From Cordylochernes scorpioides (lineage: Eukaryota > Arthropoda > Arachnida > Pseudoscorpiones > Chernetidae): a DNA stretch of 64,000 bases. Where the stretch lies: the NCBI GenBank assembly GCA_030710605.1, contig CP092863.1:117225072-117289071 (forward strand). The letters run 5' to 3'. Below the pieces are notes generated by a model. The model saw only the letters and a program-made list of their open reading frames with translations. It was not told the origin of the DNA and ran no database searches. This document shows, piece after piece, positions 1-64,000 of the stretch; position 1 is the first letter of the stretch, and the number at the start of each line of letters is the position of its first letter. Position numbers and translations under genes: made by a program.

Positions 1-90
1 TTTTCACATGTGTAGACATGTGGTGCGCTTACTGTAAAAGCAGTCGCTAACTACCCACCATGATTATCATGGCCTGTACCTGAGATAAGA
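1..90 (+). mobile_element. tRNA-derived SINE, 3' part
   Basis: Matches the tail of the SINE at 54600-54880, including the segment with GTAGACATGTGGTGCGC and the palindromic ATGATTATCAT. The tRNA-like head lies outside the window. Other copies are at 17155-17416 (minus), 20455-20572 and 31725-31945. Confidence 0.75.
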
Positions 91-312
91 AAGAAGAAGA
101 TGGTTCCTTATATTAAATGGGTTCCGGACATAATCTCGACTACCAAAATTCCGACAAGGTTATAACCTCGGCAGACCAAAATCCCTACATAATAAAAATC
201 CACACAACAAATTTGAAAATTCAAACAAGTGTCAACATTTGAGTACATAGCAAATTAAGACCTTAAGACGTGAATGTTTCTTTCACACCTAAATTAAATT
301 TCTATATGTAAT

Positions 313-530
313 TATACTGTCCTAAAAGCTTATGTCCATATTTTGCTTAAACCCATAACCAATATTCCACCCTTCAGAATAACATATATAATCAGAATGA
401 TCCAATACAGTATTAGAGCTCTGAGAAGCGGTCTGGTGGATTAAATTTGCGAAACCGCTGGGAGGGTTCACCACTGATGAGCCAAGTCTTCCCAATATAT
501 TTTTTCATTGCAGTAAGGACAGTAGAAGTT
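313..530 (+). ncRNA. Reordered hammerhead-like unit, locus L1
   Basis: One copy of the dispersed unit described at 26077-26292. The core runs from 427 to 485: AGCGGT then C then TGGTG; TTTGC then GAA then ACCGCT; CACCA then CTGATGA then GCCAA. Stems I and III pair fully; stem II has one central mismatch. The unit ends with GGACAGTAGAA, complementary to a diverged start. Sequence down to the motif GATGGCGC near 590 is also shared with other copies. Confidence 0.6.
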
Positions 531-1028
531 TGATTTATGTGTGAAAGAAGCATTCGCGTCTTAATGTTTAAATTTTGTTATATATAGATGGCGCATTAAT
601 ATTTATGTTAATTTGAGTACATATTATTTTTACTGTTCTGAGGGATAGATTATTTATAAAATATTTTATTTTACAACAACAAAATGAAATTAATTTTTTT
701 CTCTCTAATTTAATTTGTCGGGTATTTGGTCTGTCGGAATTGGTCCTGGTTGATGTATATTAAGATCAATCATCCACTACACAGATGATCCCGAAAAAAA
801 GTTATTTTAAAGTCTTAAAAAATACAATAATTTTTCATGCTTATCTAAAAAACAGGAAGGATGACAGATTTGCTGTGTTATAGGGTACACGGAGGTACTC
901 CAAGTCAACGGTAAGAGAAACCAACTTATGTTCCTATGTACCACGGTATATGTTTTGTGTTGGTAAATATCAGGTTTTAGGCGCGATTATCTTCAACTCA
1001 TAGTCAAGACAATCCAATACAATAGTAG

Positions 1029-1086
1029 AACGGTCTGGATATTAATTTGGTGAAACCGCTGAGAGCGTTCATCACTGATGAACCAA
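1029..1086 (+). ncRNA. Reordered hammerhead-like core, locus L2
   Basis: A diverged copy. Stem II is TTGGT with ACCAA, a full pair in which both strands differ from the TTGGC/GCCAA of the 26-kb copies. Stem III has one mismatch. Stem I is weakened to about three pairs. The GAAA and CTGATGA segments are intact. Confidence 0.5.
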
Positions 1087-1148
1087 GCCTTCTTCTCTAA
1101 TAGTTTCTTTCGTGTCAGTAAGATCTGTAGAGAATTTTTAATAATTTA

Positions 1149-1335
1149 CACTCATCGACAAAGGAAGTTGAAAGTCTTTGATGACGCCGGTCGTCTGTTT
1201 TCTGAAGGAGACAGGCTGTTCACACTTGGTTATCGCGTGTGTTTTCAATAAAGGTCACTGTAATATCTTTCATAATTATTGTCTGAATCCCAATATACAT
1301 GCTGAAAAGTTCAACTGCCTTAAGTCCATGAGTGC
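1149..1335 (+). mobile_element. Tc1-type MITE, single unit
   Basis: Starts with CACTCATCGACAAAGGAAG after a TA and ends with a CCATGAGTG end, the shared terminal inverted repeat of this family. Its interior holds one copy of the segment that is tandemly repeated elsewhere (for example at 2068-2745). It encodes no protein. In duplication copy 2 the same MITE is split by a gypsy insertion at 56306-61500. Confidence 0.7.
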
Positions 1336-1422
1336 GTATATAAATATAGAACCATCAAGCACGGATCTTTCTTTTCTAAAATAAATCAAACTTTTCTATT
1401 GTCCGTATTGCGATAAAAAATA

Positions 1423-1500
1423 TTGGGAAGGCTTGGCTCATCAGTCGTGAACCTTCTCAGCGGTTTATCTAATTTAATCTACCAGATACTGTTTTGAACG
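1423..1500 (-). ncRNA. Decayed reordered hammerhead-like unit, locus L3
   Basis: On the minus strand this contains CTGATGA followed by GCCAAG, and AACCGCTGAGAAGG as in other units. The GAAA segment is changed to ATAAA and stem I is poor, so it is probably inactive. The same decayed copy recurs at 61661-61738. Confidence 0.4.
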
Positions 1501-2067
1501 ATTGTGTTTAAATATACTACACTGAATGGTGAAATCTTAGTTAGGGTATTCAAGAGAAAAGTATGTAAATAAGTGTTTAGTAGACAGCAGAAATACATAT
1601 ATAGATATTTACACATCGTGGCAATGTTCTACCACGAACGACGAAAGACAAGAGGAATTAGGGTAAAACAAAATAATCAAAAGGCAATATCTATATATAA
1701 GTGTATGCTGGGAGAAAGTGTCCCCAGGGGAGGAAACTGTCACCAGGTCAGTCGTTCCACCAGGATTCATCCCCGGACGTCACCCAACCCGACCTGGAAA
1801 TTGACTTCTGTTTGATGAAATAGAAGTTATCGGGAATCCATTAGGTCTAGGAGTTCCCCAACATTGTCTTTTAAGTGCTATTTCCAAATTTATCACCCTA
1901 AATAAGATGTAGGTCTTTGATGAAAATAACTTCTTAGATTACCAGCGTATCCGACTTCTTTGCGACGCACTATACAAACATATTATTATTATCAATTAGA
2001 AATTCAATTGTCATTTATCGGTAAAATATGTCATTATTATTTTTGGCAATATGTTTGTTACGATATA
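1501..2067. other. No recognised feature
   Basis: Short open frames here (for example 1573-1815) are repeated in copy 2 only because the region is duplicated. I see no domain, codon bias or homology that would support a gene. Confidence 0.5.
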
Positions 2068-2745
2068 CACTCATGGACAAAACTTAAGGAAGTTGTACCT
2101 TTTACCATGTATATCGGGATTGAGACAATAACTCTGAAAGATATTATAGTGACCTTTATTGAAGACACACGAGATAACCAATATACACTCATGGACAAAA
2201 CTTAAGGAAGTTGTACCTTTTAGCATGTATATCGGGATTGAGACAATAACTTTGAAAGATATTATAGTGACCTTTATTGAAGACACACGAGATAACCAAT
2301 ATACACTCATGGACAAAACTTAAGGAAGTTGTACCTTTTAGCATGTATATCGGGATTGAGACAATAACTTTGAAAGATATTATAGTGACCTTTATTGAAG
2401 ACACACGAGATAACCAATATACACTCATGGACAAAACTTAAGGAAGTTGTACCTTTTACCATGTATATCGGGATTGAGACAATAACTCTGAAAGATATTA
2501 TAGTGACCTTTATTGAAGACACACGAGATAACCAATATACACTCATGGACAAAACTTAAGGAAGTTGTACCTTTTAGCATGTATATCGGGATTGAGACAA
2601 TAACTCTGAAAGATATTACAGTGACCTTTATTGAAGACACACGAGATAACCAATACACTCATAGACAAAACTTAAGGAAGTTGTACCTTTTAGCATGTAT
2701 ATCGGGATTCAGACAATAACTCTGAAAGATATTACAGTGAGCTTT
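2068..2745 (-). repeat. Tc1-type MITE with about six 118-bp units
   Basis: Near-identical 118-bp units in tandem. Each begins TACACTCATGGACAAAAC, the MITE terminus, and contains GGGATTGAGACAATAAC and GACACACGAGATAACC. The 66-81 residue frames on both strands are by-products of the repeat. A half unit and a poly-A-containing MITE interior follow to about 2835. Orientation is relative to the single-unit MITE at 1149-1335. Confidence 0.85.
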
Positions 2746-3302
2746 ATTGAAAAGTGTGAACAAAATTTCCTCTGCTTCTTCAAAACAAACAAAAAAAAAA
2801 AACAGAAGATCAGCGACATCAAAGACTTTCCACATATGGCGTGTTATTATCTTATAATTGATACAGTACTTCGTAACATTTTCCGTACTCGCTAAAGAAA
2901 AGTCTTAATGTAAATATTTGTAGTCTATTTAGGGCTATATCCTTAAAGGATTTTTTTTTTCAAACTACAGACACGTTGGGATTTTTAATTGACTTATTTT
3001 TCAGAAAGATTGAAAAAGGGCTAGCGTCTGAAAACTTTTTTTATACTGGAATGAGATTTGCGGTTTATTGTTGCCCTTGCACTATATCGCCGATCCTTCG
3101 ATACCTCTATAAGGTGAATGTATATAAATTTATTGAATTTAATTGTGTATGTATGTGAAAAAATGCACTTTCCCTTTTGATAATTGAATCGGGAGATGTG
3201 ATTTTGTTTTTTTCGCCCTGTATATAACTCACGCTCCCTCATTTCTGCAATGTCTACTGGCATAAGATCGGTACTTACAGCAGCTGTTACCCAAAATTGA
3301 CA
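2746..3302. other. No recognised feature
   Basis: Apart from the MITE remnant to about 2835, nothing identifiable. The frames at 2976-3158 and 3021-3320 overlap on opposite strands without protein features. Confidence 0.5.
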
Positions 3303-3460
3303 CATTCGGCCGATTGTCATAACTTCTCCCTTAGGATGTCCCCAGACACCTGTACTGCCTCAATCAACTGTACTGATGAGCGGGCCAGGAAACCATGGTT
3401 GTTGGCTAGTGTTCGAATTTGACAAAACCTGATGTTGTGGCTTATTCCTTGATAGAAATC
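3303..3460 (+). mobile_element. Decayed retrozyme-like element with hammerhead remnant
   Basis: Related to the element at 19684-20010: shared upstream block (TCGGCCGATTGTCATAAC), then CTGTA-CTGATGA (3368-3379), GAA plus ACCATGGT (3389-3399), then a block resembling GATGTTGTGGCTTATTCC. Stem II has lost bases and stem I no longer pairs as in intact copies, so cleavage is unlikely. Confidence 0.55.
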
Positions 3461-3505
3461 TTTGCATTCTGCGCGAAGATGATTTGAAATTATTTAAATG
3501 CATTT

Positions 3506-3649
3506 ACACTCATGTACAAAACTAAAGAAACGTGTACCTTCTATAGCATGTATATAAGGATTCATACAATAATTCTGAAAGATATTCAGATAAACAGACG
3601 ACCGGCGATATCAAATACTTTTCACTTCCTTAAGTTTTTTCCATGAGTG
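3506..3649 (+). mobile_element. Short Tc1-type MITE
   Basis: 144 bp between CACTCATGTACAAAAC and CCATGAGTG, flanked by TA on both sides. It has the family's GACGACCGGCGATATCAAA-like interior but no amplified unit. The same insertion is in copy 2 at 63616-63758. Confidence 0.75.
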
Positions 3650-4839
3650 TATATGAGTGAAATCTCCGAAACTCTATGAAGAGAGAAAACTTGCTGCACA
3701 CACAACTTGGGTTAAAAAAAAAACACACGCGAAGAGGAAAAAGTTGCGCTTTATTATTTTTCCACCTTAATCCCCAGCTCTGGTGACCTTGAAACCGTCA
3801 AGGAGGAAGATGTTCCAGAAATTGGAGCATCGCTATTGTGTTTTGGGAGAATTTACAGCGTTTCCTTCTTCTTCTTCTTAATTATACCGTCCTTTATATT
3901 ACGTAGCGAAGAATGGTTGTTATAGACTCCACCGCACGACTCTCTATGGCATACTACCATTCCGTGATGAGCTTATTGTTAGATTTCTTCTTCTGTTTTC
4001 TTTTTGCTCTTTATTAGGTCCCGATCAGTGGCGACATACTTTTCTATTTTGAGCTTTTGTCTTTATTTCTTCATAGCTTCCATCCAGTAAATCAGTCCAA
4101 TTCTTCCTACTGTTCTCTTTTTCATTCATTTTACATTCCAGAACTTTCTGCATCAATATCTTTATGTATTTTTCTGATGGCCTTCAACAAGGCTTCTTTC
4201 CTATACCAATCTTCTCAAGAATTCTTTATTCCTCTCATACTGTCAACCACCTGATTGTTCCCATTATTTTGCAGATGCTTCCAATCTTCTTCCCATCGTT
4301 CCTCTACCATTCAACATGTCCCATACTTTTGTAGTTTTCTTTTCTCTTATGTTCTGATATAAAGAGGTTCTGTGGGTGGTAGTATTATTTACTGCCAGTT
4401 GGTTTATTGTCAATTTGGTAGACCACCATTCGAAACCCTGCCAATTCTTTCGATCCTCCTCTCATCCTTTGTTTGACGAACTGCGGTAAAACATATGGAA
4501 TATTGGAACATAAAAATACGTTTTTTCCCCAACTTTTCCCTTTTTGTTAATTGTATTTTACTAATCTGCGTTTTAAGAATATTGTGGCGAATAAATATTT
4601 CATTATTCAATTAAATTTATCAATGAAAATACTAATAAAAATGAAATAATAAAAATGGTTGCCTGTAAAGTCGGTTTTACGGGCGAAGATTTTACGTGAC
4701 AACGGTAGAATATTTATTGATATGAATATAATTAAATTGCACAATAGGAACAAGGAATTGAATGAAAATAAGAATTGCACAAATTTTAACTATAGAAATA
4801 TATTTTGTTTACTAAAACATTGTACATGTAAACTTAAAC
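3650..4839. other. No recognised feature
   Basis: Unique, AT-rich sequence with TTC-rich tracts around 3870 and 3990. Small frames at 4057-4254 and 4410-4610 show no domain. I see no gene or repeat that I can name. Confidence 0.5.
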
Positions 4840-5388
4840 TTAACTAATTCCTATTTGAGTGATTTTGTTGAGGATAGGACGATGATAGGAGAAATATGAA
4901 ATGAAAGGAAGTGTTTCTGCTGTAATGTGTCTTGCGAAAGTCAAGTCGATAGTTGTTCCTTTTAACGTAGTTGACTTAGAAACGTTTGATACGCAATCAA
5001 GATTATACGTATTTTTCATGAAATTAAGAAACGAGTTGTCAGGCTTTACGTTTTTGTTAAAATCACCACACAGAAGAATCGGTATACTAGAATCAACTTG
5101 CACGAACGGTGGCACGTACTGGCTGTTGTGAATGTACGGACCGAGTCCTTGCCATAGTAACATTCCAATATCCTGCATACTAGCTCCTGGATGAATATAT
5201 ACAGCACCGAGTATAAACTTGAAGCTAGTATTAGCGGCGAAGCAAGTAACTTCAGTCATGCACATGTCACCCTTGGTTTTAATGACACGAGTTACGTCTG
5301 TAATCGCAACTTGGAACACTTCCGCCGTAGATGTCGATGATAATTTACGATAGATCGCCACTCCACCAGCCGCGTTGGTATTTGAAAA
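4840..5388 (-). pseudogene. Endonuclease/exonuclease/phosphatase-type fragment of a transposon
   Basis: An open frame of about 180 codons, open from the TGA at 5389-5391 and with no ATG at its head (the first usual alternative start is GTG at 5361), so it is a 5'-truncated piece. It reads GGVAIYRKL, then LCGDFN, then TTIDLTFAR and finally SYFSYHRPI. These match the second half of the APE-like endonuclease/exonuclease/phosphatase fold: GDFN holds the active-site D and N, and the last motif takes the place of the usual SDH, with Y in place of D. Such domains occur in non-LTR retrotransposons and in Helentron-type Helitrons; the FSYHRPI ending makes me favour a Helentron or related helicase protein, at low confidence. 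No reverse transcriptase or helicase follows; the frame ends at 4840. Its uninterrupted state suggests fairly recent loss of function. Confidence 0.6.
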
Positions 5389-6180
5389 TCAAAACACTTA
5401 TTCAGATCAAAGGTTCAAATTTTTGCTAAATAAATTTGAAATTAAATAAAATTTGTAATTGTAAATGATGAAGTTGAAAATTAAAACATTTACTTAAATT
5501 AGATGTTAAAATTCTTGCTCAACACAGTTTAAATAAAGTTTTCTTATATCTGCCACTTTTTGCCACTTTCTTATATCTGCCACTTTCAAATTTTAGCTAA
5601 ATAAATTTGAAACTATTTAAAATTTGTAAAATAATAATTAATTAATTAATTAATTTTAAACTAATAATTTACTTAACACTATCAACATTTATCAATAGTA
5701 TGACATAACCTATAAACTCAGTTTCTCAACTTTTGTGTCAATCTAACAATTAATCAATCAATCATAGTTTACGATAATGAAATATCAGTGTACAATTATT
5801 TACCTTTATTGTTGTAGTTGTTGTAAATGACGAATCTAAGCACTCCACATTTTCACTACAGACACAGCTGACGATACTTTAACCACACGTGTGAACTTGT
5901 ATTATGACGCTTTCTTGTTTTTCCAACGCCAAGAACGTTCGAGAAAGACAAAGACAGAGACAAGCATGCGCCGATTCAATGCGCCTAATTCTCTAGCGCT
6001 GCGCGCGCAGCACTCTCGTTCGGTGACTCATCGTAACGTTACCGGGCGTTACACTTTTTCATAAGTGACTCCCAGCCGCAACCTAATTTAAGACGTTGTC
6101 ACGTCAAAATGAATATCATCATATATAATTATAGCCACGCTCAATAAATTGAAACAGCAAGTAGGTTAACAGCGTGGTAA
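5389..6180. other. AT-rich DNA with a GC-rich patch
   Basis: 5390-5830 is low complexity, with two copies of a GCTAAATAAATTTGAAA block and a run of AATT steps at 5636-5656. 5930-6060 is GC-rich and includes GCTGCGCGCGCAGC, a perfect palindrome, and TAACGTTACC next to GGGCGTTAC. It may be the upstream flank of the transposon that supplied the endonuclease fragment. I cannot assign it further. Confidence 0.4.
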
Positions 6181-6189
6181 GTTTCTTTA

Positions 6190-6240
6190 TTGGGAACTAC
6201 GAGCTTTCGGACATCAGCTGCCCTTCATCAGGTACAATGG
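6190..6240 (-). ncRNA. Hammerhead ribozyme-like core, PLE type
   Basis: On the minus strand: GTAC, CTGATGA (6225-6231), stem II GGGCA/TGTCC with a short loop (one G-U pair), GAAA (6205-6208), then a 4-base self-complementary AGCT acting as minimal stem III, C as the cleavage base, and GTA to close stem I. Strand order is the ordinary one. Minimal stem III is typical of the type I hammerheads known in Penelope-like elements and animal retrozymes. Stem I is short, so activity is uncertain. Confidence 0.55.
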
Positions 6241-7320
6241 GTGGTTGGAAAAAGTGAACCAATATATACATGCAGTAAATTAGCATAAGAGAAAGCTAAC
6301 TAACATCTATTTAAAATAATTAAGAAATTTACATAAGAACTAAAGATAAAAGTACGAAATTTCTAAAAAATACGAAATTTCTAAAAAATAGACTAAAAAT
6401 CTGTGTATGACGGATAAAAGGTAAAACACGAGAAAAAAGGATGGGAAGACAAGAAAAGCGTAGGCATCTAGCCACAATGAAGGAAGGAAGCGAAATAAGA
6501 TGTCAGTGGCCAAGTTTAGAAAAAGCAGTATATTGAGGGGGAGATCTATTTTCCTATTAAAACTAGGGATGGAGTTAGACACGAGAGCCTCCAGGACCAA
6601 ACGTTGATATTTATTCTTATATATCATCATATATGTTGCATAGCTTGCTTGTTCAATATTCTCTAGCTGTAGATAGTTTGTTGGTGATAATTGTCGACTA
6701 GTCCTGCTGACGTCATCAATAAATACTGCTACATCTTAACATATACAAAGACTTGATTTAAACGCTACAATATTCAGGCACGTTTGGTATCTTATTTTTT
6801 ATTTATTGTTTTAGAATTACACTATGAAAAAAATCATATATTTTACACCATTGTAAAATCAAAATGTCTTTTAAGTTTTTCGAGAAGAGTACGGTTTGAT
6901 TTCCATTCCTAGCGGCAATGGCGGCAATATTGAAAAAATAATAATCTATTCATAAAATATGTCTACAACGTATTTCACCACAGGATCTGTATATAAATGC
7001 TTCATTCCATGAACTGAATAGAGGAATGAATTTGTAAATTGTGTGGATTGCTCGCTTCTCTGTTCTCTCCTGTCGGGGAATTTCTCTTCAATTTTCCAAC
7101 ATTGGGTTTATGACGTGTATTTTGAGCAAGGGCTAAGATGGTACGCTACGCTGCTGAAACCCTTGTTTATTATTAGATCATACACACACACTGGTGGCGC
7201 CGTCTGGCGGTGGTAACATAAACACTTGTATAGCACTTACATAACATTTTATACTTGTTTTTAAACACTGGTGTTCATGTGATAGATGTCGCGAAAATAA
7301 ATATCCAGAATTGGCCAAAT
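6241..7320. other. No recognised feature
   Basis: Unique AT-rich sequence. The 96-residue minus frame at 6340-6630 is rich in hydrophobic residues but carries a duplicated short motif and no recognisable domain. Confidence 0.5.
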
Positions 7321-7349
7321 ACCCATTCTTGATTAATCAAGAAAAGCTT

Positions 7350-7391
7350 ACCACGTACGCGTTTCGGGCTGTTGGCCCTCGTCAGCGTGGT
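7350..7391 (-). ncRNA. Type I hammerhead ribozyme, all core bases intact
   Basis: Minus strand, ordinary order: ACCACG (stem I), CTGACGA (7379-7385), GGGC-CAACA-GCCC (stem II), GAA, ACGCGT (minimal stem III with a 2-base loop), A as cleavage base, CGTGGT (stem I). Stems I and II pair perfectly and each invariant position is met, including the A-U pair beside the cleavage base. Predicted cut is after the A at plus-strand position 7356. A damaged relative lies at 34984-35025. The flank has TCTTGATTAATCAAGA, a palindrome also found beside the relative. Confidence 0.8.
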
Positions 7392-7424
7392 CAATAAAGT
7401 AAATATAACTTAAGCTGTCTTCCT

Positions 7425-7790
7425 CTAGACAATTTAAACAATTTTATTGATTCTTTTAATCAAATTTTAAAAAGGTGGAAAAATAAAAGAGTAAAAGGGC
7501 ATATAAAGTGTAGGGGAATATATATATAGTTGTGTACAAATGTCTTCAGCAAGGAAGGCTTCCCCACCTTGAGAGAGTTCTCCTCCAGACAAGGTCTTCA
7601 CTCCTCAGTTCCACACCGAGGAAGTACCTATAGATGTGTGTCTTGGCAGACGCCAGGATTGCCAGGGTGTCCTCCTCTAGTACTTGTATGTATTCCTCTA
7701 AAGTGTACGACCAGGAGAAATCAGAATTATCCATCATTGTAACCTCATCTACTTTGTAAGCGGAGAGTCTTCTAACAAAGTTCACCTTAT
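7425..7790 (-). repeat. Interspersed repeat with conserved coding tail
   Basis: The minus frame ending near 7546 reads ILASAKTHIYRYFLGVELR then EDLVWRRTLS then WGSLPC and a stop. The same tail, with mostly conservative changes, is read at 13294-13420. Both are followed by the same non-coding block that ends near ACAATTTAAACAAT on the plus strand. This suggests the last codons and 3' flank of an unrecognised mobile-element protein. The upstream part is missing. I do not recognise the family. Confidence 0.45.
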
Positions 7791-8136
7791 TTGCTATTAA
7801 TATTATCTTGATAAACTTTTTTTCCTAAATAGTTCTTTAAACATTCGGGTGTAAAATATTTGAATGAAATATACCTTCTCGAGCCCTAACACTTTTCTCG
7901 CTCTAGGCTATTTTGTAAATTTTTAGTTTGGATAAGGATTTTCTAATATTCCCATTTTTAAAATACATATACCAGCAAATTAAAAACTAGATAGGCGTAT
8001 AACAGATTAAGAACGTCGTTTTATACTTTGAGGAAATTCAATTTGTTCTTTTTATGTGGAAAAAAGAAAATGGGGAAGATACAGAATGTCCGAAAAGGTT
8101 CGTAATGAAATTGAAGACCGTATCTGTATATATTTA
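7791..8136. other. No recognised feature
   Basis: AT-rich sequence without a coding or repeat signal that I can name. Confidence 0.4.
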
Positions 8137-8268
8137 CCATGTGTATATAATCTTTCTCCATTTTTACCCCTTTGTATATTTCCCACTTTCATGGGTTTCT
8201 CCGTCTTGTAGCCCCAAGGAGAATCCTCTGTAAGACCTGTGTGTCTTAATAAAGGTTTGTGTGTGTGT
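8137..8268 (+). mobile_element. SINE-like element with (TG)n tail
   Basis: Shares CCTTTGTATATTTCCCACTT and GGAGAATCCTCTGTAAGACC with 8996-9130 (minus). It ends GTGTGTCTTAATAAAGG followed by a TG run. The same TCTTAATAAA-type ending recurs at 11030-11085, 18421, 18830, 18955 and in the 45-kb tandem array with other microsatellite tails. No protein; the head shows no clear tRNA promoter. Confidence 0.55.
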
Positions 8269-8800
8269 GAAATTGAAGACCGTTTTAGTGCAGCCAACGA
8301 TTAGAGTCCAATCTAATCTAAGAGGATACAGAGACCTAAATCGGTGTATTTCTTGTATTTTTTGAAATCCTCGTTGAGCTGGTGATGACAGGAAAGTGCC
8401 ATTTGGGTTAAGTACTGGGATATGTTGACATGGGAGACAATGGGCAGCTCGGCTGGAAATAGCTCATTAGGCATTAGCAAGGAAAGGAGCGAGGAGGCAT
8501 CTGATAAGGAATATTTTGGTGGTGGCAAGATCAAGGGCAGTGCGTGCGGCTGCAAGTAGGTCAGGGGAGCCAATGAACTGACGCCAGAGGAAGCATCCTC
8601 TTCTTGGACTCCTCTTGTTACTTAGAGAGGAGCTCTTATATCTTTGTTAGGTTGACATCGGGCCGACTTCGTTTAGGGCTCGACGTGCTGACGTCACATC
8701 TACACAGAACGTTATTTAGATATCGTTGAGGGGAAGGTTTATTTTTTGACTGTTTAACGATGGTGTTTCAAATTTTAATGATTAATTTACATTGACAATT
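8269..8800. other. No recognised feature
   Basis: The small minus frame at 8313-8573 has no domain. Nothing else is visible. Confidence 0.45.
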
Positions 8801-8940
8801 TAAACAATCCTATTAATTCTTCTAATCAATTGTTACAAAGGTGGAAAAACATATAATAAAATAGTAAATAAAGGCTAGATAAAATGTAGGGGAATATATA
8901 TAGTTGTACACATTTCTTCATCAAGGCTTCCCCTTAATTT
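8801..8940 (-). repeat. Fragment of the 7425-7790 repeat family
   Basis: Carries the ACAATTTAAACAAT block and the AATGTAGGGGAATATATATA block, followed by TTCTTCATCAAGGCTTCCCC. It retains only the 3' flank and the last codons of the tail seen at 7546. Confidence 0.5.
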
Positions 8941-8974
8941 ACATTGATGATAATGACTATTTTAAAAATAATTA

Positions 8975-9130
8975 TATACACACACGCACACACACACACA
9001 CAAAAACCTTTATTAAGACACACAGATCTTACAGAGGATTCTCCTTGGGGTTACAAGTCGGAGAAACCCATGAAAGTGGGAAATATACAAAGGGGTAAAA
9101 ATGGAGAAAGATTATATACACATGGTAAAT
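8975..9130 (-). mobile_element. SINE-like element with (CA)n run, minus copy
   Basis: Reverse complement of the element at 8137-8268, starting at a CACACA run and the block CCTTTATTAAGACACACAG. Frames across it are not coding. Confidence 0.55.
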
Positions 9131-9805
9131 ATATACCGATTATTATTTGAATAATCCTATGAAAAATAAGACTATGGATTTTGAAAAAAATTTTTTTTTT
9201 TGGAAATATGGGTGGGAGAAGTGGAGAGCGAAAAGAGGAAAGAAAACAGGTATTTACATATGGAACATACATGTAATGGAACAAGTCAATTTAAGCTCTT
9301 CTGCTCACACAGCACAGGTGGACCATGGTTTTTTTCAAGAAATATTTAAGAGGTTTTCCAGGAAAATCCGAGTGTTCAGAGATGTAAGGTAAACACTGTT
9401 AAAATAATTATATATATATGTGCTATATATGAATAGGAGAGGAAAACTAGAATTTTAGGCAAGAGTTTCTTTGTTGCAAATCCGATAACATTTCATTAGT
9501 TTTTGGATTTTCTCGTTGAAGAGCAGGGTTTTCTTGAAAGCTCAAGATAAACTCTCTTTGTCTAAAAAGCTAGTTTTTCTTATATTTCTGAGTAACTATG
9601 GCTCACATGATATACTATGTGCAATGAATATGTACCTGGCGCCTCTGCCAGCGCTGCAGAGTTTGGTGGAATATCGGCAGCGGCTCTCCAGCGACACCAC
9701 GTATTTCGTGATCTGCGAAGAAAACGTCGATCGCGTGTTTCGCCGGTAAAGAGATGGTGATGGCGTGGTCCTCGAGTGATGTTTGAATGGAAGGCGAATC
9801 CCCTG
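9131..9805. other. No recognised feature
   Basis: Includes a T-rich run near 9190 and a TA run near 9410. Opposing frames at 9516-9749 and 9580-10053 show no protein family. Confidence 0.45.
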
Positions 9806-10290
9806 AATATCTCTGTCAAATTGAATCGGATCTCTTGGTTGAGATCTATGCTGCGTTTGTTCATTCTCTTCGTCCTTGTATACAGTACATCTGAGAAACA
9901 GGATTCATTTAGGCATTGTGGATAGCAGGTTTGTTCTCTAAGGTTTATGTATGTGTGTGAATGTTCTAGGTGTAAATAAGACTTTAAGTGTATTTTCGAA
10001 TTTGATTTTACATATTCACGTTCTTTGTTGATACCTTTACTAAATTTGGCCATTTTATGTCAAATTGAATCGTATTTCTATGCTGATTTAGTTCATTGTC
10101 TTCGTTATTGTAATACAGTACTTATGCAAAACAGGCTTCATTTAGGCATTGTAGCTAGCAGGTTTGTTTTTCGGTACGGTTTATGTGAATGTTCTAGGTG
10201 TATATAAGACTCTATACTGAAAGTAGTTTTGAATTTGATCCTATACATCCACCTTGTTTGTTTATACAGATTTTGGCTAATTATGTCATC
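9806..10290. repeat. Diverged tandem duplication, about 245 bp per copy
   Basis: 9806-10050 and 10055-10290 align through TCAAATTGAATCG, CATTTAGGCATTGT, GCAGGTTTGTT, GAATGTTCTAGGTGTA and AGACT blocks. Divergence is high enough to rule out a recent event. No coding frame is conserved in both copies. Confidence 0.55.
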
Positions 10291-10754
10291 ATATATCGTG
10301 CAGTTTGCTTATCATCCTTGAAACGGACGTCAATGAGGAGGACAGATTTGTTTTCTGCTGTTTATGATTTGACACAGCTACGACTTTACTGGGTATCTTT
10401 GTCGAATTTTATTCCTTCTTTCTACGTTGGTTTTTGAGCATCTGCGCTGGTTTTGTTTTATCGCCGTTCATTAGATTTACAACATCTGGAGAACTTCATC
10501 TAGTTGATGAATGATATGAATGACGAAACAGGTATTTTTAAAGCCGGAAGCTATGTTAAAATATAGTCTGTTAAATTGAACTGATGCTCTTCTATCTCTT
10601 CGATCATTTTCGAGATGTAAGGACGTCTCTATATTCAGATATCCTGACAGAAAAAAGTATGATGGTGTTTCATCACCATCAGAATTGTACAAAAAAGTCT
10701 CTCGAACCGCATGATACCAAAGTGTAATAATCACACTATCAGAATTGTACCAAA
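10291..10754. other. No recognised feature
   Basis: Contains a short local duplication of CAGAATTGTAC with AAAAGAGTCTC-like flanks (10679 and 10740). No gene is supported. Confidence 0.4.
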
Positions 10755-10985
10755 AGAGACACACCTTCTACTTTAAAAACATTTTAAAACAATGTATTTT
10801 GGTTCATCATCCCACTACTGAACGTTATGGAGGGGATGAAAAAAGTGGCAAAAATCCAGTTTTGACAAATTCATACAACAGCCAACAACCTGTATACCAA
10901 GGTTTCAGGCTATGACCCTCATCAGTACAGGGACGGATTCATAACATCCTACGAGAGGGGTTATGAAATCGGTCGAAATTTCTAA
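10755..10985 (-). mobile_element. Retrozyme-like element, minus copy
   Basis: Minus-strand order matches 19684-20010: TTCGACCGATTTCATAACC, GTAGGATGTTATG, the hammerhead at 10890-10930, then a diverged 3' block. The plus strand also carries the GGTTCATCATCCC block shared with 11840-11930 and 12499. It encodes no protein and would depend on another element's machinery to spread. Confidence 0.65.
10890..10930 (-). ncRNA. Type I hammerhead ribozyme
   Basis: Minus strand: CTGTA (stem I), CTGATGA (10919-10925), GGG-TCATAG-CCT (stem II, one G-U pair), GAA, ACC-TT-GGT (stem III), A as cleavage base, TACAG (stem I). All core positions are intact. Compared with 19829-19869, the stem III loop is TT rather than AT and the closing pair of stem II is G-U rather than A-U, so pairing is kept despite change. 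Confidence 0.8.
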
Positions 10986-11029
10986 AAGGTTTTTAATCTG
11001 GTGAAGTGACACTGGTTCAGAATACAACA

Positions 11030-11085
11030 ACAACAACAATTGCCTTTATTGAGCACACGTGTCATACAGGATTCTCCCGGTAGGA
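11030..11085 (-). mobile_element. SINE-like 3' tail with (TTG)n
   Basis: An ACAACAACAACAA run then CCTTTATTGAGCACACGTG and ACAGGATTCTCCCGG: the reverse complement of the tail family seen in the 155-bp repeats at 45041-45800. Confidence 0.5.
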
Positions 11086-11128
11086 CAAAATAAATAAATA
11101 ACAGATTAGCATCATAGTTATATACAAA

Positions 11129-11640
11129 CTAGCCGAATGACCCGTGCAACACCCGTGTTTTACCCAATTGAATGTTTTGATTCAAATACTATTTGTTACA
11201 ATTATAAATTGGCGCCTTAAATAAATGCTTATGTTAGTTAATAACTATAGCCTATGTGCTTTATCTGTCTATGTACTGTTGGCTTCCGTAGGCGTCTCTT
11301 ACTGGGAAAAAGAAAGAGAGGATTCCATTTAGTTATTAACTAATATATGCATTTATTTAAGGAGCGACCCGCTCCAACACAATAGTTACAAAAACGAAAA
11401 AGCGAGTGGGGGGGGCATGATGGGGGGGGGGGGGGGGGGGCAAAGGTGGCGTGATCGTAGCCAACCAATAGGAGAGCGCCATTCCAAAAAAAAAAAAAAA
11501 AAGCAAACGGTGACAGAGATGAAAACTGAAGAATTAAGAGATGAAGAACGCATGACGCTCGTAACTGTATATTGAATATTAGGTATTGACCTTGACCAAT
11601 TATCGAGTTGGATCCGGTGTCTGTGCTAAACATTTTGATT
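11129..11640 (-). mobile_element. Helitron-like 3' end with internal sequence
   Basis: The minus strand ends GGGTCATTCGGCTAG next to a T, preceded by a decayed GC-rich hairpin. Helitrons end in CTRR after a short hairpin and insert between A and T, which fits. Upstream blocks (AATTTATAATTGTAAC and CTGTCACCGTTTGC) are shared with 12945-13219. No Rep/helicase gene is present, so it would be non-autonomous. The interior includes a run of about 19 G (11422-11440). Confidence 0.55.
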
Positions 11641-12496
11641 GAGCTGATTTCCAGTATTTATAAAAAGCGAATGCAAAAGGGTATAGATTTTACGACTTTT
11701 GCCATTAAAACATAAGGCGAGTTGCTATTATAGCCGGTCTCTTGACGAAGAATTTCTCTTTCTTCTTCCATTGCCGTACAGTATAACATGTCTGGTTCAG
11801 AGTACAGATCAGAGTACAACATAAAGTTCTGGGAAGATGGTAACATGTACCAAAAGAGCGTCACTTCATAAGTTGAAAATGCTTTAAAACAATACATTCT
11901 GGTTCATCACCTCAATGTTGAACGTTATGGTGGTGATACAACACTATAGAAAGATTGTGTATCAGAATGTAGAGTGTGGGAGAGTACAAAGACGTAGAAG
12001 AGAGAAAGTTCCAATATAGACGTACAGACCGTCCTTGAGCCCTGACGTTGCAGTTTATACCGCGTGACACAGTACTTCTACCTGACAATGCCACAGGAAT
12101 GTCTCCTCACTTCTCACCCTTCCGTCGATGCATTTTTGGTTAGTTTTCCATATTTCCATCAATGTGGACGAGTCAACGAAATGTTGAGTCTATCAGAAGC
12201 GTTGATCTATAATTCTCAACTATATCTTTCAATACTGTGTAGATTGATCCAATTTGTACCACAGATGTTGATGATAACGAACAACGAGATGTTAGATGGT
12301 AGAGGATCAAAATCTGTATTTGATTTTTCTATCTAGATTTTTTGGTAACATCGTGCTAATGAGATTGATGTTGACGATATCCAGATGTTAGGTATGAATA
12401 CATTAGCTATACATTAATCTAAAATACAACATAAAGTTGAACGTAGATGATGAAATGCACGTACATAAAGAAGCATCTCTTCCTTGAATTGTGCAT
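11641..12496. other. No gene; retrozyme-like fragment inside
   Basis: 11835-11940 carries the CAAAAGAG / TTTAAAACAAT / GGTTCATCA / GAACGTTATGG blocks shared with 10755-10830, but no hammerhead core. The rest shows nothing I can name. Confidence 0.4.
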
Positions 12497-12766
12497 CAGA
12501 ACGATACATGATGTTCATCACCCTACTAAAAACCTTTACTAGTTGTGATAAGTCACAACACCAGTTTAGGAAAATTCAGACAAAAAGTCTACCTGTATAC
12601 CATGGTTTCAGGCTATGACCCTTATCAGTACAGAAGCGGCCATAGCACGAAACCATGGTATACAGGTAGACTTTTTGTCTGAATTTTCCTAAACTGGTGT
12701 TGTGACTTATCACAACTAGTAAAGGTTTTTTTCTAGGGTGATGAACATCATGTATCATTCTAACGC
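12497..12766. repeat. Inverted retrozyme-like pair around a mutated hammerhead
   Basis: Arms 12497-12609 and 12651-12763 are near-perfect reverse complements with a core of about 40 bp. The minus-strand hammerhead spans 12593-12633: CTGTA, CTGATAA, stem II, GAA, ACC-AT-GGT, A, TACAG. CTGATAA replaces CTGATGA; the lost G is the catalytic G8, so self-cleavage should be abolished. The right arm repeats only the GAA-stem III-stem I half on the plus strand. Confidence 0.75.
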
Positions 12767-13002
12767 ATAAATAAAGGGAGAGGTGTTTCTTTTGGTACAT
12801 GAATTCATTTGTAATTCCTATAGACAATTTAAACAATTCAATGATTCTTCTAATCCATTGTTACAGAAAGAAAAAAGATCAAATAAAGGATAATTAATAT
12901 ATACAGTTATCAGCGTCATAATCAAGCAACAATTCTTAATCAATTCTGTCACCGTTTGCTTTGTGAATGGAATAAATAACCAAATATGGCCATTTCTCAT
13001 AA

Positions 13003-13073
13003 CCATCGGTGGTTCAGTGGTAGAATGCTCGCCTGCCACGCGGGCGGCCCGGGTTCGATTCCCGGCCGATGCA
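13003..13073 (+). tRNA. tRNA-Gly (GCC)
   Basis: A 71-nt cloverleaf. The anticodon stem is CTCGC/GCGGG around the loop CTGCCAC, giving anticodon GCC. The D arm is GGTTCAGTGGTAGAA-like (internal A box) and the T arm holds GGTTCGATTCC (B box). The acceptor strand ends CCGATGC plus discriminator A, and a TTTT terminator follows directly. Position 1 is C where G is expected, so the first acceptor pair is C-C; the other six pairs are intact. It could be a live gene with a weak terminal pair or a slightly decayed copy. It lies 5' of, and perhaps within, a Helitron-like element ending at 13219. Confidence 0.85.
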
Positions 13074-13084
13074 TTTTATTTTTT

Positions 13085-13219
13085 TACAATTTTTAAAACT
13101 CATTTAAATATTATACAAGAATGACATCGACGGCGCCAATTTATAATTGTAACGAATAGTATGTGAATAAAAGCATTTAATCGGGTAAAAACCGGGCGTT
13201 GCCCGGGTCATTCGGCCAG
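13085..13219 (+). mobile_element. Helitron-like 3' end
   Basis: Ends with a perfect hairpin CCGGGC-GTT-GCCCGG (13192-13206), then GTCATTCGGCCAG, followed by T. The CCAG end departs from the CTRR consensus by one base. The preceding GGCGCCAATTTATAATTG block matches the copy at 11129-11640. The upstream CTGTCACCGTTTGC block (12945) also matches, which places the tRNA-Gly inside the aligned span. Confidence 0.5.
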
Positions 13220-13234
13220 TATATTATAAAGGAG

Positions 13235-13515
13235 TAAATAAAGGGTAGATAAAATGTAGGAAAATATATACAGTTGTACATGTACACATTTCTTCAGCAA
13301 GGAAGACTTCCCCAACTTGAGAGAGTCCTCCTCCAGACAAGGTCTTCTTGGACCTTCCTCAGTTTCACACCAAGGAAGTAATGGTAGATGCGTGTCTTGG
13401 CAGACGCCAATATTCCTATAGTGGTTTCATGGTGCTGTTGAGATGGGGTTAACAACGATAATTGTATACAACATTGTTGACACACTAAACAACAATATTT
13501 TAAATAGTCGGGCAT
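13235..13515 (-). repeat. Second copy of the conserved-tail repeat
   Basis: Minus frame at 13294-13420 reads ILASAKTRIYHYFLGVKLR, EDLVWRRTLSS, WGSLPC, stop, matching 7546-7680 with mostly conservative replacements. It loses similarity upstream of the ILASAKT segment. The flank to 13235 matches the same non-coding block. Confidence 0.45.
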
Positions 13516-14789
13516 TAAAAGACGCCTATAATTCCTTTAGAACTTTCTGGAACATGATTATAATCAATCTAATTTACATATAAGTTGACCACAAGGATAA
13601 GTTATATGCAAATTGGGAGCACACCTGTCTGTAATTCCTATAGATTTTTCTGAAACGCTGTCGAGATTATTTTACATCATGATTTTCCTTAAATGTGACT
13701 AATAAAGACTAATCCATCCGCTTATAGAGGAATATTTTTTTTTCAACGTTAGAATTTTTGATATCTATTTTTCTTCTCAGCCCACAGGTTGGCTGTGAGT
13801 AATCTTGTTTTCTCAGAACTTTATTCCCATCTTTCGACACTATTGTATTCTCCCGAACTTGACCATGAACTCTATTCTTTCCTCTTCCTCATCTCCCTCC
13901 CCTCCAGTAATACCGTTAACCACATATTATCTTTAATTTCTTCCTCTTGTCCTCCTATTGACCTAGACAATCTTCTCACCTTACTTGTTAGTTTAGCTGG
14001 CGGGCAGGTACTAGGTGTCTTGACATTGATGCACTGCTATCGGTCACATTGGAAGTGCAAAGATAACGCAATAGCAATCACATATTATCTTTAATTTCTT
14101 CCTCTTGTCCTTCTATTGGCCTAGAGAATATCCTCACCCCTTACTTGTTAGTTTAGCTGGCGGGCAGGAACTTGCCATCGATGCACTGCTATAGGTCTGT
14201 TTGCTACAACCATCGGAATGTAGTGCAATATGGAAAATGGTGCAATAGCGACCAGATTCGCCCCAAAAAATCCTAATAGTTAACCACTTCTCACAAGTTG
14301 TTCAAACATGAGATCTGTTCTCTTGCCAATCATCTTCCTTCAATATTTTTTTTTAAATGTCATCTTCATTACTTACTTTGTCAGTCGTCGGTTTTCGCAT
14401 CATTCATCCAGGAATTTGAAATTATTCCTATTCTATGTAAAAAACATCGATATATTTTTTCTACCATTCCCATTTTTGAAAAGAAGAAAACATTTTGACG
14501 TGTGTTTCCTTGTGGAAAAGAGAGCAATTACGGAATATTTCAATGAAGATATCAATATGTTTGTTGTTTATTGCCCATTGTTGTTGTTGATTTATATCTC
14601 TTGTGGTTTTTTGTTTGAACAGTTAGGTGAGGTTTGAATAGTTAGGTCAGGTCTATGTAAACGTTAGGTCAGTATGTAATTATTTTAGGTCTTTGAGTTG
14701 CATAGATATGTGTGCGCTGAATAGAGTTCCCCTTCAATTTTGAGTGCAATATTTTTCGGAGATTTTGGTTGATTCTTTCAGAGAATATA
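13516..14789. other. No gene; one local duplication
   Basis: About 115 bp at 13937-14052 recurs at 14082-14200 (blocks TTAATTTCTTCCTCTTGTCC and GTTAGTTTAGCTGGCGGGCA). Overlapping frames at 14298-14637 have no recognisable domain. Confidence 0.45.
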
Positions 14790-15815
14790 CACTTATGGAC
14801 AAAACTTAAGGAAGTTGAAAGGCGTGTGTCTTCAGTAAAGGTCACTGTAATATCTTTCAGAGTTATTGTCTCAATCCCAATGGTAGAAGGTACAACTTCC
14901 TTGAGTTTTGTCCATGAGTGTATATTGGTTATCTCGTGTGTCTTCAATAAAGGTCACTGTAACATCTTTCAGAGTTATTGTCTCAATCCCGATGGTAGAA
15001 AGTACAACTTCCTTAAGTTTTGTCCATGAGTGTATATTGGTTTTCTCGTGTGTCTTCAATAAAGGTCACTGTAACATCTTTCAGAGTTATTGTCTCAATC
15101 CCAATGGTAGAAGGTACAACTTCCTTGAGTTTTGTCCATGAGTGTATATTGGTTATCTCGTGTGTCTTCAATAAAGGTCACTGTAACATCTTTCAGAGTT
15201 ATTGTCTCAATCCCGATGGTAGAAAGTACAACTTCCTTAAGTTTTGTCCATGAGTGTATATTGGTTTTCTCGTGTGTCTTCAATAAAGGTCACTGTACCA
15301 TCTTTCAGAGTTATTGTCTCAATCCCAATGGTAGAAGGTACAACTTCCTTAAGTTTTTCCATGAGTGTATATTGGTTATCTCGTGTGTCTTTAATAAAGG
15401 TCACTGTAACATCTTTCAGAGTTATTGTCTCAATCCCGATGGTAGAAGGTACAACTTCCTTAAGTTTTGTCCATGAGTGTATATTGGTTATCTCGTGTGT
15501 CTTCAATAAAGGTCACTGTAATATCTTTCAGAGTTATTGTCTCAATCCCGATGGTAGAAGGTACAACTTCCTTAAGTTTTGTCCATGAGTGTATATTGGT
15601 TATCTCGTGTGTCTTCAATAAAGGTCACTGTAATATCTTTCAGAGTTATTGTCTCAATCCCGATGGTAGAAGGTACAACTTCCTTAAGTTTTGTCCATGA
15701 GTGTATATTGGTTATCTCGTGTGTCTTCAATAAAGGTCACTGTAATATCTTTCAGAGTTATTGTCTCAATCCCGATGGTAGAAGGTACAACTTCCTTAAG
15801 TTTTGTCCATATGTG
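14790..15815 (+). repeat. Tc1-type MITE with about nine 112-bp units
   Basis: Begins CACTTATGGACAAAACTTAA after TA and closes with TTAAGTTTTGTCCATATGTG before TA. Between them lie about nine 112-bp tandem units, each ending TTTGTCCATGAGTGTATA. Units differ from the 118-bp type by a 6-base deletion next to TCCCGATGG. Some neighbouring units alternate in shared variants (GATGGTAGAAAG and AATGGTAGAAGG), suggesting duplication of blocks larger than one unit. Confidence 0.85.
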
Positions 15816-15864
15816 TAGATGGCGCCATCTATATATAGTAAATGAAAGCATTAAAGCACGGATA

Positions 15865-15985
15865 TCTCCTCTACACATAAAATAAACTTCTACTATCCTT
15901 ACTGCGATGAAAAAAATATTGGGAGAGCTTGGCTCATCAGTGGTGATGATCGCAGTAAGGACAGTGGTAGTTCGTTTTATATATC
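15865..15985 (-). repeat. Partial reordered hammerhead-like unit, locus L4
   Basis: The minus strand holds CACCACTGATGAGCCAAG and the downstream GCGATCATC-like break. The other half of the unit is replaced by a short inverted repeat of the CGCAGTAAGGACAGT end. No complete core remains. Confidence 0.45.
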
Positions 15986-16244
15986 GGAGAGACATTCCTG
16001 CTTTCATTACCTGTACGAAGGGATAAGGAGACGGATTTCAACGACCCAGTTGGAATGACAGGCACTTCAATTCCATCCACCGACCTCTTTCCTTTATGTT
16101 TCTAACGGTTGATGAGCATCATTCTTTGGGCATCACTGGGGTTTTCATCTGCACCGTCATGGTGGTGTTTTTAATATCCACTCTAGATTCTCTCTCATCA
16201 AATCGTGCGTGGTTTTGAAGTATTGTCATTGGTTGGTTTCTCAA

Positions 16245-16344
16245 NNNNNNNNNNNNNNNNNNNNNNNNNNNNNNNNNNNNNNNNNNNNNNNNNNNNNNNN
16301 NNNNNNNNNNNNNNNNNNNNNNNNNNNNNNNNNNNNNNNNNNNN
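16245..16344. other. Assembly gap, 100 N
   Basis: Exactly 100 N, a usual placeholder for a gap of unknown size. The frames predicted across it are artefacts. Confidence 0.98.
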
Positions 16345-16560
16345 CCCTGTAAGGGCTCCTAATCCAGGGATACAGTATGAGCAGCGTTTGTACTCCATGT
16401 TAGGAGCGGCTGTACATGGCGTCTGTTCCTCATGTCAGAGGCGGCCATTTATTTTGGAGCTAAGTCGGCCTGCCACTGAGTAGTGCTCTCAGTCTTAATG
16501 ACAAAGGCAGACGCATTCTACTTCACCCAGTGTGGAAATAAGAAAGAAGAATAGATGTTA
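16345..16560 (-). repeat. Interspersed repeat, inverted relative to 18478-18650
   Basis: CCTGTAAGG, GATACAGTATGAGC-like, CTCCATGTTAGGAGCGGCTG and CTCATGTCAGA blocks recur as reverse complement at 18545-18645. It starts abruptly at the gap, so its true end may be hidden. Confidence 0.5.
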
Positions 16561-17154
16561 GTTTGATATCTTTCCTGAGAAATCATAAAATAATAAAGGG
16601 TTTCTTCCTTCTTTTGAGAAAAGGAAAAGTATATTTTTGCAATGAAGGAAATCTCTCCCATCCCTAAATTACATATTAGTTTCTCTCTACGTAGGATAAT
16701 TTTCCCCTTCAAACGTCCACACATCCCTGAAGGAAAGGGTCAAACAAACCACTAATGATTCTGATGACCACCTGTCCTAAAGAAGACTTCAAAGACTTAA
16801 TTGACGACGCCTGAGTTGAAGCAACTCTTGACAGCTTGCGTCAAATCACAAATGGGATTTTTTCCATCCTTGAACTTTTCATATTTAGGATTCACTTTCT
16901 AGGAAAGTTGAGTTTAATACACTACCTTTCATCGTGGGGTTATCCTTTGTCTCTTTTTGATGTCCTAATCAGAATTCCATGTCAATCAGGATACACTCCT
17001 TCTAGGGAAAAAAAGTTTAGTACTTTCATCATGAAATTGAAACTCTTCAATCTTTTTTTCATTTTTTAAAAGTTATACTCAAGCGCTTTGTGTCAAATCT
17101 TTTAGTTTATTTGCGATATGAAAATTTGTTTTAAAAATTATTATTTGTAGTATA
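16561..17154. other. No recognised feature
   Basis: Unique sequence; small frames without domains. Confidence 0.4.
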
Positions 17155-17416
17155 CGTGGTTCTCAAGGACATGATAATCATGGTGGGTAAGTCGTTAGCG
17201 ACTGATTTTTCTGCAAGTATACCACATGTCTACATAGGTAGAGAGCAGTTCGACTTTTAAACTTACAAGTGTGTCAGAGCCCCGTTTATGTGTAGTTAAT
17301 TGTAGGGTTGGACTTTTGAAATAATCGGGGATCATTAAAGCTTTTCTTTTTTTCATTAAAAAGTGTCCAATGCAGGATTCGAACCCGGGTCGTGGATATC
17401 GAAAATCCACGGCATA
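17155..17416 (-). mobile_element. tRNA-derived SINE, near full length
   Basis: The minus strand has the polymerase III B box GGTTCGAATCC (17375-17385), followed by AATGGACACTTTTTA-like, AAAGTCCAACCC-like and the TAGACATGTGGTATACTTGC-like tail. It matches 54600-54880 over its length with many differences, so it is an older copy. Confidence 0.65.
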
Positions 17417-17932
17417 CACTCATGGACAAAACTAAAGGAAGTTTTTACCATGTATATATATTATTTTATTATATTTATTTATTACAAGTTGCAAATAAGA
17501 CACGCTATATCCGATCTGGATAATTGCGCTTGAAACTATTTACAATAATTGTAGTAGAGTAGGTAACAGAATTGTCAAAAAGAAAATAAACAATTAAGAA
17601 AAAGAGCATTGAATAAACATATACATTAAACAAATAAGCAACAACATAAGCAGATAGAAGAAATCACAAGGTAGTTATTTACAATATGTTAAGCAATGAT
17701 GGAAGTTGATTTAATAAAGTTATCTGTAATAATTAGTATCGTGGAGAGAGAAAGTTGATCAAGTTGAGCTATTTACAATGAGTTATGTTCTAAAGTAACT
17801 TATTAATTATTTACATTGATGATTTTATTATATTTTTAAATGAGAACGTTCAAATGTATGGAAAATCCGCCGTTATATAAGGAGTGGTTTATACTTAAAA
17901 TAAGAAACTTCCTCAAGTGTTGTCCATGAGTG
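17417..17932 (+). mobile_element. Tc1-type MITE with unrelated interior
   Basis: Terminal repeats CACTCATGGACAAAACTAAA and TGTTGTCCATGAGTG bound about 516 bp of AT-rich sequence unrelated to the 118-bp unit. TA lies at the left side. It inserted right at the edge of the SINE at 17155-17416. It shows the termini can mobilise different interiors, or that another element inserted inside it. Confidence 0.6.
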
Positions 17933-18477
17933 CATACTCTACCAGCCCCCATTAAATAGCGACTATTTATCGAGGAATTTTGGCTTGCGTGCAGAATGTT
18001 GTTTGTTCCGTGCTCACAGTATCCCTCTTAAATTATTCGCTTGCGTGTGCGTAATTTGCACAATTGAGGATGGCAGGTAATATGGCTGTCTAAAAATACT
18101 TTGTCACAGCTTGGCCAACTCCTTAGGTATTTTGTCTACTTTCTCCTGATAGAGGAAACAATAGTGGGTACATTTAGTAGGTTTCCATATAACCATATAA
18201 ATGGGAAAGTTTTTAGAGATAATTTATATCTCCATAACGGTATATTTGTAGGTTGGTATTGAAACAGAAGATTTCTCTCTGAATATTCGATTCTTTTCTC
18301 TCGACTCAGAGGAGCTACAATACAATGCTGATTAATACTAATGTAATGAATATAGTAAATGTACACTCTTTTCTCGAGCTGATTTCAACTTCTTGTTATC
18401 ATTTATTTTTGTATAAGACGAAATGTCTTAATAAACGTTTATGCAGGCATGTATCATATGTCTTCCTTGACAACCAT
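17933..18477. other. No recognised feature
   Basis: Unique sequence. A TCTTAATAAACG tail-like motif is at 18421-18440. Confidence 0.4.
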
Positions 18478-18650
18478 TATGATTGGGTGAAGTAGAATGA
18501 ATCTGATTTTGTCATTAAGACTAGGAGCACTACTAAGTAGCAAATTTATCTCCAATATGAAATGTCTGACATGAGGAACAGACACCATGTACAGCCGCTC
18601 CTAACATGGAGTATATCCTGTATTCCTGGAGTCCTTACAGGGTACTATCA
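18478..18650 (+). repeat. Interspersed repeat, partner of 16345-16560
   Basis: Reverse-complement match of the block beside the assembly gap, about 2 kb away. The pair could fold back and may have contributed to the gap. Confidence 0.5.
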
Positions 18651-19683
18651 GCTGAGCCCAGGTTTGTTAGCGAGCATGTTGCTGCTCCCCCTCCTTCTTT
18701 TTCATTCGGACTTGAAACTCTCAAAGGCGGTGTTGGTATCTTATATAAATACATGTATTAATCTTTCTTTGGTTTATTTTATCTTTTTTTTTTCCTTTTT
18801 AATTATCATACAAATTCATGTTTGAGACTAATTGTCTTAATAAGACTTTTAATTTATAGTGTACCTCAATATTATATTATTATTAAATGTAAATAGCTTT
18901 TAGTTTTTTAATACTTCGCAGACTTCGCGAAGTGAGTTCGTATTTAAGACTCTATGTCGTAATAAATGTTTGTGTATGTGAGTTGTTGTTGTGTCTCAAT
19001 GCGTCTCTATCATAGCAGTCGCAATGTTCTCTATCATGGGTGTGTAAAGTTCTGGGTCCATGTCAATTTTCCGCATCCAATGCTGGGTATGAGAATATGT
19101 GGGTAGGTGTTAGTTCCACACCAGGACAATTGTCCTGTAGGTTCTTGTGCCATCTGGATGTATTGTCATTCCTTTGTAATGTTTCGTTCTGAGTCTTGTT
19201 ATTGTTTTTGTTATTCTTCTCGCAGCTTTTATGTCGCATATTTGACCTTTCTTTGTCTTTTGTTGAAATATCTTGGATTTGGTCAAAACATCAGCATCAA
19301 GTACTGACATTGTGTATGTGAGTGATTCCTTTGAATTAGACGTAAGTAGCTCTGAGTAGCCAGTATCTACCTAAGAAGTGACAGCGCCGCCTCAAGTTGG
19401 GAAACAAATATTGCGGAATATTTTCTGGAAAAGCTTTATAAACAGTGATGGCAAACGTCCAACTTTTGGAACCTGGTGGGGAAAACACGGAAGATCCGAA
19501 ACAAGGCCGTTTTTCTGTGTTTTGACGCTGTCGGCCAATATTTCGACAGTCGGGTATATTTAGATTCCTTTCTTTCTCTCTCTTTCTTAAAATACTTCCA
19601 GTTGGTGCAAGATAATAATGCCTCTTTGAATAACAAACTCACCTTTTTCTTGTAGATATTTACAAGTTTTTAAAAGAGAGAAA
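18651..19683. other. No gene; two SINE-like tail motifs
   Basis: GTCTTAATAAGAC at 18827 and GTCGTAATAAATG at 18957 followed by a TG-rich run resemble the SINE-like tails. The two frames at 19107-19310 lie on opposite strands and neither has a domain. Confidence 0.4.
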
Positions 19684-20010
19684 TGCCTCTTTTGCTATAC
19701 ATGGATACCATCCTCCTGTACTTTATGTTGAAAATCGGCCTTGTCACTTTACCAGCTTAAACATCTGTTTTGTAAATTCGACCGATTTTATAACCCTTCT
19801 TGTAGGATGTTATGGAATTGAGCCGCTACTGTACTGATGAAGGTCATAGCCTGAAACCATGGTATACAGGTTGTTGTCTGAATTTGCCAAAAACTGGTGT
19901 TGTGGTTTATTCTTTATCACCACTTGTACGTTTTTTTACTGGGGTGATAAACATAATGCAATGTTCAAATGCATATTTAATGTGATAAATGCCTCTTTTG
20001 GTATATGTAT
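19684..20010 (+). mobile_element. Retrozyme-like element with intact hammerhead
   Basis: The block AAATGCCTCTTTTG occurs at 19682 and again at 19988, about 305 bp apart, followed in both cases by a TATA(C/T)ATG sequence. This is what a unit-plus repeat of a monomer of about 305 nt would leave. Between them lie the conserved TTCGACCGATTTTATAACC block, the hammerhead at 19829-19869, and the AAACTGGTGTTGTGG block seen in the other copies. No protein is encoded. Confidence 0.65.
19829..19869 (+). ncRNA. Type I hammerhead ribozyme, intact core
   Basis: CTGTA (19829-19833), CTGATGA (19834-19840), AGG-TCATAG-CCT stem II, GAA (19853-19855), ACC-AT-GGT stem III (self-complementary, so it can also work as a dimer), A19864 as cleavage base, TACAG (19865-19869). 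Strand order is the ordinary one. Predicted cut is between 19864 and 19865. Relatives at 10890-10930, 12593-12633, 3368-3400 and 63471-63510 show a graded series of decay. Confidence 0.82.
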
Positions 20011-20454
20011 GTGGCAATATAATAATAAGGTGGGGAAAGAGAAATAATCACACCACAAGTTGGAAGAGAAGGAACCCAGGCAACCAGAGAGAGAGGGGGA
20101 GGACAGCCGGGCCTGCCACCGCTGAGCGGCCGGCCGTTCGTTCTTGTCGCCCACAATTCCCCAACTGTTTTTTAATGGTCTCGAGGTTCCAAGTAACGGC
20201 CCCTGTGGTCGCCCCTTGGAATGTCGCTGATGTCTAAGGTGACCGGACTTTAGCTGCCTGTCTCTCTCTGGATTGACTGTAGGTTTGCTTTATTATTCCT
20301 GGAAGAGCATATATTATGACATGTATACACTCATGTACATATTGTTAATTATACCACTGATATTTTTCTTAATCCTTTCATGGTATCATGATTCCTATAA
20401 GAGCTAATAATGCCATCACAATAAGTTTTTCACTTTTTATACACTTATAAATGC
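20011..20454. other. No recognised feature
   Basis: A GC-rich patch at 20085-20165 (TGCCACCGCTGAGCGGCCGG) stands out from the AT-rich surroundings. The overlapping frames have no domain. Confidence 0.4.
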
Positions 20455-20572
20455 AAATGTCTACATGTGTAGAAGACATGTAGTGCACATGCAGTATATA
20501 AAAGGCAGCCACTAACTACCCACCATGTTTATCATGGTGTGGCGTGTACTACGTGTACCTGGGATAAGTAAA
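20455..20572 (+). mobile_element. tRNA-derived SINE, 3' part
   Basis: Matches the SINE tail (CTAACTACCCACCATG, TTATCATGGTG) with a GTACTACGTGTACC addition. The head is missing. Confidence 0.6.
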
Positions 20573-22178
20573 AAAATATTTCTTAGAATTAAGAAACACT
20601 TTGGCTAATAAATGTTTTTATTCTTAAATCTTTTTGTTGAAAAACGTCGAGATAATAAAAAAGTGTCGAAGTGTCTCTTAGTTCTAAGAACTCTGAATGC
20701 CGGCCAGGCAACTTCTATCTTCATGATAAGTGACATAGTTTATTTAATGTGTAGATACCATTTTTTATATTTCCGCATTCAAATGTTGATCAAGGGTTTG
20801 AAGGGAGTTATCCGTCTTGTTGACACATCGTAGCACTATCTAAGATATTTACGATGTACTTCTATCAATTAGAGCTTTGTTGATATTTAGTAATCTTAAG
20901 GTATGCTGAAGAATTATTTAAATGAAGTTTATTAGTTTTTCCTTTTCTAAATTGTGGTATTTTTGAGTGCTCAAAAATATATTTATAAAAATGTGGAGTT
21001 TCATGTTGTTTCCATTTTTTTTTTCTATTCTAACAGAAAATCAGCAGTTCCGCGAGGTCGTTTTGAACGATTTTTCTTCTGCATATCCATCGACGATAAG
21101 CAGTTGTGCTTCTCTATTATTTACATATCATCCTCTAAAGGTGCATCCTTTTTGTACATTTAAATTTATTATTTCGGATGATTCAATCATCTTCAAGTCA
21201 AGTTTATCCAAGACGTTCGATTCATAGTCTCCAAAACCCACATAGCGGAAAACACCCTAGAGAGTCAGGGGGAGGCCGCGTGGAGAAGTCTCCATCCTAA
21301 TATGGAGCTGGGCGCCCACTTGATGTTGGAAACGGCTGATAAGACGGATGAACTTACTATAAGGTCAATGACATATGGATGGGGAAGGCAAGGGAGAAAC
21401 CAGGGAACATTTTATCCCACGAATCTCCTCAATATACATATATATCTACTTATCTGCATATTGGCTGATGTATTCATAAATAAAAACAATCAGTAGCTTA
21501 TGCAGATTGTTGTTTTATACCAAAGAGTAGAATAGTATTGTATTACTAACTGGGGACAAATTTTGTAGCCTAAATTAGTTTGGTATTATTTAGCGGTATT
21601 CTGTGTTAGTATCCAGCATGTTTGTGATCACAGAAACGATTGAAGCTCAGATGATCCATTTTGTTAGCTGCAATGATTTTTTGTGTGAATCTGATTCAAG
21701 TAATAATCAATTTGATTTGACGATTGATCCATGGCTAAGTTGAGTTGATAATTCAATACAATAATCCCTTGTATCAATATGGAGTAAAAATATCAGACCT
21801 CCAGGGAAAAGTATCTTTTCAATAACCTTTTTTTATTCTCTAGCTTTCAGCCACAAACGTCCTTCTACCATGATTTCTACTGTAGAATTGTGAACCCTGT
21901 CAAAAACCCATTCTGGAAAAATACTATTCCCGGAGACCTGATACTCAATATTGATACAAGGGATTATTTTATTCAATATAGGAAATATGTAAATTTTCCC
22001 ATTGAAGAGCGAGAGCTTCAAATCTCACAGTTTTTATAATAACAAACTTATTCTGGAAGGTTTTTCATTCATTTTATAATATTGTATACATATAAGTATT
22101 CTTCTGCTCAACTTTTTAATATATATATTTAAGAAAAAATAATAGAAAAAATAAAAAAATAAGTGGGTCAGGTGTTGA
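20573..22178. other. No recognised feature
   Basis: 1.6 kb of unique AT-rich sequence. Overlapping frames at 20954-21227 and the small ones at 21302-21496 and 21833-22021 lack domains. GATACAAGGGATTATT-type sequence occurs twice in opposite orientation (21765 and 21955), a weak inverted repeat. Confidence 0.4.
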
Positions 22179-22273
22179 TATTAAAAATAAAGAAGGCATT
22201 TCCTGATGCTCTGTTCTGCCATCTAAAAAGCACCTGTGCTCGTGGTCAGGAAATGCCTTCTTTATTTTTAATA
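22179..22273. repeat. Perfect short inverted repeat (hairpin)
   Basis: Arms of about 28 bp including GAAGGCATTTCCTGA and its reverse complement TCAGGAAATGCCTTC enclose about 38 bp. It could be a tiny fold-back element; I see no target duplication with certainty. Confidence 0.65.
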
Positions 22274-22904
22274 TATAAATACGTGTATATATATGTGTGC
22301 AGATTCCCGAATGTATAAAAATAAACACAAAATTCCCCACATGAGTCAGATAAATATTTACACACATTGTGAAAAGATTAAATGTATACAAATTGTAAAT
22401 TTGAAGTAGTTTTTCCAAAAAAAGAAGGCACACCGAGGCCGTAGACAGAACGGCGGCGGGATTTAATCCTTCCAGCACGTCACGCTCGTCTGTCACCCTT
22501 CCAAAAAAAAGTTGAAATGAAAAAAAAAAAATCTTGAAGCTCTCCTACTGCCTGCACGTCTCCCATTCTAGGTCAGCCACCGCCGCGTAAACTGATGGAA
22601 AAAACGCTTCTCGAAATAACTTCGTGCACTTGAAATGTCGGTCATAGACGCATAGTCTGCTTTTATTTTATGTTGCCCTTCTGACAGGGGTCGTCTCTTG
22701 GCTGGTATATCTCTCCAGTCTCACTACACTGACCTCGGAGATAGTGATTTCATCAGATAATACAATAAATGTAGGTTCCAATATAGGTAGATTTACATCT
22801 AGATAATTTAAATAATTGACATCAATTTTAATGGCTAAGAGAAAATTTAATGTTTGCGGAAGAGCGATTGCTCGAAGCATTTTATATATTTATTATTGTA
22901 TGTA
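22274..22904. other. No recognised feature
   Basis: Unique sequence with short homopolymers; no gene supported. Confidence 0.4.
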
Positions 22905-23113
22905 ATTCTACTGTCCTCAAAGCTTATGTCCATAGTTTATCTAAAATACCCATTCCAAGAGTCCAGCTCAAGCTCACTATAAAAGGAAGTTCCAAAAAAG
23001 TTGCAATATAACAGCGGTATGGTAGATTAAACTGGCGAAACCGCTGGGAGGGTTCACCACTGATGAGCCATGCGCTTCCTTTAATTTTTCCATTGCAGTA
23101 AGGGCAGTAAAAA
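22905..23113 (+). ncRNA. Reordered hammerhead-like unit, locus L5
   Basis: The core is 23013-23071: AGCGGT-A-TGGTA; CTGGC-GAA-ACCGCT; CACCA-CTGATGA-GCCAT. Stem III pairs fully; stems I and II each lose one outer pair. The cleavage base is A rather than C, still an allowed H. The unit starts at TTCTACTGTCCT (22907) and ends AGGGCAGTAAAA, so the terminal repeat is partly decayed. Confidence 0.55.
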
Positions 23114-24272
23114 TTGTTTAATTTTCAAAAGAATCTTACGCGTCTATAATAGTTTCAAATATTCATAAGAGAGAAGCTATTTATCGTAAAGTTTCGGGAG
23201 GAGGAAGGTATACCTGTATCAAAAAAGGGAAACTCTCCTTTAAAATGTCTTTGTATTCTAGGTTACAACATAAGTGACTTCAAAACTATGGAAAATTAGC
23301 TTTAAATCTTTATCTTCTCAATATGTGTTTCCTTTAAATAGCAAGGTTATATGCAGTGTTAGGTCCAAGTGTGAACAAAATTGTCCATGTCTCCTTCAAA
23401 TAAACAGGTGACTGGCTACATCAAATATTTTCTACTTACCTTTGTCCATGAGTGTACAAAAGAATTCCCAGCGGTTGTATCCAACATAAATTACACACGA
23501 GGTGGTTTCAATATATCCATGATTATCACGATCGCTATGCACTCCACGTATATGACCTACCCTCCCTCCTCTTGGCGATATTTCAGTAAGGAGATATGCA
23601 AATGGGAGCCTCATTCGGTAAGTCCGCGCGCGATTTGCATAGTCAGCCCAAGCAAATAAATCTTAACCATGCAAATTTTTCCTTTCCCCTAGTAATAAAA
23701 TAAAGTGTGTCAGGATGAGTTTACACATAGCTTTTCCTCCTGCATGCCAGGAAAAGAAAGGCTCGGTTTATTAAGCGATGCTTCAACTTGGACAAAAAGT
23801 AGGCCTGAAGTGTTGTGTGATGTTTATTGTTGACAAGTTCTTCATACCCTCGTTATAACAAAGTTTCATTATGTGTCTCATATCTCTCTCACTAATTGTC
23901 TTCATCAAACGTCTTCGAAGGTATTTATTTGAACACAAAAGTCTTTATTAAGATACATTTATTAATTATTTATTTAATCAAATGGTTATTTAATTATATA
24001 TTTTAAAATGATTATTATTAATATAATAATTGTAGATTGTACATATATTTGATATACAGTGAAATTTCCATCAGATAGTTTCTTACTTTGGTCTTGTGGA
24101 TCTAATGTCTACATGATTAGTTTAAATCAAAGAGCCTTGATAAAAAGAGGCGTTTTGCCCCCTAGAAATATTGATTAAATGATAAATTTAGATCCAATAT
24201 ATGCCTTTTATTTATTTATATATTTATTATTATTATACATATGGATTTAATACAAAGCAATAACACGCCATC
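23114..24272. other. No gene; isolated MITE end
   Basis: TTTGTCCATGAGTGTAC at 23441-23457 is one terminus of the Tc1-type MITE, preceded by its GTGACTGGCTACATCAAA-like interior. The rest is unassigned. Confidence 0.4.
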
Positions 24273-24525
24273 TATACATATAAAATGAAAGGATTTAAAA
24301 GCACGAGTGTTTCTTTTATACATAATACAAACTTCTACTGCCCTTACTGCGATGAAAAAAAATATTGGGAGGGCTTGGCTCATCAGTGGTGAACCCTCCC
24401 AGCGGTTTCGCCACTGATGAGCCAAGCCCTCCCAATATATTTTTTCATCGCAGTAAGGGCAGTAGAAGTTTGTATTATGTATAAAAGAAACACTCGTGCT
24501 TTTAAATCCTTTTATTTTATATACA
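24273..24525. repeat. Large palindrome of the reordered hammerhead unit
   Basis: Two half units face each other around a centre of about 18 bp (24395-24412). Each arm of about 120 bp contains the CTGATGAGCCAAGCCC segment and the CGCAGTAAGGGCAGTAGAAG end. The AC half (GAAA segment) is reduced to a fragment at the centre. Such a head-to-head fold-back cannot form the complete core but would form a long hairpin in DNA or RNA. Confidence 0.8.
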
Positions 24526-25420
24526 TGGATTTACCATGGAGTCTCTGGAAATGAGAAAAAAAAGACATTTAATGATAATAATGAAATTTATATACAGGAA
24601 AACTTAATCAAGACAATCAAGCTAAAAAATAGATTGGTCTGGGTAAATCCGAGGAAAAGAAAAATATATAAAAATAAAATAATATAAAAACTGGTATTTA
24701 CAAATGAGACATTCATACCTACACAAGCCTCTCGTATAAGATCTCTAGTCTGAACATAATTTCCTCTGTCTCCTTCAATAAATAAAAAATAAAAAACGAT
24801 GGCATCAAAATATGCAACTTCCTTAAGTTTTGTCCACGCGTGTAATATTGGACAAACCCATTTTGTAATAAGTCATGAGAAGCCAACCACGTTAGCATTT
24901 CAGGTTGTTGGTCCTCATCAACGTGTTGCTGGCAATACATCAAATAACCAGGCATAGGTTGGTGGCGTTCCTGATCTCCCAGAGTTTTCTTCATATCGCT
25001 AGTCTTTTGTCGATATAAGGTCTTCTCCGTGAGTTTAACTTGAATTATAAGTTGAATGAGACCACCTGGAGTAATGTAATATCAAAAGTAGAACAAACGG
25101 TAAAGTGAGGAGTTTCTTTTATCCTCTTCACTTCAAAATTTGTTTTGATAATATTCAGGTGATTCAATACCATTCCACTCTGATACCTGGCATCTTTCTC
25201 CTGCGAAGTACTTCAAAGGGACCAGCAACCTGAGGAAATGGAAATAGCCATCTTCAATCCTCTTCAATACCACCTCCCTCTCTGTTCATGTACCTGGCAT
25301 CCTACAAGATGGTTTCAAAGGGACCAACAACCTGAGATATGACCATCTTCTATACCTTCCCTCTATCGAGCGATCATATGTATGTCAGAGAAAGAATAAA
25401 ATCAATTATTATAAAATATA
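24526..25420. other. No gene; decayed hammerhead and small tandem
   Basis: On the minus strand 24883-24935 reads CACG-TTGATGA-AGG-like stem II-GAAA-ATGCTA-ACGTGG, a hammerhead with the first core base changed. 24820-24842 is one Tc1-type MITE end. The block TACCTGGCATC and GGGACCA(G/A)CAACCTGA recurs twice (25183-25232 and 25290-25340). Confidence 0.4.
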
Positions 25421-25632
25421 TACAAAGCAATAACGCGCCATCTATACATATAAAATAAAATGATTTAAAAGCGCGAATGTTTCTTTTATAATAATACAAA
25501 CTTCTACTGCCCTTACTGCGATGAAAAAATATTGCAGTAAGGACAGTAGAAGTTTGTATTATTATAAAAGAAACATTCGCGCTTTTAAATCATTTTATTT
25601 TAAATGTATAGATGGCGCGTTATTGCTTTGTA
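25421..25632. repeat. Inverted repeat at the head of the 370-bp array
   Basis: Arms from TACAAAGCAATAACGCGCC to its complement GGCGCGTTATTGCTTTGTA meet at the centre near 25527. The right arm continues as the first, partial unit of the tandem array. This looks like an array whose first unit was inverted. Confidence 0.75.
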
Positions 25633-25821
25633 TTAATTTATGCCTAACTGGCCTTGTATTTATAGTTTGCGGAAGAGCATTGCTCGATGCAAATATTTAA
25701 ATGTAATTCTACTGTCCTATAAGCTTATGTCCATAGTTACTTGAAAACCATTTCTAAGATTCCATCCTTCAGTGTAGCATATAAAAGCAGAATGATCCAA
25801 TAAAGTTTTAGAGCTCTGAGA

Positions 25822-25880
25822 AGCGGTCTGGTGGATTAAATTGGCGAAACCGCTGGGAGGGTTCACCACTGATGAGCCAA
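25822..25880 (+). ncRNA. Reordered hammerhead-like core, locus L7
   Basis: AGCGGT-C-TGGTG (25822-25833); TTGGC-GAA-ACCGCT (25841-25854); CACCA-CTGATGA-GCCAA (25864-25880). Stem I (5 bp), II (5 bp) and III (6 bp) pair perfectly and every invariant base is present: the GTC cleavage triplet, A15.1-U16.1, C15.2-G16.2, G10.1-C11.1. Only the strand order differs from known hammerheads. Two adjacent hairpins are the alternative fold: AGCGGT/ACCGCT and GGGAGGG/CCCTCCC, whose loops are complementary to each other at two sites. Confidence 0.7.
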
Positions 25881-26191
25881 GCCCTCCCAAAATATTTTTT
25901 CATCGCAGTATGGACAGTAGAAGTTTGTATTATTATAAAAGAAACATTCGCGCTTTTAAATCATTTTATTTTAAATGTATAGATGGCGCGTTTTTCTTTG
26001 TATTAATTTATGCCTAACTGGCCTTGTATTTATAGTTTGCGGAAGAGCATTGCTCGATGCAAATATTTAAATGTAATTCTACTGTCCTATAAGCTTATGT
26101 CCATAGTTACTTGAAACCCATTTCTAAGATTCCATCCTTCAGTGTAGCATATAAAAGCAGAATGATCCAATACAGTTTTAGAGCTCTGAGA

Positions 26192-26250
26192 AGCGGTCTG
26201 GTGGATTAAATTGGCGAAACCGCTGGGAGGGTTCACCACTGATGAGCCAA
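26192..26250 (+). ncRNA. Reordered hammerhead-like core, locus L8
   Basis: Core identical to that at 25822-25880, set in the 216-bp unit 26077-26292 that I use as the reference for the family. Confidence 0.7.
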
Positions 26251-26562
26251 GCCCTCCCAAAATATTTTTTCATCGCAGTAAGGACAGTAGAAGTTTGTAT
26301 TATTATAAAAGAAACATTCGCGCTTTTAAATCATTTTATTTTATATGTATAGATGGCGCGTTATTGCTTTGTATTAATTTATGCCTAACTGGCCTTGTAT
26401 TTATAGTTTGCGGAAGAGCATTGCTCGATGCAAATATTTAAATGTAATTCTACTGTCCTATAAGCTTATGTCCATAGTTACTTGAAAACCATTTCTAAGA
26501 TTCCATCCTTCAGTGTAGCATATAAAAGCAGAATGATCCAATACAGTTTTAGAGCTCTGAGA

Positions 26563-26621
26563 AGCGGTCTGGTGGATTAAATTGGCGAAACCGCTGGGAG
26601 GATTCACCACTGATGAGCCAA
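26563..26621 (+). ncRNA. Reordered hammerhead-like core, locus L9
   Basis: Same core as L7 and L8. One substitution changes GGGAGGGTT to GGGAGGATT between the two halves, outside the three hammerhead helices. Confidence 0.7.
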
Positions 26622-26763
26622 GCCCTCCCAAAATATTTTTTCATCGCAGTAAGGACAGTAGAAGTTTGTATTATTATAAAAGAAACATTCGCGCTTTTAA
26701 ATCATTTTATTTTATATATAAAATATATATATATATATACTCCAGGTGATTATACAACTTATA

Positions 26764-28048
26764 CCAGGTCTATTAGTATGAAACGCGAAAATGGGCGCCA
26801 GAGGCCGCTGTGCAACTTTATTTGAGCCGACGGTGGCGCTGTTGTAGGCGCTTTCTTCTTTGACTCACGTGGCATCAGCATGCGTACAGTTTTAGAAAAA
26901 TTCAAATCGTAAAAAATTTCTGGAGCCCGTGGAAAATGGCGATTTCCGAGCCAAAAAGTGCCCATTTGCGGGAAGTTTTGTTGTTCGCCTTCAACTGGAA
27001 GAAAGGTGCCATTGAAGCCCACCGAATGCTCGAGGAAGTTTACAGCGACCATGCTCTGAGCAAATCGCAGTGTTACAGGTGGTTTAAAAAACTCCAAAGT
27101 GGCGATTTTGAACTTGATAATGAACCACATGGAAAACCGCCCCAAAAGTTCTAGGACGCTGAACTGCAAGCTTTGTTGGATGAGGACAGTACCCAAATGC
27201 AGGAGAAACTCGCAAAACAGCTCCAGGTGTCTCAAGGTGCTGTTTCTCTACGTTTAAACAGCCTCCGAATGACCCAAACGCTTTCCAGATGGGTCCCCCA
27301 CGAGTTGAGCGATAGGCAGCAATAACGGCGTCTGGTAACCTGCGAAGGGCTGCTCGCCAGGCATGAAAAGAAGTCATTTTTGCACCGAATCGTAACTTCT
27401 GATTGGAAATGGATCCACTTCAGCAATCCTACGCGCCAAAGGTCGTGGGGCCTGCCCGGCCAATTTCCAAAACAGACGCCTAGGCCCAATCGCTTCGGAA
27501 AAAAGGCAATGCTTTGCATATGGTGGGACCAGACCGGCGTTGTATATTTCGAGCTCCTGAAACCTGGCAAAATGGTCAATACTAGTCGTTACGAACAACA
27601 AATGCACAGTTTGAGAGAGGCGTTGAATGAAAAAATACCGGAATTGCGTGAAAAGCACAACAAGCTGATACTGCAGCATGACAACGCTCCAGCCTACAAC
27701 GCTACGGTGGTCAAAAACACCATAAAAGACTTGGGCTGGGAACTCTAACCCCACCCGCCGTACTCACCAGACTTAGCGCCGTCGAACTACCACCTTTTCA
27801 CATCTTTAGGACACGCCCCAAAACCCAGGAATTTTAGAACTCAGACATACTCCGAAAATGACTTGTTGACTGGTTCGACTCAAAAGGAATAGAAATTTTC
27901 AGACAAGGAATTCGAAAATTGCCTGAAAAGTGGTCCGAGTGTATAGCTAATCAGGGCAATTACTTTGAATAAAAAATCTTTTGTTGTATGGAATTGGTGA
28001 ACTTTTGAATTCACTGAAAATTTTCGCGTTTCATACTAATAGACCTGG
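26764..28048 (+). mobile_element. Mariner element with perfect 28-bp inverted ends
   Basis: Bounded by CCAGGTCTATTAGTATGAAA and its reverse complement, continuing through CGCGAAAA (28 bp each), with TA on both sides. The length of 1285 bp fits full-size mariners. The transposase inside is dead, so the element could move only in trans. Confidence 0.9.
26936..27907 (+). pseudogene. Mariner transposase pseudogene
   Basis: Starts at an ATG with a helix-turn-helix region (CYRWFKKLQSGDFEL near residues 45-60), then WVPHEL, SFLHRIVT, MLCIWWDQTGVVYFELLKPG, HDNAPAYN and PPYSPDLAPS. One frame carries the whole protein but is broken by three stops: TAG at 27152-27154, TAA at 27323-27325 and TAA at 27746-27748. 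The first catalytic aspartate remains, in TSDWKW instead of a TGDE-type motif. The last is replaced by N in the motif after PDLAPS. These point mutations, with no clear frameshift before 27.8 kb, suggest decay under no selection. It belongs to the mariner branch with WVPHEL and is different from the one at 35431-36757. Confidence 0.9.
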
Positions 28049-29352
28049 TAGATCCGAACTTTGAATTCATCGAATGGTATATAAGAAATTAATCCTCAAA
28101 AAAACCCTTCAACTACTGAGATGCCATCTCCAATTTAACCTCCGCTGTGTATACTTCCAGCCCTTCGAACCTACTAGAAGCTCTTCATCGTACAATTTGT
28201 TCTTATTTTGATAACTGTAATTACATTCATGGTGTTCCTGGTATTCCTTACAACCATCCCTCCAGTAATACCTTTTTCCACTCCGAGTATCAGCGGATAA
28301 GATGGCTAAATATACTTCTCCTTTTGAACTACCTAGTTAGCCATATCTCTTCTATCTATTTCCATGAACTGTTCACAACTTGTGGATATCTGCGCAATTT
28401 GGAGAGCACACTCATCATGACACGCTTGTTCGGCGGCACAACTACTAAAATAGGAAGAATATAGAGAAGATTAATATGATCCCTGCGCAAGATCGTGAAG
28501 CATTTCATGATCAGGAGACATGTACAATGGCTCTTTATTCTCCGTCACCCTGTCAATTTGTGTCCAAAGTGGATGTTTAACAACAGCTCTCGAGTAAATC
28601 TACCAAGATCTATCAGATAGAATGGTGGTGTGGAGGAAGTAGGCAGAATTTCCTCTCCACCCCGTCCGTCTCTCTATAAACGGAAACCTGCCCGAATGTT
28701 GCTGGCAGGCAGAGAGAGAGAGTGGACTTTATTTTGGTTGGTTCCCCCCTCCGGCCAGGAAGTGGACAGAATATTAATTACTGAGAGATATTTTAGCATA
28801 AGGGAAGTTTTCCCTGTCTAGGATTAGTATCGGAAACTATAAAGAAACCGTCGCCCGTTAGATCCTGACATTTTACATCGAAGACCGATTCGCTATTGAG
28901 ACAAATTGACAGCGCTTCCTTTTTTTCCCCCATAATAAAAGTTATTTCTACAGCTATTTACTGCAATAACAGAAAAGGGATAGCATGGCTCGTCATTTTA
29001 GAACCCATCCAGTGGTTTTGTCCATTTATTTTCCAGAGAATCCTGTATATACTATTGTATTATATTGATTGTCTCATATAGTCTGTGCATTTATGAAGGA
29101 ATATATAAATAGGTTGAGGATATTTGAAGAAATATATCTGTGTGAAGTCTATAGGACTGTGTAGAAATATATATACCTGGAAATTAAGGATTATGTGCAT
29201 ATTGTGTGTTGTGAGTATTGCTCTTCCTCAAAATAATAACAACAATAATTATAACCATTAGGTAACATGTCGCATCCTAGCGTCCTCTATCGCTCAAAAT
29301 TGAGATTTTTTTTTTTTTGTTCTTAAAAATAAAAGACACTTCGGCCAGAAAA
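28049..29352. other. No recognised feature
   Basis: Unique sequence; small frames at 28147-28464 and 28630-28821 have no domain. A short GCTGGCAGGCAGAGAGAGAG tract lies at 28700. Confidence 0.4.
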
Positions 29353-29412
29353 GATTTTATTTTCTCGACGTTTCGACAGAAGTCTTTTGTTCTCGTCAGC
29401 AAAAAATAAAAT
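29353..29412 (-). ncRNA. Hammerhead ribozyme-like core, PLE type
   Basis: Minus strand: a T-rich stem I strand, CTGACGA (29393-29399), stem II of GA-A-CA with TG-TC, GAA (29372-29374), ACGT as minimal stem III, C as cleavage base, then GAGAAAATAAAA. Stem I pairs over ten or more A/T positions but has a G-G mismatch at the core. The CTTCGGCCAG block beside it links it to the fold-back element at 37332-37505. Confidence 0.6.
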
Positions 29413-30596
29413 AAATAAAATTTAAAAAACGTTTGGCAAGACAGTATAAATGTTTGAAATAATTTTGTTAACGCCACTTTTTTCCCCATAATTCAAACTT
29501 ATTTCCACAGATTTCTATTGGAATATTGAAAATAGAAAAGATAGGGAATGGTTCATTTTACTAATGTACCTTTTCTCAACGGCGTGTTGATGTAACTGAC
29601 ATGAAGATCTTCGTGTGGTCTGAGAGATATTGGACAAGGAAACTGGTTCGGAAAACTCGTTCTATAGAAGTTTTTTTTTTTAAATAACAAATTTCTCAAC
29701 AGTCTGTGTCTCAGACTATTACCTAAATCCAATCCCAGTAGGGAAGAGACTCTTATTCGATTTTCACCAAATTGACAACTTCATAAATGTTAGCCATACA
29801 TAACTGCATAGTTTTAGCTCTCCCTATAATTTGCATAGTCTATATTTATGCAACTTTTCAGAAAGTCTCTTCTCTCTATTATTATCAATATAAAAATCGA
29901 TATAAACTTGTTTAGCATTTATCAAGTTTCTTTGAATAGCTTTCTTTGTTTCTTTTGTGTTCTGAATTTGTTCCATAAAACATTCAAGAGAGCGAAAAAA
30001 AATGGGAGGGGGGTGAAGGAGGCAGAAAGGGAGTGTTGACAGTGCGGCCAATATTTGAACAACAAGGCTTTTGTTTCCTGGGTGCCTATTCATTAGGAGT
30101 TGGAGCCCCCGGGGGAACAATGTGAGTCGAGGAAGAAGACATGCATGTATCCAGGCTAATAGGGCCTCGCCACACAACAATGCCGTCATAAAGGAAGAAA
30201 ATTTTTAATGGTTGAAGACTTCTTCCTAAATTCCTAATTAAGGCGTTCTTTGTGAAAGTGGCCTGGAAACGTTTGACATCGTACAATGCCTTTCACAGCG
30301 ACAATCATTTCTTCAAAATCTTGTTAGTCATTGGGGGTAATGGTGAGTACGGCTGTACGCAACTCTCTCCAAGGGAGGTCTTCCGGGGAGGTGCTGTTCC
30401 GGCGGTACATGTGGACTGAACACCTTATAGCTCAACATCACTTCTATCTGTTCTGTGAAGTAAGATAGGTATGCGCTAACTATAGTGTAGAGACTCAATA
30501 TATACACCTGCTTTGGACATCGTCATCTTCTACAAATACCTAAGAACAAGTGTCTATTATTGGAAATATTTCATCTTCTATACATATTTTTAAACG
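29413..30596. other. No recognised feature
   Basis: Opposing frames at 29824-30286 show no family. The run at 30100-30180 is less AT-rich but not coding by any sign I can see. Confidence 0.4.
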
Positions 30597-31640
30597 TGCA
30601 TCTTCTTTAGAAACGTTCTTTTCTACATCTATCATAGAAGTGCACCTTCTTTAGAAACGTCGTTTTCTACATCTATCTTAGAAGTACACCTTCTTTAGAA
30701 ACGTCGTTTTCTACATCTATCTTAGAAGTGCACCTTCTTTAGAAACGTCGTTTTCTACATCTATCTTAGAAGTACACCTTCTTTAGAAACGTCGTTTTGT
30801 ACATCTATCTTAGAAGTGCACCTTCTTTAGAAACGTCGTTTTGTATATCTATCTTAGAAGTACACCTTCTTTAGAAACGTCGTTTTGTACATCTATCTTA
30901 GAAGTGCACCTTCTTTAGAAACGTCGTTTTCTACATCTATCTTAGAAGTGCACCTTCTTTAGAAACGTCGTTTTCTACATCTATCTTAGAAGTGCACCTT
31001 CTTTAGAAACGTCGTTTTGTACATCTATCTTAGAAGTACACCTTCTTTAGAAACGTCGTTTTGTACATCTATCTTAGAAGTGCACCTTCTTTAGAAACGT
31101 CGTTTTGTATATCTATCTTAGAAGTACACCTTCTTTAGAAACGTCGTTTTGTACATCTATCTTAGAAGTGCACCTTCTTTAGAAACGTCGTTTTCTACAT
31201 CTATCTTAGAAGTGCACCTTCTTTAGAAACGTCGTTTTCTACATCTATCTTAGAAGTGCACCTTCTTTAGAAACGTCGTTTTGTACATCTATCTTAGAAG
31301 TACACCTTCTTTAGAAACGTCGTTTTGTACATCTATCTTAGAAGTACACCTTCTTTAGAAACGTCGTTTTGTACATCTATCTTAGAAGTGCACCTTCTTT
31401 AGAAACGTCGTTTTCTACATCTATCTTAGAATGCACCTTCTTTAGAAACGTCGTTTTCTACATCTATCTTAGAAGTGCACCTTCTTTAGAAACGTCGTTT
31501 TCTACATCTATCTTAGAAGTGCACCTTCTTTAGAAACGTCGTTTTATACATCTATCTTAGAAGTGCACCTTCTTTAGAAACGTCGTTTTCTACATCTATC
31601 TTAGAAGTGCACCTTCTTTAGAAACGTCGTTTTATACACC
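30597..31640. repeat. 44-bp satellite, about 24 units
   Basis: Unit TTCTTTAGAAACGTCGTTTT followed by a 24-base second half ending AGAAGTGCACC. Variants are restricted to a few positions (CTAC, GTAC, GTAT or ATAC; GTGCACC or GTACACC). Units 5-10 and 11-16 repeat the same variant order, so a 264-bp higher-order block was duplicated. One unit near 31427 lacks a G. No frame runs through it. Confidence 0.92.
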
Positions 31641-31724
31641 TTTCTCTCGCATCATATACCTACTATTTCAAATGTCACATCTTCTAGAAAATCTTGGAAA
31701 CACATACCACACACTTATATTAAA

Positions 31725-31945
31725 ATGTCTTATAATTTTCCAATGGCCCCCGATTCTTACAAAAGTCCAACCCCATCTGCGAGTGCAAGTAACCAAACGG
31801 GGCTCTGGTATATTTGTAAGTGCAAAGTCGAACTGCTTTTCACATGTATAGACATGTGGTGCACTTACAGTAAAAGCAGTTGCCTACCTCTACTCACCAT
31901 GATTATCATGGCCTGTACCACGTGTACTAGGGTTAAGCAAAAAAA
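31725..31945 (+). mobile_element. tRNA-derived SINE, body and tail
   Basis: TCCAATGGCCCCCGATTCTT, AAAAGTCCAACCC, TTTGTAAGTGCAAAGTCGAA and GATTATCATGGCC match 54680-54880. The tRNA-like head is missing; an A-rich tail follows at 31938. Confidence 0.7.
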
Positions 31946-32812
31946 AAAAAATTCTTATACGAGTTTTCGCCTTTTTAAAGCTAAGTAGCTCCTTTGGCCG
32001 CTTTGCAAGAATATTTTTGATAAAATGCCATCCAGAACACTCCACTAAGTAACCTGTAGAACAATGTTTAATTCTTAATTTACAGCCCTTGGTCAAGCAT
32101 CGTAAATTATACTTACAATTGTTTGGTTAACTGTTTGACTCCCTCGTAAATTTGTCCATACCCGGGAAATATGTAAAACTGGCACACGCTTTCTGTGTAT
32201 GTACTAAATTATTGATTTATTTGTTCCTTGATGTGTTGGGTAATTCTCTCTCTTTTGAAATCTCTTCGTAAAAATACGTATTAATAAATCATTAAGAAAA
32301 CTTGTTTCATATTTTATCATTATTTACATATTTCAAACTCTATTTGCATATTATTATTGTATAATTAACATGCAGAACTAAACGCATCCTTTAAATTTCA
32401 CAATTTTATATTATTTTTTTAAATATAAGATTTTGTAATAATTTAAATGTCGCTTTTTAAATAACAAAAATCATTAGTTGAGGAAGTAACCATAATTATA
32501 TATTCTGCAATTTTTTTTTCTGACTTGAGATGGAGATATTAATAAAATGATAACAAGGCAAGATATGGAAATAGTGAAGAAATTTTTGAATTTATCATTT
32601 CATCCGTCCTCATTTTTCTTTTCCTCTTAAAATATTTGGTAAGTCCTTCAAATCCTTTTATCTAAATATCTTATCGTTAAAGCTGAAGGCAGAAAATATG
32701 TTGGAAGATCATATCGAAATTTGATTTTCCAGATATTAGAGGAAAACAGGTGTGCTTGGTATTTGGGAACTATAGTTCTTCTTATTAATATATATAAATA
32801 TACACGTTCATG
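31946..32812. other. AT-rich DNA, nothing recognised
   Basis: Very AT-rich, unique, without coding signal. Confidence 0.4.
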
Positions 32813-33435
32813 GACAAAACTTAAGGAAGTGGAAAGTATTTGATGTCGTCTGTTTTTTCTTAAGGAGACAGAGGCTGTTCACACTTAATATCTTTCAGAG
32901 TTATTGTCTCAATCCCGATATACATGCTAAAAGGTACAACTTCCTTAAGTTTTGTTCATGAGTGTATATTGGTTATCTCGTATGTCTTCAATAAAGGTCA
33001 CTGTAATATCTTTCAGAGTTATTGTCTCAATCCCGATATACATGCTAAAAGGTACAACTTCCTTAAGTTTTGTTCATGAGTGTATATTGGTTATCTCGTA
33101 TGTCTTCAATAAAGGACACTGTAATATCTTTCAGAGTTATTGTCTCAATCCCGATATACATGCTAAAAGGTACAACTTCCTTAAGTTTTGTCATGAGTGT
33201 ATATTGGTTATCTCCTGTGTCTTCAATAACGGTCACTGTAATATCTTTCAGAGTTATTGTCTCAATCCCGAAATACATGCTGAAAGGTACAACTTCCTTA
33301 AGTTTTGTCCATGAGTGTATATTGGTTATCTCGTGTGTCTTCAATAAAGGTCACTGTAATATCTTTCAGAGTTACTGTCTGAATCCCGATATACTTGCTA
33401 AAAGGTACAACTTCCTTAAGTTTTGTTCATGAGTA
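32813..33435 (+). repeat. Tc1-type MITE with about five 118-bp units
   Basis: Left end CACGTTCATGGACAAAAC plus the family interior (GATGTCGTCTG, GGAGACAGAGGCTG) and then tandem 118-bp units to a right end TTTTGTTCATGAGTA. It shows most clearly that the array is an amplified part of the MITE: the part nearest the right terminus is the repeated one. Confidence 0.85.
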
Positions 33436-33852
33436 TACATGTTAATAATCGAGAGGCATATTTTGGATTCTTTTGAAACCTTTTATTTTCGATTAAAGAG
33501 CAGTAGGTTCGACGAAATATCAAAAAGTTATGTATGGATATAAACTGTGCCTAGATTATTAAAAGTGTAGTCTCTATGGATAGTGAGAGAGAGAGATAAC
33601 AATTTATTTCCCCCACGTACACCATTCTATGAACTTTACATGTTACCACGTCTTGTACAAACCATCTACAAAGGTTACATGGTTGTTCTATATGGTGTAA
33701 GATAAACATGTCATGGATAGAATCCTATTAACTGGGGGGTAGCTAGGTTGTGGTTCAAGTTGGAAAAACATGCCGAAACTATGGATATTGTAACAATTAA
33801 ATTTTGGCAATGTATTTATTTTTATATCTATAGACCTTACTACAATGATAAA

Positions 33853-33965
33853 AGTTATGAGAGGGTTTGACTCATCAGTAATAAACACTCTCAGCGGTTC
33901 GCCAAATTAATCTCCACATTATAATTACAGTAAGGTCTGTAGAGATAAAAATAAACACATTGCCA
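33853..33965 (-). ncRNA. Decayed reordered hammerhead-like unit, locus L10
   Basis: Minus strand: GTGGAG, then TTTGGC-GAA-CCGCT (one A lost from GAAA), then TTACTGATGA followed by GTCAAA. Stem II, TTTGGC with GTCAAA, still pairs over six positions through one G-U. Stem III's first strand is missing. The unit end CAGTAAGGTCTGTAGAG is on the plus strand. Confidence 0.45.
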
Positions 33966-34983
33966 AAAATCAATTGTTACAGATTTTATCGATAGATGGC
34001 AATTAAAGTATGGAGAGTGATATTTTCAGGAAGTTATATATAAATGGTGTTGTAGTGGACACAATAAACTGTCTAGATCAACAGCTCAATGGCTATTTCT
34101 GGTAGGTAGGTGGGTGGGAGGGTGACAGAGTAGGTGAGGCAATTCCCACCTGTTGTCCAACTTTAGCAACTCCACGCCCCTGATGCGATGTGGAAAGGCT
34201 TGATGCAACTTCTGGACGAACATCTTCGGTAGCTTATCACCACCCCACTCTCTATCTGGGAGATTGGATTGAATCGTCCCCTTCCGTTAACCTACACCAA
34301 TTTACTGATTTAGAACATCGACTAGAAGAGATAACTGAGATTGTAACCAGGTCTATTTAGAGTAAAAGATTCTCTCTTTTTTGTGTGTGTGTTTTACCCG
34401 ATATGGATGTTGGAGACAGGTTCGATCGTAACATGTATTGGTTCTAAAATTACAAAATATTTTCTCACAATGAGTTTATTTTTATTACAAAACCCTAGCT
34501 TACAAGCGATAATCGCTCTTCAACGGGTTTAATAAAACAATATCGACTCTTTCTTACAAGAAATATTTACAAAAACATACAGCGTGTAGCGTGGATATTT
34601 ACAACTGAAATTTTAAAACTGATATGTAATTTAACAATGTTATGGAATATGTCTATTTACATTTTTAGGGCATCCAGAACCTATAGAATTGATCTGTTGA
34701 TTTCTTCTAAGATATCTAAGGTATTGTGATCTTCCTGTTTATGCTCTCTTTTATATTCATTAGAAATGAAAGATTCTAAGAGTAATCGTTGATATTTGTT
34801 CTTAATATTATTGTAGTGGCATTTGAAAGCTAGCGTTTTGAAATAAAAGGAAACTCATTGTGAATTTTTATTTTATTTTAAAACGTTTTTCATAATTTTA
34901 TCATGAATATATTGGTTGTGAAAAAAAAAACAGTAAAAATGTAAAATTGTACTGGGATAAGGTGGATAAATTAAAAAGTTTTT
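33966..34983. other. No recognised feature
   Basis: 34500-34530 contains AAGCGATAATCGCT, which with its flank weakly resembles a decayed hammerhead stem II region on the minus strand. Otherwise nothing. Confidence 0.35.
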
Positions 34984-35025
34984 ACCACGCTCACGAGGGC
35001 CAACAGCCCGAAACGCGTACGTATT
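34984..35025 (+). ncRNA. Mutated type I hammerhead
   Basis: ACCACG, CTCACGA, GGGC-CAACA-GCCC, GAA, ACGCGT, A, CGTATT. It is a sister of 7350-7391. The invariant G5 is C (CTCACGA instead of CTGACGA) and three stem I pairs are lost, so it is probably inactive. The flank again carries TCTTGATTAATCAAGA. Confidence 0.7.
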
Positions 35026-35181
35026 TAGCTTTTCTTGATTAATCAAGATTTGGTATTTGGCCAAATCTAGAATACTTAAAAATCAACGAATAGTTGATCT
35101 TTATTCCGATAGATGGCGCAAGCCATCGGAAAATTTCAGTTGCACGATAAGGAGATGCCTTTTTCTTAATATATTGTTTGA

Positions 35182-35388
35182 TCTATAAAAGCAAATGTCA
35201 ACTCTCTCGTCAAATTAAACGTCCAAACTAAGCGCCATCTATTGACCGTCGTCTCAAACTAGCGGCCTCGGGTCGGTGACAAAGCCACAACACCAGCTTT
35301 GACAAACTGAGAAGCGTCCACCTGGAAATAGATAGCGTCTAGTTTGGACGTTTAATTTGACGGGAGAGGCGACATTTGCTTTTATAGA
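35182..35388. repeat. Inverted repeat around a retrozyme fragment
   Basis: Arms of 49 bp (35182-35230 and 35340-35388) with a few mismatches, including AAATTAAACGTCCAAACTA and its complement. The spacer holds CACAACACCAGCTTTGACAAA, a minus-strand piece of the retrozyme-like family. The right arm ends about 40 bp before the mariner. Confidence 0.7.
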
Positions 35389-35430
35389 TGAGTTTCCTCC
35401 CGGCAAAAATTCTATCCATATTAGTTGATA

Positions 35431-36757
35431 CGAGGTGTGTTCAAAAGGTATCGCGTATTTTGAATTTTCGCAGGTTACGTATATTCGAATTTCGATCTTT
35501 TTGTGGCTTTATGTTGGTACTCATGTCTCTCACTTATGCCGACAAGCTCGGCCATTTTGAATGTTCACTTAATTGTTGACAGCTGCTTTGCTTGCAGGTG
35601 TTTTGGATCGTCTTCGATTTTTATCTATTTAAAAAAAATGGATCAAAGAACCTGTATCAAATTTTGTGTGAAAAACGAAATTAAGTGCGCGGATGCATTC
35701 CGAATGTTGACTATGGCATACGGAGAAGCTACCTTGGACCGAAGCAACGTTTATCGGTGGTACAAAATGTTCTCAGAAGGCCGAGAAGATGTGAACGACG
35801 AAGAGCGTGCCGGACGCCCGAGCACTTCAACAACAGACGAAAAAATTAATGAAGTGGAGAAAATGATATTGGCCAATCGTCGAATCACCGTTGGAGAAGT
35901 TGCTGAGGACCTAAACATATCGATTGGCTCGTGCCATTCGATTTTTATCAATGATTTGGGCATGAGACGGGTCGCCGCGAAATCCGTACCAAAATTGCTC
36001 AATTGCGACCTAAAACAGCATCGCATGAACATTGCTAATGAGATGTTGGACTCTGTCCGCGACGACCCAAATTTGCTCCAGAGGGTCATAACTGGTGACG
36101 AAGCGTGGGTTTATGGTTATGACGTGGAAACCAAAGCTCAATCATCCCAATGGAAGATGCCGCACGAACCAAGACCGAAAATATCGTGCCAAGTTCGGTC
36201 GAATGTGAAAGTTTTGCTGACAGTTTTCTTCGATTGCAGGGGAGTGGTGCATCATGAGTTCTTGCCACAGCGTAGAACGGTCAATAAGGAATATTACCTG
36301 CAAGTTATGCGCAATTTGCGCGAAGCAATCCGCCAGAAACGCCCGGATTTTTGGAAGAACAAAAATTGGCTTTTGCACCACGATAACGCCTCTGCTCACA
36401 CATCGTTGCTTGTGCGCGACTTTTTGGCCAAAAACAACACACTAATGATGCCGCAGCCACCGTATTCCCCAGATCTGGCCCCCTGTGATTTTTCTTGTTC
36501 CCTAAACTGAAGAGGCCCATGAAAGGACGACGTTACGCTACGCTTGGCGAGATAAAGACGGCATCAAAGGAGGAGCTGAAAAAGATTTTTTTTTTAAAAT
36601 GATTTTTTGAAGTGCTTCGAAGATTGGAAAAACCGTTGGCACAAGTGTATAATATCTCATGGGGATTACTTTGAAGGGGACAAAATAGGTATTCATGAAT
36701 AAATAAATAATTTTTGAAAAAAACGCAAAAGTCGCGATACTCTTTGAACACACATCG
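35431..36757 (+). mobile_element. Mariner element, nearly intact
   Basis: 1327 bp with inverted ends CGAGGTGTGTTCAAAAGGTA and CGATGTGTGTTCAAAGAGTA (read inward, each continuing TCGCG) and TA on both sides. Three mismatches between the ends show some age. It carries the transposase at 35638-36510. Confidence 0.9.
35638..36510 (+). CDS. Mariner transposase, frameshifted near the C-terminus
   Basis: Start chosen at the ATG of MDQRTCIKFC, about 207 bp inside the left end as usual for mariners; the frame is open further upstream but that part lies in the 5' leader. Residues 1-110 form the paired helix-turn-helix DNA-binding region (NVYRWYKMFSEGREDV). The catalytic part has D154 in VITGDEAW, D249 in LLHHDNASAHTS and D284 in PYSPDLAPCDF, spaced as DD34D. 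It would cut and rejoin DNA at TA sites in the nucleus. One base is missing from a T run right after D284, giving a premature stop at 36508-36510. The next frame continues with the expected C-terminal sequence to about 36595, where a second T-run shift occurs. The loss of about 60 residues probably inactivates it. Confidence 0.9.
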   Translation: MDQRTCIKFCVKNEIKCADAFRMLTMAYGEATLDRSNVYRWYKMFSEGREDVNDEERAGRPSTSTTDEKINEVEKMILANRRITVGEVAEDLNISIGSCHSIFINDLGMRRVAAKSVPKLLNCDLKQHRMNIANEMLDSVRDDPNLLQRVITGDEAWVYGYDVETKAQSSQWKMPHEPRPKISCQVRSNVKVLLTVFFDCRGVVHHEFLPQRRTVNKEYYLQVMRNLREAIRQKRPDFWKNKNWLLHHDNASAHTSLLVRDFLAKNNTLMMPQPPYSPDLAPCDFSCSLN

Positions 36758-37331
36758 TATAGCCAAATATATATATATACGGCTACATCTTAACCAATTT
36801 TTTATCCCGTGTGCAGATGCATGATCCTTCGCATGTATTTTAGGGAATCGTGTAGTATATAAGATAGGTTTCAGAAATAATCATTCCCCTGAGGAGAAAG
36901 TCACTGAAGCGTCTGGAACTAAATTTAAAAAAATGTGATTGTAATGTAGCTATATCTCTTCCCAAACAAACTTCTAACAAACAAATGCTCTATAAAAAAT
37001 GTGTTCAGAGTTTTTTTATGTTGCCAAGTCGATGCTTAATATCAGCTAGATACTTCCTGGATCGCGTGTTTAGTTGTTGTTAGTTCTATAGAAAAATTAC
37101 GATTATAAGCTGCCTTGAATTTGATGTATTTTTCTAGAAATTTTAAAGGTAATGTAATCACTCAAAACTGAGAGAGAGAGAATATTTATTTAATATTCTT
37201 CTATATACATTCAAATGCTTGGTTACAAAACCTGATAAATTGCAGATATTCCAAATGAAATATTTCACTATTCTGCAACAATATATTATTTTCCTGAGGA
37301 TAAAGGTTGCCTGGCCGACATTCATATATTT
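36758..37331. other. No recognised feature
   Basis: 36884-36930 has CCCTGAGGAGAAAGTCAC and GCGTCTGGAAC, faintly like PLE-associated hammerhead flanks, but no complete core. Confidence 0.35.
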
Positions 37332-37505
37332 GTGAAAAATAGACACTTCGGCCAGTTAGAGTTTTTTTTTATTTTTTTACGCCGAACAATTTTTAACGCC
37401 TTGACAAATGCTTTATTTTTATATTTCTCCTGACGAAGGCAAAAGTTTTTGGCGAAATGCTGAGAAAATAAAAAACTCTAACTGGCCGAAGTGTCTATTT
37501 TTCAC
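37332..37505. mobile_element. Fold-back element carrying a decayed hammerhead
   Basis: Inverted ends of about 40 bp start GTGAAAAATAGACACTTCGG. Inside, on the plus strand, CTC-CTGACGA (37430-37436), a stem II GC-AAAA/TTTT-GC, and GAA (37454-37456) follow the ordinary order. The next bases ATGCTG put G at the cleavage position, where G is not accepted. Related to the core at 29353-29412. Confidence 0.65.
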
Positions 37506-37665
37506 AGAAAAATAAAAAATATTATTTATTAAACCTAAAGATAGCAAATTTTCGATAGAGAGAGAGAATATTAAGAACTTTTCTCTGAACCTTTTTTTCT
37601 CCTTACTAGTCTTTCTTTAAAAAGGAACGTAAAAGATAATTTTCTCTCTAAAATCAAAACCTTGC

Positions 37666-37875
37666 TGATCTGTGATATATTATTACTCTACTCTGTATTA
37701 TTGATCATCATCTTGTAAACAACAATATACGTATAATCGAATTGTAAAAAGAATAAAATAATTATAGTAGCTTAAAAATAGTGTATCTTTCATTTATCTA
37801 TATATATATATAAAGTGCAATTTCTTACAAAATAATTTTCACCATTAATATTTAACAATTAATAGAAACGTATCA
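37666..37875 (+). repeat. 5' LTR of Mag-like element
   Basis: Begins TGATCTGTGATATATT and ends AAACGTATCA (TG...CA). TATATATATATAAAG at 37801-37815 is the likely TATA box. Confidence 0.93.
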
Positions 37876-37901
37876 AATGGCGACGAAGAATTAACGTAAG
37901 T

Positions 37902-40900
37902 ATGGCCACCACTAATTTAAATTATCCAAGGTTTCGTGAAGGTGAAGATCTAAATTGTTATTTGGAACAATTAGAAGAATGTTTTAAATTGAACAAAACA
38001 TTAGAAGCAGACAAAGTATCTGTGTTATTAACGTCTATTGATGTTAATGTTTATAAGACTTTGCGCGATTTGTTGGTACCCAGAAGGCCAAGTGACCTTA
38101 AATATAAAGATTTAGTAGAGGTTTTAACCAACCATTTATATCCAATAAAAAATAAGCACTATGAAAGATATTTATTTCACAAGATTGTACAAAAAGAAAG
38201 TGAGCCTGTGGGAAAATTTGTTTTGAGGCTTAAATCTCAGGCAGACAAGTGCAAATTTACTGACATAAATGAAAATTTGTGTGATCAATTTGTAAGTGGT
38301 TGCTTCGATGAAGCTACGCTTAAAAGGCTGCTAAGTGAACCTTTTTTAACGTTTGATAGTGCAATAAATATTGCAAATTCTGTAGAGGCAGCGAAGTCAC
38401 AAGTAAATTTGATGAAAAATCCTGGTCATGATATTGATAAGTTGAAAGCCAGATCTAAAAATTTTAAATTCCCATGTAAATACAATAATCCTTGCAAAAT
38501 TTGTGGAAAGTCCAACCACGATACGAAGTTATGCAAATTTAAAAATGCTCAATGTTATATTTGCAATAAGAAAGGGCACATTGCTCCAGTATGTTGGAAT
38601 AAAAAATCGGCCCAAAATTCTGGAATGAATAAACCCAATCTGAATAAATTGAATACTATTCAGTGCAACACATTAGAAAACGCACCAAAAATATTGGTAA
38701 ATGTTCAAATTGAAGATGCAGATACTATAATGGAGGTTGACACTGGTGCAGACGTGTCTGTAGTTTCAAAGAAATTTTTTCTTACAAATCTCAAAAATGT
38801 CACTCTAGAGAAATACAGTGGACATTTGAAAAGTTTTTCAGGAAATATGATACCAGTTTTTGGAAAATGCTTGGTAAATGTTAGTTACAAAAACTATCAG
38901 GAAAAACTACCCCTAATTGTGACAGGCCAGTTTAATAACCAAACGCCGCTACTGGGCAGAAATTGGATAAGAATTTTAAAAACTGATTGGCCCAATTGCG
39001 TTTTTGATATCTGTAATAATATAAATGTAATTTCAAATTTAGAACTGTTTTTAGAAGTATATAAGAGAGTATTTGAAAATAAAGATTTACCAATTCAGGG
39101 CATTAAAGGTTCAATATCATTGAGGCCAAATGCTAAGCCCAAATTTTTTAAATTTAGACCAGTACCCTTTTCCATTAAAGAGAAGATAGACAAAGAACTA
39201 GACAGACTTGAAAAAAGTCAAATAATTGAAAAGGTTAATGCTAGTGATTGGTCTACGCCTTTAGTAACGGTAATAAAGTCAAATGGAGAACTACGTTTGT
39301 GTGGTGATTTTAAAAATACTTTGAATAATTGCATTGAAGATGAGAAATATCCATTACCTACTATAGAAACTATGTTGGGAAATCTAGGAGGAAACAAGAT
39401 TTTTACCAAATTGGATCTCTCCTCCGCATATCATCAAATTGAAATGGATGAAGCATCAAAAAATCTGCTAGTGGTATCTACCCATAGAGGACTTTACCGA
39501 TATAATAGATTGCCTTTTGGCATCAGTCCAGCTTCAGCCATTTTCCAGAGGTGTATGGACAGCCTTTTTCATGATGTTCCCAACACGGTGATATACTTAG
39601 ATGATATTTTCATTGGTTCTAAAGATGAACAAGAACATTACAGAATTTTAAAAATGATCTTCGATAAATTGAAAGAGCTAAATTTCACCCTTAATAAAGA
39701 AAAATGCTTATTTTTAAAAAAAGACATTTGTTTTCTAGGTCATATTATAAATGAAGATGGTGTTAGACCAGATTCAAAGAAATTGGAAGCATTAGAAAGG
39801 TGTAAAAAGCCTTTCGACAAAACATCATTGAAGAGTTTTCTAGGGATGTTGAGCTTCTATTCAAAATACATACCTAATATGTCAACCTTGGCTGGTCCTC
39901 TTTATCAACTCCTAAAGAAGGACAATCGTTGGAAATGGTCTAGCCAATGCGAAAAGGCATTTCTGAATTTGAAGTTAACTCTATTAAATTCCCAGGCGCT
40001 TATTCACTATTCAATGAAGCTTCCATTAACTTTAACCTGTGATGCATCTGCCTATGGCATAAGTGGGGTCTTGTGTCATATTGTGGAAGGGGAAGAGAAG
40101 CCAATCACCTTTGTTTCCAGAACATTGTCAAGTGCAGAAGTCAAATATTCTCAGACTGAGAAAGAAGCACTTGCTATTGTGTTTGCAACTTCCAAACTGA
40201 GACAATACTTGTTTGGGAGAAAATTTGTGTTAAAGAGTGATCATAAAGCTTTAACGACTGTTTTTGGAAACAAAAGACTTCTTCCGCCTTTAATTGCAAA
40301 TCGCTTGCATAGGTGGGCTTTAGAGTTGTCAAATTTCGATTTCGATATTAGATATACAAATAAAGATACCATGCTCTGTGCGGATGCATTTTCAAGACTT
40401 CCACTTGAGGAAATAAATTCAAGGGAAGACAACATTGATTTGGTGACACATGATATATCATTTTTAAATGTAACTCCATTGGACCACCTCATTATTGAAG
40501 AAGAAACCAATAAAGATCCGGTTTTAAATAAGCTCAAGGAATATCTATTAGAAGACCCTCAGTTAGCAAAAAAGGATGAAACAATGAAACCATTCCTTTC
40601 AAAATTGGAAAATTTTTCTGTACTGCAGGGATGCATTTTTGTTGATTCTAGGGCAGTGATTCCAAGAACCTGTCAAGATCAAATGTTGAAGTTACTTCAT
40701 CAAAGTCATATAGGAATCAATCGCATGAAATCTCTAGCCAGATCTTCGGTTTGGTGGCCAAAAATGGATAGTCAAATTGAAGAGTTTGTGAAGGAATGTT
40801 CTCCCTGTATGCATCATCAGACAGCTCCTCCCGCTGAGAACACACCTTGGCCCAGGACTAACCAACCGTGGCAGCGAGTTCATGTTGACCATTTCTATTT

Positions 40901-41726
40901 CAGAGGTGATTGTTATTTATTAGTAGTATATGCAAATTCAAATTGGATTGAAGTATTTCCAGTTAGAGGTACTACTTCGCAAGAAAATATTAAGCTTCTA
41001 CGGGAGTGTTTCGCCAGGTATGGATTACCGCAATGCTTAGTGTCTGACAATGGCCCCCCCTTCAATTCGATTGAATTTAAGGAGTTCTTACGGAAAAATA
41101 ATGTATACCACTTAACCTCGCCAGCATATAATCCCTCGTCTAACGGAATTGCTGAAGTTTCGGTAAGAATAATTAAAAAATCTCTGGAAAAGTCGTTGGA
41201 AGAATCTCCAAACTCAAATATGGACTGTATTTTACAAAATGTTCTGTTTAATTATAGAAATACGCCTACCTCTTTAGATAAGCCTCCTGTAGAACGTCTC
41301 CTAAGTTATGTGCCTAGAACATTTGTAAATTGCTTGAACTCTGAATTTATCCAGAAGACTTTTGGGAGAAATGAGTGTGGAAGGCGACATTTTCAAGTTG
41401 GAGATAAAGTGCTGTTTACAAGAGTAATACAAAATAGGCGCAAATGGTTCAAGGCCCAGGTGATACGACGACTAGGTTACAATGTTTATCTAGTAAAGAA
41501 CCTAAAAGGCACATTTAAAGTGCATGTCAATCAGATGAGGACAGGTTCAGATACCAAATATGCTGAAGATTCTGATTGGACCTTGGACAACGCTGGAGCA
41601 GGACCTCACCGACTGGAACAAGACCCTCAAATTTCCACGTCACCTCCACCTAGGAGATCTACCCGACCTCGATGCCCTCCTTGCCGGTTTTCTCCAACTA
41701 TGAACAATATAAGGAAGGAGGAATGA
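37902..41726 (+). CDS. Gag-Pol polyprotein of a Mag-like Ty3/gypsy element
   Basis: One frame of 1274 codons joins Gag and Pol without frameshift. Residues 1-190 are Gag-like. Two CCHC zinc knuckles follow (from C198 and C217). The aspartic protease has D280-T-G. Reverse transcriptase has YLDD at 565-568, and RNase H has CDAS at about 713-716. Integrase has the HHCC finger (H933 to the CSPC pair), and the catalytic residues D996, D1049 and E1085 with 35 residues between the last two. KSLARSSVWWPKMD before the second cysteine pair is typical of the Mag / K02A2.6-like lineage. Start chosen at ATG 37902, 26 bp after the LTR. The stop TGA is the first three bases of the 3' LTR. Products would build particles, copy the RNA and integrate it. 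No env. All catalytic residues are present. Confidence 0.95.
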   Translation: MATTNLNYPRFREGEDLNCYLEQLEECFKLNKTLEADKVSVLLTSIDVNVYKTLRDLLVPRRPSDLKYKDLVEVLTNHLYPIKNKHYERYLFHKIVQKESEPVGKFVLRLKSQADKCKFTDINENLCDQFVSGCFDEATLKRLLSEPFLTFDSAINIANSVEAAKSQVNLMKNPGHDIDKLKARSKNFKFPCKYNNPCKICGKSNHDTKLCKFKNAQCYICNKKGHIAPVCWNKKSAQNSGMNKPNLNKLNTIQCNTLENAPKILVNVQIEDADTIMEVDTGADVSVVSKKFFLTNLKNVTLEKYSGHLKSFSGNMIPVFGKCLVNVSYKNYQEKLPLIVTGQFNNQTPLLGRNWIRILKTDWPNCVFDICNNINVISNLELFLEVYKRVFENKDLPIQGIKGSISLRPNAKPKFFKFRPVPFSIKEKIDKELDRLEKSQIIEKVNASDWSTPLVTVIKSNGELRLCGDFKNTLNNCIEDEKYPLPTIETMLGNLGGNKIFTKLDLSSAYHQIEMDEASKNLLVVSTHRGLYRYNRLPFGISPASAIFQRCMDSLFHDVPNTVIYLDDIFIGSKDEQEHYRILKMIFDKLKELNFTLNKEKCLFLKKDICFLGHIINEDGVRPDSKKLEALERCKKPFDKTSLKSFLGMLSFYSKYIPNMSTLAGPLYQLLKKDNRWKWSSQCEKAFLNLKLTLLNSQALIHYSMKLPLTLTCDASAYGISGVLCHIVEGEEKPITFVSRTLSSAEVKYSQTEKEALAIVFATSKLRQYLFGRKFVLKSDHKALTTVFGNKRLLPPLIANRLHRWALELSNFDFDIRYTNKDTMLCADAFSRLPLEEINSREDNIDLVTHDISFLNVTPLDHLIIEEETNKDPVLNKLKEYLLEDPQLAKKDETMKPFLSKLENFSVLQGCIFVDSRAVIPRTCQDQMLKLLHQSHIGINRMKSLARSSVWWPKMDSQIEEFVKECSPCMHHQTAPPAENTPWPRTNQPWQRVHVDHFYFRGDCYLLVVYANSNWIEVFPVRGTTSQENIKLLRECFARYGLPQCLVSDNGPPFNSIEFKEFLRKNNVYHLTSPAYNPSSNGIAEVSVRIIKKSLEKSLEESPNSNMDCILQNVLFNYRNTPTSLDKPPVERLLSYVPRTFVNCLNSEFIQKTFGRNECGRRHFQVGDKVLFTRVIQNRRKWFKAQVIRRLGYNVYLVKNLKGTFKVHVNQMRTGSDTKYAEDSDWTLDNAGAGPHRLEQDPQISTSPPPRRSTRPRCPPCRFSPTMNNIRKEE

Positions 41727-41933
41727 TCTGTGATATATTATTACTCTACTCTGTATTATTGATCATCATCTTGTAAACAACAATATACGTATAATCGAAT
41801 TGTAAAAAGAATAAAATAATTATAGTAGCTTAAAAATAGTGTATCTTTCATTTATCTATATATATATATAAAGTGCAATTTCTTACAAAATAATTTTCAC
41901 CATTAATATTTAACAATTAATAGAAACGTATCA
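41724..41933 (+). repeat. 3' LTR of Mag-like element
   Basis: Same 210 bp as the 5' LTR. Its first three bases serve as the gag-pol stop codon. Confidence 0.93.
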
Positions 41934-41997
41934 CTTGCCATCTTTATTTTTATAATATAATAAAGTAACTTTGTTGCTAGTTAGTGTGTGAAATATA

Positions 41998-42128
41998 CAC
42001 TCATGGACAAAACTCACACTTGGTCGTGTATCTTCAATAAAGGTCACTGTAATATATTTCAGAGTTATTGTCTCAATTCCGATATACATGCTAAAAGGTA
42101 CAACTTCTTCAAGTTTTGTCGATGAGCG
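41998..42128 (+). mobile_element. Tc1-type MITE, single reduced unit
   Basis: CACTCATGGACAAAACTC at the left and TTTTGTCGATGAGCG at the right, both beside TA. Interior CAATAAAGGTCACTGTAATA matches the 118-bp unit. Confidence 0.7.
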
Positions 42129-42694
42129 TATACAAATAACATTTCATCTATATATTCCAAATTGAACAATTAAGAACGATACCGTTAAAAAAAGCCAAGC
42201 TTTCACAATATTTTTTTCTTATCACAGTAAGGACTGTAGGAAGTTTGTTTTTATTTGAGAAAAATAGAAAATTCGTGATCAATAATACCATCAACAATAC
42301 GAATTACGAAAGAAGTGTTCGTGTTCAATATAAGATTTCTCTTTCAATCCGTTTGTGTAATGGTATTCTAACAGACAGACGACATTTCGGGAAGATTCTT
42401 TGCCATAAATAGCCTCCTTTGTTTCCGTGAAGTCCGGGGCGGTGCTAGTTTTTAAAGTTTTAATAATAGAGAGGTTTAATAATATCCTATACTTCAAGGA
42501 AGATGGGCTTTCCGGTAGTTAACGGAATCCTCTTGTCCTTCTTTGTCCTCGCCGATCTGTCAAATTCCTGACGGAACTTTCCTAACTAACACTGTTGGAC
42601 GCTTTTATCGGAACTTGATGTTGACTCTCTCTCCTAAGTGAATAGTAATTTAAACTAATGGTTAAATTGAACTATTTGTGGAAGTTACTAAATA
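42129..42694. other. No gene; end of a reordered hammerhead unit
   Basis: 42185-42243 has AAAGCCAAGCTTTC and CACAGTAAGGACTGTAGG, the 3' part of the unit family, without a core. The rest is unassigned. Confidence 0.4.
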
Positions 42695-42892
42695 CACTCA
42701 TGGACTAAAGGAAGTTGCATCTTTTATCATGTATATCGGGATTCAATATCTCTGAATCTTTCATATTACAGTGGCCTTTAATGAAGACACACGAGATAAC
42801 TAAGTGCATAATTTTTTTCTCTGTCTCCTAAAAAAAAAAAAACGACCGGCGACATTAAAATATGAAGCTTCCTTAAGTTTAATTCATTAGTG
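42695..42892 (+). mobile_element. Tc1-type MITE, single unit
   Basis: Ends CACTCATGGACTAAAGGAAG and CTTCCTTAAGTTTAATTCAT. The interior has both the unit (GAAGACACACGAGATAAC) and the CGACCGGCGACATTAAAA segment, so this is the complete unamplified form, opposite in orientation to 1149-1335. Confidence 0.75.
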
Positions 42893-43685
42893 TATATGAA
42901 AATGCTTATATAATCTTTATAATATTTCTGCGTCAACGTGAATCCTAGTCATGGAATTTAGAGAGAATCACCAAAATAGATCTAAATTGTGGGCAAAACC
43001 GAAAATTTGTCGAACTGTGGTCCTGGAAAACGTGTAGGTTGCACCGGTCCATCTCGATGTGGCTGGAGAACACTTCACGGAACAACTGGCCACTTGGGAT
43101 AAATACATCAGTAAGATAACGAACTTCCAGTAGTTTAAGAGAACTAAGAATAAACTTCTACTAAAGTACGATGTTATCGTAATTCAGGAGATTCACCAGT
43201 ATCACGCATTTTTCTTCTCCAGTTGCCATATCAACCAAAGATAGCCAATAATTAGTTTCCAGCAGTAAAACGTTACAATTAAAGTTCCTGTTCCAAATGA
43301 AGTTGAGATCCAGGTATCGATATACCAACCCGATTTACCCTTTTGGACGGAGGAGGGGCAAGAACTCACCCCGAAGATTCAACGTTTAGGTCAAGAAGCT
43401 GATTACAGAACTATATACCTCCCTTAATTGAAAAAGGATGTCGCTAGAGTTGATTTACAGGCAGTATGTAGATATCCTTTTTTTTTTTTTTTGTTCATGC
43501 TCCTCCTCTTTTCAATTAAGAATCGGTCAAAACATAATGATACTTTGCTTAAGCTTAAGTAATCAAGGATTTACATAAATAAGGATCACATCTTTAAAGT
43601 TAGAGAACAGCGTCGATTGTTGTCGACACTTTGTTCTTTTTTCCTCACTAACCGAAACTCGCTGGTATACTTAATTTTGATATTA
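42893..43685. other. No recognised feature
   Basis: Unique sequence with a T run at 43477-43491. No gene supported. Confidence 0.4.
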
Positions 43686-44117
43686 CACTCATGGACAAAA
43701 CTTAGGAAGTTGTACATTTTAGCATGCATATCGGGATTGAGACAATAACTCTGAAAGATATTACAGTGACCTTTATTGAAGACACACGAGATAACCAATA
43801 TACACTCATGGACAAAACTTAGGAAGTTGTACATTTTAGCATGCATATCGGGATTGAGACAATAACTCTGAAAGATATTACAGTGACCTTTATTGAAGAC
43901 ACACGAGATAACCAATATACACTCATGGACAAAACTTAGGAAGTTGTACATTTTAGCATGCATATCGGGATTGAGACAATAATTCTGAAAGATATTACAG
44001 TGACCTTTATTTAAGACACACGAGATAACCAATTGTGAACAGTCTCTGTCTCCTTCAAAAAAAGCAGACCATCGGCTTATCAAAGATTTTCCACTTCCAT
44101 ATGTTTTGTCCATGAGT
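43686..44117 (-). repeat. Tc1-type MITE with three 117-bp units
   Basis: Three near-identical units with ACTTAGGAAGTTGTACATTT (one A fewer than elsewhere), then the single-copy interior and a TTTTGTCCATGAGTA end. Because the unit here is divisible by three, a 175-codon frame runs through the array; it is not a gene. Confidence 0.85.
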
Positions 44118-45040
44118 ATACCTGTTTTCTATAACAGTACATTTTTTTATTTGAAACAACCGGGATATATTTAGAGTAAAACAGCTCTGATGAGCCCCTC
44201 AGCACGGCTATAGAGAATGGGTAGTCGTGATAACTTAGTTGTGTTCAAAATATTACTCAAACTGGCTTTTTTAAATGTTTTAAGTTTATAATTTAAGCTG
44301 AAGAGCTCGAAGTTTTTAAAGAGTCTATAATTTTTACAACCACAAAACAGCATATTTCAATAACCAATCTAAATCCCATAATTATGCAGAAAATTATCGA
44401 ACATAGAGGTAAAACACACTCTATTCCATACATTGGACAGTCTTTTAGATCAAATCGTCGAAATGATGAGCTAAAATTTCTTAATAGTTTTCACCTTTCG
44501 TTTAGTGGTTGTAGATTTCTATCACAGACAATTTAGACATCTTTTTATTGACCGCTAGTCAATAATTACAAGAAAAAAATATATATATAAAAGGGAAAAA
44601 TATATACAGTAATTACAAATGAGGTGTATTATAAATAGTAATTATAATGATTAATTAAAATTTTCTATCTTTAGAAGAATAAAAGAAAATAATGATCGCT
44701 CTGATATCAATGATAACTTTATTTTTCACAGAAGGAGACTCTGCCAAAATGAAAACAGCCTGAGTTTGTCTATTATCAATTATTAAAACCTTCCCAGCCT
44801 CCTTGTGACAACAATAATGATAAAGAGGTCGGTGCCATGGAAGTATTTGCCTAATGAAACAATGGGCTGACAGGAACGGGCGGCTGCAATTAGACAAACT
44901 GGATCCCCGATCTTTATCCGATCGAAACCTGCCTCGCAGGTTGGAACCAGATGTTTGTCTCCACGTCGATGTCAGTTGGTTCGATGTTTACAAGACTTTC
45001 CGATTCTATGCTTAGACTCCTAAGACGTGGTCATAGTTAG
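44118..45040. other. No recognised feature
   Basis: Small minus frames at 44171-44353 and 44655-44897 lack domains. A short inverted pair, TTTATTGACCGCTAGTCAATAA, is at about 44542. Confidence 0.4.
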
Positions 45041-45800
45041 AAAACAACAACAAATAGTCTTTATTAAAGACACACGTCCCATACAGGATTCTCCCAGATA
45101 CAGAAGTAAACATTATCTACAGAAAGTGGAGATTAACATCGACCTTTCTTCAAGTTGTATCCATCATCTGTGTTGTGTCTATTGAGTTTGAACATTTACA
45201 ACAACAAAAAAGTATTTATTAAGGACACACGTCCCATACAGGATTCTCCCAGATACAGAAGTAAACATTATCTACAGAAAGTGGAGATTAACATCGACCT
45301 TTCTTCAAGTTGTATCCATCATCTGTGTTGTGTCTATTGAGTTTGAACATTTACAACAACAAAAAAGTATTTATTAAGGACACACGTCCCATACAGGATT
45401 CTCCCAGATACAGAAGTAAACATTATCTACAGAAAGTGGAGATTAACATCGACCTTTCTTCAAGTTGTATCCATCATCTGTGTTGTGTCTATTGAGTTTG
45501 AACATTTACAACAACAAAAAAGTATTTATTAAAGACACACGTCCCATACAAAATTCTCCCAGATACAGAAGTAAACATAAAAGTTATCTAAAGAAAGTGG
45601 AGATTCGACCTTTCTTCAAGTTGGATCCATCATCTGTGTTGCACCAATTGAGTTTGAACATTTACAACAACAAAAAAGTATTTATTAAGGACACACGTCC
45701 CATACAGGATTCTCCCAGATACAGAAGTAAACATTATCTACAGAAAGTGGAGATTAACATCGACCTTTCTTCAAGTTGGATCTGTGTTGCTCCTATTGTC
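45041..45800. repeat. 155-bp tandem repeat, five units
   Basis: Each unit starts ACAACAACAA, then TTTATTAA(A/G)GACACACGTC, CATACAGGATTCTCCCAG and a further part ending near CATCTGTGTTG. The start is the reverse complement of the SINE-like tail with (TTG)n. Units 2 and 3 are the same by eye; unit 4 has an insertion. A head-to-tail multimer of a SINE-like end is the simplest reading. Confidence 0.85.
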
Positions 45801-45929
45801 TATGCTGTTTTCCAGAATTTGTGAAAATCTAATACATTGGGTTTGATTTTGATTACTTTTGTCATTATAACATATGGCGACTTGTTTTTATAACCAATCT
45901 TTTAACAGAGAATTTCTCTCTCCTCCTCC

Positions 45930-45930
45930 T

Positions 45931-45956
<26 letters not shown>
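45930..45956. repeat. (TA)n microsatellite at the PLE insertion
   Basis: About 13 TA steps lie directly against the left PLE arm, and a similar run (53931-53951) follows the right end. The composite therefore sits inside a TA microsatellite. Confidence 0.85.
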
Positions 45957-45962
<6 letters not shown>

Positions 45963-47142
45963 AAATAAATAGTTGTATAGTTTTATAGTTAAGTATTCTA
46001 TTAAAATTATCTTCATTAGTTTGATTATTTAAATTCAAATTATAAATTTGTTAATTGTTATTATTTAGTATAGATAGAGAAAAAAAAAATTCTTTACTTC
46101 TAAAACATCCTCTAGTTAATTATATAATTATAATTAATAACAATAAAAAAATTAACAAAGTAACGTCTATTACATCGGCTTTTACACGTCATTCAGACAT
46201 ACTCTAATCCTATATATAGAATAATCGAAGAGATAATATATATAATAGTTAGAAAAAAGATAGAAAGACAGAACCATGTACTATTAATCAAACTAATAGA
46301 AAGAAAACAAAAAGTTTTGTAAATAAGGTAGATAAGATTGTTAGTATATATATATATTTTTTTATAATTTTATATTTTATTCTTTTTTTTTTAAAGATTT
46401 TTTAAATTTTTTTATTTTAAAATATGAATATAAAAAGTTGTATTTAGTAAAATAACTATAATATGAATTAACTTTTATTATAAGTTTGGTTATTATGTTT
46501 TGAAACCCTAATGGTAGACCAGACATATACAAAAAACTTAAATTGGAGTAATTATTGAAAAAAGAGGTCTGCTGAACCGGGACTTCTCAAATAGAAATTC
46601 AGCTTTTCAACATTTCATCCCTTCTCTATTATGTCTAGACCTCCTTTCAACCGTATTTTATGTGTTAATATAAAGTTACTACATTGAAACATTTATATGA
46701 ACAGATATAATGTGTACCTACCTTGTCCGCGAACGCCTTCAACTGTAAACAACTATTTCTGGATAACACATGTTGTGGGGGGGTGGGGACAAATTTAGAC
46801 CGAATTGTGGGAGAACAAGACATTCAAAGAATAAAGATAAGATAGTTAAGGGAAGAAATCCAAATTTTATAATCTTTACAGTCAGTTAAAATTAAAATAA
46901 TTGATTCAACACTTATTCATCTTTCAATATTCCTTTAAAAAGGCAAATTATTAGAGTTTAATAAAGCTATTAATTGTGAAAATTCACTTTTATTTAATTT
47001 CCATTTTCCTCCCCAGAAATTGGAGAATAAACAAAATGAATTATATACAATATTACTTTAAAAATCTTGTGAAAAAATCTTCAAATCAGCTATTTAATTT
47101 AAGTTTATCTAACTGTTGAAGATTATAAATTTGTAGTATTGA

Positions 47143-49623
47143 TTATTGAAAGAAATTATAGAAAGTTGATTTAATAAATGGATACTTCCATTTATTTTTT
47201 TTTAAGTATTTTATAATTGATATACTGTTGAAATATTTTACTTGTCTGATACTAAATTTGTTTTTAATAAATTCCATGTTTAAATTTTTAACATCTTCTA
47301 TGAAATTTTCTAATATATTATTTATTCTATAAAATCTTAGAAACTGACCAAAATATATACCTTTACAGCAATTTAATGAAATATTAGAATTCATATTACA
47401 GTATTTTATAATATTGAAATTATAATTACTTTTTTTATTATAAATTTTAATAGCATTATTTGTAAGGTCTATATTTAGGTCTAAAAAGTTAACTTTTTTG
47501 TTTCTATAAATTTTTTCATTGTTTTTAAGTTTCAAGTATTTAGGATAAATTTTAGGTATTAAATTTTTGAACTGTGGATTATTAAATATTATAATGTCAT
47601 CTACATAACGGAACATTTGCCAGTTAACATTATTTTGTAGAAAGTATTCTCTTTCGTACCAGAATAATATTAAGTTTGCTAATAACGGACTAGAAGACGT
47701 TCCCATGGGAACTCCTTCTGATTGAATATATATTTTATTTTTAAATTCTATATAGTTAAAATTTAAAAATGTTTCCAGTAGAGTTTTTGCTGTTTTAAGA
47801 TCTAATTTAATTGTTTTATATCTGTTATGAATAATTTTAATGTGGTAAGTTTTGTCATTAATGATTTCGTTAAATAAATTGGTTATTTTATTATTTAGAT
47901 CTCTTAAATTTATTTTAGAATATAGGTCCTCAAAGTCAAATGTGTGTACTGTTTCCATGTTTGTCCAATTGTTCATTAAATAGTTAATGATTTTTTTATT
48001 TGAGTCGATAAATTTATAATTATATTTATTAGTTAATTTATTTATAATAAATTGTAGTGTTGAAGCTAATTGTATATCAATGTTTTTTATAACTGAATTT
48101 ATACCAGATGTGATTGTTCTGAAAGAAATAGGTTTTTTGTGTAGTTTAGGAATTATATAGAACTTTGGTATGTTTGGATTTTTGTAGTGATTATAAATTT
48201 TTAGTGAATTTTCAACATTTTTGATGTCTTTTTTGATTTTTGTGGCTGTAGTTCTAGCAAAAGTGTATTTATGATTATTATCAATTTCCTTTTTTAGTAT
48301 ATCGTGGTATAGATTTTTACAAATTATAGATAAGTTATTGGAACATTTATCTATAGGAGTGATAATAAAGTCCTTCTGTAAATTAATTATATTTTCTTTA
48401 AAAGAAGGAATATCTGAATTAGGTTTTGTGTATTTAAGTGTATTATTATAATAATTTATAATTTCCTTTTTAATATTATGTTTCCATTCCAGAAAAGTAA
48501 ATTCTGGAATACTGTATTTTATACTAGTTTTATTTATGAAAATATCTATATCTTTTAATATAGATTTAATTGTATTATTATAATTGTGTTTAATTTGAGG
48601 TATATATTTATACCCTTTATTTAAAATATCCTGATATTCTGGATTTAAAAAAGAAAAATTGCTAGTTAATATATGACCTGAAAACTTATATTTATCAATA
48701 TAGTTGTTGCAATTACATTTAATTTTTTTATAATTTGCCAAATTATTAATAAATTGGTTATAATTGCAAACTAAATTACCTATATTTTTGTTGTATCTCC
48801 AGATTGTTTTGAAATTTAAATTTTTTATAGGGAAAAGATTATTAATGTTTTGGTTATTAAAAATATCATTAAACTTAATATGATTAAATAAATTGTTATT
48901 AAATTTAATGATAATATTAATGTTATTAGTAGATTGTTTAATTTTTCTGTATTTAAAGATGTCGTGTGTGATATCTGTTAATCTGTTAGTCAGATTATGA
49001 ATTTTAATATATTCTATAAGTTTGATAAATTTATTATTATTTAGTTTAAATAATGTTTTAATAAATTTATCGACGAAGTTGTTAGTGTACATTTGTTTTG
49101 GGTCCAGTAATTCTTCAAATTCAATGTAACCTAATTTATTGGTAGTTTTACCTCTAGTTTTATTAGGTTTAGTTTTGAATTCATTTTTTTTGTATTTGCA
49201 GCTGATTTCATAAGTTGAAATTTCTTCTGTTTGTGGTTTGTATGTGTAGTTTAATTCGTCATTAAGTCCATAAGGGAATAATGTGTTGTGTTTATAAATG
49301 TAGTTGTTTTCTAATAATAGTCGTTGTTTTTTGTTTTGACATATGTCTAGTATTTCTATCTTAAAGTTGTTAAAAGTATGTAATTTATTGTGTTCTTTCA
49401 TATATATATTACCAATTGATTTTTTAGCGTGGTTTCTATGTAGGTTTATTCGTATATTTAATGGATTACATGTTTGTCCTATATATGATAATTGACAAAT
49501 TTGGCATGTTAATTTATAAATAGTATTTACTAATTTACAACTAGTCGTTTGAAATGTATCATGGTTCTTAAGAGAGGGACAAGTTTGACAATTCTTTCTT
49601 AGGCAATTCTTAGCGAGTTTGAA
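47143..49623 (-). CDS. PLE protein, left copy: GIY-YIG nuclease plus reverse transcriptase
   Basis: The frame is open from 49623 to the stop at 47143. It includes the whole nuclease domain, but the leader has no ATG upstream of it: the first ATG in frame is at 49401, inside the nuclease. It may use a start supplied upstream or by splicing, or be a 5'-damaged copy. Its C-terminus is the longer version, ending WKYPFIKSTFYNFFQ, because an A run has 9 A here (10 in the right copy). The reverse transcriptase has FDFEDLYSKI (motif A), EGVPMGTSSSP (motif B), YVDD (motif C) and NFLDLNIDL (motif E), as in PLEs. It should nick target DNA and prime cDNA synthesis there. See 50134-52569 for domain positions. 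Confidence 0.9.
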   Translation of the reverse strand, partial: FKLAKNCLRKNCQTCPSLKNHDTFQTTSCKLVNTIYKLTCQICQLSYIGQTCNPLNIRINLHRNHAKKSIGNIYMKEHNKLHTFNNFKIEILDICQNKKQRLLLENNYIYKHNTLFPYGLNDELNYTYKPQTEEISTYEISCKYKKNEFKTKPNKTRGKTTNKLGYIEFEELLDPKQMYTNNFVDKFIKTLFKLNNNKFIKLIEYIKIHNLTNRLTDITHDIFKYRKIKQSTNNINIIIKFNNNLFNHIKFNDIFNNQNINNLFPIKNLNFKTIWRYNKNIGNLVCNYNQFINNLANYKKIKCNCNNYIDKYKFSGHILTSNFSFLNPEYQDILNKGYKYIPQIKHNYNNTIKSILKDIDIFINKTSIKYSIPEFTFLEWKHNIKKEIINYYNNTLKYTKPNSDIPSFKENIINLQKDFIITPIDKCSNNLSIICKNLYHDILKKEIDNNHKYTFARTTATKIKKDIKNVENSLKIYNHYKNPNIPKFYIIPKLHKKPISFRTITSGINSVIKNIDIQLASTLQFIINKLTNKYNYKFIDSNKKIINYLMNNWTNMETVHTFDFEDLYSKINLRDLNNKITNLFNEIINDKTYHIKIIHNRYKTIKLDLKTAKTLLETFLNFNYIEFKNKIYIQSEGVPMGTSSSPLLANLILFWYEREYFLQNNVNWQMFRYVDDIIIFNNPQFKNLIPKIYPKYLKLKNNEKIYRNKKVNFLDLNIDLTNNAIKIYNKKSNYNFNIIKYCNMNSNISLNCCKGIYFGQFLRFYRINNILENFIEDVKNLNMEFIKNKFSIRQVKYFNSISIIKYLKKNKWKYPFIKSTFYNFFQ

Positions 49624-50148
49624 TTAACATAAAAGAGGTGCTAACCCTAATATGCTGGTAGTTTTTTTTAGTTTTTTAGTTTGTTATTCTATTGAGAAAA
49701 ATTTTTTTTTTTTTTTTTTTATTAATATATTTATCTTAATTGTTTTTGTGGTAATTAAATTTGTAATAAAATGAATAATTAATCTATAAAAATATAGATA
49801 TTACTGTTTGTTATCTGTTATATTTTTTAAGAATAACTAATAAAAAACATCTTTAAACTATCTAAACAATGAAAAAAACAAAAGTTCTGAAGTTATTTTT
49901 TAAAATTATTTTTATAATTTACTTTTTCATAATCAAACAATAAAAGATAATTATAATCTGTATGGAGTTTTATTTATATTAGAATATCTAATATATATTT
50001 AAATTTGTATATTATATTATATATAAAAATATATCATAGAGCAAGCTCATATGAATTAATATAGTGTAAAAACTATATAATAAAAATATAACAGTGATAC
50101 TACATTTAAAACTTAAGGAGCAATCTGATCAGAATGATAAATCATATC
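49612..50148. other. Spacer between the two PLE heads
   Basis: Very AT-rich with a T run of about 18 (49702-49719). The right side includes the right element's leader (50041-50133). The left side differs and gives the left element a different 5' end. No frame. Any promoters for the two outward-facing copies would have to lie here or in the arms. Confidence 0.6.
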
Positions 50149-52569
50149 AAGAATTGCCTAAGAAAGAATTGTCAAACTTGTCCCTCTCTTAAGAACCATG
50201 ATACATTTCAAACGACTAGTTGTAAATTAGTAAATACTATTTATAAATTAACATGCCAAATTTGTCAATTATCATATATAGGACAAACATGTAATCCATT
50301 AAATATACGAATAAACCTACATAGAAACCACGCTAAAAAATCAATTGGTAATATATATATGAAAGAACACAATAAATTACATACTTTTAACAACTTTAAG
50401 ATAGAAATACTAGACATATGTCAAAACAAAAAACAACGACTATTATTAGAAAACAACTACATTTATAAACACAACACATTATTCCCTTATGGACTTAATG
50501 ACGAATTAAACTACACATACAAACCACAAACAGAAGAAATTTCAACTTATGAAATCAGCTGCAAATACAAAAAAAATGAATTCAAAACTAAACCTAATAA
50601 AACTAGAGGTAAAACTACCAATAAATTAGGTTACATTGAATTTGAAGAATTACTGGACCCAAAACAAATGTACACTAACAACTTCGTCGATAAATTTATT
50701 AAAACATTATTTAAACTAAATAATAATAAATTTATCAAACTTATAGAATATATTAAAATTCATAATCTGACTAACAGATTAACAGATATCACACACGACA
50801 TCTTTAAATACAGAAAAATTAAACAATCTACTAATAACATTAATATTATCATTAAATTTAATAACAATTTATTTAATCATATTAAGTTTAATGATATTTT
50901 TAATAACCAAAACATTAATAATCTTTTCCCTATAAAAAATTTAAATTTCAAAACAATCTGGAGATACAACAAAAATATAGGTAATTTAGTTTGCAATTAT
51001 AACCAATTTATTAATAATTTGGCAAATTATAAAAAAATTAAATGTAATTGCAACAACTATATTGATAAATATAAGTTTTCAGGTCATATATTAACTAGCA
51101 ATTTTTCTTTTTTAAATCCAGAATATCAGGATATTTTAAATAAAGGGTATAAATATATACCTCAAATTAAACACAATTATAATAATACAATTAAATCTAT
51201 ATTAAAAGATATAGATATTTTCATAAATAAAACTAGTATAAAATACAGTATTCCAGAATTTACTTTTCTGGAATGGAAACATAATATTAAAAAGGAAATT
51301 ATAAATTATTATAATAATACACTTAAATACACAAAACCTAATTCAGATATTCCTTCTTTTAAAGAAAATATAATTAATTTACAGAAGGACTTTATTATCA
51401 CTCCTATAGATAAATGTTCCAATAACTTATCTATAATTTGTAAAAATCTATACCACGATATACTAAAAAAGGAAATTGATAATAATCATAAATACACTTT
51501 TGCTAGAACTACAGCCACAAAAATCAAAAAAGACATCAAAAATGTTGAAAATTCACTAAAAATTTATAATCACTACAAAAATCCAAACATACCAAAGTTC
51601 TATATAATTCCTAAACTACACAAAAAACCTATTTCTTTCAGAACAATCACATCTGGTATAAATTCAGTTATAAAAAACATTGATATACAATTAGCTTCAA
51701 CACTACAATTTATTATAAATAAATTAACTAATAAATATAATTATAAATTTATCGACTCAAATAAAAAAATCATTAACTATTTAATGAACAATTGGACAAA
51801 CATGGAAACAGTACACACATTTGACTTTGAGGACCTATATTCTAAAATAAATTTAAGAGATCTAAATAATAAAATAACCAATTTATTTAACGAAATCATT
51901 AATGACAAAACTTACCACATTAAAATTATTCATAACAGATATAAAACAATTAAATTAGATCTTAAAACAGCAAAAACTCTACTGGAAACATTTTTAAATT
52001 TTAACTATATAGAATTTAAAAATAAAATATATATTCAATCAGAAGGAGTTCCCATGGGAACGTCTTCTAGTCCGTTATTAGCAAACTTAATATTATTCTG
52101 GTACGAAAGAGAATACTTTCTACAAAATAATGTTAACTGGCAAATGTTCCGTTATGTAGATGACATTATAATATTTAATAATCCACAGTTCAAAAATTTA
52201 ATACCTAAAATTTATCCTAAATACTTGAAACTTAAAAACAATGAAAAAATTTATAGAAACAAAAAAGTTAACTTTTTAGACCTAAATATAGACCTTACAA
52301 ATAATGCTATTAAAATTTATAATAAAAAAAGTAATTATAATTTCAATATTATAAAATACTGTAATATGAATTCTAATATTTCATTAAATTGCTGTAAAGG
52401 TATATATTTTGGTCAGTTTCTAAGATTTTATAGAATAAATAATATATTAGAAAATTTCATAGAAGATGTTAAAAATTTAAACATGGAATTTATTAAAAAC
52501 AAATTTAGTATCAGACAAGTAAAATATTTCAACAGTATATCAATTATAAAATACTTAAAAAAAAAATAA
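50134..52569 (+). CDS. PLE protein, right copy: N-terminal GIY-YIG nuclease plus RT
   Basis: 811 codons from ATG 50134. Residues 8-16 form a C-x4-C-x2-C cluster; 36-66 are the GIY-YIG motif IYKLTCQICQLSYIGQT with R59 and H63/H66; the conserved LEN-YI then PYGLN part follows near 100-125. The reverse transcriptase spans about 400-740: DKCSNNLSII, YIIPKLHKK, D564 in motif A, GVPMGTSSSP, Y674-V-D-D677, NFLDLNIDL. Most PLEs have the nuclease after the RT; this order matches the permuted clade known as Naiad/Chlamys. One extra A in the run near 52560 ends the frame at YLKKK, about 19 residues short of the left copy. The loss is outside the catalytic parts, so function may survive. Codons are strongly A/T-ending. 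Confidence 0.92.
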   Translation: MINHIKNCLRKNCQTCPSLKNHDTFQTTSCKLVNTIYKLTCQICQLSYIGQTCNPLNIRINLHRNHAKKSIGNIYMKEHNKLHTFNNFKIEILDICQNKKQRLLLENNYIYKHNTLFPYGLNDELNYTYKPQTEEISTYEISCKYKKNEFKTKPNKTRGKTTNKLGYIEFEELLDPKQMYTNNFVDKFIKTLFKLNNNKFIKLIEYIKIHNLTNRLTDITHDIFKYRKIKQSTNNINIIIKFNNNLFNHIKFNDIFNNQNINNLFPIKNLNFKTIWRYNKNIGNLVCNYNQFINNLANYKKIKCNCNNYIDKYKFSGHILTSNFSFLNPEYQDILNKGYKYIPQIKHNYNNTIKSILKDIDIFINKTSIKYSIPEFTFLEWKHNIKKEIINYYNNTLKYTKPNSDIPSFKENIINLQKDFIITPIDKCSNNLSIICKNLYHDILKKEIDNNHKYTFARTTATKIKKDIKNVENSLKIYNHYKNPNIPKFYIIPKLHKKPISFRTITSGINSVIKNIDIQLASTLQFIINKLTNKYNYKFIDSNKKIINYLMNNWTNMETVHTFDFEDLYSKINLRDLNNKITNLFNEIINDKTYHIKIIHNRYKTIKLDLKTAKTLLETFLNFNYIEFKNKIYIQSEGVPMGTSSSPLLANLILFWYEREYFLQNNVNWQMFRYVDDIIIFNNPQFKNLIPKIYPKYLKLKNNEKIYRNKKVNFLDLNIDLTNNAIKIYNKKSNYNFNIIKYCNMNSNISLNCCKGIYFGQFLRFYRINNILENFIEDVKNLNMEFIKNKFSIRQVKYFNSISIIKYLKKK

Positions 52570-53841
52570 ATGGAAGTATCCATTTATTAAATCAACTTTC
52601 TATAATTTCTTTCAATAATCAATACTACAAATTTATAATCTTCAACAGTTAGATAAACTTAAATTAAATAGCTGATTTGAAGATTTTTTCACAAGATTTT
52701 TAAAGTAATATTGTATATAATTCATTTTGTTTATTCTCCAATTTCTGGGGAGGAAAATGGAAATTAAATAAAAGTGAATTTTCACAATTAATAGCTTTAT
52801 TAAACTCTAATAATTTGCCTTTTTAAAGGAATATTGAAAGATGAATAAGTGTTGAATCAATTATTTTAATTTTAACTGACTGTAAAGATTATAAAATTTG
52901 GATTTCTTCCCTTAACTATCTTATCTTTATTCTTTGAATGTCTTGTTCTCCCACAATTCGGTCTAAATTTGTCCCCACCCCCCCACAACATGTGTTATCC
53001 AGAAATAGTTGTTTACAGTTGAAGGCGTTCGCGGACAAGGTAGGTACACATTATATCTGTTCATATAAATGTTTCAATGTAGTAACTTTATATTAACACA
53101 TAAAATACGGTTGAAAGGAGGTCTAGACATAATAGAGAAGGGATGAAATGTTGAAAAGCTGAATTTCTATTTGAGAAGTCCCGGTTCAGCAGACCTCTTT
53201 TTTCAATAATTACTCCAATTTAAGTTTTTTGTATATGTCTGGTCTACCATTAGGGTTTCAAAACATAATAACCAAACTTATAATAAAAGTTAATTCATAT
53301 TATAGTTATTTTACTAAATACAACTTTTTATATTCATATTTTAAAATAAAAAAATTTAAAAAATCTTTAAAAAAAAAAGAATAAAATATAAAATTATAAA
53401 AAAATATATATATATACTAACAATCTTATCTACCTTATTTACAAAACTTTTTGTTTTCTTTCTATTAGTTTGATTAATAGTACATGGTTCTGTCTTTCTA
53501 TCTTTTTTCTAACTATTATATATATTATCTCTTCGATTATTCTATATATAGGATTAGAGTATGTCTGAATGACGTGTAAAAGCCGATGTAATAGACGTTA
53601 CTTTGTTAATTTTTTTATTGTTATTAATTATAATTATATAATTAACTAGAGGATGTTTTAGAAGTAAAGAATTTTTTTTTTCTCTATCTATACTAAATAA
53701 TAACAATTAACAAATTTATAATTTGAATTTAAATAATCAAACTAATGAAGATAATTTTAATAGAATACTTAACTATAAAACTATACAACTATTTATTTTT
53801 ATAATTAATTTAGATTTAGCTTGCTAATCTAACCAAATCTA

Positions 53842-53935
53842 CTTGATATGATTTATCATTCTGATCAGATTGCTCCTTAAGTTTTAAATGTAGTATCACT
53901 GTTATATTTTTATTATATAGTTTTTACACTATATA
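53842..53935 (-). repeat. Inverted 5'-leader stub of the PLE
   Basis: Reverse complement of about 50041-50151, from ATAGTGTAAAAACTATATAA through the start codon to CATATCAAG. It then departs from the coding sequence. It ends at the (TA)n run. Confidence 0.85.
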
Positions 53936-54086
53936 TATATATATATATATATTTATCAATTATTTAGATCTATTTATTCCTATATTTATCATTATATAAT
54001 CTTATTTATTTCGTATTTATTCAATTTTGTAATTAACCATATATAATCTTATATTTACTTTGAAGATTTGGCAATCCATAATTGAA

Positions 54087-54331
54087 ATTATATTTAAAAA
54101 AGGTGCATATATTGGATTTATATTTATTTTATTGTTCCAATATTTCGAGGGGCAACTCGCCTCTCTTTATCGAGGATGTTTGTGTTTTTCACTAGAACAT
54201 GCGAGCACACCACTCTCGTTCTACAAGGCCAATGAAAGAATTGTATATTTGATTTAAATATTGCATTCAGTATATTGGAACAATAAAAATAACTAGAAAT
54301 CCAATATATGCATCTTTTTTTAAATATAATT
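54087..54331. repeat. Fold-back element
   Basis: Arms of about 55-60 bp, AGGTGCATATATTGGATTTA facing its complement with a few mismatches, and TTATTGTTCCAATAT facing ATATTGGAACAATAA. The spacer is about 120 bp and more GC-rich. No coding. Confidence 0.7.
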
Positions 54332-54599
54332 GTATATGTACTTTAAAATAAAGTAGTTTCAATCTCCTCCTCCTCTAGTACAGTATGAAATCAACGCTGT
54401 TGAATACTATGTTAGTATCTAACGGCGTTTTATGATTGTTCGTTGTTGTTCTCCTGTAGGAGGGTGGTAAACTTGAGATTGCAATAAAAATAAACTCATC
54501 TCCAGAAACTGCCGCCTTATTTAATTTAAAACATGCACAATATATCTACCATACCATCTACCATGATATATCATGGTTCCTTATGGGGGGGGGGGGGGG
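54332..54599. other. No recognised feature
   Basis: Unique sequence ending in a G run of about 15 (54586-54600) that adjoins the SINE head. Confidence 0.4.
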
Positions 54600-54880
54600 G
54601 TAGTGGAAGGCTGGTTAAACCATTTGGTTTTCGACCACTACGACCCGGGTTCGATTCCCGCATTGGACACTTTTTTTCTGTTAAAAAAATGCTCCAATGG
54701 TCCCTGATTCTTGCAAAAGTCCAACTCAACCAGTAAGGGAAAGTAACCAAACAGGGCTCTGGCACATTTGTAAGTGCAAAGTCGAACTGCTTTTCGCATG
54801 TGTAGACATGTGGTGCGCTTACAGTAAAAGCAGTCGCTAACTACCCACCATGATTATCATGGCTTGTACTTGAGATAAGA
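54600..54880 (+). mobile_element. tRNA-derived SINE, most complete copy
   Basis: The head resembles a tRNA: TAGTGGAAGGCTGG is a plausible A box and GGTTCGATTCC (54648-54658) a perfect B box for RNA polymerase III. The body has AAGTCCAAC, GTAAGTGCAAAGTCGAACTG and the palindromic ATGATTATCAT. It has no coding capacity and would need a partner reverse transcriptase. Positions from 54793 onward belong to duplication copy 2. Confidence 0.8.
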
Positions 54881-55095
54881 AAGAAGAAGATGGTTCCTTA
54901 TATTAAATGGGTTCCGGACATAATCTCGACTACCAAAATTCCGACAAGGTTATAACCTCGGCAGACCAAAATCCCTACTTAATCAAAATCCACACAACAA
55001 ATTGGAAAAACTAAACAAGTCTCAACATTGGAGTACATAGCAAATTAAGACATTAAGACGCGAATGTTTCTTTCACACCTAAATTAAATTTCTAT

Positions 55096-55392
55096 ATGTA
55101 ATTCTACTGTCCTACAAGCTTATGTCCATAGTTTGCTTAAATACTATTTCTGAGATTCCACCCTTCAGTGTAACTTTTAGTGGCTAACCGTGTCTGTGGT
55201 GATTGATAATCCTACACAATAATATACTGATAATCCCTTCAGTGTAGCATATATGAGCAGAATGATCCAATACAGTATTCGAGCTCTAAGAAGCGGTCTG
55301 GTAGATTGAATTGGTGAAACCGCTGGGAGGGTTTACCACTGATGTGCCAAGTCTTCCCAATATATTTTTTCATCGCAGTAAGGACAGTATAA
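55096..55392 (+). ncRNA. Reordered hammerhead-like unit, locus L11
   Basis: The core is 55292-55350: AGCGGT-C-TGGTA; TTGGT-GAA-ACCGCT; TACCA-CTGATGT-GCCAA. Stem I is TGGTA/TACCA, in which both strands differ from L1 (TGGTG/CACCA) and pairing is kept. Stem III is perfect, stem II has a G-U at the core. The last core base is T in CTGATGT, which may lower activity. Confidence 0.6.
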
Positions 55393-55843
55393 ATTTGATT
55401 TATGTATGAAAGAAGCATTCGCGTCTTAATGTTTTAATTTGCTATATATATATATATATGACGCATTAATATTTATGTTAATTTGAGTACATATTATTTT
55501 TACTGTTCTGAGGGATAGATTATTTATAAAATATTTTATTTTACAACAACAAAATGAAATTAATTATTTTCTCTCTAATATATTTAATTTGTCGGGTATT
55601 TGGTCTGTCGGGATTGGTCCTGGTTGATGTATATTAAGATCAATCATCCACTACACAGATGATGCCGAAAAAAAGTTATTTTAAAGTCTTAAAAAATACA
55701 ATAATTTTTCTTGCTTATCTAAAAAACAGGAAGGATGACAGATTTGCTGTGTTATAGGGTACACGGAGGTACTCCAAGTCAACGGTAAGAGAAACCAACT
55801 TATGTTCCTATGTACCACGGTATATGTTTTGTGTTGGTAAATA

Positions 55844-56015
55844 CAGTAGAACTTGGATAATTCGAACCCCAAGGGACCATAAAAAAATTCGAATTATCCA
55901 AAAATTCGAATTAAAAACGGAAATTCTATTTATAGGAAGTTCTAGGGACCAAGATAAATATTCGAATTAAAGAGGTTTTCGAATTAAAGAAGTTCGAATT
56001 ATCCAAGTTCTACTG
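55844..56015. mobile_element. Pogo/Tigger-like MITE, present in copy 2 only
   Basis: 172 bp with ends CAGTAGAACTTGGATAATTC and its complement, duplicated TA on each side (55842-55843 and 56016-56017). The empty site is at 966-968 in copy 1. Internal TTCGAATTA blocks repeat the end sequence. CAGT-starting ends with a TA target fit the pogo/Tigger branch of Tc1/mariner. Confidence 0.88.
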
Positions 56016-56076
56016 TATCAGGTTTTAGGCGCGATTATCTTCAACTCATAGTCAAGACAATCCAATACAATAGTAG

Positions 56077-56134
56077 AACGGTCTGGATATTAATTTGGTG
56101 AAACCGCTGAGAGGGTTCATCACTGATAAACCAA
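56077..56134 (+). ncRNA. Reordered hammerhead-like core, locus L12
   Basis: Counterpart of L2. Stem II TTGGT/ACCAA pairs fully. CTGATAA replaces CTGATGA, changing the catalytic G8, so this copy should not cleave. Confidence 0.5.
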
Positions 56135-56305
56135 GCCTTCTTCTCTAATAGTTTCTTTCGTGTCAGTAAGATCTGTAGAGAATTTTTAATAATTTACACT
56201 CATCAGTTGAAAGTCTTTGATGACGCCGGTCGTCTGTTTTCTGAAGGAGACAGGCTGTTCACACTTGGTTATCGCGTGTGTTTTCAATAAAGGTCACTGT
56301 AATAT

Positions 56306-56642
56306 TGTTACATCATGATTAATGGCGTATTTCTTATATTATTTTTAATATATTTGAAATTTAAATTATATATTTATTTATTTTTATATAAAATATTCTA
56401 TGATATTTATTTAAAACAGATTAGATTATCATCATTTGTATTTAGGTACACTGTGACTTCACTGCTCTCTTTGATGTGAGAAAATAAATAAATCATTCTG
56501 GAGGTTACTTAAAGTAGACTTATCTCATTATTCCCTTATATAAATTTGTAGGATGGTTGAAACACGCTCTGGTAAGATGCAAGACCCAGCACAGGAGAGA
56601 ATCAAGGCTGAAGAGTCTGCCAAGCCGCAACCTGGTGCAACA
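56306..56642 (+). repeat. 5' LTR, contains the gag start
   Basis: TGTTACATCATG...GGTGCAACA. The last 90 bp are the first 30 codons of gag (ATG at 56553), so the LTR boundary falls exactly on a codon boundary. TTGGTAGAGATGC follows directly and would be a TGG-type primer-binding site inside the gag coding sequence. Confidence 0.93.
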
Positions 56643-57716
56643 ATTGGTAGAGATGCTAGTTCCGACCCAGTTGTCCTAAATCCCAACATCGACATCCCCA
56701 AGTATGATGGAACGGAAGACCCTCGCCCATGGATTGAATCTCTTGAAGAAATTGGCTTCCTGTACCATTGGGCAGACTACATTATCTCTCGTTATGCTGC
56801 CATGAATATGATTGGTAGCGCCAAAACCTGGCTGAACCTACACAAGATAAGTTTCACCAGCTGGGAAAATTTCAAGAGCCGCCTAATTGAGGATTTTGCC
56901 TCAGACGCCAACAAAGAAGAAATTAAGATGAAACTAAACAGGATGCAACAGTGGAATGAACCTGCAATCAGGTTCGCAGAGGATATCCTTGTACTGTGCA
57001 ACAAGGTCGACCCCCAAATGGAAGAAAAGACTAAAATAAACTGGGTTATTGGAGGGTTAAAGAAAGAATACTCTTTTGCCCTTCACCTAAACCCTCCTAA
57101 AAATACCAATGAACTCCTAGAAATTTGTAAGAAGCTGGATTTGTTCGAAAAGAATTACCAAGAACGTGCAGAAAAATCAAAAGCTCTATATAATGGACCA
57201 CGCTCTCCTCGTCCCCATCATCAAGAGCAATGGAAGAATGCTACGTCGTTCAGAAGACCATATCAGAACACCTCCAAGCCCCAGGCCCCCGCTCCGAGGT
57301 ACTACCAGAACACCTCCAAGCCCCAGGCCCCCACTCCGAGGTACTACCAGGACAAACCTCTGCCCCAGGTATCTGCCCCTAGACGATCTTACACTCCTAA
57401 TCCTGAGCCAAAACCGGTCTACCCAAGTAAAACATATAATAAGAATCCAAATTCAATTAGGAATAGGACAGAAGACGGGAGACCAATCTGCTTTAAATGC
57501 AACAAGCCAGGGCACGTGGCCCGTTATTGTAGGGTCAAGTTTATAAGAATCTTAGAAGAGGATCCAGCAGATACCCAAGAGAAGGTCGAAGAGAAATGCC
57601 AAATGAATGAAATATCAGAGAAATCAGGACCTCGGCTTTATGCCGATGTATGTCATAACACACAGACAAATATTCCTACCCGGAATAGATATTCCGTGTT
57701 GGAAGATTTAAACTAA
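56553..57716 (+). CDS. gag: Gag protein of the gypsy element
   Basis: 387 codons. Start chosen at the ATG in the 5' LTR because no later ATG precedes the conserved region and it agrees with the MVETRSGK-type beginnings of related Gags. Residues 50-210 form the helical Gag core (NIDIPKYDGTEDPRPWIESL). Residues about 215-290 are rich in proline and arginine, including a duplicated block of about 15 residues (YYQNTSKPQAP). One CCHC zinc knuckle, CFKCNKPGHVARYC, lies at 313-326. It would assemble the particle and bind the RNA in the cytoplasm. The frame ends TTA-AAC-TAA on a slippery heptamer leading into pol. Confidence 0.92.
   Translation: MVETRSGKMQDPAQERIKAEESAKPQPGATIGRDASSDPVVLNPNIDIPKYDGTEDPRPWIESLEEIGFLYHWADYIISRYAAMNMIGSAKTWLNLHKISFTSWENFKSRLIEDFASDANKEEIKMKLNRMQQWNEPAIRFAEDILVLCNKVDPQMEEKTKINWVIGGLKKEYSFALHLNPPKNTNELLEICKKLDLFEKNYQERAEKSKALYNGPRSPRPHHQEQWKNATSFRRPYQNTSKPQAPAPRYYQNTSKPQAPTPRYYQDKPLPQVSAPRRSYTPNPEPKPVYPSKTYNKNPNSIRNRTEDGRPICFKCNKPGHVARYCRVKFIRILEEDPADTQEKVEEKCQMNEISEKSGPRLYADVCHNTQTNIPTRNRYSVLEDLN
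57707..57716 (+). promoter_or_regulatory. -1 ribosomal frameshift site between gag and pol
   Basis: TTTAAAC (57707-57713) in register T-TTA-AAC with the gag frame, followed at once by the gag stop TAA. This is a classical X-XXY-YYZ heptamer. The pol frame is the -1 frame, open from before the heptamer to 61180. A GC-rich GCGTCGCGCC follows the stop; a stimulatory structure is plausible but not evident. Confidence 0.85.
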
Positions 57717-60700
57717 GCGTCGCGCCTGAATCTGTCAATCAAAGCAAGTCGACCATAAACGGAATCAAGAAGTTGGACCCTAAATACAAATTAAAAATTA
57801 ACGTGGACAAGATAGGGACTTTTGAAGCTTTGGTTGATACAGGTGCTGACCTCTCAGTGGTCGACCTCAGAACGGCCCTCGATACAGGCCATGGTATAAG
57901 TAAACTCGCAAAAATTTGTGCAGGACCCGATGGAAAAAAATTGGACATGGTAGGAAGTATATTTTTAAATATAAAAATTGATGACGAAACATTATCACAC
58001 AACTTTGTGATATTGAAAACGCATTTACGGACATTAATTCTTGGGAGAGATTTCCTTAAGAAAATGAACGCAAAAATAGATTGTAAGCAAGAAACTATCA
58101 AATACGATTTGACGAATAATCATGACGAAATCAATTTTGAAAGGTTGAAAATAAAGAGTGCCAAGGATTCCATTGTACCGGAATGTTCCATGAAATTGAT
58201 CAAGGCATTGGTAGAAACAGAGGATGGAGAATATATTATCGAGGAGAGCAGCAAAATGTTTCAAACAAATGGACTTCGTCTAGCAAGAAGCTTGATCAAT
58301 GTTATAAATAGGGAAACACACATCTGGATAACTAATCCGTATCCTCGACCGTTAAAAATAATGAAAAACCAAACATTGGCTTTTGGAAGTAGTCCAGCGA
58401 AAATAAATGTGAGTCGAGAAAGAGAGGTAGAAGAGAACAAAGAACCTAGATTCCAAATAAACGAAAATCTTTCACCAAAGGAACAGAAGGAGTTAAAACA
58501 AGTTTTAGAAAGGTATGGAGATCTTTTTTCGTCGAGATTAGGGAGAACCAATTTGGCAAAACATCGGATAGACACAGAAGACGCAAAGCCAATTAAACAC
58601 AAGCCTTACCGGGTAAGTGCTAAAGAACGAGATATTATAAAAGAGCAAATTGACGAGATGCTTACAGAAGGCATAATTAGGCCATCTTCTAGCCCCTGGT
58701 CTTTTCCAGTAATATTGGTCAAGAAGCGAGATGGTAAATACAGATTTTGTGTGGACTACAGAAAACTGAATAATGTGACAGTAAAAGATGTCTATCCGAT
58801 CCCTAGAATAGACGAAGTTATGGATACTCTCCAAGGATCTACACACTTCTCAGCAATAGACCTCAGATCTGGATATTGGCAAGTTGAAGTCGAAGAAAGA
58901 GACAAAGAGAAAACAGCTTTCACTACAGCACATGGATTATATGAATTCAACGTGATGCCTTTTGGACTTTGTAACGCGCCTGCTACCTTTGAGAGAAATA
59001 TGGAGAATATGCTTGGAAATCTGAGATGGCAAATTTGTTTGTGTTATCTGGATGATGTTATCATATATAGCCCGGATTTTCCAACGCACCTCAAAAGACT
59101 TGAAGCTGTTTTTAGATGTTTTCGTGAATCTAATTTAAGGTTAAACGACAAAAAATGCCGATTTGCTTTTGAAGAATTGGAGATTCTCGGCTATATAACG
59201 AGCAAACATGGTATAAAACCCGCGGAACATAACATCAAAGCTGTCAGAAATTTCCCTCGGCCCAAAAAGGTCAAAGAAGTACAATCCTTTTTGGGAATGT
59301 GTTCATATTATAGAAAATTTATCAAAGACTTCTCAAAAATTGCTGACCCTTTGACCAACCTTATAAAAAAAAGTGTATCATTTATCTGGACAGAAAGACA
59401 AGAGGAAGCGTTTCAAACACTAAAAACAGCACTATTAAGTCCACCAATTTTAGGTCACTTCAATCCAAATGCACCTACTTATGTTCATACTGATGCGTCC
59501 AACATCGGCATAGGTGCAACACTTGTCCAAGACATCGGTGGTGAAGAGAAGGTGATCTCATATTTGAGTCGTACCCTAAGTAAAGCGGAGCAAAATTATT
59601 CAACCACTGAAAAAGAATGTCTGGCCGTTGTCTGGTCAATGTCAAAATTACGACCCTACCTTTATGGAAGACACTTTAAAATAGTAACAGACCACCACGC
59701 CTTATGCTGGCTCAAAAACTTGAAGGATCCAACAGGTCGATTGGCAAGATGGGCATTGAAAATTCAAGAATATGACTTCGATATAATACATAAATCAGGA
59801 AAGAAACATCTGGACGCCGATGGCTTATCTAGGGGACCCTTACCAGAAACTGATTGGGATGAGGATTTTGAAAGGCTATTTTTAAATCAAATAACAGACG
59901 AAGAGGATAAGTTTATCGAAAGTGTTAAGAAAAACCTTAATGGAAGCAGGCGATCAATTGCGCAAAACTTTAAAGTAGAAGATGGATGCCTCTTTAAGAA
60001 AAACCCGAACCCTGAAGGCAGGGCGTGGTTGCTTGTGGTTCCAGAGAAGAAAAAGAGAGAAATTATGAAAGAATATCACAATCATATGTCGAATGGCCAT
60101 CTGGGTGTCGCCAGAACCATGTACCGAATAAAGAGTAAATACTTTTGGCCATCCATGCTAAAGGATGTCTCAGAGTTCGTTAAGACGTGTCATCTTTGCC
60201 AAAGTAGAAAAGGCTCAAACCAATTACCTTCTGGACTACTACAGCCCATTCCCCCAGCCAACTTTCCTTTCGAAAGAATTGGAATTGACTTTGTTGGTCC
60301 ATTGCCATCTACGAAAAACAGGAAAAAATGGATAATCGTGCTGACGGACTACTACACTAGATATGCAGAAACAAAAGCAGTCTCGGAAGCAACAGTTAAA
60401 GAAGTTTCAAAATTTCTAGTAGAGGATATTTTTCTCCGGCACGGAGCCCCACAATATCTTATTAGTGACAGAGGCTCTCAATTTACCAGTAATTTAATGA
60501 AAGAGGTGATGAAAACGTGCAAGATTAAACATTGCTTCACAACGAGCTATCATCCCCAGACTAATGGATTGACAGAGCGGTTAAATAGAACATTGATCAA
60601 TATGCTCAGTATGTATGTGAACACTGATCAGAAGAATTGGGACGAAATACTCCCATTCATCACTCACGCTTACAATACTACAATTCAGGAAACCACAGGA

Positions 60701-61180
60701 TATTCTCCCTTTTTCCTGATGTTTGGAAGAGAACCCACGTCTCTTTTGGACGACAGGAATATCTCGGTGGACATTGACAAGGATGATTATGATGAATACA
60801 TAAAACATCACTTAGACAAAATAAACAGAACAAGAAAATTAGTTATTAACAACACAATAAAGACTCAAGAAAGAATGAAAAAGAACTATGACAAGAAACA
60901 CATGGAAAGAAGCTACGAACCAGGAGAATTAGTAGCAGTTTGGACACCAATTAGGAAAATAGGAAAGTGTGAGAAACTACTGAGAAAATATTTTGGCCCA
61001 TATAAAATATTAAAGAAGCTGTCCAACGTAAATTACTTAATTGAACCAAAAGATAATCCTGGCCAAGACCCATTGATTGTCCATGTCTCAAGAATCAAAC
61101 CCTATTTTGAAAGAATTGATGAGGTCAATCACGAGGACGTGACGACCTCTGGAGAGGGGGAAGTGTTACATCATGATTAA
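57713..61180 (+). CDS. pol: Pol polyprotein, made as a Gag-Pol fusion
   Basis: About 1155 codons read by -1 frameshift; no ATG is expected (a TTG at 57773 is not a start I would use). The aspartic protease has LVDTGADLSVVD (D near 57836). The reverse transcriptase has FCVDYRKLN, IDLRSGYWQ, PFGLCNAPATF and CYLDDVIIYS (about 59042-59070). RNase H has HTDASNIGIG. Integrase has the H-H (YHNHMSNGHLG) and C-C (CHLC) finger, D in IGIDFVGPL, D in LISDRGSQF and E in GLTERLNR. A GPY/F-like end is YFGPYKILKK. The last 17 bases, including the stop, lie in the 3' LTR. All catalytic residues are present, and there is no env or chromodomain. Confidence 0.93.
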   Translation, partial: LSVAPESVNQSKSTINGIKKLDPKYKLKINVDKIGTFEALVDTGADLSVVDLRTALDTGHGISKLAKICAGPDGKKLDMVGSIFLNIKIDDETLSHNFVILKTHLRTLILGRDFLKKMNAKIDCKQETIKYDLTNNHDEINFERLKIKSAKDSIVPECSMKLIKALVETEDGEYIIEESSKMFQTNGLRLARSLINVINRETHIWITNPYPRPLKIMKNQTLAFGSSPAKINVSREREVEENKEPRFQINENLSPKEQKELKQVLERYGDLFSSRLGRTNLAKHRIDTEDAKPIKHKPYRVSAKERDIIKEQIDEMLTEGIIRPSSSPWSFPVILVKKRDGKYRFCVDYRKLNNVTVKDVYPIPRIDEVMDTLQGSTHFSAIDLRSGYWQVEVEERDKEKTAFTTAHGLYEFNVMPFGLCNAPATFERNMENMLGNLRWQICLCYLDDVIIYSPDFPTHLKRLEAVFRCFRESNLRLNDKKCRFAFEELEILGYITSKHGIKPAEHNIKAVRNFPRPKKVKEVQSFLGMCSYYRKFIKDFSKIADPLTNLIKKSVSFIWTERQEEAFQTLKTALLSPPILGHFNPNAPTYVHTDASNIGIGATLVQDIGGEEKVISYLSRTLSKAEQNYSTTEKECLAVVWSMSKLRPYLYGRHFKIVTDHHALCWLKNLKDPTGRLARWALKIQEYDFDIIHKSGKKHLDADGLSRGPLPETDWDEDFERLFLNQITDEEDKFIESVKKNLNGSRRSIAQNFKVEDGCLFKKNPNPEGRAWLLVVPEKKKREIMKEYHNHMSNGHLGVARTMYRIKSKYFWPSMLKDVSEFVKTCHLCQSRKGSNQLPSGLLQPIPPANFPFERIGIDFVGPLPSTKNRKKWIIVLTDYYTRYAETKAVSEATVKEVSKFLVEDIFLRHGAPQYLISDRGSQFTSNLMKEVMKTCKIKHCFTTSYHPQTNGLTERLNRTLINMLSMYVNTDQKNWDEILPFITHAYNTTIQETTGYSPFFLMFGREPTSLLDDRNISVDIDKDDYDEYIKHHLDKINRTRKLVINNTIKTQERMKKNYDKKHMERSYEPGELVAVWTPIRKIGKCEKLLRKYFGPYKILKKLSNVNYLIEPKDNPGQDPLIVHVSRIKPYFERIDEVNHEDVTTSGEGEVLHHD

Positions 61181-61500
61181 TGGCGTATTTCTTATATTAT
61201 TTTTAATATATTTGAAATTTAAATTATATATTTATTTATTTTTATATAAAATATTCTATGATATTTATTTAAAACAGATTAGATTATCATCATTTGTATT
61301 TAGGTACACTGTGACTTCACTGCTCTCTTTGATGTGAGAAAATAAATAAATCATTCTGGAGGTTACTTAAAGTAGACTTATCTCATTATTCCCTTATATA
61401 AATTTGTAGGATGGTTGAAACACGCTCTGGTAAGATGCAAGACCCAGCACAGGAGAGAATCAAGGCTGAAGAGTCTGCCAAGCCGCAACCTGGTGCAACA
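61164..61500 (+). repeat. 3' LTR, contains the pol stop and a gag-start copy
   Basis: Same 337 bp as the 5' LTR. The pol stop TAA is at 61178-61180. The 30-codon gag head is repeated at 61411-61500 but runs into a stop soon after the LTR, so no second Gag is made. Confidence 0.93.
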
Positions 61501-61660
61501 ATATCTTTCATAATTATTGTATGAATCCCAATATACATGCTGAAAAGTTCAACTGCCTTAAGTCCACTAGTGCGTATATAAAAATAGAACCATCAAGCAC
61601 GGATCTTTCTTTTCTAAAATAAATCAAACTTTTCTATTGTCCGTATTGCGATGAAAAATA

Positions 61661-61738
61661 TTGGGAAGGCTTGGCTCATCAGTCGTGAACCTTCTCAGCG
61701 GTTTATCTAATTTAATCTACCAGATACTGTCTTGAACG
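61661..61738 (-). ncRNA. Decayed reordered hammerhead-like unit, locus L13
   Basis: Counterpart of L3 (1423-1500) with the same defects in the GAAA segment. Confidence 0.4.
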
Positions 61739-62296
61739 ATTGTGTTTAAATATACTACACTGAATGGTGAAATCTTAGTTAGGGTATTCAAGAGAAAAGT
61801 ATGTAAATAAGTGTTTAGTAGACAGCAGAAATACATATATAGATATTTACACATCGTGGCAATGTTCTACCACGAACGACGAAAGACAAGAGGAATTAGG
61901 GTAAAACAAAATAATCAAAAGGCAATATCTATATATAAGTGTATGCTGGGAGAAAGTGTCCCCAGGGGAGGAAACTGTCACCAGGTCAGTCGTTCCACCA
62001 GGATTCATCCCCGGACGTCACCCAACCCGACCTGGAAATTGACTTCTGTTTGATGAAATAGAAGTTATCGGGAATCCATTAGGTCTAGGAGTTCCCCAAC
62101 ATTGTCTTTTAAGTGCTATTTCCAAATTGATCACCCTAAATAAGATGTAGGTCTTTGATGAAAATAACTTCTTAGATTACCAGCGTATCCGACTTCTTTG
62201 CGACGCACTATACAAACATATTATTATTATCAATTAGAAATTCAATTGTCATTTATCGGTAAAATATGTCATTATTATTTTTGGCAATATGTTTGT
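61739..62296. other. No recognised feature
   Basis: Counterpart of 1501-2067 in copy 1. Confidence 0.5.
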
Positions 62297-62872
62297 TGGA
62301 CAAAACTTAAGGAAGTTGTACCTTTTACCATGTATATCGGGATTGAGACAATAACTCTGAAAGATTTTACAGTGACCTTTATTGAAGACACACGAGATAA
62401 CCAATATACACTCATGGACAAAACTTAAGGAAGTTGTACCTTTTACCATGTATATCGGGATTGAGACAATAACTCTGAAAGATATTATAGTGACCTTTAT
62501 TGAAGACACACGAGATAACCAATATACACTCATGGACAAAACTTAAGGAAGTTGTACCTTTTAGCATGTATATCGGGATTGAGACAATAACTCTGAAAGA
62601 TATTACAGTGACCTTTATTGAAGACACACGAGATAACCAATATACACTCATGGACAAAACTTAAGGAAGTTGTACCTTTTAGCATGTATATCGGGATTGA
62701 GACAATAACTCTGAAAGATATTACAGTGACCTTTATTGAAGACACACGAGATAACCAATACACTCATAGACAAAACTTAAGGAAGTTGTACCTTTTAGCA
62801 TGTATATCGGGATTCAGACAATAACTCTGAAAGATATTACAGTGAGCTTTATTGAAAAGTGTGAACAAAATT
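62297..62872 (-). repeat. 118-bp unit array, copy 2, about five units
   Basis: Counterpart of 2068-2745 with about one unit fewer. The first TACACTCA of the MITE is deleted, leaving the array to start at GGACAAAACTTAAGG. Unit variants (TTACC or TTAGC; ATTATAG or ATTACAG) are arranged differently from copy 1. Confidence 0.85.
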
Positions 62873-63404
62873 TCCTCTGCTTCTTCAAAACAAACAAAAA
62901 AAAAACAGAAGATCAGCGACATCAAAGACTTTCCACATATGGCGTGTTATTATCTTATAATTGATACAGTACCATGTAACATTTTCCGTACTCGCTAAAG
63001 AAAAGTCTTAATGTAAATATTTGTAGTCTATTTAGGGCTATATCCTTAAAGGATTTTTTTTTTCAAACTACAGACACGTTGGGATTTTTAATTGACTTAT
63101 TTTTCAGAAATATTGAAAAAGGGCTAGCGTCTGAAAACTTTTTTTATACTGGAATGAGATTTGCGGTTTATTGTTGCCCTTGCACTATATCGCCGATCCT
63201 TCGATACCTCTATAAGGTGAATGTATATAAATTTATTGAATTTAATTGTGTATGTATGTGAAAAAATGCACTTTCCCTTTTGATAATTGAATCGGGAGAT
63301 GTGATTTTGTTTTTTTCGCCCTGTATATAACTCACGCTCCCTCATTTCTGCAATGTCTACTGGCATAAGATCGGTACTTACAGCAACTGTTACCCAAAAT
63401 TGAC
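62873..63404. other. No recognised feature
   Basis: Counterpart of 2746-3302, including the MITE interior to about 62940. Confidence 0.5.
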
Positions 63405-63580
63405 ACATTCGGCCGATTGTCATAACTTCTCCCTTAGGATGTCCCCAGACATCTGTACTGCCTCAATCAACTGTACTGATGAGCGGGCCATAGCCAGGAA
63501 ACCATGGTTGTTGGCTAGTGTTCGAATTTGACAAAACCTGATGTTGTGGCTTATTCCTTGATAGAAATCTTTGCATTCTG
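63405..63580 (+). mobile_element. Decayed retrozyme-like element, copy 2
   Basis: Counterpart of 3303-3460. Here CTGTA-CTGATGA (63471-63482) is followed by GCGGGCCATAGCCAG and GAA-ACCATGGT, keeping six bases (ATAGCC) that copy 1 has lost. Stem I does not pair fully. Confidence 0.55.
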
Positions 63581-63615
63581 CGCGAAGATGATTTGAAATT
63601 ATTTAAATGCATTTA

Positions 63616-63758
63616 CACTCATGTACAAAACTAAAGAAACGTGTACCTTCTATAGCATGTATATAAGGATTCATACAATAATTCTGAAAGATATTCAGAT
63701 AAACAGACGACCGGCGATATCAAAAACTTTTCACTTCCTTAAGTTTTTTCCATGAGTG
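63616..63758 (+). mobile_element. Short Tc1-type MITE, copy 2
   Basis: Counterpart of 3506-3649; same ends and interior. The remaining sequence to 64000 matches copy 1 and has no feature I can name. Confidence 0.75.
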
Positions 63759-64000
63759 TATATGAGTGAAATCTCCGAAACTCTATGAAGAGAGAAAACT
63801 TGCTGCACACACAACTTGGGTTAAAAAAAAAAAACACACGCGAAGAGGAAAAAGTTGCGCTTTATTATTTTTCCACCTTAATCCCCAGCTCTGGTGACCT
63901 TGAAACCGTCAAGGAGGAAGATGTTCCAGAAATTGGAGCATCGCTATTGTGTTTTGGGAGAATTTACAGCGTTTCCTTATTCTTCTTCTTAATTATACCG

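Follow-up and report, generated by a model that had tools for sequence, protein, structure and literature searches.

A predicted type-SGC hammerhead ribozyme in a retrozyme-like repeat family of the pseudoscorpion Cordylochernes scorpioides

The tandem array and its ribozymes

The window, that is, the whole stretch of 64,000 nucleotides of Cordylochernes scorpioides DNA that was analysed, contains a tandem array with a GC content of 36% which, including an inverted piece at its left end, extends over approximately 25411–26720; blastn revealed further copies elsewhere in the window. TRF placed the array at 25534–26714 with a period of 371 and 3.2 copies. The spacing between ribozyme units is 370 and 371 bp, and not the 216 bp of the original prediction, and each full unit carries one ribozyme of 67 nt. 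No ORF of at least 100 amino acids was found within 25411–26720, and the unit does not have a Penelope-type reverse transcriptase of its own. The features of the array are the following.

25531–26720 (+): tandem array of three ribozyme-bearing units and a partial unit (TRF, blastn, spacing)
25411–25533 (-): partial unit in inverted orientation, a head-to-head piece at the array's left end (97.6% identity with the unit by blastn)
25822–25888 (+): predicted type-SGC hammerhead of unit 1, predicted cut 25828/25829
26192–26258 (+): predicted type-SGC hammerhead of unit 2, predicted cut 26198/26199
26563–26629 (+): predicted type-SGC hammerhead of unit 3, predicted cut 26569/26570; G-to-A at the inner end of the clamp
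26192–26205 (+): unit 2, block S (stem III strand AGCGG, UC, stem I strand TGGTGGA), from sequence
26211–26224 (+): unit 2, block G (stem II strand TTGGC, GAAA, stem III strand CCGCT), from sequence
26225–26231 (+): unit 2, clamp 5' strand GGGAGGG, 0 nt from stem III, from sequence; compensatory change at pair 2
26232–26250 (+): unit 2, block C (stem I strand TTCACCA, CTGATGA, stem II strand GCCAA), from sequence
26252–26258 (+): unit 2, clamp 3' strand CCCTCCC, from sequence

The ribozyme of unit 2 reads AGCGG-UC^UGGUGGA - UUAAA - UUGGC-GAAA-CCGCU - GGGAGGG - UUCACCA-CUGAUGA-GCCAA - G - CCCUCCC. Here stem III is formed by AGCGG/CCGCU plus U16.1-A15.1, stem I by UGGUG/CACCA lengthened by one G-U and one A-U, and stem II by UUGGC/GCCAA. 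In all three array units stems I, II and III have five to eight contiguous pairs each, and the core stands in S-G-C order with NUH, GAAA and CUGANGA. The original prediction had read the three blocks and their core bases (AGCGG-UC^UGGUG, UUGGC-GAAA-CCGCU and CACCA-CUGAUGA-GCCAA) correctly in all three units; its non-circular A-C-B order, equal to S-G-C, with crossing helices is borne out by the sequence and by the descriptor, and its cut at 26198/26199 agrees with ours. It had missed a fourth helix, GGGAGGG/CCCTCCC, which clamps stems I and II on their outer sides: the supposed 9-nt linker, GGGAGGGTT, consists of the 5' strand of this clamp, pairing with CCCTCCC, and two bases of stem I.

The folding program takes nested pairs only, pseudoknots being outside plain folding. 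For unit 1 it gave the stem III hairpin beside the clamp hairpin (z -2.5, or -1.9 with flanks), while two older copies, at 22990 (z -1.0) and 55270 (z -0.05), folded no more stably than shuffles. The circular monomer showed modest stability (z -2.8 and -1.7).

The level of chance was assessed with a descriptor comprising CUGANGA, GAAA and UH in all six block orders, with at least three pairs in each stem and at least 11 Watson-Crick pairs in total. Four matches were found in the window, all SGC: three in the array (16, 16 and 17 pairs) and one at 23060 (14 pairs). At a threshold of 9, two CGS matches and a weak SGC match (1075) are added. When the window was shuffled 18,000 times with its dinucleotides preserved, SGC with at least 16 Watson-Crick pairs did not occur, any block order with at least 16 pairs occurred three times, and SGC with at least 11 pairs and a clamp of at least six occurred once; a separate run of 600 shuffles was consistent with this result. 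The SGC core and its order are beyond chance in the array, as had been claimed on the number of matching bases.

None of the Rfam 15 hammerhead models reaches its gathering score in the window, nor does any give a match at E <=10 in 25400–26760. Covariance models lack pseudoknots and are unable to describe the S-G-C order. No other known RNA family reaches its gathering score in 25400–26760 (E up to 10); the strongest matches below that score, to miRNA models and VR-RNA, sit on the inverted junction at 25413–25690, and the sole one to overlap a ribozyme is a weak snoU61 match on the minus strand (15.6 bits, E 5). In IMG/VR the exact C block occurs in four contigs, none of which (0/4) has a descriptor match, and the S-G pattern does not occur (0 matches); in GTDB genomes the S-G pattern occurs at 23 places, with a descriptor match at 0/23.

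The original prediction held the A-C-B order to be unlike that of known hammerheads, which is outdated: S-G-C is a non-circular permutation published in 2023 as the type-SGC hammerhead, for which cleavage in vitro and break/rescue mutants were reported (Eckert et al. 2023, PMC10085705). That report predicts 583 such ribozymes. Five RNAs were assayed in vitro and all cleaved as expected, Table 1 gives rates of 0.007–0.19 per min, and break/rescue mutants in one RNA established four helices (PMC10085705). According to the same source a helix joins stems I and II, the linker between these stems is typically 3 nt, 0–44 nt separate the joining helix from stem III, and the RNAs cut as single units and require the joining helix. 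The array units resemble type SGC, as given there by the HRIMA-1 motif and its variants, in the S-G-C order, in all core bases and stems I–III, in the helix that connects stems I and II on their outer sides, and in the 0 nt between this helix and stem III, which lies inside the published range. They differ in the longer stem I–II linker (5–7 nt) and in their setting, since the published examples are described as coming from metatranscriptomes, with none in the genomes of known organisms so far as that account extends, whereas here a high-copy tandem and dispersed element resides in arthropod nuclear DNA (PMC10085705). Judged by these traits the ribozyme is a predicted further member of type SGC. 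The block order itself, published in 2023, is not new; its setting in an arthropod genome and a retrozyme-like family appears to be, and among open-licence papers we found no report of a non-circular permutation in an animal genome.

Copies in the genome and covariation

Beyond the array, the window holds these copies.

250–611 (+): single-unit insertion, ribozyme 427–493, flanked by TTTGAGTACATA at 238–249 and 612–623
1027–1131 (+): old divergent copy, stem II TTGGT/ACCAA, with a duplicate at 56075–56179
1357–1652 (-): old degenerate copy, with a duplicate at 61595–61890
22845–23142 (+): divergent copy (75% identity; blastn, descriptor), ribozyme 23013–23079, cut triplet GUA
24247–24530 (strand not assigned): two head-to-head copies, junction inside the ribozyme (blastn)
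55086–55484 (+): copy of the 250–611 insertion in a duplicated segment, ribozyme 55292–55358, stem I TGGTA/TACCA, CTGATGT

The duplicated segments at approximately 180–1700, 54960–56300 and 61595–61948 share their element copies, and stem I differs between duplicates, being TGGTG/CACCA in one and TGGTA/TACCA in the other.

The genome assembly consists of 2.62 Gb in 24 contigs. Its content agrees with an arthropod host: for Chitin_bind_4, a family that marks arthropod cuticle proteins, the 150 matches scored, out of 333 candidates, exceed the cut-off, and none of 14 control genomes gave a match. A search of it with the 91-nt ribozyme region gave 811 first-look candidates, and the 40 that were scored are spread over 17 of the 24 contigs. 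The pattern GGTC-N14-22-GAAACCGCTG-N9-16-CTGATGA, in which stem I, stem II and clamp are unconstrained, occurs at 35,086 places (17,713 + 17,373), and its reversed control at none. Not all of these need be full ribozymes: among 97 copies that were read several have lost the clamp, and one (L084) looks unrelated beyond the pattern. The 97 copies, from 80 regions, were drawn from the first 100 places listed, three listed places being left out; a simple rule assigned 69 of them to subfamily 1 and the other 28 to subfamily 2. With the divergent copy of the window (1000–1115) as query, 2,927 candidates were obtained, and the 40 matches scored among them resolve into 30 loci, most of which belong to an intermediate, third subfamily. 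By their sequences, the copies would fall into at least three related subfamilies.

The original prediction had offered covariation in helices I–III as the test by which it could be refuted. The outcome is mostly favourable: stem I pair 2 and the stem II pair 10.1–11.1 vary in a paired manner, one stem I pair is broken in two subfamilies, and stem III, almost invariant and in part constrained by the pattern used for sampling, says nothing because it hardly varies. Between subfamilies, compensatory changes affect the clamp as well as stems I and II. Over the 97 copies stem I pair 2 is GC in 65, AU in 25, GU in 2 and unpaired in 5; the corresponding figures for clamp pair 2 are 62, 26, 3 and 6. 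Stem I pair 4 is U-A in 67 copies and an A.A mismatch in 27 (subfamily 2), while pairs 5 and 7 of this stem are unpaired in 16/97 and 30/97, respectively.

An alignment (A2) of 74 sequences combines 45 of the 46 distinct copies of the first set (minus L084) with 26 of the 30 new loci and with three copies from the window, whose bounds are slightly shifted in two cases; it omits L151, L159 and L166, which did not fit the regular expression, and L162, which repeats another sequence. In it 91.9% of 1808 cells pair. Two-sided change was seen in 53 cells as against 23.4 +/- 9.8 after shuffling (reached in 0/500), a measure that relatedness inflates, and in 8–21 cells when the partners were slid. 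Five pairs show change on both sides and 19 pair types occur, neither figure exceeding the shuffled level (reached in 269/500 and 445/500 shuffles, respectively). Clamp pair 2 is AU in 34 sequences and GC in 32; stem I pair 2 is GC in 52, GU in 9 and AU in 8; and the stem II pair 10.1–11.1 is CG in 38, UG in 20 and UA in 9. Alignment A1 alone (46 copies, including L084) gave the same picture.

When one unit of subfamily 1 is set against one of subfamily 2, the ribozyme is identical at 57/63 positions and the remainder at 184/288. The unit also has the two strands of a long-range helix.

26281–26292 (+): 5' strand AGGACAGTAGAA, 12 pairs with 26448–26459
26448–26459 (+): 3' strand TTCTACTGTCCT, pairing with 26281–26292

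In the subfamily 2 unit AGGACAGTAGAA/TTCTACTGTCCT is replaced by AGGTCTGTAGAG/CTCTACAGACCT, so that the 12 pairs are retained through three two-sided changes; with one unit per subfamily compared, this points to selection acting on RNA outside the ribozyme as well. The blocks GCGGAAGAGC.TTGCTCGATGCA and CCTATAAGCTTATGTCCATAGTT, also outside the ribozyme, are kept between the two subfamily units.

Insertion structure and the probable mode of spread

Thirty loci were sampled together with their flanks; they hold single, head-to-head or tandem copies, L049 and L050 having at least five units. Two outer 3' ends were seen in 13 of 23 non-redundant subfamily 1 loci, and in 11 of these 13 head-to-head composites a 3' end at unit position 177–197 is joined to one at 145–156, the exceptions being L043 (179/179) and L044 (230/155). 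The other 10 loci have one 3' end in 177–197 or 145–156 and a variable 5' end. In the third and second subfamilies (29 loci) the 3' ends lie mainly at 86–106 and 166–186; since they were measured against the subfamily 2 unit, some may mark the loss of similarity. Direct repeats of at least 9 bp (9–14 bp) border 15 of 27 closed loci, 11 of these being distinct and one an AT microsatellite; the other 12 loci do not have a repeat of that length, and at random positions direct repeats average about 5 bp. We read the end zones, inversions and flanking repeats as the probable result of target-primed reverse transcription in which a multimeric or circular template is copied after priming on both strands of the target, in agreement with the proposed life cycle of metazoan retrozymes (PMC7229834).

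The element shares further traits with the metazoan (non-LTR) retrozymes as described by Cervera and de la Pena (2020, PMC7229834): a unit within 150–450 bp (here 370–371), a GC content below 50% (here 36%), an organisation ranging from monomers to tandem multimers (here at least five units) without a coding region, and target-site repeats of more than 4 bp where present (here at least 9 bp at 15/27 loci). Unlike the present element, those retrozymes carry a type I hammerhead and are reported to make RNA circles (PMC7229834), which for our element are a prediction. Tandem, partly inverted hammerhead copies are likewise a trait of Penelope-like elements with minimal type I hammerheads, which that paper also mentions. 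Unlike these, our unit does not encode a reverse transcriptase, and blastn found no sequence shared at E 1e-3 between it and the Penelope-like reverse transcriptase ORFs at 47–53 kb.

The element is, as far as its sequence tells, a putative variant of the retrozyme kind. We consider it quite likely that the 371-bp unit is a retrozyme-like non-autonomous retroelement which has a predicted type-SGC hammerhead in place of type I, and which spreads via RNA circles and copying in trans. A transcript through the tandem units would fold locally, the stem III and clamp hairpins lying side by side, and the loops of these hairpins would pair through stems I and II to give an ordinary hammerhead active site. 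Cleavage after GUC in every unit (25828/25829, 26198/26199 and 26569/26570) would release monomers of about 371 nt, whose folding the conserved 12-bp long-range helix may aid and which a host RNA ligase would seal into circles. In subfamily 2 the monomers would measure 368 nt. A reverse transcriptase acting in trans, from a Penelope-like or other non-LTR element, would copy the circle, at times for more than one round, and priming on both target strands would produce the tandem, 5'-truncated and head-to-head insertions.

Spread by linear multimeric RNA, with a ribozyme that works as type SGC but whose cleavage only sets the 5' end of the RNA, and with no circles, seems to us unlikely. Such a role of cleavage may hold for Penelope-like elements, and the arrays, the two zones of 3' ends and the head-to-head insertions require a multimeric template and two-strand priming rather than circles. 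Against it stand the long-range helix inside the monomer, which is maintained by compensatory change, and the arrays of at least five units (L049, L050), which suit copying round a circle; published metazoan retrozymes, moreover, make circles (PMC7229834).

It is quite improbable that the core is built between neighbouring units or molecules (A1-B1-C2), in a classic topology with very long loops, as the original prediction had proposed as one way of forming it. The units do occur in tandem, and with the same three stems such a core is compatible with the covariation in stems I–III. The clamp, however, brackets block C within one unit and covaries, several insertions consist of a single unit, and the published SGC RNAs cut singly and need the joining helix (PMC10085705). 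A shared core is less likely because the clamp and the linkers fit a local fold and the published relatives cut as single units; nor is it needed, the fourth helix and linkers matching the published single-unit architecture (PMC10085705).

It is scarcely credible that the likeness arose by chance, or that an inert remnant was multiplied as repeat DNA and owes its pairing to shared descent alone. Most copies derive from few masters, shuffle controls overstate the significance for related sequences, and stem I of subfamily 2 has broken pairs; but no SGC core of at least 16 pairs arose in the 18,000 shuffles, the core is kept at 90% while the remainder of the unit falls to 64%, and compensatory changes are fixed in subfamilies that expanded separately. 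To a small Pol III gene as the conserved stretch, with the hammerhead likeness secondary, we assign next to no probability: a TATA box (TATAAAAG) about 45 bp upstream and TTTTTT directly after the clamp are present in the window units, but the absence of the T run in subfamily 2 copies led us to reject it, and no RNA family reaches its gathering score there.

Returning to the retrozyme-like element, SGC hammerheads would then extend beyond environmental RNA, and we think it probable that this one is a working, selected processing ribozyme of a circle-spread arthropod family of at least three subfamilies and more than 35,000 core matches; animal elements may be the source or ancestor of the environmental SGC ribozymes. 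The role of the published SGC hammerheads could not be studied because they are known from the RNA of unidentified organisms. With its tens of thousands of copies, an animal genome provides both a host and a natural library of compensatory variants. There the role of a scrambled-order hammerhead is now testable, and permuted hammerheads can be compared with candidate classic type I ones from the same genome. Model searches bound to the usual strand order overlook an abundant ribozyme family.

Other features of the window

A relaxed scan for type I (CGS) hammerheads, run without a chance control of its own, found no match inside the array; it gave candidate minimal hammerheads at 19834 (+), 10925 (-) and 7385 (-), and degenerate candidates at 3373 (+) and 63476 (+). 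The segments at 45943–49611 and 50149–53818 are inverted arms of about 3.7 kb per side, 100% complementary and 537 nt apart, which represent either a recent duplication or an assembly artefact. Each arm contains an intact Penelope-like reverse transcriptase ORF with a GIY-YIG-like N-terminal stretch, Pfam giving no match; we found no open-licence paper combining Naiad, GIY-YIG and hammerhead. One satellite family, of about 112–118 bp, forms five arrays on both strands (2063–2751, 14823–15817, 32882–33434, 43684–44033 and 62297–62856), and other tandem arrays lie at 30596–31645 and 45044–45782, with units of 44 bp and 155 bp. A U6-like sequence at 28422–28514 (+) scores 44.8 against a gathering score of 44 and has a deletion, and is perhaps a pseudogene. 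A tRNA match (59.5 bits) is located at 13003–13073 (+).
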